DNA from: a virus
Length of the DNA stretch: 53,849 bases
Virus record (IMG/VR): IMGVR_UViG_3300047457_000833
Location: 1 to 53,849 of that record
Reading direction: 5' to 3' (one strand)
Shown: piece by piece, positions 1 through 53,849 of the stretch
Position numbering within the stretch: position 1 is the stretch's first letter
How the letters are laid out: the number at the start of each line of letters is the position of its first letter
The notes under the pieces: model-generated
The model's input: the letters and a program-made list of their open reading frames with translations, nothing else
Databases searched by the model: none
Told to the model about the DNA's origin: nothing
Program-made: the position numbers and the translations under genes

Positions 1-138
1 GGGCAACCTGTCGCTCAACGCCGAGGAAGTTGGCCCGATGCTTCGCAAGATGGCAGAGACCAACGGCGAACTCGTTGACGCTGTGATGGGCGCACTGTCG
101 TCCGCTAACGCACAGGCAGAGGCCGCTAACATCTTCGC
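1..138. repeat. Terminal redundancy, left copy
   Basis: This stretch matches 53712-53849 base for base except at positions 127 (T here, C there) and 136 (C here, T there). Both differences are synonymous third-codon changes in the scaffold gene. This is what a circular or circularly permuted genome gives when assembled from slightly mixed templates; it is not a repeat between different genes. Confidence 0.9.
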
Positions 139-310
139 CGAACTCGGAACCGCGCATCGCCCAGATTCGGGTGACGCATTCAGTCGCATGACCAAGATGG
201 CGAAGGCTGCCGTCGACGCAGGCGAACACAAGACGATTGAGCAGGCGATTTCCGCGCTGGTCGTATCAAACCCCGAACTCTACGACGCATACCGTCAAGA
301 GAACCGCTAA
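1..310 (+). CDS. Capsid scaffold-like protein, C-terminal part
   Basis: The open frame runs in from the window edge and stops at 310. Joined to the gene beginning at 53260 through the terminal redundancy, it gives one protein of about 253 residues. The ATG at 38 is an internal methionine, not the start. The sequence is charged and helical, lies directly before the decoration and major capsid genes, and follows a prohead-protease-like gene, which is where phages keep their scaffold. Function is inferred from position and composition only. Confidence 0.6.
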   Translation, partial: GNLSLNAEEVGPMLRKMAETNGELVDAVMGALSSANAQAEAANIFAELGTAHRPDSGDAFSRMTKMAKAAVDAGEHKTIEQAISALVVSNPELYDAYRQENR

Positions 311-328
311 ACAAGGAGCGAAACCAAC

Positions 329-721
329 ATGGCCTACGAAATTGCCAACCACGCAGTCCGCATCACGCTCGAGGCTGGTGAAGACCTCTCGGCGAAGCAG
401 TACTACTTCGTGAAGATCTCGTCAGGGAAGGCTGTTGCTTGCGCTGCAGCGACCGACGCACCAATCGGCGTTCTCCAGAACGACCCTGCATCGGGCGAAG
501 AAGCATCCATCGTCGTCGTCGGCGGCACGAAGATCGTGTCCTCGGCCAGCATCGCTGCAGGCATCAAGATCGGCACGAGCAGCGCAGGTAAGGCCGACGC
601 AAAGGTCGCAGGAACCGACACCACCGAGTACACGGTCGGTCAGGTCATCCTCGGTGCTGGTGCGGATGGTGAAATCCTCACCGCAGTCGTCAACTGCGCG
701 TCCCCGAACCGCGCGGCATAA
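329..721 (+). CDS. Head decoration/cement protein (DUF2190-like)
   Basis: A 130-residue protein starting at ATG 329, preceded by an AAGGAG-type site at 314-319. It is rich in Ala, Gly, Val and Thr and predicted to be beta-structured. It has the layout of the small DUF2190/capsid-cement family: an N-terminal segment ending in GEDLSAKQYYFVKI, a central GVLQNDPASGEEASVV-like stretch, and a hydrophobic C-terminus. In that family the protein sits between scaffold and major capsid genes and binds the outside of the capsid. The order here (scaffold, this gene, capsid) agrees. Confidence 0.65.
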   Translation: MAYEIANHAVRITLEAGEDLSAKQYYFVKISSGKAVACAAATDAPIGVLQNDPASGEEASIVVVGGTKIVSSASIAAGIKIGTSSAGKADAKVAGTDTTEYTVGQVILGAGADGEILTAVVNCASPNRAA

Positions 722-751
722 CCCGTCTAACAGGAAACAGGAGCAACAACC

Positions 752-1702
752 ATGCCACAGCCCACCCAGAATCAAGTCCATGTTGACGCGATCCTGACCA
801 ACATCTCGGTCGCGTACCTGCAGAAGCAGGACAACTTCATCGCCAGCAAGGTGTTCCCAATCGTCCCTGTGTCGAAGCAGAGCGACAAGTTCTTCACCTA
901 CACGAAGAACGACTGGTTCCGTGACGAAGCGCAGCGTCGTGCTGATGCCACCGAGTCGGCAGGCGGAGGCTACAACCTCTCCACCGACACCTATCAGGCT
1001 GACGTGTACGCCTTCCACAAGGACATCGGCGACCAGACGCGTGCAAACGCTGACGCGCCGATCAACGTCGACCGTGAAGCCACCGAGTTCGTGACCTCGC
1101 GCATCGCGCTGAAGATGGAGACGCAGTTCGTGTCCTCGTTCTTCACAACGGGTGTGTGGGCAACCGATTCGACGCCGAGCAACCTCTGGTCGGACTACAC
1201 CGCCAGCGATCCGCTCAACGACGTCGAGACGGGCAAGCGTGCAATCCTCTCGACCACTGGTTTCGAGCCAAACACGCTGGTCATCGGCTACGACGTGTTC
1301 AAGAGCCTCAAGAACCACCCAGACCTCGTCGACCGCATCAAGTACACGTCCGCACAGACGTTGACTGCTGATCTCATGGCCAGCCTGTTCGACATCGACC
1401 GCGTGTTCGTTGCGAAGGCTGTGAAGGCCACCAACAACGAAGGCGCGACTGGCGCATACGACTTCACTCACGGCAAGAACGCCCTGTTGTGCTACTCCGC
1501 ACCGTCTGCTGGTCTCCTCCAGCCTTCGGCTGGCTACGTCATGTCGTGGACTGGCGTGTCGGGCGGCCTCGGCGCAACTGTCGGCACGAGCCGTCTCCGC
1601 ATGGAGCAGTACAAGGCCGACCGCATCGAAGCCGAAGTGGCCTTCGACATGAAGGTGATCGGCGCAGACCTCGGCTACTTCTTCTCCAGCGTTGTTGCCT
1701 AA
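752..1702 (+). CDS. Major capsid protein
   Basis: A 316-residue protein starting at ATG 752 with a GGAG site at 739-742. The size and position (after scaffold and decoration, before the head-tail connectors) fit a major capsid subunit. The N-terminal half holds the pattern of phage coat proteins, an alternating helix and strand run with FIASKVFPIVPVSKQSDKF followed by a FRDEAQ segment. The C-terminal half has the long helix and beta-hairpin region expected of an HK97-type fold, which I infer rather than see. It should be the most abundant virion protein. Confidence 0.8.
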   Translation: MPQPTQNQVHVDAILTNISVAYLQKQDNFIASKVFPIVPVSKQSDKFFTYTKNDWFRDEAQRRADATESAGGGYNLSTDTYQADVYAFHKDIGDQTRANADAPINVDREATEFVTSRIALKMETQFVSSFFTTGVWATDSTPSNLWSDYTASDPLNDVETGKRAILSTTGFEPNTLVIGYDVFKSLKNHPDLVDRIKYTSAQTLTADLMASLFDIDRVFVAKAVKATNNEGATGAYDFTHGKNALLCYSAPSAGLLQPSAGYVMSWTGVSGGLGATVGTSRLRMEQYKADRIEAEVAFDMKVIGADLGYFFSSVVA

Positions 1703-1713
1703 GGCGGTAGTCA

Positions 1714-2130
1714 ATGGCTAACCGACTCACTAAGGGCAAGGGGCTTTTCGGCTCTTTGCGCACCAACGGCCCTGTTCGTGCTGCTCGCGTCTCCGAGACG
1801 AAGGCTGCGAACACGGTCGCGGATGGCGCGTCGATGGTGATCACGGCTGCACAGTTCTACACAGATGGAATTGTGTCCGCGACACCCACGACTGGTCGCA
1901 GCATTCAGGCTCCAACGGCGGCGTCGATTATCGCGCTGGCGAACGGATACACGACGGGTGACACTTTTGATTTCACGCTCATCAATCTGGCGGCGGCTAC
2001 GCACGCTTTGACGTTGACTGTGAACACGGGTCTCACCATCGTGGGGTCTGCATCGGTTGCGGCGGCAACGAGCGGCACATTCTTGTGTCGTATTGCTTCG
2101 TCGACTACGGTGGTGTTGTACCGCAAGTAA
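1714..2130 (+). CDS. Probable structural protein of the head region
   Basis: A 138-residue protein rich in Thr, Ala and Ser, likely all-beta, starting at ATG 1714 eleven bases after the capsid stop. No named family is recognised. The C-terminal half reads as amphipathic beta strands (DTFDFTLINLAAATHALTL and similar). The position suggests a capsid-surface or fibre-like accessory protein. The basic N-terminus (residues 1-30) may anchor it. Confidence 0.5.
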   Translation: MANRLTKGKGLFGSLRTNGPVRAARVSETKAANTVADGASMVITAAQFYTDGIVSATPTTGRSIQAPTAASIIALANGYTTGDTFDFTLINLAAATHALTLTVNTGLTIVGSASVAAATSGTFLCRIASSTTVVLYRK

Positions 2131-2151
2131 CTTCGGTTAGAGTGACCGAAG
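2131..2151 (+). other. Intergenic hairpin
   Basis: A perfect 7-bp inverted repeat (CTTCGGT and ACCGAAG) with a 7-base loop begins right after the stop codon at 2130. There is no T-run after it, so it is more likely an mRNA stability or processing element than a strong terminator. Confidence 0.5.
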
Positions 2152-2170
2152 TGTCCGAATCGGAGGAACT

Positions 2171-2368
2171 ATGGCTTACAGAGTGCTCAAGCCCATCCCG
2201 AATGGCGATGGCACATACCATCAAACTGGTGATCTTGTCGATGCTGGCGGCTGGCGCAATCTGCGTGCCCTGATCAGTGGTCGCTACCTTGTTGAGGTTG
2301 TGGAGGCCGTTGAGCCTGAGGTCAAGAAGGCGAAGTCGAAGCGAGTCGCTGCCGACGACGCCGAGTAA
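2171..2368 (+). CDS. Small head-region protein
   Basis: A 65-residue protein starting at ATG 2171 behind a GGAGG site. The N-terminus (MAYRVLKP) and the acidic, Ala-rich tail resemble the protein at 5401-5580 (MAKYRVTTG), so the two may be distant paralogues of a small family common in siphovirus head-tail operons. The molecular role is unknown. Confidence 0.5.
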   Translation: MAYRVLKPIPNGDGTYHQTGDLVDAGGWRNLRALISGRYLVEVVEAVEPEVKKAKSKRVAADDAE

Positions 2369-2389
2369 GGCTGAGGCGGCGGTAGTCGC

Positions 2390-2788
2390 ATGGCGTGGAC
2401 ATACTCTGGTGATCCAGCAGGCTCTGCACGGGACAAGGTGCGTTTCCTCATTGGGGACACTGACACAACCAACCAGTTACTGAACGACGCAGAAATTGCG
2501 TTCCTGCTCGACCAGTGGAACAACAACGCTTACATCGCCGCTTCGGAGGCCTGTAACTCGCTGGCTGCGAAGTTCTCGGCAAAGAGCGACTATTCACGCT
2601 CGGTTGGTGATCTGTCTATCTCCACGCAGTACGGCCAGCAGGCCGACAGATACGCCTCGTTGGGTGGTCAGTTGCGTGCGCAGGCGACCGCATCCGCGCC
2701 TCCTTCGCCTACGTTCTACACGAACGATGCTGGAGATGTCGGTCATGCATCAAAGTTCTACATCGATATGGACGCCAACCTCGAATGA
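2390..2788 (+). CDS. Head-tail connector/adaptor protein
   Basis: A 132-residue, mostly helical protein. It opens with a MAWTYSGDPAGS segment, then RDKVRFLIGDTDTTNQLLND and AEIAFLL. This is the recognisable N-terminus of the gp6-like head-tail adaptors found just after the capsid gene in many siphoviruses. These proteins form a ring under the portal. Its stop overlaps the next start (ATGA at 2785-2788), which indicates coupled translation with the following connector gene. Confidence 0.7.
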   Translation: MAWTYSGDPAGSARDKVRFLIGDTDTTNQLLNDAEIAFLLDQWNNNAYIAASEACNSLAAKFSAKSDYSRSVGDLSISTQYGQQADRYASLGGQLRAQATASAPPSPTFYTNDAGDVGHASKFYIDMDANLE

Positions 2789-3120
2789 TTCCAACCTCGA
2801 TTGAACCAGCGTTCCTCGAGTTGATGCCTTCCACCGTGACGATTAACTCGGTGTCCTCAACGAACGAGTACGGGATTCGCACGTTCGGCTCGTCAACGAC
2901 GGTGTCGTGTCGCATCCAGAAGTCCTCGAGGCTGGTGATCACAGAGGACGGGAAGCAGGTTCCAGAGGAAGGCCGCGTGTACTGCTATGGCACGGCGACA
3001 GTGACCGTGAACGACAAGTTGACGCTGCCCGATAACACAGTTGTGCCGATCTTGTCGGTGGAAACGAGGAATAACGAGGCAGGAGCGTTCGTTACAGTTA
3101 TTTCATTTGGACGGGCATAA
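2785..3120 (+). CDS. Head-tail stopper/completion protein
   Basis: A 111-residue, beta-rich protein translated from the ATGA overlap at 2785. The pattern (a paired MPSTVTINS strand, a central basic loop, then GRVYCYGTATVTVNDKLTLP) fits the small head-closure proteins that follow the adaptor in HK97/SPP1-like operons. Its stop overlaps the next start by one base. Assignment rests mainly on gene order. Confidence 0.55.
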   Translation: MIPTSIEPAFLELMPSTVTINSVSSTNEYGIRTFGSSTTVSCRIQKSSRLVITEDGKQVPEEGRVYCYGTATVTVNDKLTLPDNTVVPILSVETRNNEAGAFVTVISFGRA

Positions 3121-3563
3121 TGGCCCGTAAAACACTGGTAAACGTGGAACTTGAGGGACTGCGCAAGTTCATTCAGAAGTTCAATTTGTCTGCGCAGCAA
3201 GTTCTTCCTGAGATGGGTGGAGCAATCTACGAAGAAGCCTCGGTTATCGCCGATGAAGCAGACATGCTTGTTCCGTATGACACGGGTGCGTTGGCCTTGT
3301 CGCAGATCGTGCACTCTCCTGCCTATCAAGGAAACCGTGTGTACGTCGACATCACATACGGTGGCCCTTCGGCTCGTTATGCTGAAGTGCAGCACGAAAA
3401 CATGGAATTCAACCACCCGTCGCTCGCTTCAGGTCTCCCACCTAACGGTCGGCAGGCTAAATATCTAGAAGATCCGCTCATGGAGTCCGTCGACGGTGGC
3501 CGCCTAAGTCAAGTTTTGGCGTGGCGTATCGAGGCGCGTCTGCTCCGCAAGATGGGCTACTGA
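3120..3563 (+). CDS. Minor tail-completion protein (HK97 gp10-like)
   Basis: A 147-residue protein starting at ATG 3120. Residues 45-65 read ADEADMLVPYDTGALALSQ, followed by a Y-A-E-V-Q-H-E segment (residues 92-98). This LVPYDTGALxxS ... YAxxQH pattern is typical of the gp10-like family that acts at the head-tail junction or initiates tail attachment. Gene order (stopper, this gene, tail terminator) supports it. Confidence 0.7.
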   Translation: MARKTLVNVELEGLRKFIQKFNLSAQQVLPEMGGAIYEEASVIADEADMLVPYDTGALALSQIVHSPAYQGNRVYVDITYGGPSARYAEVQHENMEFNHPSLASGLPPNGRQAKYLEDPLMESVDGGRLSQVLAWRIEARLLRKMGY

Positions 3564-3564
3564 T

Positions 3565-3963
3565 ATGGCTCTTTTGGATGCGCTCGCCACACAACTCGTC
3601 GCCGATGGGGTAGGAACGCTCGGCACAACCATTTTCCTCGGCTACATGCCACCCACCCCTGACGCGGTTGTGGTGATCTACGAAGGACGCGGAAACGGCC
3701 CAGATCACGTGTTCGGCTCAAGCGTGTCAGGCATTGACCGTCCTCAGGTGCGTGTGCTGGTGCGTGCAGGACGCAACGATTACCCTGCGGCTCGAGCCAA
3801 AGTGGTTGCTGTTCGGAACAGTCTCGGATCAATCCAAAACGAAACCGTCTCGGGCGTGGCTTTCCTGTCGGTTCAGGCCACATCCGATTATTATCCTGTG
3901 CGTCTCGACGACAAGGAACGCGCCATGTTTGGGCTTGATTTCGTCGCATGGATCAACAACTAG
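3565..3963 (+). CDS. Tail terminator protein
   Basis: A 132-residue protein starting at ATG 3565, one base after the previous stop. It has the alpha/beta pattern of tail-terminator or minor capsid proteins: an N-terminal helix (LDALATQLVADGVGTLGTT), a glycine-containing hairpin, the GIDRPQVRVLVRAG strand and a C-terminal YYPVRLDDKERAMFGLDFV segment that includes the typical final strand. It should cap the tail tube before head joining. The 3' end overlaps the Com-like gene at 3948. Confidence 0.65.
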   Translation: MALLDALATQLVADGVGTLGTTIFLGYMPPTPDAVVVIYEGRGNGPDHVFGSSVSGIDRPQVRVLVRAGRNDYPAARAKVVAVRNSLGSIQNETVSGVAFLSVQATSDYYPVRLDDKERAMFGLDFVAWINN

Positions 3964-4103
3964 TCGACCCCTACGGGCGGAACGCCTCCCAGAGCGACGA
4001 AAACCTGCGTTGTTGGCGTTGTAACAGGCTGCTCGCCCTGCTCGTCACAAGGCCGTATGTCATCGTGTGTGCGCGTTGTAAAGCGTCTAACAAGGGAACA
4101 TAA
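3948..4103 (+). CDS. Mu Com-like zinc-finger protein
   Basis: A 51-residue protein starting at ATG 3948 inside the end of the tail-terminator gene. Residues 21-48 hold LRCWRCNRLLAL, then a basic/hydrophobic strand and VCARCKASN: two Cys pairs spaced as in the Mu Com family (RCxxCxxLLA ... CxRCxxxN). In phage Mu, Com binds mRNA and opens a stem-loop so that the downstream DNA-modification gene mom is translated. A hairpin lies over the stop codon here (4098-4118). No Mom-like gene follows; the next gene encodes a small HTH protein, so the target may differ. Confidence 0.7.
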   Translation: MDQQLVDPYGRNASQSDENLRCWRCNRLLALLVTRPYVIVCARCKASNKGT

Positions 4104-4118
4104 CGGGTCACGTTATGT
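4098..4118 (+). promoter_or_regulatory. Hairpin over the Com-like stop codon, enclosing an ATG
   Basis: ACATAAC and GTTATGT form a perfect 7-bp stem with a 7-base loop. The left arm contains the Com-like stop codon. The right arm contains ATG 4115, which opens a frame continuous with the HTH gene at 4196. The geometry recalls the translation-inhibiting stem-loop that Com opens in Mu mRNA. The functional link is inferred. Confidence 0.45.
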
Positions 4119-4195
4119 CCTTTGTGCGGAAGTGGTTGCTGAAAGGCGTTCCTCATAGCCATGCTGTAGGCGGTCAAACAACAGAGGAGGAGACC

Positions 4196-4438
4196 ATGTC
4201 AACACAAACCCCAGAAGCACCCATAATTGACAGCGAGGCGGCTATCGCCAATGCGCGACGCAAAGACATTCGCGCCCAAGCAGCCAGCACACAGTCCGAA
4301 CTTGACAGTTTGGCAGCCGAACTGTACGCAGAACTCGGATCATGGGCGAAGGTTGCCGAGCAACTTGGCTACGCCAACGGTGCAGTAGCGCGACGCGCTG
4401 GTTTGCGCCACAGAGGCCGTATGGAGATCAACGACTAA
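4196..4438 (+). CDS. Small HTH protein of the recurring YANG family
   Basis: An 80-residue protein. The ATG at 4196 has a strong AGGAGG site at 4185-4190. An upstream in-frame ATG at 4115 would add 27 residues but lies inside a hairpin. The C-terminal half (about residues 45-75) reads SWAKVAEQLGYANGAVARRA followed by LRHRGR, a helix-turn-helix with a basic tail. Nearly the same segment recurs in the proteins at 33882-34565 (reverse strand) and 45733-47865. DNA binding is likely; the target is unknown. Confidence 0.65.
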   Translation: MSTQTPEAPIIDSEAAIANARRKDIRAQAASTQSELDSLAAELYAELGSWAKVAEQLGYANGAVARRAGLRHRGRMEIND

Positions 4439-4458
4439 GGCTCGGTCAAGCATCAAAC

Positions 4459-4468
4459 TTGCTAGGGT
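4459..4468 (+). promoter_or_regulatory. Candidate extended -10 promoter
   Basis: TTGCTAGGGT carries the TGn extension directly before a TAnnnT -10 box, in the 92-base gap before the transglycosylase gene. No good -35 box lies 16-18 bases upstream, as is usual for extended -10 promoters. Confidence 0.35.
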
Positions 4469-4530
4469 GACTTAGCATCAGTGAATAGCGTCGACGCGGA
4501 CACGGATTCCGCTTTATCTCAGGTGGCTGA

Positions 4531-5073
4531 ATGGCACGCAAATTCTCGTTAAGTATCGGCATAGTTTTAGTCAGTTTGATAGGGACGGTGGCGTGGGCGT
4601 CGCCTCTCAAAGCACCAGACGCCCATGTCTATGCTGATCCTTTGGCAGCGCGAGCCAACCAGATCACAGCCGTCGAGGAGCGATCCGTGTCCGTGCCGTC
4701 GTCCTTCAGGAAGGGTGACTGCCGATGGATGAATATCCTTGCCCTCGAGGCAGGCTTCGAGCGCAGCGACCTTCCGACCCTTCGATTTCTCGCTCGACGC
4801 GAATCGGGCTGCTGCCCGAACGTACGCGGAGGCGATGTGACGGATCAGGACTGCAATGTGCTGAAAGTCGTCGACTGGTCACATAGGTCAGACTCGGGCC
4901 TCCTTCAGATCAACGGAGTCCACTGGAAGAAAGACCACCCCGAATATCGGGGTCTGGTTTGCCGTGAAATGAGAGTGTGCTCTCAAGAACCCCTATTCGA
5001 TCCGCTCACCAACCTGCGCGCAGCCAAACTGCTCTACGACGTCGCAGGATGGTCGCCTTGGGGATTGGACTAG
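4531..5073 (+). CDS. Secreted lysozyme-like transglycosylase
   Basis: A 180-residue protein starting at ATG 4531. Residues 1-24 are a signal peptide or N-terminal anchor (basic start, hydrophobic LSIGIVLVSLIGTVAW, then ASP). The mature part holds the SLT-type pattern: LARRESG with catalytic-type Glu91, then SGLLQIN, a DP..NLRAAKLLY segment and a closing GWSPWG. Six cysteines after the signal suggest disulfides outside the cytoplasm. The gene sits between tail terminator and tail tube, not in the lysis cassette, so it may serve cell-wall passage during infection. Confidence 0.75.
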   Translation: MARKFSLSIGIVLVSLIGTVAWASPLKAPDAHVYADPLAARANQITAVEERSVSVPSSFRKGDCRWMNILALEAGFERSDLPTLRFLARRESGCCPNVRGGDVTDQDCNVLKVVDWSHRSDSGLLQINGVHWKKDHPEYRGLVCREMRVCSQEPLFDPLTNLRAAKLLYDVAGWSPWGLD

Positions 5074-5128
5074 ACCCCTGTTGTGAACCGTACTGTTCGG
5101 CTGCTGATCTGGCAGACTGACCAGCCCT

Positions 5129-5314
5129 ATGACTCACAACTCAACACACGCGGTTGATGCCGCCACTATCTGCGAAGCCATCCGACTCCTTCAACGCACT
5201 TGGGTAGGAAGAGGCGACGAGGAACGCCTATTTAATGTGATCGGCCAACTGCGCGGCAGTCTTGCAACCCCACTTGATAAAGGTGCTTCTCGGGTCGTGA
5301 TACCATCGCGTTAA
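5129..5314 (+). CDS. Small hypothetical protein
   Basis: A 61-residue, mostly helical protein from ATG 5129 to the TAA at 5312-5314. It is not recognised. Residues 10-45 (AATICEAIRLLQRTWVGRGDEERLFNVIGQL, here split by charged turns) look like two amphipathic helices. No strong ribosome site precedes it, so it is less secure than its neighbours. Confidence 0.4.
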   Translation: MTHNSTHAVDAATICEAIRLLQRTWVGRGDEERLFNVIGQLRGSLATPLDKGASRVVIPSR

Positions 5315-5400
5315 ACGTGTCCAAGTGACCTCGGTGCTCCCAAGTGCCCATTGTGGTCGGGGCGTGTCGAGGCCGCTACGCGTCTGACATTGGGAGCAAC

Positions 5401-5580
5401 ATGGCAAAGTATCGAGTCACGACAGGATTGGATTACCCTCCGAACAAGCGCGCCGAGGCAGGCGACGTCGTGTCTGATTTGCCACCCAAGTCCATCAAGT
5501 GGCTGCGTGAGCAAGGTCTAATCGAGCAGGTTGACGGCGTTGAGGCTGCTGATCCTGTGACAGAGGAAGAGGAGGCCTGA
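5401..5580 (+). CDS. Small acidic protein before the tail-tube genes
   Basis: A 59-residue protein starting at ATG 5401 with GGGAG at 5391-5395. It reads MAKYRVTTGLDYPPNKRAE, then a short hairpin, SIKWLREQGLIE and an acidic tail. Proteins of this size with a KYRV...GLDYPP start and a WL..GLIE segment are common next to tail genes of actinophages. The exact function is unknown. It ends one base before the tail protein at 5582. Confidence 0.55.
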   Translation: MAKYRVTTGLDYPPNKRAEAGDVVSDLPPKSIKWLREQGLIEQVDGVEAADPVTEEEEA

Positions 5581-5581
5581 G

Positions 5582-6307
5582 ATGGCGTTTCTGCACGGCA
5601 AAGGCACACGCGTCCTGCACGGTGCTTACGACCTCACGACCTATCTGAACGAGGCCTCCGTCTCCCACGACGTTGAGGCGAATGAAACGACCACTTTCCA
5701 GTCGTCGGGATCGGCCAAAACCTATGTTGTCGGTCTCCGCGATGCGGCTGTCTCGGCGTCGGGCCTGTTTGACGGCTCATCGGACGCGATTGACCAAGTT
5801 CTGACCGCTTCCATCGGCTCGGATTCACTTGCGCCAATCACGATTGCCCCAGACGGCTTCACGGTTGGCAACGGTGTGGTGATCGCTCTCGCCAAAACGA
5901 CTTCCTACGAGGTTTCATCGCCTGTCGCCGACGTTGTTTCTGTTTCTTACGACGCCCAAACCGATGGCGGTGCTGATCGTGCTGTGTCTTTGGCAGCGTT
6001 GGCGTCTGTCTCGAGCACAGGCAACGGAACATCGGTGGATAACTCGGCCTCGAGCACTGGTGGAGGGATCGCACAGGTTCACGTCACCGTTAATACTCGA
6101 AGCGCGGCCACAACACTCAAAGTGCAACACTCTGCCGACAACTCGACGTGGGCCGATCTGGCCACCTTTACTTCGGTGACGAGCACCCAAGTAACTTCGG
6201 AGCGCGTAGCGGTTTCTGGAACGGTCAACCGTTACCTGCGCGCCACACACACCATTGCCTCAGGCACTGGTGCGCTAACATATCAAGCATCGTTCGCAAG
6301 GCGATAA
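5582..6307 (+). CDS. Major tail (tube) protein paralogue A, with C-terminal beta domain
   Basis: A 241-residue protein. Residues 1-135 are clearly homologous to the next gene product: both share a MAF.HGK start, a STYL/TTYL turn, the segment ETTTFQSSGSAKTY and a hydrophobic SYEVSS strand. The extra residues from about 155 form a Ser/Thr-rich beta domain (VQHSADNSTWADLATF, then a YLRATHTI strand) like the Ig- or carbohydrate-binding-like ends of tail-tube proteins. It may form surface projections on the tube, or a minority tube subunit. Confidence 0.7.
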   Translation: MAFLHGKGTRVLHGAYDLTTYLNEASVSHDVEANETTTFQSSGSAKTYVVGLRDAAVSASGLFDGSSDAIDQVLTASIGSDSLAPITIAPDGFTVGNGVVIALAKTTSYEVSSPVADVVSVSYDAQTDGGADRAVSLAALASVSSTGNGTSVDNSASSTGGGIAQVHVTVNTRSAATTLKVQHSADNSTWADLATFTSVTSTQVTSERVAVSGTVNRYLRATHTIASGTGALTYQASFARR

Positions 6308-6319
6308 GGAGCACAAATC

Positions 6320-6739
6320 ATGGCTTTCGTTCACGGAAAATCGGCAGCATTCAAGTTGGATGACTCGGGCGGCACGCTGCGTGACCTGTCCACGTACCTC
6401 GACGAAGTGTCGATGCCGCGCGACATTGAGACCGCTGAGACGACCACTTTCCAGTCGTCTGGCTCCGCCAAGACCTACATCACAGGCCTGACCGACGCCA
6501 CGATCTCGATTTCGGGCAAGTTCGATGCAACCGCAGACGGCTACCTCGCAGGAGTCCTCGGGCAGGCAGCAACACTGTCTTTCGAGTATGGCCCGTCAGG
6601 AACCACCGCAGGCATGATCAAGTACTCGGGCGAATGCATCATGACCTCGTATGAGGTTTCCTCGTCGGTCGGCGACGCTGTGTCGGCTTCCGCAGATTTC
6701 CAGATCACTGGAGCGATCACTCGCGGCACTTGGTCGTAA
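6320..6739 (+). CDS. Major tail (tube) protein paralogue B
   Basis: A 139-residue protein with AAGGAG at 6305-6310 and ATG 6320. It is the short form of the preceding gene and lacks its C-terminal beta domain. It lies directly upstream of the frameshifted assembly chaperone, where siphoviruses keep the tube gene. It probably polymerises to form the tail tube. Which paralogue is the main subunit cannot be told from sequence. Confidence 0.75.
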   Translation: MAFVHGKSAAFKLDDSGGTLRDLSTYLDEVSMPRDIETAETTTFQSSGSAKTYITGLTDATISISGKFDATADGYLAGVLGQAATLSFEYGPSGTTAGMIKYSGECIMTSYEVSSSVGDAVSASADFQITGAITRGTWS

Positions 6740-6774
6740 CCTGTAGGCTGTAAGCCTCAACACAAGGAGAAGGC

Positions 6775-7125
6775 ATGAGTCTCAAAGACAAGATTCTGAA
6801 CATCAACGACGTCACCCGTGAGGTGGTGAAAATTGACGAGTGGGGTCTCGAGGTAGAGGTGCGCTCGATGACTGGCGCGGCTCGAGCAGCCATCGTTCAG
6901 GCAGGAGCAGTCGAAGGCAAAAGCCCAGACCTCAACAGGTTCACAGCCGACATTGTGGTGATGTGCACCTTCGATCCCGAGACTGGCGAACAGGTGTTTG
7001 ATGAAACCGACGCTGCTTCCGTCATGGAAAAGAACGGGGCAGCCCTTGAAAAGATCGTCACCGTAGCGATGCGCCTGTCAGGTTTCGCAAAGGACGCGGT
7101 CGACGTCGTGGGAAAAGACTCTTAG
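6775..7125 (+). CDS. Tail assembly chaperone, short (G) form
   Basis: A 116-residue protein from ATG 6775 (GGAG at 6766-6769) to TAG at 7123-7125. It lies between tail tube and tape measure, as the G gene does in lambda. The body is mixed alpha/beta with an acidic stretch (TFDPETGEQVFDETDAAS). Ribosomes that do not slip at 7110-7116 make this form. It is expected to bind the tape-measure protein in the cytoplasm and not to enter the virion. Confidence 0.8.
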   Translation: MSLKDKILNINDVTREVVKIDEWGLEVEVRSMTGAARAAIVQAGAVEGKSPDLNRFTADIVVMCTFDPETGEQVFDETDAASVMEKNGAALEKIVTVAMRLSGFAKDAVDVVGKDS

Positions 7126-7307
7126 TCAACCCTGAACGAAGGTTCCTGTTTGACCTCGCAGAGAACCTCGGAAGAACCGTTGAGGAACTGCTCTACGGCT
7201 CGCCTGCGCACCGACCTATCTCTGCTAATGAGATAATCGAATGGGCGGCAGTCTACAAACTGCGCGCCCACGACGCAGAAAAGGCGTCAAGACGCAGAGG
7301 CAGGTGA
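6775..7307 (+). CDS. Tail assembly chaperone, long (GT) form by -1 frameshift
   Basis: The heptamer GGGAAAA at 7110-7116 is in the correct register (G GGA AAA) for a -1 slip, as in lambda G-T (GGGAAAG). After the slip the frame stays open from 7116 to the TGA at 7305-7307 and adds 63 residues (RLLVNPERRFLF..., VEELLYGSPAHRPISANEII, EWAAVYKLRA), which is the usual T-domain pattern. The fused product has about 177 residues. No start codon with a ribosome site serves the second part alone. Confidence 0.85.
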
Positions 7308-7310
7308 TCT

Positions 7311-10300
7311 ATGGCAACCGAGATGGAGGTAATCGCTCGAATAGCAGGCGACGCCTCTGGTGCGGTTGACGCGTTCCATCAAGCGTCTGGGGCTGCACAG
7401 GGCTTCCAAAAAGAGATCGACAAGATGAATGCGATGCTTGTCGGGCTTGGAGCAGCCATCGGCACTGCTGGCTACGCGATCACACGCTTCGGCAAGAACG
7501 CCTTCGATGAGGCTGCTCGAGTGTCCGAACTTGATGTGGCTATGACAGCCATCGGTCGGTCAACGGGTGTTGGTGCAGGCAAACTGAAAGAGGCTGCCGC
7601 CGCGATTAAGGCGAAGGGTATTGAGACTGCCGCCGCCCAGAAGATGGCCATCGAATACGCGCAAGGCGAATTAGATCTTGCTGATGCTGCGAAAATTGCG
7701 CGTGTCGCGCAGGACTTGGCGGTTATCTCACAAAAGAACTCGACAGATACAGCGTTGTTGTTGACTCGAGCCATCAAGACTGGTAACTCGCAGTTGCTGA
7801 AATCGGCTGGTGTGTCCCGTCAAGCGTCCGAGGCATACGAGATGTATGCAACGGAACTTGGCAAATCAACGACCGCTTTAACCGCATCTGAACGTCAACA
7901 GGCCATCGTTAACCTGATCATGGATGAGGGTGAGAAGGTTGCTGGCGTTTATGAGGCGGCGATGCAGGAGGCTGGCAAGGTTCTGCGTTCGTTCCCACGC
8001 TTGTTTAACGACATTCAAGTCGCTATCGGCGGTGCTTTAGTAAACGGATTCGGGCCTTTGATCATGTCGGCCTACGACATGGTGAAAGCATTCTCAAAAG
8101 CGATCTCTGAGGGTGGTTCGCTTTACCCAGTTGTGCAGGCACTCGAGATGGTTGTCACGGAACTAGTCCAGCCGTTCGTTAATGCCTTCGACGCGATAAC
8201 CCACTTCATCAAGGGTCTCAAACTGACGGAAGAACAAGTGCCTGCCATCGCCGAAACGATGCGGAAACTTTTGCCCGTCATAACTGCGGTGTCGGCAGGC
8301 TTGTCGGCGTTCGCAGGGAGAAGCCTGCTCGGGAACCTCCCCGTGATCGGCAGATTTGTTGGCGCATTAAACCCGATGGCTATCGCAATAACCACGCTGA
8401 TCGCGCTTTCGCCGCGCCTGCGGTCGTCGTTCACTGGCTTGATGCAGGAAGCCCAGAAACTCATTCCACCCTTATTGAAGATCGCTAAAGCAATTGCAGA
8501 AGCAGCAGCCGAGTTCGTGGACGAGTTCATCATCCCGATGGCCACCGCGCTGCTGAACCTGCTCGGGCCTGCTATTAACGCCATGTCTGGATTCTTGGAT
8601 GCCTTCAGTGGGTCGGCGGATCGAGCGCGAAACGTCACCGAAGCCCTCAAAACTGCTCTGGTCGTTTTAACAGGCGTTTATGTTGGTCTCAAGGTTGTGG
8701 CAGCAGCCCAACTTGCGATCACAAAAGCCCAAGCCATCTGGGATGGAATCCTCACTGTTGCAACCTTTGTGCTGATCGCCGCAACGGACGGCCTCGCAGC
8801 AGCCTTCGCAGCCCTCGGAGTGACGATCACGGCCACAGGCATCGGCGCGCTGGTCATCGTCATCGGACTCGTTATCGCAGCACTGGTTGTCTGGTATCAG
8901 AAGTCGGTCTGGTTCCGCAACATGGTCAAGCAGGTATTTGAGGGTGTGGTGAACTTCTTTATTTGGGTCGTGAACAAAATCATCGAGTACATCAACATTT
9001 ATCTTGGCATGGCAACTAAAATGATCAACGGCCTGATCGGTATCTACAACAAGGTTGCCGCCATCACAGGCCTCCCAAAGATCGACCCCATTGACCCGTT
9101 AGCGATCAAAACCATCGGCTATCTGAACGTCGGCCTCGAGGAAACCGAGAACCGCGTCAACAGGCTCACGGGAGCGTTCTACAAACTGGTCAACGCCCAG
9201 AAACGGGAGAATCAGGCTCGGTTAGACGGCATGGGCTGGCTAGACGCGTGGAATGAAAAGGCCAAAGAACAGTCGCAAGGGCTTGGCGATGGGGCATCAA
9301 AGGCCGATGACCTTAAGAAAAAGATTGACGACCTGAAGCAAAAGACGCTCGAGTACGTCAAGGACGGCCTTGAGAACGCTCGGCAAGCCCTAAAAGAGCA
9401 GCAGAACGCGATGGAAGAATACGCCCAGAGCGTGTCCTCAACCGTTCGCGCACAACTCAACTTCGGCAACGCGATGTCGATGGTGATCCAGAAACGCAAA
9501 GAGGAAGCCGACGAGATCGCTCGTCAACAGGAAGCCCTCAACAATTACGCTGCGAGCATCTCAGGGGCCGTGAGTAAGGTTCTGTCGCTCTCTGGCGTGC
9601 TTGACGATCAGGCGAAGGCCGCTGACGCGCTGGCTAAAGCCCAAGCCGACGTGGCCAAAGCACAGGACGATTTCGCCGACGCAATACTGCGAGGTGATCT
9701 TGAGGACATTGTGAAGGCTCAGGAAGCGTTCGCTAAAGCCACTCAAGAAGCCAACGCTGCACAGTCGCAGCAAATGACGTTCCTTCAGCGTCTCGCCAAA
9801 CAAGCCGAATCGGCAATAGGGTTCGCCGACCGAATCAAGAAACTTGCTGCGGCAGGTCTCACTCAGGCTGCTCTTGATCAAGTAGTGCAGGCAGGCGCGG
9901 TCGCAGGAACGGCTATCGCGGATGAACTGTTGAAGGGTGGCGCGGAATCAATCACGACGGCAAACAAGTTGTTCGCCGACATCGCGTCTGTTGCTGAAAC
10001 CGTAGGCAAAAAGACTGCTGCAACCTACATGTCTGTTGGTGAGGCGGTCGGAGCGAACCTAATGGATGCGTTGGTTGAGCAGTCAAAGAAGGCTGCCTAC
10101 TTCGCGGAGAAAGTGCGCGAACTGCTGGCAGCAGGGCTGTCTCGGGGAGCGATTCAGGAAGTGCTCGACGCTGGCGTGGAGGCTGGCACAACTATCGCTG
10201 AGGAACTGTTGCAAGGTGGTGCTGATCGGATCAAGCAGACAAACGAACTGGTCGATCAGGTTAAAAGCGTCGGCGACGAGTTGGGCAAACTGCTTGCAAA

Positions 10301-10823
10301 TACCTACTATCAGGCTGGCGTTGATTTGGCGCAGTCCATAGTGGCTGGCTTGGAATCCAAACTGCATGAAGTGGAAATTGCCCTCGCCAAAATCACGACG
10401 CTCAAAGGCGCGCAAGCCTATTTTGACACGGTTTCTGGTGATGTTGACGCAGCCCAACGGCCATTGGGCACTTTGACTCCGCGCACGATCACAGGGCCAC
10501 AACCACTCGAGATTCCATCCGTGCCGATTTATGGGTTCGGCGAGGACGGATTCCTGAAGGACTTCTTCGACTTCTCAAACATCGTCGCACTGGCTTCTGG
10601 TGGCATCGTGAGCAAGCCCACGCTGGCTCTTGTCGGTGAGGCTGGCCCAGAAGCCGTTGTTCCACTTGGCCGAGGCATGAATCCGATAACTGGCGCAGGA
10701 GACATTAACATCACAGTCAACGCTGGCATGGGAGCGAATGGGAACGAGATTGGCCAACAGATCGTTGATCAACTGGTGCGCTGGCAGCGTAGGAACGGCA
10801 AACTTCCAGTTAGTACGGTGTAG
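7311..10823 (+). CDS. Tape measure protein
   Basis: A 1170-residue protein starting at ATG 7311. Features in order: helical N-terminus with Ala/Gly-rich stretches; several hydrophobic segments at about residues 340-370, 445-480 and 480-540 (the last ending VIVIGLVIAALVVW); a Lys/Glu/Gln-rich coiled-coil zone at about 640-800; two tandem copies of an 80-residue repeat (about 836-1010; core A.GL...A...VL.AG...GT.IA.ELL.GGA); and the usual C-terminal GEAGPEAVVPLGRG. The length sets tail length and predicts a tail of roughly 150-180 nm, using the rough rule of 1.5 angstrom per residue. Confidence 0.92.
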   Translation: MATEMEVIARIAGDASGAVDAFHQASGAAQGFQKEIDKMNAMLVGLGAAIGTAGYAITRFGKNAFDEAARVSELDVAMTAIGRSTGVGAGKLKEAAAAIKAKGIETAAAQKMAIEYAQGELDLADAAKIARVAQDLAVISQKNSTDTALLLTRAIKTGNSQLLKSAGVSRQASEAYEMYATELGKSTTALTASERQQAIVNLIMDEGEKVAGVYEAAMQEAGKVLRSFPRLFNDIQVAIGGALVNGFGPLIMSAYDMVKAFSKAISEGGSLYPVVQALEMVVTELVQPFVNAFDAITHFIKGLKLTEEQVPAIAETMRKLLPVITAVSAGLSAFAGRSLLGNLPVIGRFVGALNPMAIAITTLIALSPRLRSSFTGLMQEAQKLIPPLLKIAKAIAEAAAEFVDEFIIPMATALLNLLGPAINAMSGFLDAFSGSADRARNVTEALKTALVVLTGVYVGLKVVAAAQLAITKAQAIWDGILTVATFVLIAATDGLAAAFAALGVTITATGIGALVIVIGLVIAALVVWYQKSVWFRNMVKQVFEGVVNFFIWVVNKIIEYINIYLGMATKMINGLIGIYNKVAAITGLPKIDPIDPLAIKTIGYLNVGLEETENRVNRLTGAFYKLVNAQKRENQARLDGMGWLDAWNEKAKEQSQGLGDGASKADDLKKKIDDLKQKTLEYVKDGLENARQALKEQQNAMEEYAQSVSSTVRAQLNFGNAMSMVIQKRKEEADEIARQQEALNNYAASISGAVSKVLSLSGVLDDQAKAADALAKAQADVAKAQDDFADAILRGDLEDIVKAQEAFAKATQEANAAQSQQMTFLQRLAKQAESAIGFADRIKKLAAAGLTQAALDQVVQAGAVAGTAIADELLKGGAESITTANKLFADIASVAETVGKKTAATYMSVGEAVGANLMDALVEQSKKAAYFAEKVRELLAAGLSRGAIQEVLDAGVEAGTTIAEELLQGGADRIKQTNELVDQVKSVGDELGKLLANTYYQAGVDLAQSIVAGLESKLHEVEIALAKITTLKGAQAYFDTVSGDVDAAQRPLGTLTPRTITGPQPLEIPSVPIYGFGEDGFLKDFFDFSNIVALASGGIVSKPTLALVGEAGPEAVVPLGRGMNPITGAGDINITVNAGMGANGNEIGQQIVDQLVRWQRRNGKLPVSTV
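10814..10819 (+). promoter_or_regulatory. -10-like box six bases before a start codon
   Basis: TACGGT is followed by exactly six bases and then ATG 10826. It falls in the last codons of the tape-measure gene and has no -35 box, so it could be chance. It is listed because the same spacing occurs at five other starts. Confidence 0.25.
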
Positions 10824-10825
10824 TC

Positions 10826-12082
10826 ATGGCTATCACGATGGCGTGGGGCGGTACTTACACCGTTCTTTTAGAGGTCGGGTTCATTGTTCGGGAATTCACG
10901 CTTAACACATCAACGCTTGACGGCAGTGACGTTCTTGACGGGACGCTCGAGGGCATTGACGCCACCGAGTGGGTGCAAGAAATCTCTATTAACCGAGGAC
11001 GGAGCGACATCTTGCAGGATTTCACGGCTGGTCGCTGCGTTATCGTGCTGAATAACAACGACCGTCGATTTGACCCACTGAACGCATCCTCCCCGTATGT
11101 TGATCCATCAACAGGGGAATCTGGGGTAGTTCCGCGTCGCAAAGTGACAGTGAAATACGGATCGACGACCCTTTTCACAGGTCGAATCACTGATATTGAT
11201 TTCGAGTACGAGCCGACCCCTGTCACAAGAAGCACCTGCACGATTGAGGCCAGCGACGATTTCCTGCGGCTTGCCTCAACCTACATTTCGGCGCACACAC
11301 CGACTTCTGCGCTCTCTGGAGCCGCCGTCTCTGCGATCCTTGATCGCGCTGAGGTGAATTATCCGAGCACACGCTCGATTTCAACAGGCACGGCCACTAT
11401 CGGCGCATATCCGATAGCGGAATCAACCAACACGCTCGATTATTTGCTTGATGTTTCGCGCACCGAGCAGGGATATCTTTTCATTAAAGGCAATGGAGAC
11501 CTGAACTTCACCGACAGGGTGACGGCCTCGTTCGCGTCCCCAACGTTTACTTTCACGGACTCTGGTTCTGGCGTCGGCTACTCAGATTTCGGCGTCCAGT
11601 ACGGCGATGAGTTCCTTTACAACAGGATTCTGGTAGAAAACGCCACAGGCACAACGGTCAATGCCGATGATGCGACAAGTCAAACCACCTACGGAATCAG
11701 TGCGTTGCGGCTCGGGGAATGCTTGTTCGCGTCGGATGCAGCCGCCCAAAGCCTCGCCGACTTTCTGCTGAACGAGTACAAAGAACCAGAATATCGAATC
11801 GACGAAATCAAAGTGGATTTCGCTGGCGCAAACGTGTCGACCGCTAACCAGCAATCCATAGTTGACCTAGATTTAGGTGGCGTGATCGCGGTGGTGAAAT
11901 CGTTCTCGACAGGCACGCCGTCATCGGTTAGCCAGAATCTGGCGATCCAACAGATCAACCACTCGATCTCCCCTCTAGCCCACTCCATTAACTTCAGACT
12001 CTCTCCAGCCCGTGTGCTCGGACAGTTCACACTCAACTCGGCGACCCTCGGCACACTCGATGACAACAATGCGGTAACATAA
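10826..12082 (+). CDS. Minor tail / distal tail protein
   Basis: A 418-residue protein following the tape measure. Residues 45-130 carry the pattern seen in actinophage minor tail proteins: EISINRGRSDILQDFTAGRC, then VLNNNDRRFDPLN, SPYVDP and a strand ending TLFTGRITDI. The remainder is beta-rich with a helical insertion (SLADFLLNEYKEPEYRIDEI). Short FTLN.STLG-like segments recur near both ends (residues 22-32 and 400-412). It probably forms part of the tail tip or baseplate ring. Confidence 0.75.
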   Translation: MAITMAWGGTYTVLLEVGFIVREFTLNTSTLDGSDVLDGTLEGIDATEWVQEISINRGRSDILQDFTAGRCVIVLNNNDRRFDPLNASSPYVDPSTGESGVVPRRKVTVKYGSTTLFTGRITDIDFEYEPTPVTRSTCTIEASDDFLRLASTYISAHTPTSALSGAAVSAILDRAEVNYPSTRSISTGTATIGAYPIAESTNTLDYLLDVSRTEQGYLFIKGNGDLNFTDRVTASFASPTFTFTDSGSGVGYSDFGVQYGDEFLYNRILVENATGTTVNADDATSQTTYGISALRLGECLFASDAAAQSLADFLLNEYKEPEYRIDEIKVDFAGANVSTANQQSIVDLDLGGVIAVVKSFSTGTPSSVSQNLAIQQINHSISPLAHSINFRLSPARVLGQFTLNSATLGTLDDNNAVT

Positions 12083-12089
12083 GGGCACT

Positions 12090-12356
12090 ATGGCTGGACT
12101 TGGGGCAAAACTTTGGACTAGCGGCGAAGTGGTCACTGCCGCGAACGTTAACGGCTACCTTCAGGATCAGACCGTTATGCGTTTTGCTGATGAGGCCACT
12201 CGAACGGCAGCGTTCGGTGGTGCTGGCGAGCCGACACTGGCATCTGGAATGATGAGTTATCTTGTTGATGTTGCACAGGTTCAGGTTTACAACGGCAGCG
12301 CGTGGGTTGCCATCGGTGGCGGCGCAGATATTCTTCAGGTTCAGGTTTTCAGTTAG
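12090..12356 (+). CDS. Small tail-tip/fibre-associated protein
   Basis: An 88-residue protein from ATG 12090 to the TAG at 12354-12356. The sequence LWTSGEVVTAANVNGYLQDQ followed by FADEATRTAAF and a YNGSAWVAIGG strand is a familiar small module of siphovirus tail fibres and collars: a helix-turn start and a beta end. It lies between the tail-tip gene and the fibre genes. The precise location in the virion is unknown. Confidence 0.6.
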   Translation: MAGLGAKLWTSGEVVTAANVNGYLQDQTVMRFADEATRTAAFGGAGEPTLASGMMSYLVDVAQVQVYNGSAWVAIGGGADILQVQVFS

Positions 12357-12365
12357 GAGATCGAC

Positions 12366-12728
12366 ATGGCAACATACACCAAGCAGAAACTGAGCGCGTC
12401 AACAGACGGTCGCGCCATCAAAGTCGCTGCAACAGCAACGGCTGGCACAACCATCCACACTGGATCGGCAACTGCTACCACCTACGATGAGGTGTGGCTG
12501 TATGCACAGAACACTGATACATCTGCAGTGAAACTCACGATTGAGTGGGGTGGCACTACTGCACCTGACGATCTGATTGAAGTGACTGTGCAGCCTGAGG
12601 CTGGCTTGGTGGCGATTGCTACTGGTCTGCTGATCAAGGGCAATGCGACTCCTCTTGTGATTCGTGCGTTCGCAGCGACTGCGAATGTGATCACCATTCA
12701 TGGCTTCGTGAACCAGATCACGGCATAG
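12366..12728 (+). CDS. Small beta-rich tail protein
   Basis: A 120-residue protein starting at ATG 12366. Nearly all of it reads as beta strands (TIHTGSATATTYDEVWLYAQ, VKLTIEWGG, VVIRAFA-type). There are no cysteines and no membrane segment. Proteins of this kind are usual between tip and fibre genes and often trimerise. The role is inferred from position. Confidence 0.55.
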   Translation: MATYTKQKLSASTDGRAIKVAATATAGTTIHTGSATATTYDEVWLYAQNTDTSAVKLTIEWGGTTAPDDLIEVTVQPEAGLVAIATGLLIKGNATPLVIRAFAATANVITIHGFVNQITA

Positions 12729-12735
12729 GGGCTTT

Positions 12736-13611
12736 ATGTCTCGCAGGCTTCTTGGGTATGTGAGTGCGCTGAGCAGTCAGTCCTTGACTCGTTATGGTTG
12801 GGCTTCTGGCGGTACTGGCTCTATCACGCCATTCACGACTGCTGGCATCACCTACAACGGTGTCTATTTCAATTCTGATGGCACTCTTACTGTTACTACT
12901 GGCGGTTTGTTTGATGTGCTTCTTGTCGGCGGTGGTGGTGGAGGCGGTAACGGTGGTTCATCTGGCTACAACGGTGGTGGCGGTGGTGGTGGGCAAGTAT
13001 TGCAATCCACTATCTATCTAGCAGCAGGTTCGTATTCGGTTGATGTTGGTGCTGGCGGTGCATCCAGAACGGCTGGTAATCCAACGACTATTTATTCAGG
13101 AACAAACTCGTTGCTCATTGCTCTTGCTGGTGGTGCTGGAGGTCTAACAGTTGAAGGTTCGGCAGTCGCAATAGGTGGCTTCTCATCTGGCGGTGGTGGT
13201 TCAGGAACAGGCGGTTCTGGAGCGAACGGTGGTTCTGCAGCGATTAGCACGATTACTGGTTACGCAGGCGGTAACGGGAACACAGGCGGTGGTGGTGGTG
13301 GCGGTGGTGGTGCAGGAGCAGTTGGTAGCAACTCTGGTGGCGCAACAGGAGGCGCAGGTGGGAATGGTGTTGCATCATCATTCACAGGTTCATCCATAAC
13401 ATTTGGTGGTGGCGGTGGTGGTGCAGGAGCAGGTGCAGCAGGTGGTGCTGGAGGGTCTGGTGGTGGCGGTGCTGGAGCGACATCTGGTGCTGGAACGGCT
13501 GGAACGGCAAACACGGGAGGCGGTGGCGGTGGTGGTTCTTACACGGGTGCTGGTGCTGGTGCTGCTGGTGGATCGGGTATCGCTTATGTTCGATGGGCGG
13601 TGAACGCATGA
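12736..13611 (+). CDS. Glycine-rich tail fibre protein A
   Basis: A 291-residue protein. Residues 1-70 include a beta segment with FNSDGTLTVTTGGLFDVLLV, after which the chain becomes extremely Gly-rich (runs of GGGGGG up to about residue 275), closing with a GSGIAYVRWAVNA strand. This matches the glycine-rich domain of tail fibres whose chains pack as polyglycine-II helices. The tip loops usually bind host receptors. It is a paralogue of the next gene, which starts in the overlapping ATGA at 13608. Confidence 0.7.
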   Translation: MSRRLLGYVSALSSQSLTRYGWASGGTGSITPFTTAGITYNGVYFNSDGTLTVTTGGLFDVLLVGGGGGGGNGGSSGYNGGGGGGGQVLQSTIYLAAGSYSVDVGAGGASRTAGNPTTIYSGTNSLLIALAGGAGGLTVEGSAVAIGGFSSGGGGSGTGGSGANGGSAAISTITGYAGGNGNTGGGGGGGGGAGAVGSNSGGATGGAGGNGVASSFTGSSITFGGGGGGAGAGAAGGAGGSGGGGAGATSGAGTAGTANTGGGGGGGSYTGAGAGAAGGSGIAYVRWAVNA

Positions 13612-14453
13612 GACCAAGTGGATATGTGAGTGCAGGTCAGGTGCAGCAGATTGCGTACACGCCGTACGGGAATGGATCGGGTGGTTCTTCTTCCACGATC
13701 ACGGTGTCTGGTCAGTCGTACACGCTTCTGTCTTTTACAAGCGATGGAACTTTGACTGTGAATCGATCTGGTTTGTTTGATGTTCTTCTTGTCGGCGGTG
13801 GTGGTGGTGGTGGTTCAAGTTCAGACGCTCAGTATGGTGGTGCTGGTGGTGGCGGTGGAGCAGTAGTTGAATCAACGATTTACATTCCAGCAGGAACTCA
13901 ATCCATCACGATTGGTTCTGGTGGGGCGATAAACGGCGGTTCTGGTGGGAATGCTGCTTGCAACGGTGGTGTGTCTAAAGTTGGCTCGATAATCTTCGCC
14001 ACTGGTGGCGGTGGCGGCTCGTCTTCTGCCGAAACTGGTACAGGTCCACAAGCAAGGAATGGTGGTTCAGGTGGCGGTCGTGCGTATTTCAACGACAGCA
14101 ACTATGGGCTTCCCGATGGTTGTGGTTATGGATTCCGAGGTGGCACTGGTGGAGGTAGTGGTGGCGCTGGTGGCGGTGGCGGTGCTGGGGCAATCGGTGG
14201 CAATGCTTCTGGTTCATATGTCGGTGGTACTGGTGGTGCTGGTAGGGATATTTCTCTCTGGATAGGTCAGTCTGCTGGTACTACTTACAAGGCTGGTGGT
14301 GGTGGTGGAACGGGGAACTCTGGTGGCACTGGCGGCACTGGTGGTGGTGGCAATCGTGGTTCTGCTGGAACGGCTAATTCTGGCGGTGGCGGTGGTGCAA
14401 ATAACACTGGTGGTTCAGGCATCGTTTATGTTCGTTTCCGTGACAACGCATAA
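13608..14453 (+). CDS. Glycine-rich tail fibre protein B
   Basis: A 281-residue paralogue of the preceding fibre: the same order of an N-terminal beta segment (FTSDGTLTVNRSGLFDVLLV), a Gly-rich body and a final GSGIVYVRFRDNA strand. The start at 13608 overlaps the previous stop; an upstream in-frame ATG at 13593 would add five residues. Differences from paralogue A concentrate in loops between Gly runs, as expected of receptor-binding regions. Confidence 0.7.
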   Translation: MRPSGYVSAGQVQQIAYTPYGNGSGGSSSTITVSGQSYTLLSFTSDGTLTVNRSGLFDVLLVGGGGGGGSSSDAQYGGAGGGGGAVVESTIYIPAGTQSITIGSGGAINGGSGGNAACNGGVSKVGSIIFATGGGGGSSSAETGTGPQARNGGSGGGRAYFNDSNYGLPDGCGYGFRGGTGGGSGGAGGGGGAGAIGGNASGSYVGGTGGAGRDISLWIGQSAGTTYKAGGGGGTGNSGGTGGTGGGGNRGSAGTANSGGGGGANNTGGSGIVYVRFRDNA

Positions 14454-14462
14454 GGAGAAACT

Positions 14463-14690
14463 ATGTCGCAGTATTTCGCACAACTAAACGAGAACAATGT
14501 CGTGACTCACGTTGCTGTCGTGACAGCAGAGTTCATGGCAGAGAATCCAGATCGCTATGAAGGTCGATGGGTTGAGACCTTCTTTGACACGAAAGGCAAA
14601 ACCTACGCTGGCATTGGGTTCACCTATGATGAGGACACTGAGGATTTCACTCCTCCTGTAGCACCAGAGCCACTAGCCGATCCTGAGTGA
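14463..14690 (+). CDS. Small protein after the fibres, possible fibre assembly factor
   Basis: A 75-residue protein starting at ATG 14463 behind AAGGAG at 14452-14457. It reads MSQYFAQLNENNVVTHVAVV, then a central W/F-containing strand, GKTYAGIGFTYDEDTEDF and a Pro-rich acidic tail. This resembles short proteins that follow fibre genes in many marine and freshwater phages. The function is unproven. Confidence 0.5.
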   Translation: MSQYFAQLNENNVVTHVAVVTAEFMAENPDRYEGRWVETFFDTKGKTYAGIGFTYDEDTEDFTPPVAPEPLADPE

Positions 14691-14743
14691 CGGCCACCTG
14701 CTGAACGGCACTTAGGCTGCGCCGTTTGATATTGTGAAACGCG

Positions 14744-15013
14744 ATGCCAAGTTCAGACACCTTCTCGCGTTTTAGGACACTTCCAGTTGACCCTGCAACA
14801 TCTGCGGCTGCCGTGACTCCCCACAATACGAACGACCTCACTTACGTCACGCGCGCGTTGTACGTAGGTACAGGTGGGGACGTCAAAGTGAATATGGCAG
14901 ACAGTGGCACTGTCACATTTGTGGGTGTGCCAACTGGAACTACTCTCGCGGTTCGTGCGTCGCGCGTTTATTCAACAGGCACTACGGCCACCGATATTGT
15001 TGCTTTGTGGTGA
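14744..15013 (+). CDS. Spike-base-like small structural protein
   Basis: An 89-residue protein starting at ATG 14744. The segment AVTPHNTNDLTYVTRALYVG, then GGDVKVNM, TVTFVGVPTGTTLAVRA and TGTTATDIVALW, is a widely conserved small phage module. It is related to the spike-base domain of gene transfer agents and to small head- or tail-fibre bases. A -10-like TATTGT lies eight bases before the start. Confidence 0.65.
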   Translation: MPSSDTFSRFRTLPVDPATSAAAVTPHNTNDLTYVTRALYVGTGGDVKVNMADSGTVTFVGVPTGTTLAVRASRVYSTGTTATDIVALW

Positions 15014-15022
15014 TCCCACGTG

Positions 15023-15163
15023 ATGATATCGCCTTCGGCGATCACGGTTAGTCGTGGCGGCATTTCGTTTGATGCCTTATCGGCGTGGCTTGCAGGCGTT
15101 GCGCAAGCCCTCAAACTTGACGATCTAATTCGAGGGGTCTTGGACAACGACTTCTTGTTGTGA
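15023..15163 (+). CDS. Small hypothetical protein
   Basis: A 46-residue protein whose stop TGA at 15161-15163 overlaps the next GTG start by four bases, a typical coupled arrangement. It has a Ser-rich start followed by an amphipathic helix (DALSAWLAGVAQALKLDDLI). No family is recognised. A GTG at 15020 is an alternative start one codon upstream. Confidence 0.5.
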   Translation: MISPSAITVSRGGISFDALSAWLAGVAQALKLDDLIRGVLDNDFLL

Positions 15164-16590
15164 GAACCTCAAGATGGTCGCGCTGGATCATTGCGCTCGC
15201 ACCGCTGATCGCTCTCGGCCTGACTAGCACAGAAGCGCGCGCAGAGGCGCAGGTAGGGCTTTACGCAACTGGCTACATTTATCCGTCCGACCAGATACCT
15301 GTGCGATCAACAAGCCTGTATCCGACGTGCGGCTCAGAGGTCGAGAACAACATCAACCGCAACTTTGATGGTGAACCTTTCCAAGCCTGCGGATGGGATT
15401 TCTTTATGGTGCACTACGAGGGCTTCATCCAAATCCCTGAGCATCAAACCATCGAGTTCATGGTGGCGGCAGATGATGGTGGGACGGTCTCTATCGCAGG
15501 AGCCGAATTTGGGACATGGAATCTTAAGGGATGCTCGTGGAGCGCGCCTGCTGATCTGTCTGGCCTTGAAGGGGAGCAGCCTCTTGATGGGTGGTTCTTC
15601 GAGTACGGTGGCGGCACATGCTTTATGCTGGCGTGGAAAATTGATGACGAGTATTGGGAGATAGTTCCAGATTGGGCATATACAACGGAATCCACACCGT
15701 CGACAACGACCTCTACTACTACTGTCCTCGAAACGACTGTCCCTGCCACCACCACTACTTCTACGACGCTTCAGGCAACTACGACAACGCCAAGTACGTC
15801 GACAACAGCATCAACGATATCCACCACAACATCTAGCACCTCCTCCACCACAACGACAACTGAACCAGAAACCACAACGACTTCATCTACGAGTACGTCG
15901 CTAGTTGCCACGTCAACCACACAAGGATGGGTATCTCCACCGCCATCAGCCACGACTGAACCTTCCACGACGGCTCCAACAACAACCACAACGGAAGAAC
16001 CAGCACCCCAAACATCAGAAGCAACAGTTCAATCCACTCCATCTACCGACCTCCCCGTCGCAACAACTGATTCGCCGTCCACCACACGCCCAACAGAACC
16101 AGCCACGTCCGTGCCTGTGGAAACTGCCACCACACAAGCAGAATCAACAACCACACTTCCCGACCTCCTTGACGGCTCGAACGACCCACAGTTTAGTGAG
16201 GTTGAGGCTGAACAGGCGCGCGCATTAGTCGACGAGGCCATAAATGACGGGCTGACAGCCGAGGTTGTCGCGGCTTTGGCTGCTGATCCAGCCGTCATCG
16301 AGAACGTGAGCGTTGACCAAGCAGCGGAAATCTTTGAAGCCCTGAATGACGCGTCGTTAACCGACGCACAGGTGGATGCCGTTACTGAAGTCATGAACAA
16401 TGCGCCTGATGAAATCAAAGAGGAGTTCGAGTCGGCGGTCAACATATTCGGCAAGGGCTTTGACAATTACGTTCCTCTCGGCTCGAGCATCTCGGTCGGG
16501 GTTCGTCGAGTGGTGATCGCTTCCAGTGCGCTATTATCGGCTGTGCCGAGCGTTCGGGCCGAGGGAACTAGCAGGCGGCAAAGGGTCTGA
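15160..16590 (+). CDS. Secreted PA14-like protein with Thr-rich linker
   Basis: A 476-residue protein from GTG 15160. Residues 1-29 form a signal peptide ending in an EARAEA-type site. Residues 30-168 look like a PA14/GLEYA-type sugar-binding beta domain (GLYATGYIYP, FFMVHYEGFIQIP, MVAADDGGTVSI). Residues about 170-335 are a Thr/Ser/Pro-rich mucin-like linker that could be glycosylated. The last 120 residues are acidic helices followed by a hydrophobic segment (VVIASSALLSAV) and a basic end, suggesting an anchor. It lies between the fibre and lysis genes; it could be a virion-borne adhesin or a host-surface protein. Confidence 0.6.
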   Translation: MRTSRWSRWIIALAPLIALGLTSTEARAEAQVGLYATGYIYPSDQIPVRSTSLYPTCGSEVENNINRNFDGEPFQACGWDFFMVHYEGFIQIPEHQTIEFMVAADDGGTVSIAGAEFGTWNLKGCSWSAPADLSGLEGEQPLDGWFFEYGGGTCFMLAWKIDDEYWEIVPDWAYTTESTPSTTTSTTTVLETTVPATTTTSTTLQATTTTPSTSTTASTISTTTSSTSSTTTTTEPETTTTSSTSTSLVATSTTQGWVSPPPSATTEPSTTAPTTTTTEEPAPQTSEATVQSTPSTDLPVATTDSPSTTRPTEPATSVPVETATTQAESTTTLPDLLDGSNDPQFSEVEAEQARALVDEAINDGLTAEVVAALAADPAVIENVSVDQAAEIFEALNDASLTDAQVDAVTEVMNNAPDEIKEEFESAVNIFGKGFDNYVPLGSSISVGVRRVVIASSALLSAVPSVRAEGTSRRQRV

Positions 16591-16592
16591 AC

Positions 16593-16757
16593 ATGGAAAA
16601 GTGGCTAGAAGAAGCGCATGGCTTGGTCTGGACGCTGGCTGGCACGGGCATGGTGCTGATCACACTTAGCGGCCAAACACTCAAGTGGGGTGTCATCATC
16701 AGCGTTCTGGGCCTTTTGTTACACTTGGGGCTGTCCGTTCTTAAAGGAGACAATTGA
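16593..16757 (+). CDS. Small membrane protein, holin candidate
   Basis: A 54-residue protein from ATG 16593. It has two closely spaced hydrophobic segments (LVWTLAGTGMVLI and WGVIISVLGLLLHLGL) and a short basic/acidic tail. It lies directly before a second membrane protein and the endolysin, so a holin or antiholin role is plausible. The stop overlaps the next ATG (TGATG at 16755-16759). Confidence 0.5.
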   Translation: MEKWLEEAHGLVWTLAGTGMVLITLSGQTLKWGVIISVLGLLLHLGLSVLKGDN

Positions 16758-17014
16758 TGACGAAGGCTAAAGAGATCGCGCAGAGATTGGCGTCTCTGTT
16801 CTTGATGAATGCTTTGGGTATCATCACGGGATCGGCGATCATCGCGCCTGAACTCGAAGTTTGGAAGTCGGCTGCCCTCGCTGGATGTGTGGCCTGTTTT
16901 AAGGTGGCAGAAGCCCTCGCTCGAGCGTCTGTTGATGGGTCGCTCACGAAGGATGAAATTGACGCCGCGTTCGGTGGCAATCCGTCCGCGAAGTCAAAGC
17001 CTCGTCGCAAGTAG
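16757..17014 (+). CDS. Small membrane protein, holin candidate
   Basis: An 85-residue protein from ATG 16757. Residues 8-50 are hydrophobic, with breaks suggesting one or two membrane passes (LASLFLMNALGIITGSAIIA and SAALAGCVACFKVAEAL). A charged end follows (DGSLTKDEIDAAF, then SKPRRK). The size, charge layout and place upstream of the endolysin at 17027 fit a holin. Confidence 0.55.
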   Translation: MTKAKEIAQRLASLFLMNALGIITGSAIIAPELEVWKSAALAGCVACFKVAEALARASVDGSLTKDEIDAAFGGNPSAKSKPRRK

Positions 17015-17026
17015 GGCTGCTGAAAC

Positions 17027-17617
17027 ATGGCCAAGAAGGGGCAAAACCTGCTTCCCATTGCGAAGGTGCGGCTTCCAGCCGATCTCAAGGGTGTGGAGAA
17101 CGGCAAACTACCCAAAGAACTGCTACGGCCTATCAAGCCGTCTGGTCGAATGCATCATCGCGCCGCGCTCGGGTGGCAGGCTTTGCAGATTCTTGCGGCT
17201 CGAGAAGGCTTGACGCTGGTTCATGTTGGCGATTACAGGCCGTATGAGCAGCAGTTGAGCCTGTTTATGTCCCGAATGAAGGACTATCCCGACGCCAAGA
17301 AGGCCGAACAGACGACACGCAAGTTTGATGGCAAGGTCTGGTATTTGCATCAGGGTGCGCCAGTCGCCACGCCTGCTACATCGAATCACGGGTGGGGACT
17401 GGCCATTGACGCCGCCCTGAAGGACGCTAAGGGCCAGATCGTCACGATCACAGCCAAACCGAAGGGTGCGAAACGCTCTGGTCTTGACTTCCTCCTTGAG
17501 TTTGCTGAACCTTGCGGCTTTTCGTGGGAACTTCAGAGCGAGGCATGGCACGTGAGGTGGGTGGTAGGCGACCAAGTGCCTGCCCTCGTCCTCGACACGA
17601 TTGCACAGGGCGCGTAA
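17027..17617 (+). CDS. Endolysin, M15 D-Ala-D-Ala peptidase type
   Basis: A 196-residue protein starting at ATG 17027. The M15/VanY metal-site pattern is complete: SNHGWGLAID gives His121 and Asp128, and SEAWHVRW gives Glu172 and His175. A DYRPYEQQ segment (about residue 69) is the usual substrate-side strand. It has no signal peptide, so release needs the holin candidates next to it. It should cut the peptide stem of the host peptidoglycan. It is short and has no separate wall-binding domain. Confidence 0.85.
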   Translation: MAKKGQNLLPIAKVRLPADLKGVENGKLPKELLRPIKPSGRMHHRAALGWQALQILAAREGLTLVHVGDYRPYEQQLSLFMSRMKDYPDAKKAEQTTRKFDGKVWYLHQGAPVATPATSNHGWGLAIDAALKDAKGQIVTITAKPKGAKRSGLDFLLEFAEPCGFSWELQSEAWHVRWVVGDQVPALVLDTIAQGA

Positions 17618-17620
17618 TCA

Positions 17621-17872
17621 ATGGATATGGGCCTGTCTGGCGTGTTGGCGGCCCTCATTTCGGCGGTCGGATTGGTGCTGGCGACCCTCGTGCAAAAGGT
17701 GCGCAGAGAGAACAGAAATGATCACGCGGTGGTGATCGAGGAACTAAGATGGTTGCGACGCCTAGTAGAGAAGGTAGACGCAAAACATGACGCACACATC
17801 CAAGCCTTCCACGACAGTGAGGCAAAGCCTTCGAGCCGAAGTCGAGCGCGAACGAACAAGACAGGGCTGTAG
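17621..17872 (+). CDS. Single-pass membrane protein with coiled coil
   Basis: An 83-residue protein from ATG 17621, three bases after the endolysin stop. Residues 3-24 form a membrane segment (LSGVLAALISAVGLVLATLV), followed by a charged helix (VVIEELRWLRRLVEKVDAKH) and a basic tail. This resembles small phage lysis accessory or spanin-like membrane proteins. Its 3' end overlaps the next gene, in another frame, by 86 bases. Confidence 0.5.
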   Translation: MDMGLSGVLAALISAVGLVLATLVQKVRRENRNDHAVVIEELRWLRRLVEKVDAKHDAHIQAFHDSEAKPSSRSRARTNKTGL

Positions 17873-18050
17873 AGACCTAGAGGATTTTCTGGCCTCGGCG
17901 GATGAGGCGGATCGGGCCGAGTGGCTCGAGGTGCTCGCTGACACGCAGATTCAAACGGCTCAAATTCATCGGGTGCTGAAAAAGCGCGGAATCATCGTCT
18001 CGTACTCGACTGTCGCGCGCTACCGAGATCGCTTAAGGCAGGACGCATGA
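17787..18050 (+). CDS. Small HTH protein before the phosphoesterase
   Basis: An 87-residue protein starting at ATG 17787. The second half (IHRVLKKRGIIVSYSTVARY, then RDRLRQ) reads as a helix-turn-helix, like small phage DNA-binding proteins paired with a calcineurin-like phosphoesterase. The stop shares ATGA with the phosphoesterase start at 18047, so the two are translated together and may form one functional unit. Confidence 0.6.
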   Translation: MTHTSKPSTTVRQSLRAEVERERTRQGCRDLEDFLASADEADRAEWLEVLADTQIQTAQIHRVLKKRGIIVSYSTVARYRDRLRQDA

Positions 18051-19102
18051 ACTTGCGGAACGAAATCAACGCCGATAACGAGGACACTTCAGAACTCTCA
18101 AAGGTGCGGCGTCAGCGCGACTCCGCTAAACACGAACTTGATCGAGTCCGCGAGGAACTTGATTCTTTGAGGCGATCTTTAGAAGTCGTGTCTCAAGTTG
18201 AGCGCACTAACATCAAGCCACCTAAATGGCTTGCGCCGACAGCGACAAAGAAAACCTCTGCGACCCTTGTGGTGATGCTGTCCGACCTTCATCTTGACGA
18301 GGTTGTTAATCCAGACGAAGTGGACGGACTTAACGCCTACAACCGCGAGATAGCACGGCTACGGCTTCGCAAGTGGGCCAACAACGTCATCAAAATGGCT
18401 CGCGACCATTTTAACGGTGTCTCCTACGACGGAGTGGTGATCTTGCTTGGCGGCGACATCTTCTCGGGAGACATCCACGAAGAACTCAAGGAAACGAACT
18501 CCGACACGCTGCTCGGCTCGATGTTGTTCTGGTCAGAAGAATTGGCCGCTGCGATAGACATGCTGCTCACGGAATTCAAACAAGGACAGGTTGTGTCGGT
18601 GGTCGGGAATCATGGGCGGACGACCCGTAAACCTCGAGCCAAACTTCGCGCACGCACCAACTTTGACTGGTTGCTCGCCAAAATGCTCGAACGCCACTTC
18701 ACGAAAGACAAACGCGTCAACTTCATTATCCCTGAGGGAGCAGACGCTTACTTTGAGATCTACGGGCAGGGCCATCTCCTGACGCATGGTGATCAGACCA
18801 ACGGCGGCGGCGGTATCGGCGGAATTTGGCCTCCCGTAATGCGGTTGCGCGCTCGTAAAGCCGAACGGTATCTCGCTGTCGGTGGGCAGTTCCTCACTCT
18901 CTGGATGGGCCACTGGCATCAATACATCTCAACCCCGAGCCTCGTGGTGAACGGCAGCCTTAAAGGGGTCGACGAGTACGCCTTTTTGCAGAACTTCCGC
19001 TACGAACTGCCACAACAGGCTTTGGCTATTGTGGCTCCGAATCACAACATCACGGTGCACGCGCCTGTGTTCTGCGTCGACCGCAAGGCCGAGGGCTGGT
19101 AG
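18047..19102 (+). CDS. Calcineurin-like metallophosphoesterase
   Basis: A 351-residue protein. Residues about 15-55 are a coiled coil. The catalytic domain shows the family motifs in order: LSDLHLDE (D-x-H, about residue 80), LLGGDIF (GGD), VVGNHGRT (GNH), LLTHGDQ and MGHWHQY (GHxH). It should bind two metal ions and act on phosphodiester bonds, probably DNA. The HTH partner upstream could bring it to DNA. Homologues are common in actinophages next to the lysis or early region; their substrate is not known. Confidence 0.85.
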   Translation: MNLRNEINADNEDTSELSKVRRQRDSAKHELDRVREELDSLRRSLEVVSQVERTNIKPPKWLAPTATKKTSATLVVMLSDLHLDEVVNPDEVDGLNAYNREIARLRLRKWANNVIKMARDHFNGVSYDGVVILLGGDIFSGDIHEELKETNSDTLLGSMLFWSEELAAAIDMLLTEFKQGQVVSVVGNHGRTTRKPRAKLRARTNFDWLLAKMLERHFTKDKRVNFIIPEGADAYFEIYGQGHLLTHGDQTNGGGGIGGIWPPVMRLRARKAERYLAVGGQFLTLWMGHWHQYISTPSLVVNGSLKGVDEYAFLQNFRYELPQQALAIVAPNHNITVHAPVFCVDRKAEGW

Positions 19103-19127
19103 CCGCCTAAAAGGACATTCGTCCTAC

Positions 19128-19156
19128 TTGACCCTGCTACACCCTGCCTGTACCGT
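19128..19156 (+). promoter_or_regulatory. Sigma70-type promoter
   Basis: TTGACC, a 17-base spacer and TACCGT lie in the gap between the phosphoesterase and the early-type gene set starting at 19175. This probably drives the zinc-protein, XRE, Gam-like and Sak4-like operon, whose genes all overlap end to start. Confidence 0.6.
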
Positions 19157-19174
19157 CTCTGCCGAGGTACAGAA

Positions 19175-19378
19175 ATGGGCTGTGAAATGTGCGACGACAA
19201 CAAGGTGGTGATCCTGCCGACAGGCGACGATGTCGACCTGTTCCCGTGCCCATGCTGCCAAGCATGGCCACAGGGATTTGGCGGACTCAAAATCAAGGTG
19301 CGCGGTCGCATCCACTGGCTGATTCTGCCCTCCGCACCGAACGAGTGCGCCATCTACCAACCGAGGAGAATCAAATGA
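19175..19378 (+). CDS. Small zinc-ribbon-like protein
   Basis: A 67-residue protein from ATG 19175. It contains MGCEMCDD and FPCPCCQAW, two Cys pairs about 20 residues apart, suggesting one zinc site. It is the first gene after the promoter at 19128. Its TGA overlaps the start of the XRE gene. Function unknown. Confidence 0.55.
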   Translation: MGCEMCDDNKVVILPTGDDVDLFPCPCCQAWPQGFGGLKIKVRGRIHWLILPSAPNECAIYQPRRIK

Positions 19379-19626
19379 AAGCCAAGAGAGTCAAGGTTCC
19401 AACGCTGTTAAAGCAGCGCAAGTTCGTTGGAGCGAACCTGCGCGAGATGCGAGTCAAGTCGAATCTCACCCAGACCGCGCTCGCACAAATGTGCGACATT
19501 GACCGCAAAACGATCAACCGCATCGAGAACGGCCACTTCTCGCCATCAGTCGACACACTGGTGCGAATCGCCAAAGCCTGCGCAACCACGCCAGCGACCG
19601 TGCTGAAAGGAATCGATCAACTGTGA
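19375..19626 (+). CDS. XRE-family HTH regulator
   Basis: An 83-residue protein. Residues 20-75 form the classical Cro/C1 domain: LREMRVKSNLTQTALAQMCD, then IDRKTINRIENG and a HFSPSVDTLVRIAKAC turn. It starts at ATG 19375, overlapping the previous stop. The next gene starts at GTG 19623 inside its end. It could repress the promoter at 19128; no clear operator was found there by eye. Confidence 0.85.
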   Translation: MKAKRVKVPTLLKQRKFVGANLREMRVKSNLTQTALAQMCDIDRKTINRIENGHFSPSVDTLVRIAKACATTPATVLKGIDQL

Positions 19627-20171
19627 GCATCATCCCACACGAACTCGACGAGGTCACGGAGAGTCCCGAGCGTGAACACTTCCGCGTCAACGACGACGGA
19701 GCAGCCGCTTGGGCCATTGAACGGCTCGCCGAGGTGAAAGCCGAGATGGCCAAGCATCAAGCCCTCCGCGACAAAGGAGTGCAGCGTCTGGACGACTGGC
19801 TCGAGCACGTGCAGAAGCCTCTGGTGGCGAACGCATCGTTCTTTGAGCATCTGCTCGCCGACTACGCTCGTCGTCAACGGCTCGAGAGCGACCGCAAAAC
19901 CATCGCGCTGCCACACGGCAAAGTGTCAACCCGAGTGACGAAGCCAAAGTTGCTGATCGATCCTGAGAGGTTCCTCGAGTGGGCGCGCGCCAACCGACCA
20001 GCGTTCATCCGCATCAAAGAGGAAGCCAACATCACGGAGATGAACGCGTCGGTGGTGATCCAAGACGCCAAAGTGATCGATCCTGACACGGGTCAAATCA
20101 TCGACGGCGTGTCGGCCACTAGCGAAGAGTTGTCAATCAAAATAACGGTCAACGAGGAGGAAAATCAATGA
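19623..20171 (+). CDS. Gam-like DNA-end-binding protein
   Basis: A 182-residue protein from GTG 19623. The pattern is a long helix (AAAWAIERLAEVKAEMAKHQALRDKG in overlapping pieces), a W-containing helix, FFEHLLADYARRQRLES, then RKTIALPHGKVSTRVTKPK. This is the layout of the Mu Gam/Ku-like family, which coats double-strand ends and blocks exonucleases such as RecBCD. It is translationally coupled to the Sak4-like ATPase, so the two form a recombination pair. Confidence 0.75.
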   Translation: MSIIPHELDEVTESPEREHFRVNDDGAAAWAIERLAEVKAEMAKHQALRDKGVQRLDDWLEHVQKPLVANASFFEHLLADYARRQRLESDRKTIALPHGKVSTRVTKPKLLIDPERFLEWARANRPAFIRIKEEANITEMNASVVIQDAKVIDPDTGQIIDGVSATSEELSIKITVNEEENQ

Positions 20172-21115
20172 CCATGTTCCAGCCAGCAACAAAGAAACAG
20201 GCACGCGCCCGTGTCGCCATGTCTGGGCCATCAGGCTCAGGCAAAACGATGTGGGCGTTGATCTGGGCCACGACGCTCGCCAACGGCGGCAAGGTGGCAT
20301 TCATCGACACCGAACGAGGATCGGCATCCCTGTACGCCGACCGCTTCCAGTTCGATGTGCTTCAGATGGCTCCACCGTTCCACCCAGATCGACTCATCCA
20401 AGCCCTCAACGACGCCCAGAAAGCAGGATACGACGCGGTGATCGTTGATTCGCTCACACACTTCTGGAGTGGAGCAGGTGGCGTGCTCGAGATCGTCGAC
20501 GAGGCTTCGGCACGCTTCAAAGGCAACAGCCACGCTGCATGGCAGGTTGGCACACCGATCCAGCAAAAGATGGTGGACGCGCTGCTCGCCTTTGACGGGC
20601 ATCTCATCGCCACGATGCGAGCCAAAACCGAATGGGTGATGGAACAAGGCCAAAACGGCAAGATGACGCCACGCAAGGTTGGTCTCGCACCGCAGCAACG
20701 CTCAGACATCGAGTTTGAGTTCACGCTGTTCTTGGACATCGATCACGAGCACCGCGCAACGGTCGGCAAGACACGATACGCCAAGTTTCAGAACCGTGTG
20801 ATCGGGCCTGACGACGCAGTCGGTGCTGCTAAAGACTTCGCCGAATGGTTGATGTCTGGTGAAACCGCCACGCCAGCCGTCAAAACGGTGACGCCGAGCG
20901 AGCCTGTCGGCGACCGTGCACCAATCGCAGCCATCGCCGAGATTCGTGCGCGCGTCAATGCGCTACCTGCTGAAGCCAAAACGAAACTGCGTGATACATG
21001 GAATCAGATTCTGCTTCCAAAGATTGATCTGCTCACCGCCGATCAGGTCACGCTCGCGCACGCAGCCATCGACGCCGTCACAGAGTTTGACGACGGCGAA
21101 CTTCTCGACGCATAA
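20168..21115 (+). CDS. Sak4-like recombination ATPase
   Basis: A 315-residue protein starting at the ATGA overlap with the Gam-like gene. Walker A is GPSGSGKT (residues 20-27); a Walker B-like YDAVIVDSL follows (about residue 92-100). A later FIDTER strand and the basic TPRKVGLAPQQRSDIEFEF segment are typical of the phage Sak4/AAA_24 single-strand annealing ATPases of the RecA superfamily. The C-terminal 80 residues are a separate acidic helical region. It probably promotes annealing or strand exchange during phage replication. Confidence 0.8.
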   Translation: MTMFQPATKKQARARVAMSGPSGSGKTMWALIWATTLANGGKVAFIDTERGSASLYADRFQFDVLQMAPPFHPDRLIQALNDAQKAGYDAVIVDSLTHFWSGAGGVLEIVDEASARFKGNSHAAWQVGTPIQQKMVDALLAFDGHLIATMRAKTEWVMEQGQNGKMTPRKVGLAPQQRSDIEFEFTLFLDIDHEHRATVGKTRYAKFQNRVIGPDDAVGAAKDFAEWLMSGETATPAVKTVTPSEPVGDRAPIAAIAEIRARVNALPAEAKTKLRDTWNQILLPKIDLLTADQVTLAHAAIDAVTEFDDGELLDA

Positions 21116-21148
21116 ACCTCGTTCCCCACAAGGTGCGTCGAGTCGCTA

Positions 21149-21190
21149 CCTGCCGCAGGGTCATGGTCAACCCTGCGGCAGGAGCATTTT
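21149..21190 (+). terminator. Rho-independent terminator
   Basis: A perfect 12-bp GC-rich stem (CCTGCCGCAGGG at 21149-21160 and its complement at 21171-21182) with a 10-base loop is followed by AGCA and TTTT. It ends the Gam/Sak4 operon. The TGCTGA-type polar word is not part of it. Confidence 0.8.
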
Positions 21191-21287
21191 GGGCGTGACG
21201 ACGCGCACCCGAGGAGAAGGACAGTGCGCGCCGACCAGCACTGAGACTGGCTAAATGAATCTATCCGACAAAGGACGGTAACCATAG

Positions 21288-21316
21288 TTGCGTTGCATCT
21301 CTGTTGATGGCATAGT
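21288..21316 (+). promoter_or_regulatory. Sigma70-type promoter for the replication genes
   Basis: TTGCGT, a 17-base spacer and CATAGT lie between the terminator and ATG 21335, which has its own GAGGAGG site. The terminator and promoter pair separates the recombination operon from the replication operon. Apart from these two elements I see nothing else in the gap 21116-21334. Confidence 0.5.
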
Positions 21317-21334
21317 GGCGCGCGAGGAGGCCGC

Positions 21335-22072
21335 ATGAGCGGATTATTGCTAGACGAACAGTTCGTGGCCGTGTTCCCAAGCCTTGTGAAACGGTTGGGT
21401 GGAATGAACGAGGCAGCGGTGCTCCAGACCGTGCACTTCGCCAGCCGACTGAGTGAGGTGCATCACGAAAACTTTGTGTGGGTCGAATTAACTTCAACGG
21501 CGATTAGCCGTCAAACAGGGCTGTCGAGCGACCAAGTGTTTCGCGCTCTGTCAACGCTTCGGGAGCAGGGCGTGCTGATCGCCAAGACAAGCCCGAAGGG
21601 TGGCCGCAAATTGATCTGGCGAATCGACATGGACATCCTCGAGGGGATACCGCGAAATCGCGGAATCGATACCGCGAAATCGCGTAATGCATTCCGCGAA
21701 TCCGCAACATCCACTACATATAAAGAAGATAAAGAAGAATCTAAGAACAACACTCTTTTCCCTGAAGCGAAAATCCTTCCGATCCGACCTTCTGAGCCAC
21801 CGAGCGGAAGCACGGTGGTGATCGCCTTCGTTGAGGAGTTCAAAGCCGCCCACTCCCGTGAGCCTGATTCGGGGTCTGTGGGCAGAATCGGGCAGACCGC
21901 TAAACGGCTGCTGAAAACAGGCTCAACCGTTGACGATCTGGTTGAGGCGGCGAAACTGTGCGCTCGAGCAGGCCACGCCAATCTGTCGGCCAGCCTGCTG
22001 AAACACATCGCCAAACCCACAGAGCCGAAGGGCTTCAAAGGAATCAGGGAGTTCCTTGATGACGAAGAATGA
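21335..22072 (+). CDS. Replication initiation protein (winged helix, O-like)
   Basis: A 245-residue protein. Residues 1-105 form a winged-helix domain: AVLQTVHFASRL, FVWVELTSTAISRQTGLSSD, QVFRALSTLREQGVL and a wing strand. A low-complexity linker (residues 105-145) is encoded by the iteron-like repeats and the A-rich stretch. The last 90 residues are a helical domain. This is the arrangement of lambda O: an origin-binding domain, the origin inside the gene, then a loader-binding domain. The next gene is a helicase-loader candidate. Confidence 0.7.
   Translation: MSGLLLDEQFVAVFPSLVKRLGGMNEAAVLQTVHFASRLSEVHHENFVWVELTSTAISRQTGLSSDQVFRALSTLREQGVLIAKTSPKGGRKLIWRIDMDILEGIPRNRGIDTAKSRNAFRESATSTTYKEDKEESKNNTLFPEAKILPIRPSEPPSGSTVVIAFVEEFKAAHSREPDSGSVGRIGQTAKRLLKTGSTVDDLVEAAKLCARAGHANLSASLLKHIAKPTEPKGFKGIREFLDDEE
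21646..21708 (+). repeat. Iteron-like repeats inside the initiator gene, probable origin
   Basis: Two adjacent 22-bp units (21646-21667 and 21668-21689) share GATACCGCGAAATCGCG and differ only near their ends. A third, degenerate copy (21690-21708) follows. An A-rich stretch without G-C clusters (about 21719-21752) comes directly after, as the unwinding region does in lambda ori. The 22-bp period is not a multiple of three, so the repeats are not peptide repeats. Confidence 0.6.
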
Positions 22073-22526
22073 GGTCGCCAAACTGCTCGCCATCTGTAGC
22101 GCAGCATTTCCCCATGTCACCGTGTCAAAAGAAACCGCGTCCGTGTACGCCGAAATGCTCGGCGATCTCGACTTTGAGCAGGCTTTGCGAGGCCTTCGTC
22201 GAGTGCTTGCAACCAGCCACTTCTTCCCATCAATCGCGGCGATACGAGACGCCTACGTCGCAGTAAGTGGGCATCGCCCACCATCAATCGAGGAAGCGTG
22301 GGGTGAGGTGATCCATGCCGCCAAAACAGTCGGCGCGTCAACGCTGCCAACATGGAGTCATGAAGCAGTCGCTAGTGCAGTCTCGGCTCTAGGATGGAGA
22401 GAAATCTGCATGGCCGATAACGCGAGCGTCCTGCGCGCCCACTTCTTCAAAGTGTACGAAGGCGCGGTCAAAACGGTGCTCGAGCGCGCACTCCCATCAA
22501 ACGCCAGACCAGCGTTGAATTCGTGA
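22059..22526 (+). CDS. Helicase loader candidate (G39P/DnaC-like position)
   Basis: A 155-residue protein starting at ATG 22059 inside the end of the initiator gene. The N-terminal 75 residues are helical, with AKLLAICSAAFPHVTVSKET, FEQALRGLRRVL and FFPSIAAIRDAY. This is the pattern of the loader and inhibitor proteins (G39P-type) that bind replicative helicase in Gram-positive phages. No helicase gene is visible, so it would capture the host DnaB. Confidence 0.6.
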   Translation: MTKNEVAKLLAICSAAFPHVTVSKETASVYAEMLGDLDFEQALRGLRRVLATSHFFPSIAAIRDAYVAVSGHRPPSIEEAWGEVIHAAKTVGASTLPTWSHEAVASAVSALGWREICMADNASVLRAHFFKVYEGAVKTVLERALPSNARPALNS

Positions 22527-22855
22527 AGCGTTCCAAGCCGATCCGTCGCACGCCACTCAAGCGTGGCCAGCCACCGAAAAGGAAAACCATGCTCAAAAAC
22601 AAGCGCGGAGACAGTGCCAAACTCCGCAAAGCCCGAAACCTCTCCTTCGAGCGCGCAGAAGGCCTCTGTGAGGCCTTCTGGGAGGGCTGTACGCGCAGAG
22701 GCGAGGCAGCCCACCATGTGCGCCGCAGATCGCAAGGAGGAGCCGACACACCCGAGAATCTGCTGATCGTCTGCACCCACTGTCACACACAAATCCACGC
22801 GAACCCCGAAATAGCGCACCATAAAGGACATCTGAAGTTCGGCGAAGATGCTTGA
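22523..22855 (+). CDS. HNH endonuclease
   Basis: A 110-residue protein from GTG 22523. It begins with a basic stretch (KRSKPIRRTPLKRGQPPKRK) and ends with a small HNH domain: the first Cys pair is replaced by LCEAFWEGC, then AAHHVRRRSQGGAD (first His), ENLLIVCTHCHTQIHANP (Asn and His). It may act in recombination or DNA repair, or as a homing-type nuclease; it lies inside an operon with RusA, so a processing role is favoured. Confidence 0.8.
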   Translation: MKRSKPIRRTPLKRGQPPKRKTMLKNKRGDSAKLRKARNLSFERAEGLCEAFWEGCTRRGEAAHHVRRRSQGGADTPENLLIVCTHCHTQIHANPEIAHHKGHLKFGEDA

Positions 22856-23279
22856 CCCAAACCTCGACGACCTTTACCGTGATCCTGTGGCCTACGTGAC
22901 GAGCGTCCTGCACTACGGCAAACGGCCCGTCACCCTGAACGCCGAACGTCGAATGCATCACTTCGAGCGCGCCAAAATTGTTAAAGAGTGGCGCAACGCA
23001 TTTGCGTGGCTCGCCAAACTTAATCATGTGCCACGCCACGACCGAGTGGTGATAATCGCCCAACCCCACCTCAAAGGCGGCAGAATGCAGGACTGCGACG
23101 CCTGCCACCCATCCGTCAAAGCAGCCATCGACGGCTTAGTCGACGCTGGAGTGCTGATCGACGACAGCCCACCGCACGTCCTCGAGATTCGCTACATGGC
23201 CCCTCTCCCGTCAAGCGACGACGGTCTCACGATCACAGTCATCTCCCGAAACACGACCGAAAAGGAGCCAACCACATGA
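22848..23279 (+). CDS. rusA: RusA-like Holliday junction resolvase
   Basis: A 143-residue protein from ATG 22848. The segment DCDACHPSVKAAIDGLVDAG followed by VLIDDSPPHV matches the RusA core (D..N..K..lDglvdaGvl.DD), though the usual D-N is D-A/C-H here. It would resolve four-way junctions before packaging. It overlaps the HNH gene by eight bases and shares ATGA with the next gene. Confidence 0.75.
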   Translation: MLDPNLDDLYRDPVAYVTSVLHYGKRPVTLNAERRMHHFERAKIVKEWRNAFAWLAKLNHVPRHDRVVIIAQPHLKGGRMQDCDACHPSVKAAIDGLVDAGVLIDDSPPHVLEIRYMAPLPSSDDGLTITVISRNTTEKEPTT

Positions 23280-23755
23280 ACGAACCCACCCTGCCGTACA
23301 ACGGCCACTCAGGTGCAGTGACCGCCTCCGACACATCGCTCGAGCGCGCCCTCGCCGAGGACGCGAACGGCACGACCGCCGCCCGATGCAACCTGATCCT
23401 CGAGCACCTCAAGATGCGCACACACGGCCTCACATGGGCCGAACTCGGTGCGATGCTGAATCTTCATCACGGACAGGTGTCGGGCGCACTATCAATCATG
23501 CACAAAAACGGGCAAATCTTTGCGCTTCGCGCCAAACGAAACCGTTCCCACCCCTACGTCCACGCCTGCTACCGCGACCTTTACGAACCCACCCACCGCT
23601 TCGATGAGCCAGTCAAAACGAAAGCCAGACAGGAACGCGAAGCCCTACAGGAACTACTTGAGGCAGTCGACGCGCTCCTCGATCAAACCACATGGGACAC
23701 GATCCGCAGGCTACGAGTCGCTCGAGCGACCGTGTCCGATATCGACCTCCAGTAG
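23276..23755 (+). CDS. Winged-helix DNA-binding protein
   Basis: A 159-residue protein. Residues 40-95 look like a winged helix: CNLILEHLKMRTHGLTWAEL, AMLNLHHGQVSGALSIM, then a wing with NGQIFALRAKRN. The C-terminal third is a charged coiled-coil helix (ARQEREALQELLEAVDALL). It is the last gene of the replication operon and probably regulates it. No family name can be given with confidence. Confidence 0.6.
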   Translation: MNEPTLPYNGHSGAVTASDTSLERALAEDANGTTAARCNLILEHLKMRTHGLTWAELGAMLNLHHGQVSGALSIMHKNGQIFALRAKRNRSHPYVHACYRDLYEPTHRFDEPVKTKARQEREALQELLEAVDALLDQTTWDTIRRLRVARATVSDIDLQ

Positions 23756-23772
23756 CGTCAGCCACCTCACCC

Positions 23773-23781
23773 TGCTAAAGT
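23773..23781 (+). promoter_or_regulatory. Candidate extended -10 promoter
   Basis: TGCTAAAGT has the TGn extension before a TAAAGT box, 25 bases before the ribosome-site-bearing start at 23806. No -35 match was seen. Confidence 0.4.
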
Positions 23782-23805
23782 AAGCGCGGTAAAGGCAGGA
23801 GACTC

Positions 23806-24036
23806 ATGGCTACCCAAACCCAAGACCCCGAACTCGTCAACGCGCTACTTCAAAAAGCCGCCGAACTAACGGAAATGATGCGTCAACATCAAACCGCCGT
23901 CCAACGCATCGGCGAGCACCGCCGAGTGGTGATCCGATCCTTACGCGAGCACGGCTGCCCCTACCGCCTCATCGCCACCACCTGCGGCGTAACCGACCAA
24001 GCCCTCTACGCAGACCTAAGGAAGCACCCAGAATGA
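23806..24036 (+). CDS. Small HTH protein
   Basis: A 76-residue protein with AGGAG at 23797-23801 and ATG 23806. The C-terminal 40 residues (RVVIRSLREHGCPYRLIATT, then CGVTDQALYADLRKHPE) form a sigma-region-4-like or resolvase-like helix-turn-helix. The N-terminal half is a Glu/Gln-rich helix that may dimerise. Confidence 0.6.
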   Translation: MATQTQDPELVNALLQKAAELTEMMRQHQTAVQRIGEHRRVVIRSLREHGCPYRLIATTCGVTDQALYADLRKHPE

Positions 24037-24266
24037 ACCCCACCTACCGTCTAGTGGTGATCCCCGACGACGAACGCCTCGAGTCCGTCAACGCCTACAT
24101 TTGGGCTGTCACAGCCGACATCGGAGAAGCCAAATGGCTGGTAATCGCCGAGAACGCCGACGACGCCATCCACATCGCTGTCGGTCGAAGCGGCATCGCT
24201 GCGCCAGCCCTCACAGTCAAACGGGCCACGTTCGCCGACCTTGACGCTGTGATCGACGCCGACTAG
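24033..24266 (+). CDS. Small hypothetical protein
   Basis: A 77-residue acidic protein translated from the ATGA overlap with the HTH gene. It alternates strands and helices (YRLVVIPDDERLESVNAY, AKWLVIAENADDAIHIAV). No family is recognised; the coupling suggests that it works with the HTH protein. Confidence 0.5.
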   Translation: MNPTYRLVVIPDDERLESVNAYIWAVTADIGEAKWLVIAENADDAIHIAVGRSGIAAPALTVKRATFADLDAVIDAD

Positions 24267-24312
24267 CCCTAAACGGTGCTGAAACCGCGCAAATGCGCGA
24301 CTGAACAAGTGG

Positions 24313-24342
24313 TTGACTTATCCCTTCAAGCGTCCGTAAATT
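24313..24342 (+). promoter_or_regulatory. Sigma70-type promoter of the cytosine methyltransferase
   Basis: TTGACT, an 18-base spacer and TAAATT, 31 bases before ATG 24374. The same TTGACT box is used at 25396, 49748, 34934 and on the reverse strand at 34616-34621. Confidence 0.7.
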
Positions 24343-24373
24343 CGTCCCGACCTATGGATAACGACAGGCCTTC

Positions 24374-25387
24374 ATGACGGCGACGAAACCGACATTTGGA
24401 TCGCTTTTTGCAGGGGTCGGTGGCTTCGATATGGGCATGGAGCAGGCAGGTTGGGATTGCAGGTTCCAAGTCGAATGGGACTTTAACTGCCAGACGATTC
24501 TCGGCAAACATTGGCCACTCGTACCGAAGTGGGGAGACGTGTCGAGCGTGGAAGGCAGCGACCTTCCGCCAGTTGACTGCATCATCTTCGGCTCACCCTG
24601 CCAAGACCTGTCGGTCGCTGGAAAACGGGATGGGCTACGCGGTCAACGATCAGGACTGTTTTACGACGCAATTCGAATAATAAAGGAGATGCGAGATGCA
24701 ACAAATGGAACTTTTCCCCGATGGGCAATTTGGGAAAACGTCGCAGGAGCCTTGTCCTCAAACGCTGGACGAGATTTTGGCGCAGTCATCAATGAAATGG
24801 TTAAAGCAGGGTCGGTTCTCGTCGAATACGCTCTGTTGGATGCGCAGTACTTTGGAATCGCCCAACGAAGAAAGCGCGTGTTCGTGGTCGCTTGCTTCGA
24901 TTCTTCAACGGCCAGACACTGTCCCGATCCGTTACTCCCTGTCGGCGAGAGCCTGCGAGGGGATTTTGAGACGGGCAGCCAAAACGCGCAAAGAGTTGCC
25001 AGCGTGGCTGCATCGGTCGCTCGAGATGCTGATCTTCACAACGAAGCAGAGGTAGTTTTACTGGACGGAACTCGGGTAAATGACGTTCGCGTATATCATC
25101 CGCCAGTGCAAACCCTCAAGTCGCGCATGGGGACGGGTGGGAACAACGTTCCAGTCATCGCCCACCCTGTGCACGGAATAAGACGCCTGACGCCCCTCGA
25201 GTGTGAAAGGTTGATGGGCTGGCCTGACGATCACACGCGCTGGAGGGCAGACGGCACGGAGCAGGCCGACACCCACCGCTACAAGCAGTGTGGGAACGGC
25301 GTGGCTTCGCCAGTCGCCAGATGGATCGGCAGCCATGTGCTGAAAGCGCACGTTTCGGCCCTTGAAGGGCTTAACTGCGCGGAATGA
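24374..25387 (+). CDS. DNA (cytosine-5) methyltransferase
   Basis: A 337-residue protein. Motif I is SLFAGVGGFDMGMEQAG (residues 9-25). The catalytic motif IV is GSPCQDLS with Cys76. Motif VI is AIWENVAG, motif VIII is AQRRKRVF, and motif X-like LTPLECERLMGWP is near the end. The variable region that sets the target lies at about 180-270 and is short. It probably protects phage DNA from host restriction. Part of its coding sequence (24696-25055) also carries an overlapping frame with its own ribosome site. Confidence 0.88.
   Translation: MTATKPTFGSLFAGVGGFDMGMEQAGWDCRFQVEWDFNCQTILGKHWPLVPKWGDVSSVEGSDLPPVDCIIFGSPCQDLSVAGKRDGLRGQRSGLFYDAIRIIKEMRDATNGTFPRWAIWENVAGALSSNAGRDFGAVINEMVKAGSVLVEYALLDAQYFGIAQRRKRVFVVACFDSSTARHCPDPLLPVGESLRGDFETGSQNAQRVASVAASVARDADLHNEAEVVLLDGTRVNDVRVYHPPVQTLKSRMGTGGNNVPVIAHPVHGIRRLTPLECERLMGWPDDHTRWRADGTEQADTHRYKQCGNGVASPVARWIGSHVLKAHVSALEGLNCAE
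24696..25055 (+). CDS. Overlapping ORF inside the methyltransferase gene
   Basis: A 119-residue frame, offset from the methyltransferase frame, with AAAGGAG at 24681-24687 upstream of ATG 24696. It begins MQQMELFPDGQFGKTSQEPC and ends with YSLSARACEGILRRAAKTRK followed by ELPAWL. From memory, a small protein family with an ELFPDGxxGKTS start and an LSxxACxGILRRAxxRxKxLP core is annotated next to or inside phage methyltransferase genes. It is therefore probably a real, dual-coded product. Function unknown. Confidence 0.5.
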   Translation: MQQMELFPDGQFGKTSQEPCPQTLDEILAQSSMKWLKQGRFSSNTLCWMRSTLESPNEESACSWSLASILQRPDTVPIRYSLSARACEGILRRAAKTRKELPAWLHRSLEMLIFTTKQR

Positions 25388-25395
25388 CGGGATGG

Positions 25396-25425
25396 TTGAC
25401 TTCATACCCTCAATGCCCCTAAAGT
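25396..25425 (+). promoter_or_regulatory. Sigma70-type promoter with palindromic -10 region
   Basis: TTGACT, an 18-base spacer and TAAAGT. The -10 box sits inside CCCCTAAAGTGGGG, a 4-bp inverted repeat that could be a regulator site. The ribosome site GGAGG and ATG 25444 follow. Confidence 0.7.
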
Positions 25426-25443
25426 GGGGTCAAGGAGGTCATC

Positions 25444-25788
25444 ATGGAACACAAAGCACCACGACTGGTCAGCCAGTACGGTGAGGATTGCACAGGGTAC
25501 GGGGATCACGTCTCCGTAAGCACATTCTCGTGGGAGGTCTTGGAATACCGAGACATCCAGTGCGAGATCGAGTACCAGTTCATCGGGTACGACGACGAGG
25601 GCGGCGACATCATCCTCTCTCGCTACGTCCTCGCAATGGAGACGAGCAAGGGACACGTTGAAGAACGCTACGAAAGCGAGTGGATCGTTGCTCGTCGCAT
25701 TGACTACCTACTTGACTCCGCCGAAGGGGTGGCGCACTCCGACGACACCGAGCAATTCGTCCGAGAAGTCGAAACGGCCAGCCGATGA
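25444..25788 (+). CDS. Hypothetical acidic protein
   Basis: A 114-residue protein starting at ATG 25444 behind AAGGAGG. It is rich in Glu, Asp, Tyr and Trp and likely beta-rich (WEVLEYRDIQCEIEYQFIGY, then ILSRYVLAMETS). It is the first gene of a run of small early-type genes with ATGA overlaps (25785, 26273, 26479). No family is recognised. Confidence 0.6.
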   Translation: MEHKAPRLVSQYGEDCTGYGDHVSVSTFSWEVLEYRDIQCEIEYQFIGYDDEGGDIILSRYVLAMETSKGHVEERYESEWIVARRIDYLLDSAEGVAHSDDTEQFVREVETASR

Positions 25789-26276
25789 CCAAGTGCCGAT
25801 ACTGCCAAGACGAGGTGATCTGGCGCACTAGCGCGAAGGGAAACAAATACCTCGCCGTCCAAGCGGAGATTCGTGGAGACGACGGGCGCGTCATCAAGGT
25901 GATCTACCCTGCCCACGAATGTCGTGCCACACCCGAGGAACGCGCAGCCATCGACGCTGCCCGACCAGCCGCACCATTCAAACGCGGAGACGAGGTGGTG
26001 CTGATCGACCATCCGCACATCTACGGCCAAGTGTTCTTCGTCAAACTCCACGAGGAGGACGAGTACCGCATCGGCTTCGGCAGGAAACAGTACAAAGCGG
26101 CCAGCAAAGGCGACTGGACGGTCGGCGTCGACTGGATCACGGTCGCCGAGCCAGCCGACAGCAAACTCAAAATCAAGCAGTACGTCAAGTCTGACGCACT
26201 CAGAATCCTCACCGAGGCCGACAAAGACGAAATCGTCCAGATAGTGCTGAAACAGAGACAAGGAGAAACCCAATGA
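25785..26276 (+). CDS. Hypothetical protein with N-terminal Cys pair
   Basis: A 163-residue protein from the ATGA overlap at 25785. Residues 1-45 hold CRYCQ and later HEC, a possible zinc knuckle (MTKCRYCQDEVIW ... YPAHEC). Residues 65-120 read like a small beta-barrel (FKRGDEVVLIDHPHIYGQVF). The C-terminus is helical. Function unknown. Confidence 0.55.
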   Translation: MTKCRYCQDEVIWRTSAKGNKYLAVQAEIRGDDGRVIKVIYPAHECRATPEERAAIDAARPAAPFKRGDEVVLIDHPHIYGQVFFVKLHEEDEYRIGFGRKQYKAASKGDWTVGVDWITVAEPADSKLKIKQYVKSDALRILTEADKDEIVQIVLKQRQGETQ

Positions 26277-26482
26277 GCATGCTGAGAATGTTCACGATCA
26301 AATGCGACGGCTGCGGAAACGACGGCGACGACGAAGGCCTCTACGGCCCTTACTCGAGCGACGTCCGCGACGACGCCCGAGGCTACGGCTGGCGCATCGG
26401 CAACAAGGATTACTGCCCTGACTGCGTCGCCAAAATGTTATGCCCAACCTGCCAAACCCCGATCAGAGAGGAACAACAATGA
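26273..26482 (+). CDS. Small zinc-ribbon-like protein
   Basis: A 69-residue protein with three Cys pairs (KCDGCG, YCPDC, LCPTC) and an acidic centre, from ATGA overlap at 26273. It is likely to bind one or two zinc ions. It overlaps the next start at 26479. Confidence 0.6.
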   Translation: MSMLRMFTIKCDGCGNDGDDEGLYGPYSSDVRDDARGYGWRIGNKDYCPDCVAKMLCPTCQTPIREEQQ

Positions 26483-26628
26483 AACTGGACTGGTGGAAGT
26501 ACCTGCCCGAACAAGTCCAAAACGGGAACGAGCCGTTGACCGACGACGACTTCTGGGAAGCCGTAGCCGAATCGCGTGGCTGCGACCCATCAGAGATCGC
26601 AGACGGCGACCCCGAAGAATGGCTCTAA
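26479..26628 (+). CDS. Small acidic protein
   Basis: A 49-residue protein from ATG 26479 (GAGAGGA upstream). It is Trp- and Asp-rich (MKLDWWKYLPEQVQNG, then DDDFWEAVAESRG). Acidic proteins of this size are common phage early products that bind host enzymes, but nothing specific can be said here. Confidence 0.55.
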   Translation: MKLDWWKYLPEQVQNGNEPLTDDDFWEAVAESRGCDPSEIADGDPEEWL

Positions 26629-26655
26629 ACCACACGACCCGAAAGGAAACTAACC

Positions 26656-26877
26656 ATGATTGACCTGCGAGACCTCACCGTCAAGGTGAACTACCTGCGC
26701 GACGGCGCACTCCACGCCGACGCCGACATCAAACTGCTTGGCCCAGAAGGCGCGCACCGCGCGTTAGGCGAACGCGTCATCGCGCTCATCGACAACCTCA
26801 ACCCAGAGACCCGTGACTACATCGTCTGCGCCTACATCGAGGGCTACCTGCTGAAAATGCTTAACCCGAACCTGTAA
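26656..26877 (+). CDS. Small hypothetical protein
   Basis: A 73-residue protein starting at ATG 26656 behind AAAGGAAAC. Two strands (LTVKVNYLRDGALHADADIK) are followed by two helices ending YIEGYLLKMLN. No family is recognised. Confidence 0.55.
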   Translation: MIDLRDLTVKVNYLRDGALHADADIKLLGPEGAHRALGERVIALIDNLNPETRDYIVCAYIEGYLLKMLNPNL

Positions 26878-26904
26878 ATCCTTTCGCAGCCACCCGAACC
26901 GAAC

Positions 26905-26910
26905 TAGGGT
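26905..26910 (+). promoter_or_regulatory. -10 box for a leaderless WhiB transcript (candidate)
   Basis: TAGGGT is followed by six bases and then ATG 26917, with no ribosome site between. Transcription would start at or next to the A of ATG. There is no good -35 box. Confidence 0.4.
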
Positions 26911-26916
26911 GGCTAA

Positions 26917-27363
26917 ATGGGCCAGTCACTCATCCCTCGACCATCATGGTGGGATGACGCATTGTGCCGAGGAATGGGTGTCGATCTGTTCTTCGGGCCT
27001 GAACCGACGGCTGCTGAAACCGTCGCCAAACGACGCCAACGCGAAGCCGAAGCCAAACGGGTCTGCGCAGGCTGCCACGTGTCCGTCGAATGCCTCGCCG
27101 ACGCACTCGCATTCAACGACGAAGGCGTCCGAGGCGGCCTGACACGCCACGAACGACTCCGCATCGCCGAACCCAAACCAGTCATCGGAGGATGGGTGGT
27201 GATCGCCACCAGCCCCAAACTTGGCGACGAAACCGTCATCGAACGCCGAACCCCACTAATGGCATCGCTCACCGACGAATACCGTGTCCGACGCAACAAC
27301 AAAATCATCCTCACAACCACAGACGAGGCTCAAGCATGGCGCACCCTGCACAACCACAAATAG
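26917..27363 (+). CDS. WhiB-family Fe-S transcription regulator
   Basis: A 148-residue protein. Cys17, Cys50, Cys53 and Cys59 have the WhiB spacing (C ... CxxCxxxxxC). The segment FNDEGVRGGLTRHERLRI holds the G(V/I)(R/W)GG turn of the family. A 4Fe-4S cluster and binding to the host sigma factor are expected. The residues after about 90 form an extra C-terminal tail. WhiB proteins occur in Actinobacteria and their phages, so this is the best host clue in the window. Its end overlaps the ParB-like gene at 27336 by 28 bases. Confidence 0.85.
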   Translation: MGQSLIPRPSWWDDALCRGMGVDLFFGPEPTAAETVAKRRQREAEAKRVCAGCHVSVECLADALAFNDEGVRGGLTRHERLRIAEPKPVIGGWVVIATSPKLGDETVIERRTPLMASLTDEYRVRRNNKIILTTTDEAQAWRTLHNHK

Positions 27364-28520
27364 GCAACGCGGAGAGCGTCCCCATTGATCTGCTGAAACC
27401 CCACCCGTCAAACCCTCGACGCGGCGACATCAAACTCATCGCCCACAGCCTCGCCACACACGGCCAATACCGACCGATAGTTGCGCAACGCTCCACCAAC
27501 CGCATCCTCGCAGGCAACCACACATGGGAAGCGGCACGACGCCTCAAATGGCCCTACATCGCCGTCACATGGGTCGACGTCGACGACACCGCCGCCACCC
27601 AAATCATGCTCGCCGACAACCGCGCCAGCGACCTCGCAAACTACGACCATGACGCGCTCTGCGCACTACTCCAAACCATCGACACGCTTGACGGCACAGG
27701 CTACGACCTCCACGACGTCCAAGAACTGCTGAAAGAACCCGAAGGCGACCTCAACATCACACCCATCGAACGCGACCCCACCCTCAAACCCGACATCGAA
27801 ATCGGGCCACATCAACTTTGGGTCGACCCGAACGCCACCGAGATTTGGCTCAAACTCCACGAACGAGACACACCCAAAGACACCGTCATCCATCTCCGCA
27901 ACCTCCTCAACATGCCCGAACCACCCAAACCGAAGCCGCTGCCAGCCACCGTCCCACACATCCACGAACACGCCGTCCAACTCGACACCGTCATCCCACA
28001 CCCACTCAACGCCCGACAAGGCGACATCGGCGCGATCTCCGAATCACTCCGCACACTCGGCCAATACAGACCCATCGTGGTGAACCTCCAAACCATGCAC
28101 ATCCTCGTCGGAAACCACACATGGCAAGCCGCCAAAACCCTCAAATGGGCAACCATCCGCGTCAACTGGGTAGACATCCCCGTCGACAAAGAACTCGCCA
28201 TTCTGCTGATCGACAACCGAACCGCCGACCTCGCCACCTACGACGACCGCCTCCTCCTCGAAGCCCTCAAAACCACACCCCTCACAGGCACAGGCTTCAC
28301 AAACGACGACCTTGACGACCTCATCCAAGACGTCAACAACAACCGCCCATACCGACGCTCCGCCAAAACCAGCGACATCCGATGCCGCGTCTACGAATGG
28401 AAATGGAAACTCCCACGCAGCCAATGGGACGAATGGAACACCCATGCTGATCCCCACCACCATGTCGCCACACAACTAAACCTTCCTGTAAACTCATGGA
28501 CAAAGGAGAAACCCCAATGA
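27336..28520 (+). CDS. Protein with two ParB-like domains
   Basis: A 394-residue protein from ATG 27336. Two ParB/sulfiredoxin-like domains stand in tandem: residues about 12-130 (LLKPHPSNPRRGDIK, ILAGNHTWEAARRLKW, MLADNRASDLANYD) and about 210-330 (PLNARQGDIGAISESL, ILVGNHTWQAAKTLKW, LLIDNRTADLATYD). Both closely match the N-terminal domain of the next gene, but no methyltransferase domain follows; instead there is a short WKWKLPRSQWDEW tail. It may bind DNA or nucleotide, perhaps as partner of the neighbouring methyltransferase. The ATGA overlap at 28517 supports this. Confidence 0.65.
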   Translation: MAHPAQPQIGNAESVPIDLLKPHPSNPRRGDIKLIAHSLATHGQYRPIVAQRSTNRILAGNHTWEAARRLKWPYIAVTWVDVDDTAATQIMLADNRASDLANYDHDALCALLQTIDTLDGTGYDLHDVQELLKEPEGDLNITPIERDPTLKPDIEIGPHQLWVDPNATEIWLKLHERDTPKDTVIHLRNLLNMPEPPKPKPLPATVPHIHEHAVQLDTVIPHPLNARQGDIGAISESLRTLGQYRPIVVNLQTMHILVGNHTWQAAKTLKWATIRVNWVDIPVDKELAILLIDNRTADLATYDDRLLLEALKTTPLTGTGFTNDDLDDLIQDVNNNRPYRRSAKTSDIRCRVYEWKWKLPRSQWDEWNTHADPHHHVATQLNLPVNSWTKEKPQ

Positions 28521-29791
28521 CAAACCCCAACGTCGCTAAAGACCTCGAGAGTCTGCTGATCCCCATCGACAACCTCAAACTCCTCGACAAAAACCCACGC
28601 AAAGGCTCAGTCGACGCCGTCATCGCCTCCTACCAACAGTTCGGCCAAATGAAGCCCATCGTCGCGCGCCTCGACAAGAAACAGATCGACGGCAAACCGA
28701 CAGGCACAGTCATCGCAGGCAACCATCAACTCCTCGCAGCACGCAAACTCGGCTGGACGCACATCGCCGTCGTATTCACAGACGCCGACCTCAAAACCGC
28801 CAAAGCATTCGCGCTCGCCGACAACCGAACCCACGACCTCGGAACCTACGACAAACAACTCCTCGTCGACCTCCTCAAAGACCTCGAAGGAGAACCCGAC
28901 CTACTCGCCGCCACAGGCTACGACGACAAAGCCATCAAGGTGCTGATCGCCGCCACAGGCGGCAACACCCCAACAGACGGCCTCACAGACCCAGAAAACG
29001 TCCCCGACATCCCCACCACACGCACCTCCACACTCGGCTCACTCTGGATACTCGGAAACCACCGTCTCATCTGCGGAGACTCAACCAACCCAGAAGTCTG
29101 GGAACGCCTCCTCGAAGGCACAAAAGCCGACATGTGCTTCACAGACCCTCCCTACAACGTCAACTACGGCAACACCCTCAAAGGCCAAAACGAAGCCTTC
29201 CACCGCACAATGGACGGCAAAGGCGAACGCCCAATCCTCAACGACAACCTCGGCGACGACTTCTACCCCTTCCTGCTGAACGCCTGCGAAAACATCGTCG
29301 AACACACCCTCGGCGGCTGCTACATCTGCATGTCCTCCAGCGAACTCCACACCCTCCAAGACGCATGGCAATCCGCAGGAGGCCACTGGTCAACCTTCAT
29401 CATCTGGGCCAAAAACACGTTCACACTCGGACGCTCCGACTACCAACGCCAATACGAAGCCATCCTCTACGGCTGGCCCGAGAAAGGCAAACGATACTTC
29501 GTCGACATCCGCAACGAATCAGACGTCTGGGAATACGACCGACCGCGCCGCAACGACCTCCACCCAACCATGAAACCCATACCCCTCGTCGAACGCGCCA
29601 TCGCTAACTCCAGCCTCCCCGACAACACAGTCGTCGACCCCTTCGGCGGCTCAGGAACAACCCTCATCGCTGCTGAAAGACTCGGACGACACGCACGCCT
29701 CATCGAACTCGACCCTGCCTACTGCGACACCATCGCCAAACGATGGGCAGAATTCACAGGCCAAACCCCAATCCACCACCCACCCAAATAA
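28517..29791 (+). CDS. ParB domain fused to an adenine-specific DNA methyltransferase
   Basis: A 424-residue protein. The start is ATG 28517 (AAAGGAG at 28501-28507); an upstream ATG at 28496 lacks such a site. Residues 1-150 are ParB-like, with VIAGNHQLLAARKLGW and LADNRTHDLGTYD. Residues 185-415 are an amino-methyltransferase of the beta order: TDPPYNVNY (residues 209-217) as catalytic motif IV and DPFGGSGTTLIAAERLG (from residue 374) for the cofactor. Such fusions are common in phages and protect DNA or mark it. The target site is not known. Confidence 0.85.
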   Translation: MTNPNVAKDLESLLIPIDNLKLLDKNPRKGSVDAVIASYQQFGQMKPIVARLDKKQIDGKPTGTVIAGNHQLLAARKLGWTHIAVVFTDADLKTAKAFALADNRTHDLGTYDKQLLVDLLKDLEGEPDLLAATGYDDKAIKVLIAATGGNTPTDGLTDPENVPDIPTTRTSTLGSLWILGNHRLICGDSTNPEVWERLLEGTKADMCFTDPPYNVNYGNTLKGQNEAFHRTMDGKGERPILNDNLGDDFYPFLLNACENIVEHTLGGCYICMSSSELHTLQDAWQSAGGHWSTFIIWAKNTFTLGRSDYQRQYEAILYGWPEKGKRYFVDIRNESDVWEYDRPRRNDLHPTMKPIPLVERAIANSSLPDNTVVDPFGGSGTTLIAAERLGRHARLIELDPAYCDTIAKRWAEFTGQTPIHHPPK

Positions 29792-29794
29792 GCG

Positions 29795-30241
29795 ATGGCA
29801 CGCCCAACAAAACTCACTAAAGAGGTACAGGAACGCATCCTGCAAGCCGTCCAAGCAGGCAACTACCTCGACACAGCCGCCCAATACGCTGGAATCGACG
29901 CCTCCACGATGCGTCGATGGGTGGTGAAAGGCGAAGCACCGAACGCAGCCGAACCGTATCGCTCGTTTTGCACGGCCCTAAAAAGCGCGAGAGCGACCGC
30001 CGAAGTGCGCTCAGTTGCCCTCATCCAGTCCGCAGCATCGAACGGCACATGGCAGGCCGCAGCATGGTACTTGGAACGCTCCTACCCCGACAGATGGGGA
30101 CGAACCCGAGTCGAAGTTACAGGTGGCTCAGATGGTGAAACTCAACCAATCCGAGTGCAGGTGTCCGCCGAGGCACTTGAGGCTAAACTGCGCACACTTG
30201 CACTCAAGCAAGCCAAACGGGCAAAGGATGCCACCAGATGA
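29795..30241 (+). CDS. terS: Terminase small subunit
   Basis: A 148-residue protein starting at ATG 29795. Residues 10-50 hold an HTH (ILQAVQAGNYLDTAAQYAGI, DASTMRRWVVKG), and residues 80-110 carry the GTWQAAAWYLERSYPDRWGR segment typical of phage small terminases and related packaging proteins. It binds the packaging start site. The large subunit lies two genes downstream. Confidence 0.75.
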   Translation: MARPTKLTKEVQERILQAVQAGNYLDTAAQYAGIDASTMRRWVVKGEAPNAAEPYRSFCTALKSARATAEVRSVALIQSAASNGTWQAAAWYLERSYPDRWGRTRVEVTGGSDGETQPIRVQVSAEALEAKLRTLALKQAKRAKDATR

Positions 30242-30729
30242 CGAACTATTTCTCACGGCTCCAAGCCCAAGAACTTGCGCTTGCTAAGAAAATATTTGAG
30301 GTGTCTCACGATGTCGGATTGACTGGAAGCCAAACAACATACTTTCAGATCAAGACCGTTACCACCGCGCCGATGATTCTGCACCTCGAAGTGTCGTCGT
30401 CCGACCAGCCTTGCAAGTTGACCGTCCTTGAGAATCCAACCGTCACGTTAGGGACGACCGCGATAACTCCGTACAACATGTATCGGCTGTCCACGAATCA
30501 GGCTGTGACGCTCTTTTATTCCAATCCGACGAGCATCTCGGGTGGAACGGCGATCAACACACACATCATCACGGCAGGCAAGGGAGGTAGCGCGGTATCT
30601 GCCGAAAGCGGTGTTTGGATTCTCAAGAAAAACACGTCTTACGTGCTGAAAGTGGAACAGTTGTCCAATCAGGCGACCACGATTGCTTTCAATATTGTGT
30701 TTGCCGAAGAGTACGGCTCGGCCCCGTGA
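30238..30729 (+). CDS. Hypothetical beta-rich protein between the terminase genes
   Basis: A 163-residue protein from the ATGA overlap at 30238. It is Thr/Ser/Val-rich and reads as repeated beta strands (TTYFQIKTVTTAPMILHLEV, KKNTSYVLKVEQLSNQATTI). This is a virion-protein look, e.g. a fibre or decoration protein, although it lies between terminase genes. No family is recognised. Confidence 0.55.
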   Translation: MTNYFSRLQAQELALAKKIFEVSHDVGLTGSQTTYFQIKTVTTAPMILHLEVSSSDQPCKLTVLENPTVTLGTTAITPYNMYRLSTNQAVTLFYSNPTSISGGTAINTHIITAGKGGSAVSAESGVWILKKNTSYVLKVEQLSNQATTIAFNIVFAEEYGSAP

Positions 30730-30953
30730 ACCCTCTCTGGTCGTGGGTGCTTGCTTTGACGGCCCTCGTCGCTTTGACGTTGACCAATGGTCAACATCGC
30801 ACGGGCGGCTACGCGCTTCTCGTCATCAATCAGGTGATCTGGATCATCTATGCCACACGGACGCACCAATACGGCTTCTACCTCACAGCCACCTTCAACC
30901 TGCTGGCATTCGGCCTAGCGTGGGCCAAACAAATCGCCAGCATCGATGAATGA
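30726..30953 (+). CDS. Small membrane protein
   Basis: A 75-residue protein from GTG 30726 (GTGA overlap with the preceding stop). It contains three likely membrane segments (WSWVLALTALVALTL, YALLVINQVIWIIYA, FYLTATFNLLAFGLAW). It lies just before the large terminase, with an ATGA overlap. It could change the host membrane or exclude other phages; this is a guess from topology only. Confidence 0.55.
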   Translation: MNPLWSWVLALTALVALTLTNGQHRTGGYALLVINQVIWIIYATRTHQYGFYLTATFNLLAFGLAWAKQIASIDE

Positions 30954-32572
30954 ACTCCGCGCACGTCCTTGACGAACTGTTGGCACTTCCAGCCAAGCAG
31001 CGCGCTGCAGTGCTCGAGCAACTGAAACCAGCCGAACTGGCCGCTTTATCGACGCTTGCTGATCAACATCTACTTAATCCATTCGCGCGTTTTGAGGACG
31101 ACCCTGTCGGCTTCGTGGAGCACGGCCTAAACGAACGACTCTGGTCACGCCAACGAGAAATCCTCGAATCCGTCCGCGACAATAAACGCACCGCCGTCCC
31201 TGCGTCACACGCCAATGGCAAATCCCATCTCGCGGCTCGAGCCATCGCATGGTGGATTAGCGTCCACCCTGTAGGCACAGCGATGGCGGTCACAACCGCC
31301 ACCACGTTCCGTCAGGTGCGTGCTGTTCTCTGGTCACACGTCCGCCGCGTCCATCAAAGACACGGACTGATCGGCCACACAACCCAAATCGAGTGGCGCA
31401 TCGACAACGAACTGGTCGCCTACGGCTTCTCCCCTCGAGACACCGATGAAACCGCCGTTCAAGGAATCCACGCACCGCACCTGCTCGTCGTCGTCGACGA
31501 GGCAGGCGGCATCTCAAACGTCCTCGGCAACGCCCTCGAATCAATTATGACTGGAGGCCACACCCGTCTCCTCGCTATCGGCAACCCACCAACAGACGTC
31601 GAGGACTCATGGTTCGAGCGCGCCTGCCACAGCGATCTCTGGACAACCATCCCGATCTCCGTCTACGACACACCGAACTTCACAGGCGAGGACGCAGGAA
31701 CATGCCTCTCCTGCCCACCTGAAGTTGCGCCACACGACATCAAAACACACCTCGTCGACGAATCATGGGTCAACGACGTGCTTGCTGAATTCGGCGAAAC
31801 ATCCGCCTTTGTCGAAGCCCGTGTCCACGCACGATTCCCACGCTCAGCCCCAAACAAGGTGCTACCCCTCTCATGGATCGAAGCCGCCGCCGACAACGAC
31901 GACCCCGTCCAGTCAAACGAAATCAGGCTCGGCGTCGACATCGCCGCCGATGGAGGGGATGAATTCGTTATCGCTCGAGCAGACGGCATGATCGTCACGA
32001 TCCGCCACAAATCGTCAGGTTCCGCCAATCAGAACGCTGTCGATGTCGCAGGCGTCGTGCTGAACCATATTCGTGAAGCCGAACGAGACCGCCTCGAGCG
32101 ACGCATCAACCAGCCAGTGCGCGTCAAAATCGATACCATCGGCGTCGGATGGGGTGTCGTGAGCATCCTGCAACGCTGGAAAGACGAGCAGATGCACGAC
32201 AGTCTGGTGATCCCCGTCAACGTGGCCGAACGAGCCGCCGAAGCCGCCAAGTTCGCAAACCAGCGCGCAGAAATGTGGTGGAACATGCGCACGCTTGTGC
32301 AAGCCCACCAGACACAGTCAGGTGTCCCTCAGATCGACCTGAAACTCGATCTTGACCGTCGCACCATTGCCCAGTTGTCTGCACCGCAATACAAATCAGA
32401 CTCGTCGGGTCGCATCAAAATCGAGTCAAAGGTCGACATGAAGCGGCGTGGAACATCATCGCCTGACCGTGCTGAAGCCGTCTTGCTGGCCCTCTACGAG
32501 CCACCAAACTCAGGAATCAACCCTGTGGTCGCACCAATCGTGCTCGACCAGTCGAACCCGTTTAGTTTCTAG
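30950..32572 (+). CDS. terL: Terminase large subunit
   Basis: A 540-residue protein. The ATPase has a deviant Walker A, SHANGKSH (residues 86-93), an adenine-side TTATTFRQV segment and Walker B LLVVVDEAGG with Asp183-Glu184. The nuclease domain starts near residue 325 with RLGVDIAADGGDEFVIARAD and continues with a VKIDTIGVGWGVV strand. It cuts and translocates the DNA into the prohead. Its stop overlaps, tail to tail, the stop of the reverse-strand gene by four bases. Confidence 0.9.
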   Translation: MNSAHVLDELLALPAKQRAAVLEQLKPAELAALSTLADQHLLNPFARFEDDPVGFVEHGLNERLWSRQREILESVRDNKRTAVPASHANGKSHLAARAIAWWISVHPVGTAMAVTTATTFRQVRAVLWSHVRRVHQRHGLIGHTTQIEWRIDNELVAYGFSPRDTDETAVQGIHAPHLLVVVDEAGGISNVLGNALESIMTGGHTRLLAIGNPPTDVEDSWFERACHSDLWTTIPISVYDTPNFTGEDAGTCLSCPPEVAPHDIKTHLVDESWVNDVLAEFGETSAFVEARVHARFPRSAPNKVLPLSWIEAAADNDDPVQSNEIRLGVDIAADGGDEFVIARADGMIVTIRHKSSGSANQNAVDVAGVVLNHIREAERDRLERRINQPVRVKIDTIGVGWGVVSILQRWKDEQMHDSLVIPVNVAERAAEAAKFANQRAEMWWNMRTLVQAHQTQSGVPQIDLKLDLDRRTIAQLSAPQYKSDSSGRIKIESKVDMKRRGTSSPDRAEAVLLALYEPPNSGINPVVAPIVLDQSNPFSF

Positions 32573-33549
32573 AACTTCTCTTTGCCGATACCGAACTCGT
32601 CGGTGAACGCGTTCGCCACCTGCAACGCTTCCGAGATCGTCATGTCGACACGCACGACTTTGACGTTAAGGTCGCCCAGACCGTCCTTCGAGTCTGCGCC
32701 GACTGCGGCAGCCCAACGGTGATGGCCGTCAATCACATAATTGTCTTTTGACACGTAGATCGTGCCTGAGTCCCACTTCTTGGAGTCCATGATGCCTGCG
32801 ACCTTGTCGCTCTTCAGTTCGGCCTGCGACGCTTTGAGGCTGGCAGCAGGAACCTTTTCTTCGGTTACTTTCACGCCTTCGCCTTTGAGGAACTTGAGGA
32901 ACGCTGGCCCTGCGTCAACCTGACCCTTGTCGTCGGCGATCTTCGCCGCTTCGCTGCCTTCGCGTGCTGTTCCCGACAACTGTGGCATCTCAGCGCGAGG
33001 AAGTGGCTTGCCGTCCGCGTCGGCGAGTGACTGACCGCAGAACACGTTCGTGCCTTTCACTGACACGTTGCAAAGGTTGATGCGCACCTTCTCGCCGCGC
33101 TCCTTCGCTTCATTGACCATTTTGTGTAGTTCTTTGAGAAGCGTGTTCACTTGCTTCTCGTCCTCGAGTTCAACGACCTCACCCTTCGCCATCCGTTTGA
33201 TCGCCTCTTCGACCGTCTTGACGCGGATCGGCTCAGGCCGCTTCACAAGCATCGCCTTTGCTGATCGTTTGCCCGACTTCAAATCACGCACGATGCCCGA
33301 CGCCTGCGACTCGGTTCCAACACCTGAGGCGTCAACCCACTGATTCCCTCTAAATGGATGACCTTCGTAGTCGCCCTTGCGCAAGGCCTGCGCCTTCAAC
33401 ATCGCGGAAGCAAGCGCGCGGCGTGCTGAAACTGACGAACCCTCGACACCTTTGCGCTCGATCTCTTTGCGAACGATTCCCCATGTCGGGTCGTCAAGCG
33501 TCGAGTACGGTCGCAGCGAATCAACAATTCTTAGTTCGTGTTCAAACAC
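32569..33549 (-). CDS. Tagged ParB-like protein (reverse strand)
   Basis: A 326-residue protein read from GTG 33549. A helical, basic start (residues 1-57) leads to the cargo-tag module KGDYEGHPFRGNQW (residues about 58-71). A long Lys/Glu-rich middle follows. The last 90 residues form a ParB/sulfiredoxin-like domain with the nucleotide-site motif YVIDGHHRWAAA. It is the only tagged protein outside the portal-to-scaffold block. A -10-like TACACT lies seven bases before the start. It ends on the large terminase stop. Confidence 0.65.
   Translation of the reverse strand: MFEHELRIVDSLRPYSTLDDPTWGIVRKEIERKGVEGSSVSARRALASAMLKAQALRKGDYEGHPFRGNQWVDASGVGTESQASGIVRDLKSGKRSAKAMLVKRPEPIRVKTVEEAIKRMAKGEVVELEDEKQVNTLLKELHKMVNEAKERGEKVRINLCNVSVKGTNVFCGQSLADADGKPLPRAEMPQLSGTAREGSEAAKIADDKGQVDAGPAFLKFLKGEGVKVTEEKVPAASLKASQAELKSDKVAGIMDSKKWDSGTIYVSKDNYVIDGHHRWAAAVGADSKDGLGDLNVKVVRVDMTISEALQVANAFTDEFGIGKEKF
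33337..33378 (-). repeat. Cargo-tag module, copy in the ParB-like protein
   Basis: Reads KGDYEGHPFRGNQW followed by VDASG. It has Glu at the variable fifth position, shared with the copies at 42358 and 52236. Confidence 0.9.
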
Positions 33550-33618
33550 GCCCCAGAGTGTAACGCATCAACTAGGTGCGGTGGATGAGGCGAGGGGTGG
33601 CCCCATCCACCGCATGAT

Positions 33619-33885
33619 CTAGATGGTTTGCTGATCGCTCGAGCGTCGAAGGCTGCGCATCCTGCGCACGAACTCGTCGCGCGCGGTCTCGGACGGCAGA
33701 GGCCTGCTCACGTTTTGCAGAAGCCAGAACGACAAGCCGATCAACCCGATGAACGCAGGGATGGATGGAGCCTTGTCGGTTCCTGCTCCCTCAAGTCCGC
33801 CTCCGCACCACAGCGCACCGAAGAAGCAGGCGGCCAGCACCTTGATTTTGGCTTGACGCCACTTGCGATGGTTGACGACTCTCAC
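33619..33885 (-). CDS. Small membrane protein (reverse strand)
   Basis: An 88-residue protein whose start overlaps the end of the upstream HTH gene (33882-33885). There are two hydrophobic segments (VLAACFFGALWCGGGL and AFIGLIGLSFWLLQNV), with basic ends (MRVVNHRKWRQAK and RRMRSLRRS). It is co-transcribed with the HTH gene. Function unknown. Confidence 0.55.
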   Translation of the reverse strand: MRVVNHRKWRQAKIKVLAACFFGALWCGGGLEGAGTDKAPSIPAFIGLIGLSFWLLQNVSRPLPSETARDEFVRRMRSLRRSSDQQTI

Positions 33886-34565
33886 GAGTGCACCTCCTCA
33901 CGCTGGTCGGCTGCCCTGTCGGCGTTCGGGTCGCGCACCTCGAAGCGTGCTGATCCGATCCTGCGGAACCTGTCTGGGCGTTCGTTGACCTGCCTGCGGA
34001 TGAGCGCAGCGTTGATGCCCAACGATTCGGCCAGTTCGCTCACTTTGAATTCGGCGTACAGGTTGGCGTCCGCCCACACGTGCAACGCTTCCGTTCCGTC
34101 GAGAGGGTATTCGCTCAACTTGTCGGGTCGGTAGTCGTGGTAGGCCTCGCGCATCGGTTCGCCTCCCCAGACCGCAGCCGAGCCGTCGCGGTTCCATTTG
34201 ATGAACCTGTATTTCGCCTTCGGCTGGCTTCGATGGTAAAGCGTCTGCCCTTCCTGCCAGTGGGTGGGTGTCGGCTTGTCGTCGTGGACGGCTGCGACGA
34301 ACTGCGGAGCCTCGACGATGGCTTTGACCTGCTCGAGTGCCTCCTTGACGGCTTCTGGGCTTGGCCCTCGCCTCTCTGCTGATCCTTCGTCTCGAGCCTG
34401 AATCTTGGCGTCGAGCCGTCCCGAGGCGAGCCTCGCTTCGTGTCGCATGGCAGCGCGTCGCGCCACCGAGCCGTTCGCGTAGTGCATGGCCTCAGCGACG
34501 GCAGCCCATGTCTGGCCTGCCTCGTGCGCCTCCCACGCCTGCCTGTCTGTGTCCAATGTGCTCAT
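33882..34565 (-). CDS. HTH protein of the recurring YANG family (reverse strand)
   Basis: A 227-residue protein. ATG 34565 is chosen because GGAAGGAG precedes it. Residues 15-47 carry GQTWAAVAEAMHYANGSVAR followed by RAAMRHEARL, the same HTH as at 4196 and 45733. The middle has a small beta domain (QTLYHRSQPKAKYRFIKWN), and a second HTH-like region lies near 185-215 (FKVSELAESLGINAALIRRQ). It probably regulates transcription, possibly of its own cassette. It is the first gene after the promoter at 34593-34621. Confidence 0.65.
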   Translation of the reverse strand: MSTLDTDRQAWEAHEAGQTWAAVAEAMHYANGSVARRAAMRHEARLASGRLDAKIQARDEGSAERRGPSPEAVKEALEQVKAIVEAPQFVAAVHDDKPTPTHWQEGQTLYHRSQPKAKYRFIKWNRDGSAAVWGGEPMREAYHDYRPDKLSEYPLDGTEALHVWADANLYAEFKVSELAESLGINAALIRRQVNERPDRFRRIGSARFEVRDPNADRAADQREEVHS

Positions 34566-34592
34566 GGGTCTCCTTCCCCGTAGGTAGGAACG

Positions 34593-34621
34593 ACAATAGG
34601 ACACAACTAAACCCGAGTCAA
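34593..34621 (-). promoter_or_regulatory. Sigma70-type promoter of the reverse-strand cassette
   Basis: On the reverse strand: TTGACT (34621-34616), a 17-base spacer and TATTGT (34598-34593). The HTH start at 34565 follows with a good ribosome site. This is one of the best promoters in the window. Confidence 0.8.
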
Positions 34622-34671
34622 GCACCGAAAGACCGCGAAAAGACGCCATCTCACGGCACTCCTACCCTAAG

Positions 34672-34929
34672 ATGCTGATCGTGGCCGACAAACCCGACCC
34701 CATCGAAGCCGAGGCACGCACCATCGCTTCCTACGCCTTCTGCCCTGCCGTCGTCGTCGTCCCCACCGCCGAAGGCGCAGCCGTTGTTGGCCCGTTTGCC
34801 GATCAAACCGCCGCATGGGTGTGGATCGACCACTATGAGGCGTTCCTGCCCAAAACAGGCGTTGTCGCCGTCACACCCCTCGACCCCAAAACCGCGATCC
34901 AAGACCTCGTCGATGAAGGACTGCTCTAA
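34672..34929 (+). CDS. Small hypothetical protein
   Basis: An 85-residue acidic protein from ATG 34672, which lies divergently from the reverse cassette. It alternates beta strands and helices (FCPAVVVVPTAEGAAVVGPF, AAWVWIDHYEAFL). No ribosome site is visible, and a TACCCT box lies three bases upstream. No family is recognised. Confidence 0.5.
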   Translation: MLIVADKPDPIEAEARTIASYAFCPAVVVVPTAEGAAVVGPFADQTAAWVWIDHYEAFLPKTGVVAVTPLDPKTAIQDLVDEGLL

Positions 34930-34933
34930 ATCC

Positions 34934-34961
34934 TTGACTCACCGCCCAACTACGGTTTAGT
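34934..34961 (+). promoter_or_regulatory. Candidate sigma70-type promoter
   Basis: TTGACT, a 16-base spacer and TTTAGT, ahead of the very small genes that begin at 34990. The -35 box is exact to the others; the -10 box is weaker. Confidence 0.5.
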
Positions 34962-34989
34962 GTCAACAGTCCGAGAGAAGGAGAACCCA

Positions 34990-35163
34990 ATGCCATACCA
35001 ACCCGTCCCACCACGCGAGTACATCTACATGGCCCCAGAAGGCGAATGCACCTACTGCGACCGCGCCCGAGCGACTGGTGATCAGATGATGCCGTCCCAC
35101 ACAGCGTCAGTCACCTGCCAGTCGGGCAGCCACAACCACTGCACCTGCGACCGCTGCTACTAG
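34990..35163 (+). CDS. Small Cys-rich protein
   Basis: A 57-residue protein; ATG 34990 is preferred over GTG 34960 because AGAAGGAGA stands before it. Cysteines occur as CTYC and then in CQSGSHNHCTCDRC, a likely zinc site. Function unknown. Confidence 0.55.
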   Translation: MPYQPVPPREYIYMAPEGECTYCDRARATGDQMMPSHTASVTCQSGSHNHCTCDRCY

Positions 35164-35171
35164 GAGGAACC

Positions 35172-35384
35172 GTGAACTCAAACCATCCAGTATTCGGATG
35201 GCGAGCGTCGCTGGCCCCGTGCCCACGCTGCGGCGAACGCTACGACCAGTCTCGGCCAGCCATATCCAGAACCGACGACGAAACCTCAGTCTGCTCCGAC
35301 TGCGGTCAGGAGGAAGCCATCGAGTGCTGGCTGTCCCGTCTGACACCGCAAACCGAGTGGCACATCAACGAGGTGAAATCGTGA
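35172..35384 (+). CDS. Small zinc-ribbon-like protein
   Basis: A 70-residue protein from GTG 35172 with AGGAGG at 35162-35167. It has a classical pair of Cys knuckles, CPRCG and CSDCG. The zinc site resembles small phage regulators, but no target is evident. Its TGA overlaps the next GTG. Confidence 0.6.
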   Translation: MNSNHPVFGWRASLAPCPRCGERYDQSRPAISRTDDETSVCSDCGQEEAIECWLSRLTPQTEWHINEVKS

Positions 35385-35461
35385 CGCTGCTCTGCCTCTG
35401 CCGAATCCCGTTCCTGTGGACACAGAACCCGATCTGTGGGGAGACTGACGATGACGAATAG
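35381..35461 (+). CDS. Very small Cys-containing peptide
   Basis: A 26-residue frame from GTG 35381 (GTGA overlap) to TAG 35459-35461. It has three Cys, a hydrophobic start and an acidic end (GETDDDE). It is accepted only because of the coupled start; a chance frame is possible. Confidence 0.3.
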   Translation: MTLLCLCRIPFLWTQNPICGETDDDE

Positions 35462-35852
35462 CCCCAACCCCATCGAAGCCGACCGCGACAGATGGCAGAC
35501 ACTCGCGCTGAAAGCCGCAGACGTCCTACCGTGCTTCTGTGCGCTCAACTCGGTGCGCAAATGCGTCCGATGCCAAATCAACGACGCACAGGCAGGCAAC
35601 TTCACATTCCGCAACACGATGACCACCCAAGAACTCATCGACTGCCTTCTCCGCGCCGATCAATTCACAACCCACTCTCGAGCGATCTTCATCAAAGACG
35701 CCGCCGACAGGCTCCAACAACTCGACACCGAATCAACGAAATGGCGCAACGTCGCAGGAATAATGCACGAAGCATTCCTCGACCAAGACGAAGAAGTCCT
35801 TCTGACCGCCTACCACGAAGCCTGCCAACCAGAAACAGAGGTGAACCCGTGA
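35451..35852 (+). CDS. Hypothetical protein with Cys cluster
   Basis: A 133-residue protein from ATG 35451, which follows a GGGGAG site. A CFCALNSVRKCVRC segment lies near residues 28-41. The rest is helical (TTQELIDCLLRADQFTTHSR). It overlaps the next gene by GTGA at 35849. No family is recognised. Confidence 0.5.
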   Translation: MTNSPNPIEADRDRWQTLALKAADVLPCFCALNSVRKCVRCQINDAQAGNFTFRNTMTTQELIDCLLRADQFTTHSRAIFIKDAADRLQQLDTESTKWRNVAGIMHEAFLDQDEEVLLTAYHEACQPETEVNP

Positions 35853-36067
35853 GCATCCACCAAGACACACTCGAACCCCGATTCATCACGATCATGGCCG
35901 ACTACGACGGCTTCGCCCGATGGGTGGCCGAAGTCCGCAACGCCGACACAGGCAACGTCGCGCTCGAGGTGCTGATCGTCCTCGAAGAAGATGGGAGCAT
36001 CGCGCTCGCCACACGCCCGAGCAGCGACTGCACATGGTCGCCACCCATCATGGCTATCCGACGCTAA
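35849..36067 (+). CDS. Small hypothetical protein
   Basis: A 72-residue protein from GTG 35849. It is mainly beta (FITIMADYDGFARWVAEVRN, VALEVLIVLEEDGSIALAT). No family is recognised. Confidence 0.5.
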   Translation: MSIHQDTLEPRFITIMADYDGFARWVAEVRNADTGNVALEVLIVLEEDGSIALATRPSSDCTWSPPIMAIRR

Positions 36068-36079
36068 AACGCGGTGCGC

Positions 36080-36085
36080 TAACAT
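36080..36085 (+). promoter_or_regulatory. -10-like box six bases before GTG 36092
   Basis: TAACAT, six bases, then GTG. No ribosome site lies between. It fits the leaderless pattern seen at 26917, 39085, 44780 and 48198. Confidence 0.4.
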
Positions 36086-36091
36086 GGCTGC

Positions 36092-36256
36092 GTGCTCCAC
36101 CGCGACCAACCCCTGTCACCCATGCAATTGGCGGCCTTCTCGCTGCACGAACTGTTCACGACGCTTCAGGAGGCTGGATTCTCCGAAGAACAGTCGCTGG
36201 TGCTGATCGGCAACCTCATGGAGAAAACGGCGCATGGGAATCCACGCAACAGTTAA
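36092..36256 (+). CDS. Small helical protein
   Basis: A 54-residue protein from GTG 36092 (an alternative ATG lies at 36122). It has a UBA-like pair of helices (AAFSLHELFTTLQEAGFSEE, QSLVLIGNLMEK). Such short helical bundles often bind proteins. It overlaps the next gene by 23 bases. Confidence 0.5.
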   Translation: MLHRDQPLSPMQLAAFSLHELFTTLQEAGFSEEQSLVLIGNLMEKTAHGNPRNS

Positions 36257-36515
36257 CGACCTGCAACCACTCGACATCGTCAAAGTTGTGTGGGAGGACG
36301 CCCACAACCTAGAGGATGGATGGAAAACCCTTGCTGATCTCACCGAAGAAGCGATCTCGTGCCGCATCGAGACCGTTGGCTTCTGGTTGATGCAAACGAA
36401 CGCGTTCGCGGTTCTCTGCTCCGATGTCGACCGTTCAAGTGAGCCAGTACACTTCCACACGGTGCTCACCATCCCGTTGCACTGCATCATCGAAATTGAG
36501 CGACTAAATGGCTAA
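36234..36515 (+). CDS. Small hypothetical protein before the portal gene
   Basis: A 93-residue protein from ATG 36234. It is mostly beta with acidic turns (QPLDIVKVVWEDAHNLEDGW, FHTVLTIPLHCIIEIE). It overlaps the portal start by eight bases and is therefore co-translated with it. Function unknown. Confidence 0.5.
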   Translation: MGIHATVNDLQPLDIVKVVWEDAHNLEDGWKTLADLTEEAISCRIETVGFWLMQTNAFAVLCSDVDRSSEPVHFHTVLTIPLHCIIEIERLNG

Positions 36516-37926
36516 AACAGACGGCTACGACTTTCAGGAGATCGGCTCCTCAGGACTCAAACGAGTCGCTGGTTTCATTGACGACGAAATCGTAAATTCG
36601 TTACGCGGCCTACAAGGCGCGAAAACCTATCGTGAGATGGCCGACAACGATCCCGTCATCGGCGCGATGCTTTACGCCATCGAGCGACTCATCATCCAAA
36701 TTGACTGGCGTGTCGAGCCATTCAGGGACGAAAACGACGAGACGACGAAGAAAGACGAAGAGATCGCCCAATTCGTTGAATCATGCCTGTACGACATGTC
36801 GGACTCATGGGAATCCACCCTCTCAAACCTCCTCACATTCCTCACCTACGGGTACGCATACTGCGAAATCGTCTACAAACGCCGCCTCGGACGCGACCAA
36901 GACGACCCGACGAAACGCTCCCAATTCGACGACGGACGGATCGGCTGGCGCAAGATCGCGCTCCGCGCCCAAGAAACCACATGGGAGTGGATGCTCGACG
37001 AAAAAGGCGGCATTCAAGGCCTCAAGCAGTTAGACCCATCAGTCGGGCCACTCGTAGAAATCCCCATTGAGAAGGCTCTGCTGTTCCGCGCCTCCACCGC
37101 CCGAAACAACCCCGAAGGACGCAGCATCCTCCGCAACGCATACCGCGCATGGCGATTCAAAAAGACCATCGAGGAAATCGAAGCCATCGGCATGGAACGC
37201 GACCTCGCAGGTATGCCCGTCGCCTATGTCCCTCCGTCAATGTTGTCGTCTGCCGCCACAAACGCCGAAGTTTCGGCCCGTTCCGCTATCGAGAACCTTG
37301 TGCGCGGCATCAAACGAAACGAGAACGAAGGAATCCTGTTCCCTCTCGCCTACGATTCCGAGGGCCGTCAAACCTACAAACTGGAACTGCTGAACGCTGG
37401 CGGCAACCGCCAATTCGACACCGACAAAATCATCACGCGCTACGACCAGCGCATCGCAATGACCGTGCTCGCCGACTTCATCCTGCTCGGCCACGCCAAC
37501 GTCGGATCGTTCGCGCTCGGCGCATCCAAAATCGATCTGTTCACGACCGCTATCGGCCAGATCGCACAGTCAATTGCTGAAACCTTCAACCAACACGCGC
37601 TCCCACGCCTCCTCAAACTGAACGGCATGGACACATCTCGAGCACCCGAACTGACGTTCGGCGAAATCACTCACGTCGACCTTGCACTGCTCGCCGACTT
37701 CATCCAGAAGGCGTCCGCAAGTGGCGCACTCATCATCGATCAGGGCATGGACGAGTACCTGCGCCTCATCTCGGGTCTCCCAGAGCGCGATCAAGAGTCT
37801 GCTGAAGGCGTGCCCCAAATGCCGAACAACGCCGCTTCTCAGCCACCTGCACCTCAACCTGCCGCCAAGCCAGAACCCAAACCTGAAGCCGATGCGCAGA
37901 CCGAAACACCGCCACAGCCGCAGTAA
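36508..37926 (+). CDS. Portal protein (Mu gp29/DUF935-like)
   Basis: A 472-residue protein. The start contains the portal-typical segment KTYREMADNDPVIGAMLYAI followed by ERLIIQIDWRVEPF. A long helical core includes YGYAYCEIVYKRR, and a VLADFILLGHANVGSFALG segment matches Mu-type portals. The C-terminus is a Pro/Gln/Glu-rich tail (about residues 440-472). It forms the dodecameric ring at the capsid vertex. MuF follows directly, as in Mu-like packaging modules. Confidence 0.82.
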   Translation: MAKTDGYDFQEIGSSGLKRVAGFIDDEIVNSLRGLQGAKTYREMADNDPVIGAMLYAIERLIIQIDWRVEPFRDENDETTKKDEEIAQFVESCLYDMSDSWESTLSNLLTFLTYGYAYCEIVYKRRLGRDQDDPTKRSQFDDGRIGWRKIALRAQETTWEWMLDEKGGIQGLKQLDPSVGPLVEIPIEKALLFRASTARNNPEGRSILRNAYRAWRFKKTIEEIEAIGMERDLAGMPVAYVPPSMLSSAATNAEVSARSAIENLVRGIKRNENEGILFPLAYDSEGRQTYKLELLNAGGNRQFDTDKIITRYDQRIAMTVLADFILLGHANVGSFALGASKIDLFTTAIGQIAQSIAETFNQHALPRLLKLNGMDTSRAPELTFGEITHVDLALLADFIQKASASGALIIDQGMDEYLRLISGLPERDQESAEGVPQMPNNAASQPPAPQPAAKPEPKPEADAQTETPPQPQ

Positions 37927-38881
37927 CCACAGGCATCAACGCCGACCAGTCGCCAAGCAAGACTTCCGCGACGGCGAATTCGCGTCAGACCTCGAAGCCA
38001 TCTTCGCGCGCGAACTGTTGAACGCCATCGCCAAACTGCGCCGATCCGTCACATCCGCAGAAGTTGAGGCGGCCATTCGCCGATCCGTCGCCGACGCCGT
38101 GCGCGCCCTCGACGCCGCGTTCTCCGAGGTTGATCTCACAAACATCGTGAACTCGATGACAAAAGAAATCATCCGAGCAGGCCTCGAGCAAACCCCAGAA
38201 CTCGCGGCTGGAGGCATCAACATCCGCTTCGATGTGTCCGACCCACGCGCCATCCAATGGGCACAGAACAGGGCAGGTCTGCTGATCCGCAACATCACAG
38301 ACGAAGTCCGTCTCAAAGTGAGCGACGTCACCCAACGCCTCCTCACAGGCGACATCTCGCTACGAGAAGCACGCAACGAGATTTCACGCACAGTCGGCCT
38401 CCACGACCGATGGCAGAAAGCCGTCGACAACTCCTACGAGAAAACCCTCGAGCAACTCCTCGAGGCTGGCATCGACATCGACGAAGCCGAAACACTCGCA
38501 CAGGAAGCCGCCGACAACTACGCGCAACGCCTGCTGAAAACCCGAGCATCAAACATCGCTCGAACCGAAATGTCGACTGCCATGAATCAAGGCCGCTACC
38601 TGCACTGGCAGCAACTCGCCGAAGCAGGCGTCATTGACTCCGTTCGCTCAGTAAAAGAGTGGAGAACCGCACCCGAGTTCGTGTCATCAAAGACCGATGT
38701 TTGCCCGATTTGTGAGCCAATGAACGGCATTCAGGCTCCGATGTGGGCAGAGTTCCCAGAGGTTGGTGTGGTGATGCCTCCAGCCCACCCGAACTGTCGC
38801 TGCCGAGCAGTTCTTATCGTGGAACCTATCGCAGATGTCATTGATTATGTGACGTCGATGCGCGAGCAACTTGGCTATTAG
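37892..38881 (+). CDS. MuF-type head morphogenesis protein
   Basis: A 329-residue protein. ATG 37892, overlapping the portal end by 35 bases, is the most plausible start. The first 20 residues are very basic (RRPKHRHSRSNHRHQRRPVA). The core has RASNIARTEMSTAMNQGRYL, then the Cys/His signature TDVCPICEPMNG and PPAHPNCRCRAV, which defines the MuF family. A few copies enter the prohead through the portal. MuF proteins often carry C-terminal toxins; this one has none, but the tagged effector genes follow it at once. Confidence 0.85.
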   Translation: MRRPKHRHSRSNHRHQRRPVAKQDFRDGEFASDLEAIFARELLNAIAKLRRSVTSAEVEAAIRRSVADAVRALDAAFSEVDLTNIVNSMTKEIIRAGLEQTPELAAGGINIRFDVSDPRAIQWAQNRAGLLIRNITDEVRLKVSDVTQRLLTGDISLREARNEISRTVGLHDRWQKAVDNSYEKTLEQLLEAGIDIDEAETLAQEAADNYAQRLLKTRASNIARTEMSTAMNQGRYLHWQQLAEAGVIDSVRSVKEWRTAPEFVSSKTDVCPICEPMNGIQAPMWAEFPEVGVVMPPAHPNCRCRAVLIVEPIADVIDYVTSMREQLGY

Positions 38882-38890
38882 ACTGCACGC

Positions 38891-39070
38891 ATGGCCGACA
38901 CTCTGATCGCTACGCGCGACAACGACAAACTTTACTGCGAAGGCACAGCGACCCGTCAAGACGGCGTAACCGTGTGGTACGGCTACATCATCGATGAGAA
39001 CGGCGGCAAAATCCCTGTGCCGAACATCGAGGTGCTACTCGGACACGGCTATTGGGACGAAATAGTCTGA
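38891..39070 (+). CDS. Small hypothetical protein
   Basis: A 59-residue protein from ATG 38891. It is mainly beta with two Trp-Tyr pairs (GVTVWYGYIIDENGGKIPVP). It lies between MuF and the giant tagged protein. No family is recognised. Confidence 0.5.
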   Translation: MADTLIATRDNDKLYCEGTATRQDGVTVWYGYIIDENGGKIPVPNIEVLLGHGYWDEIV

Positions 39071-39072
39071 AC

Positions 39073-39078
39073 TAGACT
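39073..39078 (+). promoter_or_regulatory. -10-like box six bases before GTG 39085
   Basis: TAGACT, six bases, then GTG 39085. A weak TTGGGA lies 15 bases upstream of the box. It would give the giant tagged gene its own leaderless transcript. Confidence 0.4.
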
Positions 39079-39084
39079 CCTCGC

Positions 39085-42000
39085 GTGCCGTACCGCGTAG
39101 AACGCCGAGGGTCTTGCCCACCAGACCGCCCATTTGCAGTTGTTCTCGAGTCGTCAGGGGAGACGGTCGCCTGCCACGCGACACGCGCTGGTGCGGAGCG
39201 TCAAATCGCCGCCATCTACGCCTCTGAGCACGATTTGGAGAAGGAGCAGCCCACGTCGTCGGGTGTGCATGTTGACACGATCATGGGTGAGGAAGAAAAG
39301 CGTCGTCGCCTGCTGAAATTCGCGCCAGTGGCCGTGATCAAAGGAGACTATGTCGGTCATCCATTCAGAGGCAACCAATGGACGGACGCGTCTGGAGTCT
39401 CAAGGCAGCCAGCCGAATCTATGCGCGATATGAGTCGCGCAGGTCAATCATTGAACCCGACCGACGATCCTCTCGTTGCTGAAACAGAAGGCCGCCCGTT
39501 TGAGGGCTTCCTTGATTTGTCTCCAGAAACTCAAGCGATGCTTGATGCTCGCGATGCGTACTTCATTCGAGTGCGCGAAGTTCGTGACGAAGCGAAACGC
39601 ATCGTTGGTGAAAAAGAAGCAAAGGCATTCACAACCCCTGACGCACTGTTTGACGAGGCACAACGCATCGATCCGTCGTTCGCAGAGACACGGAAAGACG
39701 CGGTGTACACAGGCCCAAACGTCTACAAGATCGTTGACAAAATCAAAACCGATATGTTGCTCGCGTACGGAGCGAAACCGCTTCCTGAGGGCGAAACCGC
39801 GCCGACTCTCTATTATGCTGCTTTCACACGCGAAGAGTCGGGTCGCCTTACGTCCGAACAACGCACCATCGATCCTAAAGTAGACGTCACCCCGTTGCGC
39901 GAACGCGGTATGTCGGATCAACAAATAGGCGAACTGGTGCATGCCGTTGAAGTGAAAGCAAACCGTTTGCTTGACGGCCCCGAAGTCCGTTCCGCACAGT
40001 TCGGGCAGTCAGTTCCCGATCAGATCGCCGCAGAACGCAAATTGATCCCCGTGCTCGAGGAAGAACTCAAGAACGCTCGAGTGAGCGTCACAGTCACTCC
40101 ACGAATCCTGTCAAACATCCTCGCCGATGAACGGTTCAAGACGCAGTTTGAGACAGGGAAGTCAAGAGGATATAACTCAACGCAGGCCCGTCAAGACGAA
40201 GAACTAGCACGGTTCGGCTACCCCACACAGATGCCAGCCGACAAACGACCTGTTTACGGGATGATCGAGGTTGGTGGCCTGCGCACCCCGAGCGAACGCG
40301 GAAACCTCCAATATGGCAATGTGCTGGTGGTGCTGAAACCAGAAGTTGCCGACCGCACCACGTTCTCCGCAGATGATTCTCTCAGCAATTACCGTCCAAG
40401 CGCACCGCTTCGTGAACCGAATACGCGCGGCATTTTGTCGGCCTTCGTGGAGAACACTCACACGGCAGACGAGATTCGGTCAGGCGAAATGTATCTTGAG
40501 GCTCAAGTGCACGGTGGAGTCAAGTTGTCCGATATTGGGATGGTCATCTTCGAGTCTGGCGTCCAAATCGAGAACCGTAGCGGAGACAAAGTCAAGACGG
40601 CGACCGCGCCGAGCGCAGCCCTGCTGAAACGACTCGAGAAGGCTGGCATTCCGTACCAGATCGTGACGTCAGGCGCAGACATTAAGCCTGTCGAAAAAGC
40701 AGTCGGCTTTGACCCGACGCTACTCATCAAAGGCGATTATGTCGGCCACCCGTTTCGCGGCAACCAGTGGACAGACGCGTCAGGAGTGTCTCGTCGGCAA
40801 GCCATGTCGGGTGCTGATCGCTCGAGTGGTATCGCCAACTTGCAGGCTGTAGACACCGTTGAGGAGGCGCGTGCCACAGGCCGCCCACTCAAGATTCTGC
40901 AACCCGAGCACTATCCACCACAGGTCAAAGCAGCGTTAGCGGCCCATCGACAGGCCCAAGACGCGATCAACGCGCTACACGAAGAGATTGTAGGACAACC
41001 CGAAACCGAAGAAGCCACTAAACGCTTTTATGCTGATCGACGCGTACAAGTCGCGGAACTTGCACTTCAGTTAGCACTAGATGAAGCCAGAGTGCAACTC
41101 ACTACCGAACTTGCAAAGAAATATGGATTCACAGTTGAACAAAACCCAGAAGCACCCTATGAACGCATTCCATACGAGAACGTTTGGCGTGATCCCGATG
41201 GCCGTCTCAAGCGCGAAGAAGCATATTTTTACCCATCGAAGTTTGCGGAAGGATATCGCTGGACTGCCGCACCGTTAACACTGCTTAACCCAGATGGCTC
41301 TTACCGTCTTGTTTATCAGGGCGAAAACAAAGAACAAAAGTTGGGCTACGAATCGTTCTACGGGATTCCTATCGAGTCCTTGCGCACAGGGAAACCACCT
41401 TTTAGTTCATACGACGCTTCGGGCAATCCTGATCAACCACAACAAGACCAGAAGGCTGTTGATGCAGCGCGACAAATATTAATTAAAGAGGCCAAAGACC
41501 TCGGTATCGATTTGCCTGAAACCACTCAACCGCCACGCCTATCCGCCAAAAACCTTAAAGGAAGCCTGTCTGACGACGACATAGGTGTGCTTGGAAGCCA
41601 CATTTTCCAAACGGGTATGCGAGCGTTTCTTGGGGAAACTAAAGAAATCGATACGACGTTGTCTTGGACTGACCCAAAGGGCGACGTCACGGCGACCCTC
41701 ATTGCGAGGCAGGGCCGATTAGTGACAGACGACGCTCCGCTTTCGGTGACTGTTCCAGCGAACAAGGTTGGAGCGATTCTCAAGGATGGCCGCCTAAAAA
41801 GCCAGTTTGAGACAGGCAGATCGGGTGGCAAGAACGATCCCGAGATTCGTGCCGATTGGGAGGCCGCCATGTTCGGCTATCCGCGTGGCATGAATCCCGA
41901 GCAGAGGCCGATTTACGGGATGGTTGAAACAGGTGGCCCAAAGCCGTCCTCGACGCGAGGCAATGAGCAGTATGGCACGGTCACGCTTGTGCTGAAAGAT

Positions 42001-44754
42001 GACGTGAAGGATCGAGCGACCTTCACGAACGGCGACTCTCTTAACATGAACAGACAGTTTGTTCCAGTGCGTGACCCGTCAAGCCGTCTGGCCCAAGAAA
42101 GAGTGTCGGGTCGTATGGAGGTCGGAGATGACAACGACACCTACTACGAAACCCAGATTCACGGTGGAGTCAAAACATCCGACATCGCTAAAGTCATCAT
42201 CGACACACGAACCTACAAAGACTTCAAATGGATTAGCGTTCCTCCGTCTGCTGCGCTGCTGAAATCACTAGACAAGGCTGGCATCCCCTACGAGATCGTG
42301 GCAGGCAAGAACTTCCAAGACCCCGAAGCGCATAAAAGCGCGACACCCATCCTCGCCAAAGGCGACTATGAAGGCCACCCTTTCCGAGGTAACCAGTGGG
42401 TCGACGCGTCAGGCGCACGACCAGCATTCGCAATCCCCGACAACGGCGTTGATTTCAACCCGTACAGTGCTGAAGCCAAAGACTATTCGGAGATGGATCG
42501 CCGCAACGAACGCATCGAGTTCTCTGCGAACGCGTCCGTCGCCTTCGACGACGCGCGTCAAGCCGACCTGCTTCGTCTCAACGATCTGCGCGGAGTGGGC
42601 ATTATCGAGGTTCCTGCACCAGCCGACAAAACGAATCCGCGTCGCTACAGGCTTGTGGTGCGTCTCGGCGGCTACGACACAACCCTTGTTCTTGATTCCT
42701 TGAAGGAGCATCGCAACTTTGATGAGGCTTTGAAACGCAAGCCGAAGGTGCAGGAACTGCTCGAGGAATTCGTCAACAACCCAACACTCAAAGTTCGTGC
42801 CATCGACGCCGACGTGTGGGAGTACGAGTATGTCGCACAGTCAGGGCCGAACAAGGGTCGCACCATCACGAAGCGCACATCGTTCGTGAAACCGCAGTAT
42901 TCGCAGCAGCCCGATGTGGTTCTGAAGTCACTCAGCGTGACCAAAGGCGACTATGTGGGCCACCCGTTCAGGGGTAACCAGTGGATGGACGCCAACGGCG
43001 TGCCGCGTGGTGAAAGCAGGTCAGGAGAGTCAATCAAGATCGAGCGTCCCGAGATAGGCGACCTTGTGCTTGCTGCCGAACATGATGTCGGTCACACGGA
43101 CACGGTGGCCATGTTCCTCACCGACGACATCAGGCGACGCGACAACGCCCTAACCGAGTCACGCAATCAGGCTTTAGGTCTTGAGGGATTTCAGGGCGAA
43201 GGAACCTACGGCGCGTCGTTCTTTAAGCATCAGGTTGCTTTGGGTGTTGCTGAAACCCTGTCGTCAGTCCCGTTTGACGAATCCAAAACCGCCTTCACTG
43301 ACCTTATGGCGTTACAAGGCTATGAGGATGAGGCGCGCATCTTTACTGACGGTTTGCGCGGCTTGGTGAAAATTGATGATTCCGTGATTGTTAAGCCAGC
43401 CGAATACGAAGGCATGGTTTCAATCACGATCAACGGCGAGGAATCCCTTCACACCATTTCAGACCTCATCACAGACGGTGGAGCGATTCTTTCTCTGCCT
43501 AACCCAAATTCAAAGATTCGCGGCATCATTGGCTTTGACGAAAAAGCATTCAAGAATGTGCTGGAGGCGGAAGGTCTCAGCGTTTTATGGAACCTCGACT
43601 ACATCCCAGAATCCCCGAGAGAGCCTGATCCGCGACTCAAAGATAAACGAGAAGCGTGGCTACGCGCCTTCAAGGCGGGCCTCACAAGCCCAAACGCTGG
43701 CCAAGACATCGTTGTCGACGTGAGCGAATCGTTCCCAAGAATTGATGGTGGTCTAGAGATTCGGCGAGTGGAGGACGGTTTTAGGGAATTGTCACGCATC
43801 CCTCGGAATCGTGGCGAAAATATCAAGAGTCTTTATCTTGATCTAGGGAATCAAGCGTCTCGAGACCTTCAGACCCTCATCCCTAACGGCTTGGTCTTTG
43901 ACAAAGAAACGGTCGTCGGTTATGGGCTGGCGACGCAACTTGTCGGGAACTGGGCCAAAACTGCCAACGACTCGCACGTTGTAGCGCACCTAATTCAGGA
44001 CGTGGCCCGTCAAGAATTCGGTCTTGAACAAGCCACTGACTGGTCTACTAAAACGATGACCCTCACTGGTGAACCGCAAATTCAGGAACAAAGCCGCGCA
44101 CTGCTCAAACAGAACGGGCCGCTTGTCAAAACGATAGGGCTTGCACTGCGCTCGATGCATGACGCCACTCAACGCCATTTTGAGGCACAAGGAATCCAAT
44201 ACGTGCTGCTTTATCGTGGTGAAGGCGACACACCTGATTCCACAGAAAGCGATTCACTCACGACGCAAGTTAACCAATTGGGTAACATCGGGAAAGGCGT
44301 TACTTCTATCGCTACCACTCGCCCACTGTCGTCGTGGGCAGCGACCGTGTCGACTGCTGAACAGTTCTCCTATGGGTCGCGGAGCGCGATAGCGCGAGCC
44401 ATAGTACCCATCCAAGACATTCTGTCCATCCCATCTACAGGCTTCGGTTGCTTCGACGAGGATGAATTCGTGGTTCTCGGGCGGCCTCGCATGGTGGACG
44501 TGAACCTTGCCAGCACGATGGGTAGCCGTGCGTCTCTTGCAGTTGGTGGAGCACGACGCGTTCTTGACTTGGCAGAGAGCGTAGAGATGGCGTACCCGAG
44601 GGGATCTAATCGCGGTCGGGAGATGCGAGCATATTTTGAGATTCAACCAGTGAACACGGGCTACAAGGATGAAGCAGAGCGAGCGACGCAAGAAGCCCTT
44701 GACTCAGTCATCCGTCAACTTGAAGCCGATCCGAACACGATGATTCCAGCGTGA
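39085..44754 (+). CDS. Giant multi-domain tagged protein with ADP-ribosyltransferase-like end
   Basis: An 1889-residue protein from GTG 39085. Four tag modules (residues 86, 549, 1092 and 1287) divide it. Residues 1-50 hold a small phage N-domain (VERRGSCPPDRPFAVV, then CHATRAGAERQIAAIY). Segments 1 and 2 each end in a DUF3626-like domain (about 330-535 and 880-1085; YGM.E.GG ... EAQVHGG). Segment 3 is a short unknown domain. Segment 4 ends in an ADP-ribosyltransferase-like fold: Arg1711 in LLYRGEGD, Ser1749-Ser1750 in PLSSWAAT and Glu1792-x-Glu1794 in FDEDEFVVLG. This R-S-ExE set is the arginine-specific type. It looks like four fused cargo proteins delivered to the host; that role is inferred. 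Confidence 0.7.
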   Translation: MPYRVERRGSCPPDRPFAVVLESSGETVACHATRAGAERQIAAIYASEHDLEKEQPTSSGVHVDTIMGEEEKRRRLLKFAPVAVIKGDYVGHPFRGNQWTDASGVSRQPAESMRDMSRAGQSLNPTDDPLVAETEGRPFEGFLDLSPETQAMLDARDAYFIRVREVRDEAKRIVGEKEAKAFTTPDALFDEAQRIDPSFAETRKDAVYTGPNVYKIVDKIKTDMLLAYGAKPLPEGETAPTLYYAAFTREESGRLTSEQRTIDPKVDVTPLRERGMSDQQIGELVHAVEVKANRLLDGPEVRSAQFGQSVPDQIAAERKLIPVLEEELKNARVSVTVTPRILSNILADERFKTQFETGKSRGYNSTQARQDEELARFGYPTQMPADKRPVYGMIEVGGLRTPSERGNLQYGNVLVVLKPEVADRTTFSADDSLSNYRPSAPLREPNTRGILSAFVENTHTADEIRSGEMYLEAQVHGGVKLSDIGMVIFESGVQIENRSGDKVKTATAPSAALLKRLEKAGIPYQIVTSGADIKPVEKAVGFDPTLLIKGDYVGHPFRGNQWTDASGVSRRQAMSGADRSSGIANLQAVDTVEEARATGRPLKILQPEHYPPQVKAALAAHRQAQDAINALHEEIVGQPETEEATKRFYADRRVQVAELALQLALDEARVQLTTELAKKYGFTVEQNPEAPYERIPYENVWRDPDGRLKREEAYFYPSKFAEGYRWTAAPLTLLNPDGSYRLVYQGENKEQKLGYESFYGIPIESLRTGKPPFSSYDASGNPDQPQQDQKAVDAARQILIKEAKDLGIDLPETTQPPRLSAKNLKGSLSDDDIGVLGSHIFQTGMRAFLGETKEIDTTLSWTDPKGDVTATLIARQGRLVTDDAPLSVTVPANKVGAILKDGRLKSQFETGRSGGKNDPEIRADWEAAMFGYPRGMNPEQRPIYGMVETGGPKPSSTRGNEQYGTVTLVLKDDVKDRATFTNGDSLNMNRQFVPVRDPSSRLAQERVSGRMEVGDDNDTYYETQIHGGVKTSDIAKVIIDTRTYKDFKWISVPPSAALLKSLDKAGIPYEIVAGKNFQDPEAHKSATPILAKGDYEGHPFRGNQWVDASGARPAFAIPDNGVDFNPYSAEAKDYSEMDRRNERIEFSANASVAFDDARQADLLRLNDLRGVGIIEVPAPADKTNPRRYRLVVRLGGYDTTLVLDSLKEHRNFDEALKRKPKVQELLEEFVNNPTLKVRAIDADVWEYEYVAQSGPNKGRTITKRTSFVKPQYSQQPDVVLKSLSVTKGDYVGHPFRGNQWMDANGVPRGESRSGESIKIERPEIGDLVLAAEHDVGHTDTVAMFLTDDIRRRDNALTESRNQALGLEGFQGEGTYGASFFKHQVALGVAETLSSVPFDESKTAFTDLMALQGYEDEARIFTDGLRGLVKIDDSVIVKPAEYEGMVSITINGEESLHTISDLITDGGAILSLPNPNSKIRGIIGFDEKAFKNVLEAEGLSVLWNLDYIPESPREPDPRLKDKREAWLRAFKAGLTSPNAGQDIVVDVSESFPRIDGGLEIRRVEDGFRELSRIPRNRGENIKSLYLDLGNQASRDLQTLIPNGLVFDKETVVGYGLATQLVGNWAKTANDSHVVAHLIQDVARQEFGLEQATDWSTKTMTLTGEPQIQEQSRALLKQNGPLVKTIGLALRSMHDATQRHFEAQGIQYVLLYRGEGDTPDSTESDSLTTQVNQLGNIGKGVTSIATTRPLSSWAATVSTAEQFSYGSRSAIARAIVPIQDILSIPSTGFGCFDEDEFVVLGRPRMVDVNLASTMGSRASLAVGGARRVLDLAESVEMAYPRGSNRGREMRAYFEIQPVNTGYKDEAERATQEALDSVIRQLEADPNTMIPA
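39340..39381 (+). repeat. Cargo-tag module 1 of the giant protein
   Basis: Encodes KGDYVGHPFRGNQW then TDASG, at residues 86-99. It comes after the small N-terminal domain and before the first helical and DUF3626-like segment. Confidence 0.9.
40729..40770 (+). repeat. Cargo-tag module 2 of the giant protein
   Basis: Encodes the same peptide as module 1 but with many different third-codon bases, so it is conserved as protein. It marks the junction at residue 549, right after the first DUF3626-like domain. Confidence 0.9.
42358..42399 (+). repeat. Cargo-tag module 3 of the giant protein
   Basis: KGDYEGHPFRGNQW then VDASG at residue 1092. It follows the second DUF3626-like domain and precedes the short unknown domain. 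Confidence 0.9.
42943..42984 (+). repeat. Cargo-tag module 4 of the giant protein
   Basis: KGDYVGHPFRGNQW then MDANG at residue 1287. It opens the 600-residue segment that ends in the ADP-ribosyltransferase-like domain; the same MDANG ending is found at 45787. Confidence 0.9.
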
Positions 44755-44762
44755 TCTCACGC
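44749..44762. promoter_or_regulatory. Inverted repeat upstream of the GNAT gene
   Basis: GCGTGA and TCACGC, two bases apart, overlap the stop codon of the giant gene and lie six bases before the -10-like box at 44768. The spacer is too small for a hairpin, so a protein-binding site is more likely. Confidence 0.35.
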
Positions 44763-44767
44763 GCAGG

Positions 44768-44773
44768 TAGAGT
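44768..44773 (+). promoter_or_regulatory. -10-like box six bases before GTG 44780
   Basis: TAGAGT, six bases, then GTG 44780, in the 25-base gap between two tagged genes. There is no ribosome site. Confidence 0.45.
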
Positions 44774-44779
44774 GGCGTC

Positions 44780-45736
44780 GTGCTGAACCTTGATCCGACA
44801 CCGTTGGCAGCCGACTGGATGCGTGTCGTCGCGTTCAACGCAGAGTTCGGGCCAATCAACACGCTGGATGAATTTATCGACAAGATGGGGATCAGTCGCT
44901 CGTCGGCATTGCGTCCACAGTTAGCGCAGTACGCGTCGATGGCGTGGCTTCATTTGCTGCCGTACCCTGTGCAGCAGGCGATCAAGGAGGCGGCGAGAGT
45001 CTCGAAGGCTGTGCCGATGTTTGGGCCGTCCGTGCTGATCAAAGGCGATTATGTTGGCCACCCATTTAGAGGCAACCAATGGACAGATTCATCGGGTGTA
45101 AGCCGTAGCGGTCAGGGGTCTGGTGCGCGCCCGAGCGACAAAACGCTGCGCACCATCGCGTTTGAGATGGACTCAAAGATGGAAGTTCTAAAAGATGAAG
45201 GCGCGCGTCTCGTCAAGTTCGCTGGCGGCATCGAATTCGTAGACAGGCAGGCCTACATCGACCAACTTCCGCTTGTGTCGCGTGCAACACCGAATCATCA
45301 GGTGATCGCCAGTGGCGTGACAATGACAGAGGAAGCCCTGAATGACGAAGCCGATGTCGCTGTCATAGAGGATCGTGACGGACAGGTTTGTGGCGCAATT
45401 TCAATGAGCAGCAAGCCGTACACTTCTCAGGAGTTGTCGGAGTTTCTTGGTGGGGTCGACCCGAACTCAACTTGGATCGAGATGCGTAGCGCAGGCTCGA
45501 CAATGAAAGTTGATGGTGTCGGCTCGGGCTTGTTCGCGGCAGCGATTTCTAAGGCTGCCGAATCGGGGTCTGGCCTGTATTTGTCGCCGCTTGACGAGAG
45601 TGCCAGACAGTTCTGGGCTTCTAAAGGTTTCAGGGAGGCGGAACGCGTCGGTGGTAGCGAAGGCACCTACCAGTATCTGGACGCCGAATCGGTGCGAATC
45701 ATCGCCAACAACCTCGAGGAAGGGTGGGGCGCGTGA
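44780..45736 (+). CDS. Tagged GNAT acetyltransferase-like protein
   Basis: A 318-residue protein from GTG 44780. Residues 1-85 are a helical lead (WMRVVAFNAEFGPINTLDEF). The tag is at residues 88-101. The C-terminal half reads as a GNAT fold: an acidic strand AVIEDRDGQVCGAISM, the strand STWIEMRSAGS, then DGVGSGLFAAAISKA (Gly246-Gly250, acetyl-CoA loop) and SARQFWASKGFREAE (the usual final helix and strand). It could acetylate a host protein or small molecule. It overlaps the next gene by four bases (GTGA at 45733). Confidence 0.7.
   Translation: MLNLDPTPLAADWMRVVAFNAEFGPINTLDEFIDKMGISRSSALRPQLAQYASMAWLHLLPYPVQQAIKEAARVSKAVPMFGPSVLIKGDYVGHPFRGNQWTDSSGVSRSGQGSGARPSDKTLRTIAFEMDSKMEVLKDEGARLVKFAGGIEFVDRQAYIDQLPLVSRATPNHQVIASGVTMTEEALNDEADVAVIEDRDGQVCGAISMSSKPYTSQELSEFLGGVDPNSTWIEMRSAGSTMKVDGVGSGLFAAAISKAAESGSGLYLSPLDESARQFWASKGFREAERVGGSEGTYQYLDAESVRIIANNLEEGWGA
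45041..45082 (+). repeat. Cargo-tag module of the GNAT protein
   Basis: KGDYVGHPFRGNQW then TDSSG at residues 88-101, between the helical lead and the catalytic region. Confidence 0.9.
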
Positions 45737-47865
45737 TTCCAGCCTTCGATCTATTTGATGTCGCTTTAACGGACGAGGATGTGCTGAAAGGCGACTACGT
45801 AGGTCATCCGTTTAGGGGAAACCAGTGGATGGACGCGAACGGTGTCGCTCGAGGCGACGCAGGGTCATCTCCCGATCAAGACAAGCAGGCCTACGACCTG
45901 CGTCAACAGGGCAAATCTTGGGAAGAGATCGCCAAGATTCTCGGCTACGCGAACGGTGGCTCGGTGCGTCGTCTGGCGATGCGTCACGAGAAACGACTGA
46001 AGGACGGCGGTCAGGAAGTGGTGAAACCTGAACCCAAACCTGAGCCGAAGGTTAAGCCGCCGAAGGGTCGTGAACCTGAAAATTATGACGAGGCTGTTGC
46101 GCTGGCTAAATCGCTAATCAAGGCCACGTTCAACGGTGACGCCATCGCCACGCTCACTAAATTGATGGCGGATTCAGGGAAAACCTTTGATCCGAACGAT
46201 GAGGCATACAAACTGACTGATGCCGAACGCGTAATGGAGGAGAAGGTTCTAATGGTCGGGGACGCTGTGCGGATGGCGTTGGCGTTCGCTCAAGCCCAAG
46301 CAAGTGGCCTCGACCCGAAGGAAGCGGCGCGTGTCCGAGAGGAGCATGACGCGCTTAAGAATGCGTGGCAGAAACTAGTAGACGCCCGTGCGGAAGCAGA
46401 AAAAACCGCGCTGGCGGATGCCAGAAAAGCATTGACTGGATCAAAACAAGGTGCATCTTGGAATCCAACTTTCACAGTTAGCAGTTTCGCGGATCAGATA
46501 GCCGCTGCGAGAGCACTAGCCGAGCGTGACGGTCTGCTGAAACCAGACGAATCAATCCAATACATCGGTGGGAGCGTGGCGTTAGGTTTTGCTGGAGCAA
46601 AAGCATCAACAGAACTGCAAACCCTTGTGGATCAGTTAAAAGCCGACGAACCCACTGCCGATGTTAGAACTCGCGGCAAAGATCTATTCGTGCCAGTAGA
46701 CCCTCGCAGCACTACCGCGAGCCTTGTGCGCGCCGTGTACGACGCCAACAAAGACGCATTGCAGTTGATTGAGGCACTCTCGAGCGAAGTCACCGCAGGC
46801 AGAAAAACCGTTGCCGAGGTGAAACAAATCTTGTCCTCGCCCACAGCCATTGTTGACCAGATGAACCGCACCTATGTGCTTCCAGAAAACAAAGGGGAAC
46901 GAACCGACAACGATTACCGTGACACCCATGCAGGTTGGAGTGGTCGTCAAGTGTCGCTGCTGAAACCAGAAACACGACAAGAAATGCTCGTCGCCGCAGT
47001 CCAGAAAGCGGCCCAAAGTTCCAACATTGTCGACTCCATCGGTGCGGTAATGAGCCGACCGATTGGTGATCTCGTCGGCGTCAACATAGGAAAACTTGAC
47101 CCGACGATGACCTATCGGCAGGTTCAGGAACGTCAAATTGAAATCAACACTAAAATTAGAGAACAAAACGAAAAGCAAGAAGCAAGCGGAATCTCTCGCG
47201 GAACTGTCGTTAGACGCGTCCTTGAAGATGTCGGTGTCAAAATGGCCTCTCCTGACCTGTTGCGTGTCAACTTTGATCCGAAGCGCAAGGATGCTGCGGA
47301 ATTGACTGCGGCGGCACGCGAAATCTCGATGATGCTCCCTCGAGCGTTCGTGCTTGGTTCTGATTCGCTCAAACCTCAGTTCTCTGGCGGTGGCCACATG
47401 ACGGCGGAACTCAAGTTCGGTGGCGGTCGCGCCCACGCCCAGAATCTGATGGGTGGCAAATTCATCATCAAACATGAAACCATTCCTACAAACTCGGCCA
47501 GAGGCCTTACTTCGTGGAAGTCGGTGTTTCTTCACGAGACGGTGCACGGAATGGAGTACGCAAATCCCCTAATCCGCTACCTCGAATACTTGACTTGGAC
47601 TCGGCGTGGCGAAGGCGAGCCTTTGCGAACACTAAAATCGATCACAGGCGCGTCGGGGTATCAGTCTTACGAAAAGGGCAAGAAGGATGCGTGGGGAAAC
47701 GCTTACGCTGGCAAAGAATACGGTAAAAGCGGAACGTCAACGTATGAGATCATGACCACAGGAATGCAAAGCCTCTATTTTGGGGATGAGCGCGCCGACC
47801 GCGAGCATTTGAATGCGGTGCTCGGAATTTTGGCGGCGGCAAGCACACTGGCAGGCAACAAATGA
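45733..47865 (+). CDS. Tagged HTH-metallopeptidase protein
   Basis: A 710-residue protein from GTG 45733 (GTG 45724 would add three residues). The tag is at residues 19-32. It is followed at about 55-90 by the recurring HTH (GKSWEEIAKILGYANGGSVR, then RLAMRHEKRL) and a Pro/Lys linker. A long helical middle with Ala-rich coiled coils runs to about 420. The C-terminal domain is a zincin: SVFLHETVHGMEY with HETVH at residues 601-605 and a downstream STYEIMTTG whose Glu672 could be the third ligand. It may bind DNA and cut a host protein after injection; this is inferred. Confidence 0.7.
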   Translation: MIPAFDLFDVALTDEDVLKGDYVGHPFRGNQWMDANGVARGDAGSSPDQDKQAYDLRQQGKSWEEIAKILGYANGGSVRRLAMRHEKRLKDGGQEVVKPEPKPEPKVKPPKGREPENYDEAVALAKSLIKATFNGDAIATLTKLMADSGKTFDPNDEAYKLTDAERVMEEKVLMVGDAVRMALAFAQAQASGLDPKEAARVREEHDALKNAWQKLVDARAEAEKTALADARKALTGSKQGASWNPTFTVSSFADQIAAARALAERDGLLKPDESIQYIGGSVALGFAGAKASTELQTLVDQLKADEPTADVRTRGKDLFVPVDPRSTTASLVRAVYDANKDALQLIEALSSEVTAGRKTVAEVKQILSSPTAIVDQMNRTYVLPENKGERTDNDYRDTHAGWSGRQVSLLKPETRQEMLVAAVQKAAQSSNIVDSIGAVMSRPIGDLVGVNIGKLDPTMTYRQVQERQIEINTKIREQNEKQEASGISRGTVVRRVLEDVGVKMASPDLLRVNFDPKRKDAAELTAAAREISMMLPRAFVLGSDSLKPQFSGGGHMTAELKFGGGRAHAQNLMGGKFIIKHETIPTNSARGLTSWKSVFLHETVHGMEYANPLIRYLEYLTWTRRGEGEPLRTLKSITGASGYQSYEKGKKDAWGNAYAGKEYGKSGTSTYEIMTTGMQSLYFGDERADREHLNAVLGILAAASTLAGNK
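45787..45828 (+). repeat. Cargo-tag module of the HTH-metallopeptidase
   Basis: KGDYVGHPFRGNQW then MDANG, very near the N-terminus (residues 19-32). This is the shortest lead of any copy, so the lead is not needed. Confidence 0.9.
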
Positions 47866-48188
47866 TTCGTATAACCGCGATGTCGGGTGGTGAAACGCTG
47901 CAGGCCACCGAAATGGAGGTTGGCCTGTGGAGCGTCAGTCCTCTCGAGTTCGCAGACTTCTTTGACTCGGCCACTGTTCCGTCGAGCATCGTGGTGTTGG
48001 GTGGCACTCAAATCGTTTACCCCGACTGGCGGTCAGATGACCCGATGATTCGGCTCTACGCTGCGCAATATGTCATCCAGCGATACTTTGATTTGACGTA
48101 CGGCGAAGCACGACCCATCGAATACACGATCACAGGCATTGCTGAGCAGCCAGATACGGATGATCTGCCACCAGACACGGTGTTCTAG
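47862..48188 (+). CDS. Hypothetical protein paired with the metallopeptidase
   Basis: A 108-residue protein from the ATGA overlap at 47862. It is acidic and beta-rich (ITAMSGGETLQATEMEVGLW, SSIVVLGGTQIVYPDW). The overlap and small size would fit an inhibitor or immunity partner of the metallopeptidase, but there is no direct evidence. No family is recognised. Confidence 0.5.
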   Translation: MIRITAMSGGETLQATEMEVGLWSVSPLEFADFFDSATVPSSIVVLGGTQIVYPDWRSDDPMIRLYAAQYVIQRYFDLTYGEARPIEYTITGIAEQPDTDDLPPDTVF

Positions 48189-48191
48189 ACT
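48186..48191 (+). promoter_or_regulatory. -10-like box six bases before ATG 48198
   Basis: TAGACT, six bases, then ATG 48198. It overlaps the stop of the preceding gene. The same hexamer and spacing occur at 39073. Confidence 0.4.
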
Positions 48192-48197
48192 GTGACC

Positions 48198-49718
48198 ATG
48201 ATTTCTGTCGGAGACATCCTCGAGCGTCCACGCAAATCAGGCGGTGTTGAGCGCGCTCTGGTTGAGAAGGTGCGCACGTCAGGCAACGTGCTGATCAACG
48301 GCTCGCAGGTAGCCGCAACCTCCGAGAACCCTGTGGTCACAGCCAGAATCGTGGTACTGGACGGCGAGTCGGTGCTCAAGACTCGAGCCACACGCACTTT
48401 CGTGCACAAAATGCACGGCGACGACCATGAGATGGGCGTTTATACGCTTGTTCCGCGCCAGAAGGCGATGTACGAGATGTATGAGGCCATCGTCGGGCAG
48501 ATGGGCCAGTTTGATAAAAGTGTTGGTGGGAATGGTGCTCACTACGCGGACGGCACGGAGAACGTGTTCCTGTCGGAGGGGATGCAGTGCGCTAACTGCG
48601 TGTTTTACTGCGGTGGCCGAGCCTGCGAAGTTGTTGCTGGAGACATCGACCCGTTGGGCATCTGCAAACTGTGGATCATCGCTGAGCCTCTTCTCGGCCA
48701 GCAGGCTACGCCTGTGCTGATCTCTGAGCGCGAACTAGGGATTGAGAAGGCATCAAACTTCACTCCACCGCAAGCGGTGCGTGACGCCGCGCAACGGGCC
48801 GTCAAATGGATCGAGGAAGGGAAGGCTGGCGACGGCTTCACGGCGGTCGGTGCAGGCCGTGCGCGCGATCTCGCAGCAGGACGGGCAGTGTCGCTCGAGA
48901 CCGTCAAGCGGATCTCCAACTTCCTGTCGCGCCACGAAGTTGACAAGAAGGCCGAAGGCTTCAGTCAAGGGGAGAACGGCTACCCCTCGGCAGGTCGTGT
49001 CGCTTGGGATGCATGGGGAGGTGATCCTGCGAAGAGTTGGGTGAGTGGAATCCTTGCCGATGTCCAAAAGGCCGCCAAACTGAAGGAAGGCCAGTTCGTT
49101 CGCTGGAACTCGTCAGGTGGCCCTGCGCAAGGCCGCATCGAGCACGTGATGGAAGAAGGCACGCTCGGCGTCCCGAACTCAAGGTTCAAGATTAACGCGC
49201 AGCCCGACGACCCTGCGGTGCTGATCCGCATCTATCAAGAGGGTGCGGACGGATGGGTGGAAACCCCAACCCTTGTCGGTCACAAGGCGTCGACGCTTCG
49301 TCGTATCGAGCCTCTGTCAAAAGCGACACGCCTCATCAAGCAGGCCACCGAGGAACGCTTCACTCTAGCCCCTTGGTATATTCCAGAAAAATATGATGCG
49401 CAGAACGAGTGGACGGACGCGCGCGAACTTCAGAAAGCGTTGTGGGAATACGTTCAGTCTGGTGATCGCACCATCCGTTTGCAGCACAACAAGAATGTGC
49501 GCGCTGGCGAATGGGTGGAAGCAATGACGTTGCCGCACTCGTGGACGACCCCGATGACGAAAGCCAACGGCGCAACCACCGAGATCACATACCCTGCTGG
49601 AACCGTGCTTCTGGGCGTCATCTGGGACGACTGGGCGTGGGACATGGTCAAGAAAGGCGAGATCACGGGCTTCTCCATCGGTGGCTCAGCGGAACGCCTC
49701 GACCTCGAAATGCCCTAA
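48198..49718 (+). CDS. Prohead protease (XkdF-like) with Cys cluster and Tudor-like domain
   Basis: A 506-residue protein from ATG 48198 (GTG 48192 is two codons upstream). In order: a beta-rich start; a Cys cluster at residues 131, 134, 138, 143 and 156 (MQCANCVFYC ... GICKLW), which may bind Fe-S or zinc; a helical region (200-285) with GYPSAGRVAWDAWGGD; a DUF2945/Tudor-like barrel (about 293-371, FVRWNSSGGPAQGRIEHVME); and the XkdF/S78-like protease region (about 385-506) ending KGEITGFSIGGSAERL. It is expected to cleave the scaffold and perhaps the tagged cargo inside the prohead. The extra domains are unusual. Confidence 0.7.
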   Translation: MISVGDILERPRKSGGVERALVEKVRTSGNVLINGSQVAATSENPVVTARIVVLDGESVLKTRATRTFVHKMHGDDHEMGVYTLVPRQKAMYEMYEAIVGQMGQFDKSVGGNGAHYADGTENVFLSEGMQCANCVFYCGGRACEVVAGDIDPLGICKLWIIAEPLLGQQATPVLISERELGIEKASNFTPPQAVRDAAQRAVKWIEEGKAGDGFTAVGAGRARDLAAGRAVSLETVKRISNFLSRHEVDKKAEGFSQGENGYPSAGRVAWDAWGGDPAKSWVSGILADVQKAAKLKEGQFVRWNSSGGPAQGRIEHVMEEGTLGVPNSRFKINAQPDDPAVLIRIYQEGADGWVETPTLVGHKASTLRRIEPLSKATRLIKQATEERFTLAPWYIPEKYDAQNEWTDARELQKALWEYVQSGDRTIRLQHNKNVRAGEWVEAMTLPHSWTTPMTKANGATTEITYPAGTVLLGVIWDDWAWDMVKKGEITGFSIGGSAERLDLEMP

Positions 49719-49747
49719 AACCGCGCAACGACGCCACTAAACGGTAG

Positions 49748-49776
49748 TTGACTACGGCCCAGAAATGCCGTACCTT
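49748..49776 (+). promoter_or_regulatory. Sigma70-type promoter
   Basis: TTGACT, a 17-base spacer and TACCTT lie in the 86-base gap before ATG 49805, which has GAGGAGGAG upstream. This promoter would drive the papain-like gene and its partner. Confidence 0.65.
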
Positions 49777-49804
49777 CTTCGAGACACATACGAGGAGGAG
49801 CAAG

Positions 49805-50422
49805 ATGGCTTCACGGCAGCGATACGACGAAGAACAGGTTCTACGCGGTTTGGTATCCGCTTGGATACAACTTCGATCCCAACTCACGGCCACACCGAAC
49901 GCCTGCATCCTTGCAGCCAACTTCGCTCGCCGAATCCTGCCACGCTTCTACGTCTCGACTTTCGTCCGACCTGTCGGCGTGATCGCCTTCAACCGTGAAG
50001 GATGGGAAGCGATCTGCTACGGGCAACCGTTAACGGGTGACGCGTGGAGCGTCGGATGCTCGAGCCGATTCACAACATCAGACTTCGCCTACGACGGTCA
50101 TGTGGTGATCCAAACCTCAAACTGGTATCTCGACCTGACCGCAGAAGCCTTCGAGCGACCAGAGCACAACATCGTCATGGGTGGCCCTGTGCTGATCCCA
50201 CTCGCCAAACTCGGTGTCATACCGAAGGATCATCGTCTGCACGAATTAACGCAAACGACACGCACATATTCAATCCCACTTAACACGGGCATCTACACAT
50301 TCTTTGACGAACCGAACAACCTGAAGTTCCGTTCTGCACCCGACTGGCAAGTCGACTGGCATGATTTGCGAGGCGCGGAAGCAGAACAAATCATCAACGA
50401 TCATCTGCGGAGCAACCAGTGA
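49805..50422 (+). CDS. Papain/transglutaminase-like protein
   Basis: A 205-residue protein; ATG 49805 is chosen for its GAGGAGG site. Cys34 begins a helix (ACILAANFARRILPRF). His99 lies in YDGHVVIQ, and Asp110 lies in WYLDLTAEAF. The order Cys-helix, His-strand, Asp-strand is that of papain-like and transglutaminase-like folds. A peptidase or amidase acting on host or capsid proteins is likely. It stands between the protease and a tagged coiled-coil gene but has no tag. Confidence 0.55.
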   Translation: MASRQRYDEEQVLRGLVSAWIQLRSQLTATPNACILAANFARRILPRFYVSTFVRPVGVIAFNREGWEAICYGQPLTGDAWSVGCSSRFTTSDFAYDGHVVIQTSNWYLDLTAEAFERPEHNIVMGGPVLIPLAKLGVIPKDHRLHELTQTTRTYSIPLNTGIYTFFDEPNNLKFRSAPDWQVDWHDLRGAEAEQIINDHLRSNQ

Positions 50423-50844
50423 ACAGAACCCAACGGCGATCAAGGAAACATGCGGTGAAAGAATTTGCGGCACTCGACAACGCGCTCCAGTCCGCAGATA
50501 ACGCTGCCCGTATCTTGCTCAAAGACCCCACCAGCCCTGCTGAAAGCCGTTACACGGCGGCTTGGGCCGAGATTCCGATGTGTGACCGCAACAAGCCACT
50601 CTTGCGCATCTGTGACCGCTACAGGATCGGGATGCAGGGGATCGGGATGCGTGAAACAGGCTCGGTTCAGGCGCGCGTGTTCAAACCTCGAGCCGATTCA
50701 CGGCTGTCACGCGAACTGTGGCGTCAAGCGTCAACGGAGCGTCGCATGGCTGCCGAGGTTGACTGGGCCACAGAGTTCGTTGCGTGCCTCCGCAGGTGGG
50801 AGTTCGTCGCGTCTGCTCACTGCCGTGTCGGCGATAACGGTTGA
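50419..50844 (+). CDS. Hypothetical basic protein
   Basis: A 141-residue protein from GTG 50419 (overlap with the papain-like gene). It is Arg-rich and helical (MNRTQRRSRKHAVKEFAALD), with four Cys. The coupling suggests a partner of the preceding enzyme. No family is recognised. Confidence 0.5.
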   Translation: MNRTQRRSRKHAVKEFAALDNALQSADNAARILLKDPTSPAESRYTAAWAEIPMCDRNKPLLRICDRYRIGMQGIGMRETGSVQARVFKPRADSRLSRELWRQASTERRMAAEVDWATEFVACLRRWEFVASAHCRVGDNG

Positions 50845-50857
50845 CGGGTGGGCTACT

Positions 50858-52024
50858 ATGGCGACTGAGATGAACCAAGACGCGATCTACAAGATGTTTG
50901 CGGCGTCCCCTGTCGGGAAGTCGATGTCGGCTGCTGATCTTGACGCGATGCGTCAAATGCTCGAGACGACCCCTGTCACACAGATCGGTGGCTGGTACGG
51001 GGAGCAGATTCGCAAGGCTGCCCGTCTCGCCAAAGGCGATTACGTTGGGCATCCGTTCCGAGGCAACCAATACACCGACGCATCAGGCGTGGGACGAGGC
51101 TCCTCAAGTGGGCCTTCCAGCCGTCGCAGCACCGCCGAGATTGACGCCATCAACGAGCGTCTGGCACGCACAGGCGACAAGCAGTTGATGATGGACGGGC
51201 TTCTCAGCAGTGCTCGAGCAGACGTTGACGCAGCGATGCGTGCAGGGAAAAACAACGTACCGTTGATTGACGGTCTTGCGCTGCTGGAAACCGCGAACCG
51301 TGCAGGCGTTAACACTCCAGAAGGCAAGCAGGCACTTCAACGCGCCTTCGACTGGCTCGAGAACGAGAACTATCACGGGCTTGCTGAAGGCGTCCATAAC
51401 ATCATGCAGGCCAGAGGCCCGAAGAACGGCTACATGGAATTTGAGCGGGATGCAAAAGACTTCGTGTCGTCGCAGATCGCGGAGACCGCACTCTTCGCGG
51501 AAACCGACCTGAAACGACAGATGGACGGCATCGACGGAATCATCGAGACATCAAAAGGCGCAATCGACAACGCCGACGTCAAAGCCGAAAGAAGCGAGAA
51601 TTTTGAGAGCGAGGACGCCGCGAAAGATCGCAAGGACGCATCCGATGTGACTCGCGCTGAGACGCGACTCCAACGGCACGCGAAGGAAGTCAAATCAGTC
51701 TTGGAATCCCTGATCGTATACAGTCGGAATGGGCGCACCGATTCAAACGCTGGTGATATCGAGCGCGCCTACAAGAACCTGTTCAGTAAGGCCTCTCAAC
51801 TTCAGATGCTTCGCTCTGAGATCATGCGCGATAGCGAATTTGAGCGCACCGCAAGCCGTCAAGGTTTTGCTGGCGGCAAGAGCGTCACTGGCAAGTACGG
51901 TTTGCTTCTCGGCAGCATTCGGCAGGCATTAGAGGCGATCAACGAAGTCCAGTCTGAGGTTGATAGTTCCAGCGAATCGATCCGTCAATCCGCCGAACAA
52001 ATGTACGCAGACTCGAAGGGATAA
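50858..52024 (+). CDS. Tagged coiled-coil protein
   Basis: A 388-residue protein from ATG 50858. A helical lead (DAIYKMFAASPVGKSMSAAD) precedes the tag at residues 59-72, which has Tyr in place of the usual Trp. The remaining 300 residues are almost wholly helical with heptad-like repeats (TETALFAETDLKRQMDGID, EVKSVLESLIVY). No enzymatic motif is visible. It may be an internal head protein or a scaffold-type cargo. Confidence 0.6.
   Translation: MATEMNQDAIYKMFAASPVGKSMSAADLDAMRQMLETTPVTQIGGWYGEQIRKAARLAKGDYVGHPFRGNQYTDASGVGRGSSSGPSSRRSTAEIDAINERLARTGDKQLMMDGLLSSARADVDAAMRAGKNNVPLIDGLALLETANRAGVNTPEGKQALQRAFDWLENENYHGLAEGVHNIMQARGPKNGYMEFERDAKDFVSSQIAETALFAETDLKRQMDGIDGIIETSKGAIDNADVKAERSENFESEDAAKDRKDASDVTRAETRLQRHAKEVKSVLESLIVYSRNGRTDSNAGDIERAYKNLFSKASQLQMLRSEIMRDSEFERTASRQGFAGGKSVTGKYGLLLGSIRQALEAINEVQSEVDSSSESIRQSAEQMYADSKG
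51032..51073 (+). repeat. Cargo-tag module of the first coiled-coil protein
   Basis: KGDYVGHPFRGNQY then TDASG. It is the only copy ending in Tyr, so the last position tolerates an aromatic exchange. Confidence 0.9.
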
Positions 52025-52028
52025 TAAA

Positions 52029-53174
52029 GTGGCCGAAGTTCGCAAGTGTTCATGTGGTGAAGGTAACCAGCAGGTGCTCGACACGCTGCGCTCCACCACG
52101 CTGGCCGAGATGCCTGTGGACGAATTCAACGAGATCGTCGACGACGTCAACAAGGCTGGCGGCATCCGCAACCTGTCAGGTTTGTCTCGGGTGCTGATCG
52201 AGAAGGCGTTGAACGATTTGCGTGCAGGTGTAGAGAAGGGCGACTACGAAGGTCATCCATTCCGAGGAAATCAGTGGACTGATTCGTCAGGTACTGGACG
52301 TGGCGGCGCAGGCGGTGGGCCAAAAGGTTCTAAGAATCAACGGGCTAGATATTTTGACAGTGCACCTGACCGCCCACAGACCGCTGGTGCTAGATATTTT
52401 GACAGTGCGCCCGACCGCCCACAGGCCGCTGGTGCTAAATATATCGACATGAAAGGGAATTCTCCTCGTCGCGCTGAGAGTGTGCAACAGGAACTGAATC
52501 GCCTGTCTAGAGAAGGCCTACAAAGTCAAATCGATGAACTGAAGATGTATATCGATGACCATAAGGGAATGGCTGAAGTTCTACGCGACCTCGGCAACGA
52601 GGATGGCGCACGACAAGCAGAAGCCAACGCTGCGAAAGCAGAGAAAGAGGTGCGCGGCCTAAAAGCGGAGATCGACAGGCGTCAAAAGCGATTCGAAATG
52701 GATCAAAAAACGGAGTCCGCTAAGACAAAAGTCACCGAGGACAACATTGATTCCAAATTGAAAGGCGATGACCTAAAGCAGTTCAAAGCGCAGGTCAAGG
52801 AAGCCGAGACTGCTGTCAAAGAATTCCGTAAAACTGTCGCAGATATACAAAAGCGCGTGGCCGCCGAAGGAGTTCGTGGCGTTGCTTCTATTCTTAAAGA
52901 AGCACTCAATGAGGCTCGGACGTTTGAGAAGTTGGTGCGCGACGCCAAAGCAGCACCAACCATTCGTCAAGCGGTACGAATGACGTCGTTAGGAACAAAT
53001 GCTGGCGAAAACGCTAAGGGTGCGCTTCGAGAGGTTTTGGGGAAACTAAAGGGCGGCGAAAGCGATGCTGATACAGAAGCAATAAATGCTCTGCAAACTG
53101 CTGGCGACAAATATTTTGGTCTTTCGCCAGACCGATACAACCTTGATGATGCCTTTGATTTCATTGATAGTTGA
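52029..53174 (+). CDS. Tagged coiled-coil protein with peptide repeats
   Basis: A 381-residue protein from GTG 52029. It begins with a Cys pair (KCSCGEGNQ), then a helical lead of the same type as in the previous tagged gene. The tag lies at residues 70-83. A 15-residue peptide unit (ARYFDSAPDRPQTAG) is then repeated twice with a partial third copy. The rest is a long charged coiled coil (QIDELKMYIDDHKGMAEVLR and similar). No enzyme motif is visible. It directly precedes the scaffold gene. Confidence 0.6.
   Translation: MAEVRKCSCGEGNQQVLDTLRSTTLAEMPVDEFNEIVDDVNKAGGIRNLSGLSRVLIEKALNDLRAGVEKGDYEGHPFRGNQWTDSSGTGRGGAGGGPKGSKNQRARYFDSAPDRPQTAGARYFDSAPDRPQAAGAKYIDMKGNSPRRAESVQQELNRLSREGLQSQIDELKMYIDDHKGMAEVLRDLGNEDGARQAEANAAKAEKEVRGLKAEIDRRQKRFEMDQKTESAKTKVTEDNIDSKLKGDDLKQFKAQVKEAETAVKEFRKTVADIQKRVAAEGVRGVASILKEALNEARTFEKLVRDAKAAPTIRQAVRMTSLGTNAGENAKGALREVLGKLKGGESDADTEAINALQTAGDKYFGLSPDRYNLDDAFDFIDS
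52236..52277 (+). repeat. Cargo-tag module of the second coiled-coil protein
   Basis: KGDYEGHPFRGNQW then TDSSG at residues 70-83, the last copy before the scaffold gene. Confidence 0.9.
52344..52451 (+). repeat. 45-bp in-frame tandem repeat
   Basis: Two units of 45 bp (52344-52388 and 52389-52433) differ at four positions, and a decayed third copy starts at 52434. They encode 15-residue units. The DNA similarity is high, so the duplication is recent compared with the tag modules. Confidence 0.75.
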
Positions 53175-53223
53175 GGCTTGCCAAGTCCTGAATCACGCGC
53201 TGGACAGTTCAACCGACGTTTAG

Positions 53224-53251
53224 TTGTCGGTCTTGTCTGGTCATCTACACT
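53224..53251 (+). promoter_or_regulatory. Candidate promoter of the capsid operon
   Basis: TTGTCG, a 16-base spacer and TACACT, eight bases before ATG 53260. A 6-bp inverted repeat (ACCGAC and GTCGGT) overlaps the -35 region and could be an operator or weak terminator of the preceding gene. Confidence 0.4.
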
Positions 53252-53259
53252 CAAGACAA

Positions 53260-53849
53260 ATGGGTGCGCGCAAGATGGTGAAACTCAAGGTCGAAGAGAC
53301 CTCTGGGGTCGATCATCCAGCGCATCTGGAAGAAGGTTGGATCGTCATGAAGTCAGCGAGCAAGGGAGCGAAAGTGGCCAAGCAGCCCAACATCGAGATC
53401 GAAGTCGGAGCAGAGGAAGAGGAGATGAACGAGGAAATGGAAACCGAGAAGGCCGCGTCTGAAGAGACTGATTTCGAGGCGATGTTCGCCAAGATGAAGG
53501 AAGAGCGCGACATGTACAAGGGCAAGTACGAGGACTTGATGAAGGAAATGTCGCCCGAGGACGATGAGGCCTCGATGGAAAAGGCGATGCCTGAGGCTGT
53601 CCGCGAAATGCTGAACAAGGCTCGCAACGAGGCCGAGGCGGCACGCACCGAACTCCGCAAGGAAGTTGAGCGTCGTCAGGATCGCGAGTATGTGGCAAAG
53701 GCTGCTGCTTGGGGCAACCTGTCGCTCAACGCCGAGGAAGTTGGCCCGATGCTTCGCAAGATGGCAGAGACCAACGGCGAACTCGTTGACGCTGTGATGG
53801 GCGCACTGTCGTCCGCTAACGCACAGGCAGAGGCCGCCAACATCTTTGC
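53260..53849 (+). CDS. Capsid scaffold-like protein, N-terminal part
   Basis: Starts at ATG 53260 (or ATG 53275, five codons on) and runs out of the window; the rest is at 1-310. The first 45 residues (MVKLKVEETSGVDHPAHLEE) resemble the head of XkdF-type protease or scaffold proteins. A very acidic Glu/Met-rich helical zone and a coiled coil (NKARNEAEAARTELRKEVER) follow, as in scaffold proteins. It has no protease motif of its own, so it probably depends on the protease at 48198. Confidence 0.6.
   Translation, partial: MGARKMVKLKVEETSGVDHPAHLEEGWIVMKSASKGAKVAKQPNIEIEVGAEEEEMNEEMETEKAASEETDFEAMFAKMKEERDMYKGKYEDLMKEMSPEDDEASMEKAMPEAVREMLNKARNEAEAARTELRKEVERRQDREYVAKAAAWGNLSLNAEEVGPMLRKMAETNGELVDAVMGALSSANAQAEAANIF
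53712..53849. repeat. Terminal redundancy, right copy
   Basis: Same 138 bases as 1-138, with C at 53838 and T at 53847 where the left copy has T and C. Removing one copy closes the genome into a circle in frame. Confidence 0.9.

What the first reader, a model, noticed from the sequence alone, without database searches (positions are those of the whole stretch)
39085..44754. An 1889-residue protein that looks like four tagged cargo proteins fused end to end
Four tag modules divide the chain into segments of about 463, 543, 195 and 603 residues, each shaped like the separate tagged proteins downstream. This suggests growth by in-frame fusion, and processing back into separate parts after or during packaging.
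Basis: partly seen in the sequence, partly recalled or inferred. Interest (0 to 1): 0.78.

Follow-up and report, generated by a model that had tools for sequence, protein, structure and literature searches.

The report
Phage effector polyprotein with swappable tags
A phage makes one very long protein by stringing together several separate effector enzymes (probably three ADP-ribosyltransferases), each introduced by the same short tag, and related phages show these tagged pieces as separate genes, in other orders, and even with a different tag swapped in, which points to a modular cargo-loading system.

Summary
In detail: the 1889-residue ORF carries four near-identical tags (KGDYxGHPFRGNQW) at residues 86, 549, 1092 and 1287; five more tags lie on other genes.

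The fusion reading is strongly supported. In related phages, between the same head genes, the window's segments occur as separate tagged genes or fused in other orders, and the window's separate GNAT gene is a fused last segment in two relatives.

Segments 1 and 2 are DUF3626 domains; the segment-2 model matches SopF (Z 11.9) and DarT (Z 9.4). Segment 4 ends in a predicted ADP-ribosyltransferase. Segment 3 is unidentified. All four tags are predicted disordered.

Closely related polyproteins of over 2000 residues show a clean tag swap and a whole-cassette swap, with breakpoints at the tags. The window's tags stay alike although their silent sites are near saturation, so selection acts on the peptide, probably for recognition by a phage-encoded partner.

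Closest known kind: polyvalent proteins. Not shown: packaging, injection, or processing back into parts. Verdict: real, a new variant of a known kind, with an apparently undescribed tag system.

The parts
39085..44754 (+). 1889-aa tagged effector polyprotein
   Evidence: Single uninterrupted ORF; four tags
39085..39339 (+). N-terminal 85 residues (leader)
   Evidence: 59-64% identical in L134 and L138 at the same position after MuF
39340..39405 (+). tag 1, KGDYVGHPFRGNQWTDASGVSR
39406..40728 (+). segment 1 body; DUF3626 domain at about residues 330-527 (40072-40665)
   Evidence: PF12294, two stretches, E 7.6e-23; 46% identical to segment 2; full-length relatives L134 (38%) and L132 (35%)
40729..40794 (+). 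tag 2, identical peptide to tag 1
40795..42357 (+). segment 2 body; DUF3626 ART-fold domain at about residues 883-1072 (41731-42300)
   Evidence: Foldseek to SopF E 4.4e-6; VIA Z 11.9 SopF, 9.4 DarT
42358..42417 (+). tag 3, KGDYEGHPFRGNQWVDASGA
42418..42942 (+). segment 3 body, small alpha/beta domain of unknown function
   Evidence: 46% identical to a segment in a different gene of L110; model low confidence
42943..43008 (+). tag 4, KGDYVGHPFRGNQWMDANGVPR
43009..44751 (+). segment 4 body; C-terminal ART at about residues 1593-1802 (43861-44490): R1711, SS near 1749, E1792-x-E1794
   Evidence: 55 ORFs with relatives; R, G and ExE nearly invariant in 47 sequences; 16 of 47 hit PF07357 DRAT; ART chains fill the best fold matches, Z up to 5.8
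44780..45736 (+). separate tagged gene with GNAT-like domain (tag 45041-45106)
   Evidence: Fused as last segment of multi-tag ORFs in L134 (41%) and L132 (40%); weak Acetyltransf_1 hit
45724..47865 (+). separate tagged gene, 713 aa, HETVH zincin-like C-terminus (tag 45787-45852)
   Evidence: Homologous to the fused third segment of an ORF in L132; split into two genes in L099
50843..52024 (+). separate tagged gene (tag 51032-51097; start codon uncertain)
51960..53174 (+). separate tagged gene (tag 52236-52301; start codon uncertain)
32569..33549 (-). separate tagged ParB-like gene next to the large terminase (tag 33316-33378)
   Evidence: 64% identical in L128 beside terL; homologous to fused segments in L041 and L080
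36508..37926 (+). portal gene (context)
   Evidence: PF06074 E 1.1e-35
37922..38881 (+). MuF head morphogenesis gene (context)
   Evidence: PF04233 E 1e-9
48192..49718 (+). XkdF-like peptidase gene (context)
   Evidence: PF14550 E 6e-13

Best explanation
The 1889-residue protein is a head-associated effector polyprotein of the polyvalent kind. It was built by joining tag-led effector cassettes end to end: an N-terminal leader, then tag plus ART (DUF3626/SopF-like), tag plus ART (same family, old duplicate), tag plus a small unknown domain, and tag plus a DRAT-like ART. Each tag is a short, disordered, phage-specific recognition peptide that starts a cassette. Shown by sequence: the modular build; exchange of cassettes between fused and separate genes; swap of tag families under the same cargo; selection on the tag peptide. 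Inferred from context: the tags are read by a phage head component, so the chain is loaded into the prohead and ejected with the DNA, where the ARTs modify host targets. Open: whether the chain is cut at the tags.
For: Segments 2 and 3, adjacent in the window, lie in two adjacent genes in L110; segments 1 and 2 lie in different genes in L132; the order is reversed and the GNAT fused on in L134; a seg4-type ART is a free-standing tagged gene in L099, L128 and L132; all lie directly downstream of the MuF gene, and upstream of the XkdF gene where the contig reaches it. The same ART and DUF3626 domains sit behind four tag families. In L165/L179/L187/L223 a cassette 89-91% identical has tag T1 in one and T4 in three, and cassette 3 is replaced in L179 between flanks 96-97% identical, with nucleotide breakpoints at the tags. 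Tags vary less within a locus than between loci (48% vs 35% identity, permutation maximum 38%); the window, L099 and L227 have 74-77% peptide identity with silent sites only 33-39% identical. Tags predicted disordered. Segment-2 domain matches SopF and DarT folds. Tagged segments elsewhere include ART-PolyVal, ADPrib_exo_Tox, PARP, Zeta toxin, GNAT, HipA-like kinase, ParB, Topo IB, MuF and prohead protease families. T1 is nearly confined to viral contigs: over 100 stretches against 5 in 257 Gb of bacterial and archaeal genomes.
Against: No direct evidence of packaging, injection or enzymatic activity. Some tags end short ORFs (L014, L033), so a tag does not always lead a cargo. A MuF protein already bound for the head carries a tag too (L127), which a pure loading signal would not need. 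The nearest isolated phages (Kovu, Salgado) lack the tagged block, so it is dispensable at that locus. The seg3-seg4 model is mostly low confidence (mean pLDDT 58.5) and its fold matches are modest. Low pLDDT with 13-47 sequences is weak evidence of disorder.
Confidence: 0.62

Rival explanations
1. The tags are recognition sites of a phage protease (XkdF-type peptidase or the zincin in gene 45724). The polyprotein is cut at each tag into separate effectors before or during packaging, as proposed for phage P1 DdrB. This can coexist with a loading role.
For: Tags lie at segment boundaries and start every cassette; a MuF-tag-cargo fusion exists (L127); an XkdF-type peptidase and a zincin-like protein are encoded nearby (HETVH seen); P1 DarA and DdrB are processed and DdrB is packaged as a fragment (PMC5512222); within-phage tag homogeneity fits any dedicated reader.
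Against: The scaffold-like protein in the window and the capsid protein in L072, the usual substrates of a maturation protease, carry no tag. Four chemically different tag families would need different proteases, yet three families share one chain in L187. The conserved core is about 14 residues, long for a cleavage site. Large N4 virion RNA polymerase is packaged uncut (PMC5512222).
Confidence: 0.3
2. The tags are passive: flexible linkers or recombination joints that let cassettes be exchanged, with no recognition function.
For: Predicted disordered, followed by Gly/Ser-rich stretches; breakpoints of cassette exchange fall at tags.
Against: A passive linker needs no invariant 14-residue core. 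Silent sites are near saturation while the peptide is kept, and tags match within a phage more than between phages. Tags also sit near residue 31 of single-domain proteins, where there is nothing to link.
Confidence: 0.1
3. One large enzyme in which the repeated motif is a buried structural element of a single compact fold.
For: A single ORF of 1889 residues.
Against: Tags have pLDDT 25-34 and lie outside the folded domains; segments exist alone and in other orders in relatives.
Confidence: 0.02

Closest known systems
Polyvalent proteins of phages and conjugative elements (Iyer et al. 2017, PMC5512222)
   Same: Large multidomain phage proteins encoded near head genes; ART, GNAT, ParB and metallopeptidase domains; predicted to be packaged and injected; accretion from solo proteins, with peptidase processing proposed.
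   Different: That paper does not describe tags between the domains ('linker' 0 and 'short motif' 0 occurrences). Here a repeated tag delimits every cassette and several tag families are exchangeable. In this ORF the three identified domains are all ARTs, not disparate activities.
Phage T4 Alt (packaged, injected ADP-ribosyltransferase)
   Same: Predicted role: an ART delivered with the phage DNA (from PMC5512222).
   Different: Alt is not known to me to have tag repeats; packaging is known for Alt and untested here.
MuF toxins / MuF-ART fusions (PMC5576092; Mycobacterium phage Tierra gp9)
   Same: Effectors tied to head morphogenesis genes; Tierra gp9 joins a DUF3626-like domain to a protein annotated 'capsid maturation protease and ADP-ribosyltransferase'.
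   Different: In the window MuF is a separate untagged gene and the effectors are in a tag-delimited chain. The MuF toxin paper describes temperate phages and holds neither 'motif' nor 'linker'.
SopF / DUF3626 family
   Same: Segments 1 and 2 match PF12294; the segment-2 model has the SopF fold with Z 11.9. SopF is described as containing DUF3626 (PMC6682159).
   Different: Phage-encoded repeated domains with tags; about 17% identity; target unknown and presumably bacterial.
Phage P1 DarA/DdrB
   Same: Head-packaged early-infection proteins processed by proteolysis (PMC5512222); model for the processing step.
   Different: No tag repeats known to me; processing not shown here.

Membership tests
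Polyvalent proteins | 2-15 domains in one polypeptide | tested here: met
   Four tag-delimited segments; two DUF3626 domains, one ART, one unknown
[quoted passage not shown]
   All three identified domains in this ORF are ARTs and segment 3 is unknown; relatives at the same locus fuse ART with GNAT (L134) or with zincin-like and ParB-like segments (L132)
Polyvalent proteins | Phage type encoded among head and packaging genes | tested here: met
   Between MuF (37922-38881) and XkdF (48192-49718), after portal
Polyvalent proteins | Known polyvalent domain families (such as ART-PolyVal PF18760) | tested here: inconclusive
   PF18760 not found in this ORF but found in tagged segments of L026
Polyvalent proteins | Packaged in the virion and injected | not testable with these tools
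   Needs virion proteomics
ADP-ribosyltransferase superfamily, segments 1-2 (DUF3626/SopF type) | Family profile match | tested here: met
   PF12294 81.4 bits against cut-off 27, two stretches
ADP-ribosyltransferase superfamily, segments 1-2 (DUF3626/SopF type) | ART fold | tested here: met
   Segment 2: SopF Z 11.9 (rmsd 4.2, 188 aligned), DarT Z 9.4; Foldseek E 4.4e-6. Segment 1 by 46% identity to segment 2
ADP-ribosyltransferase superfamily, segments 1-2 (DUF3626/SopF type) | NAD-dependent transferase activity | not testable with these tools
   Conserved Arg and YxExQ residues only
ADP-ribosyltransferase superfamily, segment 4 | R-S-ExE type active-site motif | tested here: met
   R and G of the RG motif and both Glu of ExE are at least 90% conserved in 47 sequences; Ser of RPLSSW is the consensus
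ADP-ribosyltransferase superfamily, segment 4 | ART fold | tested here: inconclusive
   ART chains at Z 5.0-5.8 lead the list but all are under 8; Foldseek on PDB had no match below 0.001
ADP-ribosyltransferase superfamily, segment 4 | Family profile match (DRAT PF07357) | tested here: inconclusive
   16 of 47 relatives match, best E 1.7e-7; the window sequence itself does not
MuF toxins | N-terminal MuF domain in the same chain | tested here: not met
   MuF is a separate gene (37922-38881); no PF04233 in the 1889-aa ORF

The most novel reading that the evidence does not exclude
Tailed phages use a code of short, mutually exchangeable peptide tags (at least four families) as addresses for loading effectors into the head. 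Any protein that acquires a tag becomes cargo, cassettes are traded between phages at tag boundaries, and polyproteins are chains of addressed cargoes read by a phage-specific receptor.
Probability: 0.35. Interest if true: 0.88.

Novelty: new variant of a known kind. Interest (0 to 1): 0.75.

Why it matters
How phages choose which effector proteins enter the head with the DNA is largely open outside a few models such as T4 and P1. A short peptide that marks about 195 different cargo clusters, is kept by selection, and can be replaced by an unrelated tag without changing the cargo would be a portable address or processing signal. That makes the selection rule directly testable, gives a sequence handle for finding hundreds of unknown early effectors, and explains how multi-effector chains grow and recombine.

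Tried and rejected
Single-sequence searches with the whole protein and with segment 4 found no viral relatives by exact peptide words; tag-pattern scans and alignment queries worked instead. Recent DNA duplication as the reason for identical tags was rejected by silent sites; one other locus, L237, does look recently duplicated, with 71% silent identity. A buried-core role for the tags was rejected. A 98% 'T1/T3 swap' in the automatic list turned out on inspection to be gain or loss of a 300-residue cassette with its own tag, so it is not counted as a swap. Tags were not found in named phages by tblastn beyond a weak hit in Xanthomonas phage Rb1; BLAST masks such short Gly-rich queries, so absence is not shown. 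No paper on phages in the held library prints any of the tag strings; this is weak evidence of novelty, because papers rarely print such strings and preprints are not held. Foldseek of the seg3-seg4 model against the PDB gave no significant match, and segment 3 remains without a fold assignment. N-terminal part of segment 4: no relatives found.

Full report
WHAT IS THERE. The window is an IMG/VR virus record of 53,849 bases. ORF 39085-44754 encodes 1889 residues without interruption. The motif KGDYxGHPFRGNQW starts at residues 86, 549, 1092 and 1287, cutting the chain into 463, 543, 195 and 603 residues after an 85-residue N-terminus, exactly as reported. Five other genes carry one such tag each: 44780-45736, 45724-47865, about 50843-52024, 51960-53174, and 32569-33549 on the other strand next to the terminase. 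The ORF follows portal and MuF genes and precedes an XkdF-like peptidase gene.

NOT CHANCE, NOT RECENT COPIES. Shuffled ORFs give no tag-1 matches against 451 observed in the fetched ORFs. Among the window's nine tags, fourfold-degenerate sites agree in 36% of cases against 29% expected from codon usage: the DNA has drifted close to saturation while the peptide has stayed. From 312 tags, nearly all from other phages, the profile is [VIL]xKGDxxGHPFRGNQ[YW]TxGxGG, with sharp edges and Gly/Ser-rich sequence behind it (G, F, G, N and Q, with H or N, were fixed by the search pattern, the other positions were free or partly free). The median position of the first tag is residue 31.

WHAT THE SEGMENTS ARE. 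Segments 1 and 2 end in DUF3626 domains, 46% identical to each other. The AlphaFold model of segment 2 matches SopF (Foldseek E 4.4e-6; Z 11.9 over 188 residues) and DarT (Z 9.4), both ADP-ribosyltransferases (their activity is established knowledge); a profile search also reached the SopF chain weakly (E 0.0046), and SopF is described as containing DUF3626 (PMC6682159). Segment 4 ends in a domain with 64 matches in 55 ORFs, a conserved RG, SS and ExE pattern, DRAT matches in 16 of 47 relatives and ART chains as the best fold matches, at modest Z of 5.0-5.8. So the chain most likely carries three ARTs. Segment 3 is unidentified.

THE TAGS ARE JOINTS. In both models the tags have pLDDT about 25-34 and lie outside the folded domains (residues 10-31 and 553-574, tags 2 and 3; residues 8-27 and 203-224, tags 3 and 4; tag 1 was not in a model).

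FUSION TEST. Splitting 239 tag-bearing ORFs at their tags and comparing the pieces, then mapping the loci, gave this picture downstream of the same MuF gene. Window: [NT-seg1-seg2-seg3-seg4] [GNAT] [g45724]. L134: [NT-seg2-seg1-GNAT] [g45724, partial]. L132: [seg4] [seg1-GNAT] [seg2-middle segment-g45724]. L110: [seg2-x] [seg3-y] [g45724]. L099: [?] [GNAT] [seg4] [g45724 N-part] [g45724 C-part]. L128: [seg4] and a further tagged gene. Segments thus exist alone, fused, and in different orders, each starting with a tag. The cultured relatives nearest by portal, Arthrobacter phages Kovu and Salgado, have MuF close to the XkdF-position gene with no tagged block. This supports growth by accretion of tagged cassettes.

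BEYOND THE FINDING: TAG FAMILIES. Relatives of the seg4 ART and of DUF3626 also sit behind other short tags: HDQKTHG (up to four in a chain), HPRDExGRF and GPGSGNFGHAGRPG. Four 2000-2250-residue chains from related phages (L165, L179, L187, L223) carry seven tags of three families interleaved. The seventh cargo is 89-91% identical in all four, yet L165 has the GHPFRGNQ tag where the others have the GPGSGNFGHAGRPG tag. The third cargo of L179 is unrelated to that of the others, while its flanks are 96-97% identical. Nucleotide alignments place both changes at the tags. At lower identity, 73% identical ART segments stand behind HDQKTHG in L222 and GHPFRGNQ in L141. So tags of different families can replace each other under the same cargo. 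The 510 tag-led segments fall into 195 clusters, including ART, PARP, Zeta toxin, GNAT, HipA-like kinase, ParB, topoisomerase IB, MuF and prohead protease families.

WHY A READER OF THE TAG IS LIKELY. At positions not fixed by the search pattern, tags within a locus agree in 48% against 35% between loci (permutation maximum 38%). In the window, L099 and L227 they agree in 74-77% while silent sites agree in only 33-39%. Peptides kept alike within a phage but drifting between phages suggest a partner encoded by the same phage: a head component that loads cargo, a protease, or both. Tags on MuF and prohead protease proteins and the near-absence of tag 1 from bacterial genomes (5 matches in 257 Gb) fit a role inside the particle. 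This last step is inference.

COMPARISON. The closest known kind is the polyvalent protein (PMC5512222): predicted packaged and injected multidomain phage effectors that grow from solo proteins. A word search of that paper finds no tag between domains. The present chain meets the multidomain and head-gene-context criteria, is inconclusive on disparate activities because the known domains are all ARTs, and packaging is untested. It is not a MuF toxin, because MuF is a separate gene.

JUDGEMENT. Fusion: strongly supported. Cargo: likely. Processing: open. New: interchangeable tag families that delimit and carry effectors.

Noticed in passing
window 45724-47865 and 33882-34649 (-): A helix-turn-helix-like stretch (SWEEIAKILGYANGGSVRRLAMRHE) directly behind the tag in gene 45724 recurs behind a tag in L132 and in the untagged minus-strand gene at 33882-34649.
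   Followed up: no
L014, L033: Short ORFs (51, 123 and 179 aa) end with a tag instead of starting with one, so the tag can also be C-terminal.
   Followed up: partly
L127:1144-3510: A MuF protein carries a GHPFRGNQ tag at residue 321 followed by about 470 residues of further sequence.
   Followed up: partly
L214:11597-12835: A prohead serine protease (PF04586, E 3e-10) stands behind an HDQKTHG tag.
   Followed up: partly
L012:15025 (Xanthomonas phage Rb1): A protein annotated 'internal head protein' in an isolated phage contains DGDFSGHPFRGNQH; its neighbour is annotated as an M12B metallopeptidase.
   Followed up: no
L009 (Actinomycetia phage DSL-LC01) 11524-24025: A DUF3626 protein and a 3289-residue protein both carry an MQRRDRxGKF/GRF-type tag behind the portal gene.
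   Followed up: partly
L237: Among the tag-rich loci listed, the only one with high silent-site identity (71%), suggesting recent duplication of tagged cassettes there.
   Followed up: no
L178 / L026 (contig 3300045974_000513): A 1929-residue ORF with seven tags and a 792-residue ORF with three tags; the latter carries ART-PolyVal matches in two stretches.
   Followed up: partly

What the first reader, a model, noticed from the sequence alone, without database searches (positions are those of the whole stretch)
42943..44754. ADP-ribosyltransferase-like domain with an R-S-ExE set at the end of the giant protein
LLYRGEGD (Arg1711), PLSSWAAT (Ser1749-1750) and FDEDEFVVLG (Glu1792, Glu1794) stand in the order and spacing of arginine-specific ADP-ribosyltransferases. 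T4 Alt, an injected head protein, is a precedent for changing host RNA polymerase this way.
Basis: partly seen in the sequence, partly recalled or inferred. Interest (0 to 1): 0.72.

Follow-up and report, generated by a model that had tools for sequence, protein, structure and literature searches.

The report
ADP-ribosylating enzyme carried in phage head
The end of this giant phage protein is very probably an enzyme that would stick ADP-ribose onto molecules of the infected bacterium; it is one of three such domains in the same protein, each sitting behind the same short peptide tag, which recurs across many uncultured phages as the join between head proteins and probable cargo.

Summary
They are not a chance pattern. 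In 25 divergent relatives Arg1711 and Glu1794 are invariant, Glu1792 is E or Q, and Ser1749 is 21/25. The predicted fold aligns best with ADP-ribosyltransferases (all of the first 40 aligned PDB entries; Z up to 6.5). The domain has no Pfam entry of its own; relatives score as distant DraT-like (PF07357) enzymes. No profile link to T4 Alt/ModA/ModB was found. Two things go beyond the finding. (1) The DUF3626 domains of segments 1 and 2 also have the ART fold (modelled for segment 2: SopF Z 10.7, DarT about 9), so the protein carries three ART-like domains. (2) Each segment starts with a tag, KGDYVGHPFRGNQW, found nine times in this genome and in at least 120 stretches of other viral contigs, often joining XkdF protease or MuF head domains to cargo. 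In related phages tag+ART is a gene of its own. I read the tag as a packaging or processing signal; that step is inferred.

The parts
39085..44754 (+). Giant 1889-aa polyvalent protein: 85-aa leader plus four tag-led segments
43852..44751 (+). DraT-like R-S-ExE ADP-ribosyltransferase domain plus C-terminal helical tail (modelled part; conserved core about 43951-44502)
44215..44217 (+). codon of Arg1711 (strand-1 Arg of ART fold)
   Evidence: invariant 25/25; in predicted strand 117-124 of the model
44329..44334 (+). codons of Ser1749-Ser1750 (S-S-W/F motif)
   Evidence: each 21/25
44458..44466 (+). codons of Glu1792-Asp-Glu1794 (ExE)
   Evidence: E1792 22/25 (Q in 3), E1794 25/25
42985..43851 (+). 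Segment 4, part between tag and ART domain; no known family
   Evidence: no match in Pfam, PHROGs, NCBIfam
42943..42984 (+). Tag copy 4 (KGDYVGHPFRGNQW), start of the ART segment
39340..39381 (+). Tag copy 1
40729..40770 (+). Tag copy 2
42358..42399 (+). Tag copy 3
40108..40464 (+). DUF3626 domain of segment 1 (44% identical to that of segment 2 in the aligned region), ART fold inferred
   Evidence: Pfam E 4.3e-10
41686..42345 (+). DUF3626 domain of segment 2, predicted ART fold (SopF/DarT-like)
   Evidence: Pfam E 2.6e-13; model and fold comparison
45041..45082 (+). Tag in the GNAT-like ORF 44780-45736
   Evidence: weak GNAT match
45787..45828 (+). Tag in ORF 45724-47865, which has an HExxH (HETVH) metallopeptidase-like end
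51032..51073 (+). Tag in ORF 50465-52024
52236..52277 (+). Tag in ORF 51960-53174
33337..33378 (-). Tag in minus-strand ORF 32569-33549; its cargo occurs elsewhere fused behind XkdF protease plus tag
36508..37926 (+). Mu-like portal protein
   Evidence: PF06074 E 1.1e-35
37682..38881 (+). MuF head protein (true start probably nearer 37980)
   Evidence: PF04233 E 1.6e-9; PHROGs
48192..49718 (+). XkdF-type head maturation protease (Peptidase_S78_2) with further domains
   Evidence: PF14550 E 6.1e-13

Best explanation
The C-terminal domain of the giant protein is a catalytically competent mono-ADP-ribosyltransferase of the R-S-ExE class, distantly related to DraT. It is one cargo module of a polyvalent protein made with the head proteins and carried in the virion. 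On infection it would enter the host with the DNA and transfer ADP-ribose from NAD+ to a host macromolecule, most likely an arginine of a protein, helped by two more ART-fold (DUF3626) domains in the same polypeptide. Shown here: sequence, conservation, predicted fold, gene neighbourhood, modularity. Inferred: activity, packaging, injection, target. The tag in front of each module is inferred to be the packaging or processing signal that joins cargo to the head machinery.
For: Arg1711 and Glu1794 invariant and Glu1792 E/Q in 25 relatives. Predicted model: most of the conserved core at pLDDT 80-92, with Arg in strand 117-124, Ser at strand 159-163 and ExE at the start of strand 205-209. In VIA-align the first 40 entries are all ART-fold proteins (ExoS, ART2.2, Vis, HopU1, VIP2, C3 and others, Z 4.7-6.5). 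BFVD gives SP-15, a head-morphogenesis fusion and the S-PM2 arginine ART. 10 of 17 aligned family members match PF07357 DRAT, best E 1.9e-7, two of those scanned singly over the cut-off. Neighbours are portal, MuF and XkdF protease. In other phages the same domain is fused to MuF/head proteins (L015, L025, L033; G017). Tag+ART occurs as a gene of its own in L057, L058, L073 and L059.
Against: The window sequence alone matches no Pfam, NCBIfam or PHROG model. Z of 5-6.5 is middling, mean pLDDT is 68 and Foldseek against PDB gave no significant match. Virion content has not been measured for this phage. Whether Arg and Glu share one pocket was judged only from their places on the strands; no coordinates were measured.
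Confidence: 0.75

Rival explanations
1. Same fold, different reaction: the domain is an NAD+ glycohydrolase or modifies nucleic acid or a small molecule, depleting NAD+ or countering host defence rather than modifying an arginine of a host protein.
For: The ART fold covers NADases and DNA/RNA-modifying enzymes; the partner domains resemble DarT, a DNA ADP-ribosyltransferase, as well as SopF; plasmid relatives are fused to NUDIX and have QxE instead of ExE.
Against: E at the first position of ExE in 22 of 25, the pattern of arginine transferases; matches of relatives are to DRAT, an arginine-modifying family (substrate from general knowledge).
Confidence: 0.2
2. The module is not injected but acts in the producing cell late in infection, or serves as a toxin against competing bacteria released with the phage, as proposed for MuF polymorphic toxins of prophages (PMC5576092).
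For: MuF-fused effectors have been described as polymorphic toxins (PMC5576092); Zeta toxin is among the commonest recognised families behind the tag.
Against: Place in the head cluster with portal, MuF and protease; several unlike effector domains in one polypeptide fits polyvalent early-acting proteins (PMC5512222). An immunity gene was not sought systematically.
Confidence: 0.12
3. The domain is a decayed, inactive ART kept as a structural or binding part.
For: The window sequence is divergent and scores below every family model.
Against: All catalytic positions are intact in the window and in relatives at about 23-36% identity.
Confidence: 0.07
4. The R, S and ExE are a coincidence and the domain is not an ART.
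For: Only middling structural Z scores.
Against: Conservation of exactly these residues, DRAT matches, only ART-fold entries at the head of the fold list.
Confidence: 0.03

Closest known systems
DraT, dinitrogenase reductase ADP-ribosyltransferase (PF07357)
   Same: Relatives of the domain match the C-terminal 100 positions of the model, covering the R, S and E motifs.
   Different: Window sequence itself falls below detection; the N-terminal helical part (WAxTSxD...EFG) is not covered; phage head context; no reason to expect nitrogenase as target.
T4 Alt / VIP2 clade of ARTs
   Same: R-S-E active-site class, ART fold (VIP2 Z 5.3); Alt is a packaged and injected head protein (PMC5512222).
   Different: No profile-profile similarity to Alt, ModA and ModB; built into a multi-module protein with tags; target unknown.
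ART-PolyVal (PF18760), the ARTs described in polyvalent proteins
   Same: Cargo of multidomain phage proteins; five other tag-led modules in the census match PF18760.
   [quoted passage not shown]); this domain is R-S-ExE and does not match PF18760.
DUF3626 (PF12294), including Salmonella SopF
   Same: Segments 1 and 2 match above cut-off and segment 2 is modelled with the SopF/DarT fold. SopF is annotated with DUF3626 (PMC6682159).
   Different: Phage head-cluster cargo in tandem rather than a type III effector; substrate unknown.
Polyvalent proteins of phages (Iyer et al. 2017, PMC5512222)
   Same: One polypeptide with several effector domains, coded beside MuF, portal and protease.
   Different: Every module is preceded by the same short tag, for which no published mention was found in the open library.

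Membership tests
ART superfamily, R-S-[EQ]xE class | Conserved Arg, Ser, and [EQ]xE in order | tested here: met
   25 relatives: R 25/25, S1749 21/25, E/Q1792 25/25, E1794 25/25
ART superfamily, R-S-[EQ]xE class | ART split beta-sheet fold | tested here: met
   Predicted model; first 40 VIA-align entries are ART-fold proteins, Z 4.7-6.5; middling scores, no solved structure
ART superfamily, R-S-[EQ]xE class | NAD+-dependent ADP-ribose transfer | not testable with these tools
   needs biochemistry
DRAT (PF07357) | Match to the family model over its cut-off | tested here: inconclusive
   10 of 17 family members match at E<=5 and two of those scanned singly are over the cut-off (31.0 and 26.3 bits against 25); the window protein gives no match
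T4 Alt/VIP2 | Detectable profile similarity to Alt, ModA, ModB | tested here: inconclusive
   hhalign probability 0.1%, but the T4 profile had only three poorly aligned sequences
T4 Alt/VIP2 | Packaged in the head and injected | not testable with these tools
   gene neighbourhood and MuF fusions only
ART-PolyVal (PF18760) | Match to PF18760 / H-Y-D active site | tested here: not met
   no match at E<=5 for any of 17 family members; residues are R-S-E
DUF3626 (PF12294), for segments 1 and 2 | Match over the curated cut-off of 27 bits | tested here: met
   39.5 and 50.1 bits
Polyvalent phage proteins | Several unlike effector domains in one polypeptide in a virion gene cluster | tested here: met
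   two DUF3626 domains, a DraT-like ART and unassigned modules in one ORF beside portal, MuF and XkdF protease

The most novel reading that the evidence does not exclude
KGDxxGHPFRGNQ(W/Y) is a general head-cargo code in uncultured phages: a short linear signal, recognised or cut by the XkdF-type head protease or bound by the head scaffold, that lets a phage load and release many unlike effectors, here three ART-fold domains strung in one polyprotein plus several single-module proteins.
Probability: 0.4. Interest if true: 0.85.

Novelty: new variant of a known kind. Interest (0 to 1): 0.62.

Why it matters
Polyvalent phage proteins are thought to deliver batteries of effectors, but how unlike domains are chosen for packaging, and whether the chains are cut, is open. 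The tag ties such cargo to head proteins across many uncultured phages, predicts which unknown proteins travel in the virion, and can be tested in a simple co-expression assay. The ART family, unnamed in Pfam and found in phages and actinobacterial plasmids, puts an R-S-ExE enzyme into a protein class described as using H-Y-D ARTs. Three ART-fold domains in one protein suggest heavy use of NAD+-based host modification.

Tried and rejected
Chance R-S-E pattern: rejected by conservation. A homologous-recombination DNA repeat as the reason for the tag: rejected, because the nine window copies differ by 274 synonymous against 50 non-synonymous codon differences in pairwise comparison, so the protein is what is kept. 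Close relative of T4 Alt: no profile similarity. ART-PolyVal: no match. PDB sequence searches with the family profile gave only spurious hits (part of MRE11, glucose-6-phosphate isomerase). Foldseek against PDB alone was not informative. The single-sequence ART query found no close relative in IMG/VR or genome contigs; the alignment query did. The tag was found in only one isolated phage. Enrichment of the ART family in tag contigs over random contigs is suggestive but not significant after removing contigs already known to carry the ART (5/35 against 0/18, p 0.11). No papers in the open library mention the tag.

Full report
1. The observation. The window is a 53,849-base record of an uncultured virus. 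ORF 39085-44754 encodes 1889 aa. The finding starts at 42943, the first base of the fourth copy of a peptide tag, KGDYVGHPFRGNQW.

2. Relatives of the domain. Segment 4 has no significant match in Pfam, PHROGs or NCBIfam. Sequence searches found it in Bacillus phage SP-15 (E 2e-4) and in plasmids of Streptomyces, Verrucosispora and Euzebya, mostly in NUDIX-containing proteins (best E 4e-9). An alignment of these found 22 loci in IMG/VR, six of which are near-identical lake phages (L017-L022). In an alignment of 25 divergent members the invariant columns are W1623, Q1638, T1695, Q1696, R1711, G1786, G1788 and E1794. E1792 is E in 22 and Q in 3; S1749 is S in 21. Two of the named residues fall among 8 invariant columns of 240.

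3. Fold. AlphaFold2 on window 43852-44751 with 16 relatives gave mean pLDDT 68, with most of the conserved core at 80-92. Strand order places Arg1711 in the first strand of the core, Ser1749 at a middle strand and ExE at the start of a later one. Of the 1000 chains re-aligned by VIA-align 2, the first 40 entries shown are all ART-fold proteins: exoenzyme S Z 6.5, ART2.2 5.7, Vis 5.7, HopU1 5.4, VIP2 5.3, C3 5.2 and others, with KptA/Tpt1 lower down. Foldseek against the viral model library finds SP-15, an uncultured Caudovirales protein with a head-morphogenesis domain, and the arginine ART of Synechococcus phage S-PM2. The absolute scores are middling; it is the unanimity that carries weight. 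I did not have coordinates, so the pocket was not measured.

4. Which ART family. Ten of 17 family members match PF07357 (DRAT), best E 1.9e-7; L026 and L023 exceed its cut-off, and the match covers profile positions 156-252 of 256, that is the R-S-E half. DraT modifies an arginine of dinitrogenase reductase (general knowledge), so arginine is the best guess for the linkage. The profile shows no similarity to T4 Alt/ModA/ModB, though that T4 alignment was thin. Iyer et al. 2017 (PMC5512222, section 9) describe the ARTs of polyvalent proteins as H-Y-D and the Alt/VIP2 family of R-S-E ARTs as absent from genuine polyvalent proteins. This domain is therefore a variant not covered there.

5. Two more ART-fold domains. 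Segments 1 and 2 each carry DUF3626 (39.5 and 50.1 bits against a cut-off of 27). Segment 2 was modelled with six relatives (pLDDT 74.6, pTM 0.74). VIA-align gives Salmonella SopF Z 10.7, Thermus DarT 9.2, yeast Tpt1 9.1 and M. tuberculosis DarT 8.5; nearly all of the rows shown are ART-fold proteins. SopF is itself annotated with DUF3626 (PMC6682159). Segment 1 is 44% identical to segment 2 in the aligned region, so the same fold is inferred. SP-15 encodes proteins of both kinds (A0A127AWP2, A0A127AWP1).

6. The tag. The giant has four copies (39340, 40729, 42358, 42943). Five more proteins of this genome have one each (45041, 45787, 51032, 52236, and 33378 on the minus strand). Among the nine copies there are 274 synonymous and 50 non-synonymous codon differences in pairwise comparison, so selection is on the peptide. 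A somewhat stricter pattern found only 7 stretches in 257 billion bases of cellular genomes. Over 192 distinct copies, information is near background outside positions -7 to +15; positions not fixed by the scan are also conserved (G 94%, D 90%, K 66%, W/Y/H 95%), followed by a Gly-rich stretch. So it is a sharply bounded short motif of about 20 residues, followed by unlike domains (136 modules: Zeta toxin 5, ART-PolyVal 5, DUF3626 5, GNAT, ADPrib_exo_Tox, Arr, DRAT and others; most have no family).

7. Tie to the head. In L041, L068, L084, L090, L114 and L115 the tag lies behind an XkdF-like protease sequence, and in L081 behind a MuF-like one (by reading; PF14550 confirmed by profile in the records of L090, L114 and L115). 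The cargo of the window's minus-strand tagged ORF (32569-33549) is 38-43% identical to the part around and behind the tag in L041, L068, L090 and L123: the same cargo is a tagged gene of its own here and a fusion to the protease there. PF14550 occurs in 17 of 37 tag contigs and 1 of 18 contigs picked by a random 15-mer (p 0.002); MuF in 13 of 29 against 3 of 18 (p 0.046). These contigs are not all independent, and the control is small. The only isolate with the tag, Xanthomonas phage Rb1, has it in a protein annotated internal head protein.

8. Modularity of the ART. In L057, L058 and L073, whose tags read as in the window, the ART is a 509-aa ORF with one tag near its N-terminus; L059 has a 385-aa tag+ART ORF. 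In lake phages L017-L022 it sits near the end of a 2070-aa protein with five tags, followed by pentapeptide repeats. In L015, L025 and L033 the ART is fused to MuF or other head domains. In tag contig G017 two ART domains share an 1820-aa ORF with MuF. So the domain moves as a cargo unit among head-associated proteins.

9. Mechanism. Most likely the giant is made with the head proteins, packaged through its tags or through the head protease, perhaps cut there, and enters the next host with the DNA. There the DraT-like domain ADP-ribosylates a host protein at arginine, and the DUF3626 domains modify other targets. Shown: sequence, conservation, predicted folds, neighbourhood, modularity. Inferred: expression time, packaging, cutting, injection, activity, target. 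A WhiB gene (PF02467) suggests an actinobacterial host.

10. Verdict. Observation confirmed. Interpretation partly supported: ART likely, packaging plausible, RNA polymerase target unsupported. New variant of a known kind; the tag is the most novel element.

Noticed in passing
window 26917-27363 (+): WhiB transcription factor gene (PF02467, E 2.2e-14), suggesting an actinobacterial host.
   Followed up: partly
window 32569-33549 (-): Tagged ORF on the opposite strand inside the head cluster; ends in a ParB-like DGHHRWAA region and is homologous to cargo fused behind XkdF protease plus tag in L041, L068, L090, L123.
   Followed up: yes
L041 6590-8209 (aa 233-275) and window 32569-33549 (-), just upstream of the tag: Alignment of these cargoes extends about 30 residues upstream of the tag (VMREFERGxLKSSxGKxVxxRxQAMAIALSEQRR-like); it resembles a small domain I recall as DUF6496, not tested.
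   Followed up: no
L017 2925-9134 (+): Lake-phage 2070-aa protein: XopAD-like region (aa 955-1145) and pentapeptide repeats right behind the ART, beside five tags.
   Followed up: no
L010 1345-4923, L011 1348-4707, L013 1333-4743: Streptomyces and Verrucosispora plasmids carry 1100-1200-aa proteins with an N-terminal NUDIX domain and this ART with QxE, near CehA/McbA-type metallohydrolase genes in some.
   Followed up: partly
window 48192-49718 (+): The head protease ORF also carries a Hva1_TUDOR domain and a phrog_2859 region, a family that also matches the minus-strand tagged ORF.
   Followed up: no
window 45724-47865 (+): Tagged protein with a C-terminal HETVH (HExxH) metallopeptidase-like region matching phrog_33618 and phrog_8561, which also match a gene next to the Rb1 internal head protein.
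   Followed up: no
window 42397-42942 (+): Third segment of the giant (about 180 aa after its tag) has no match in Pfam or PHROGs.
   Followed up: no
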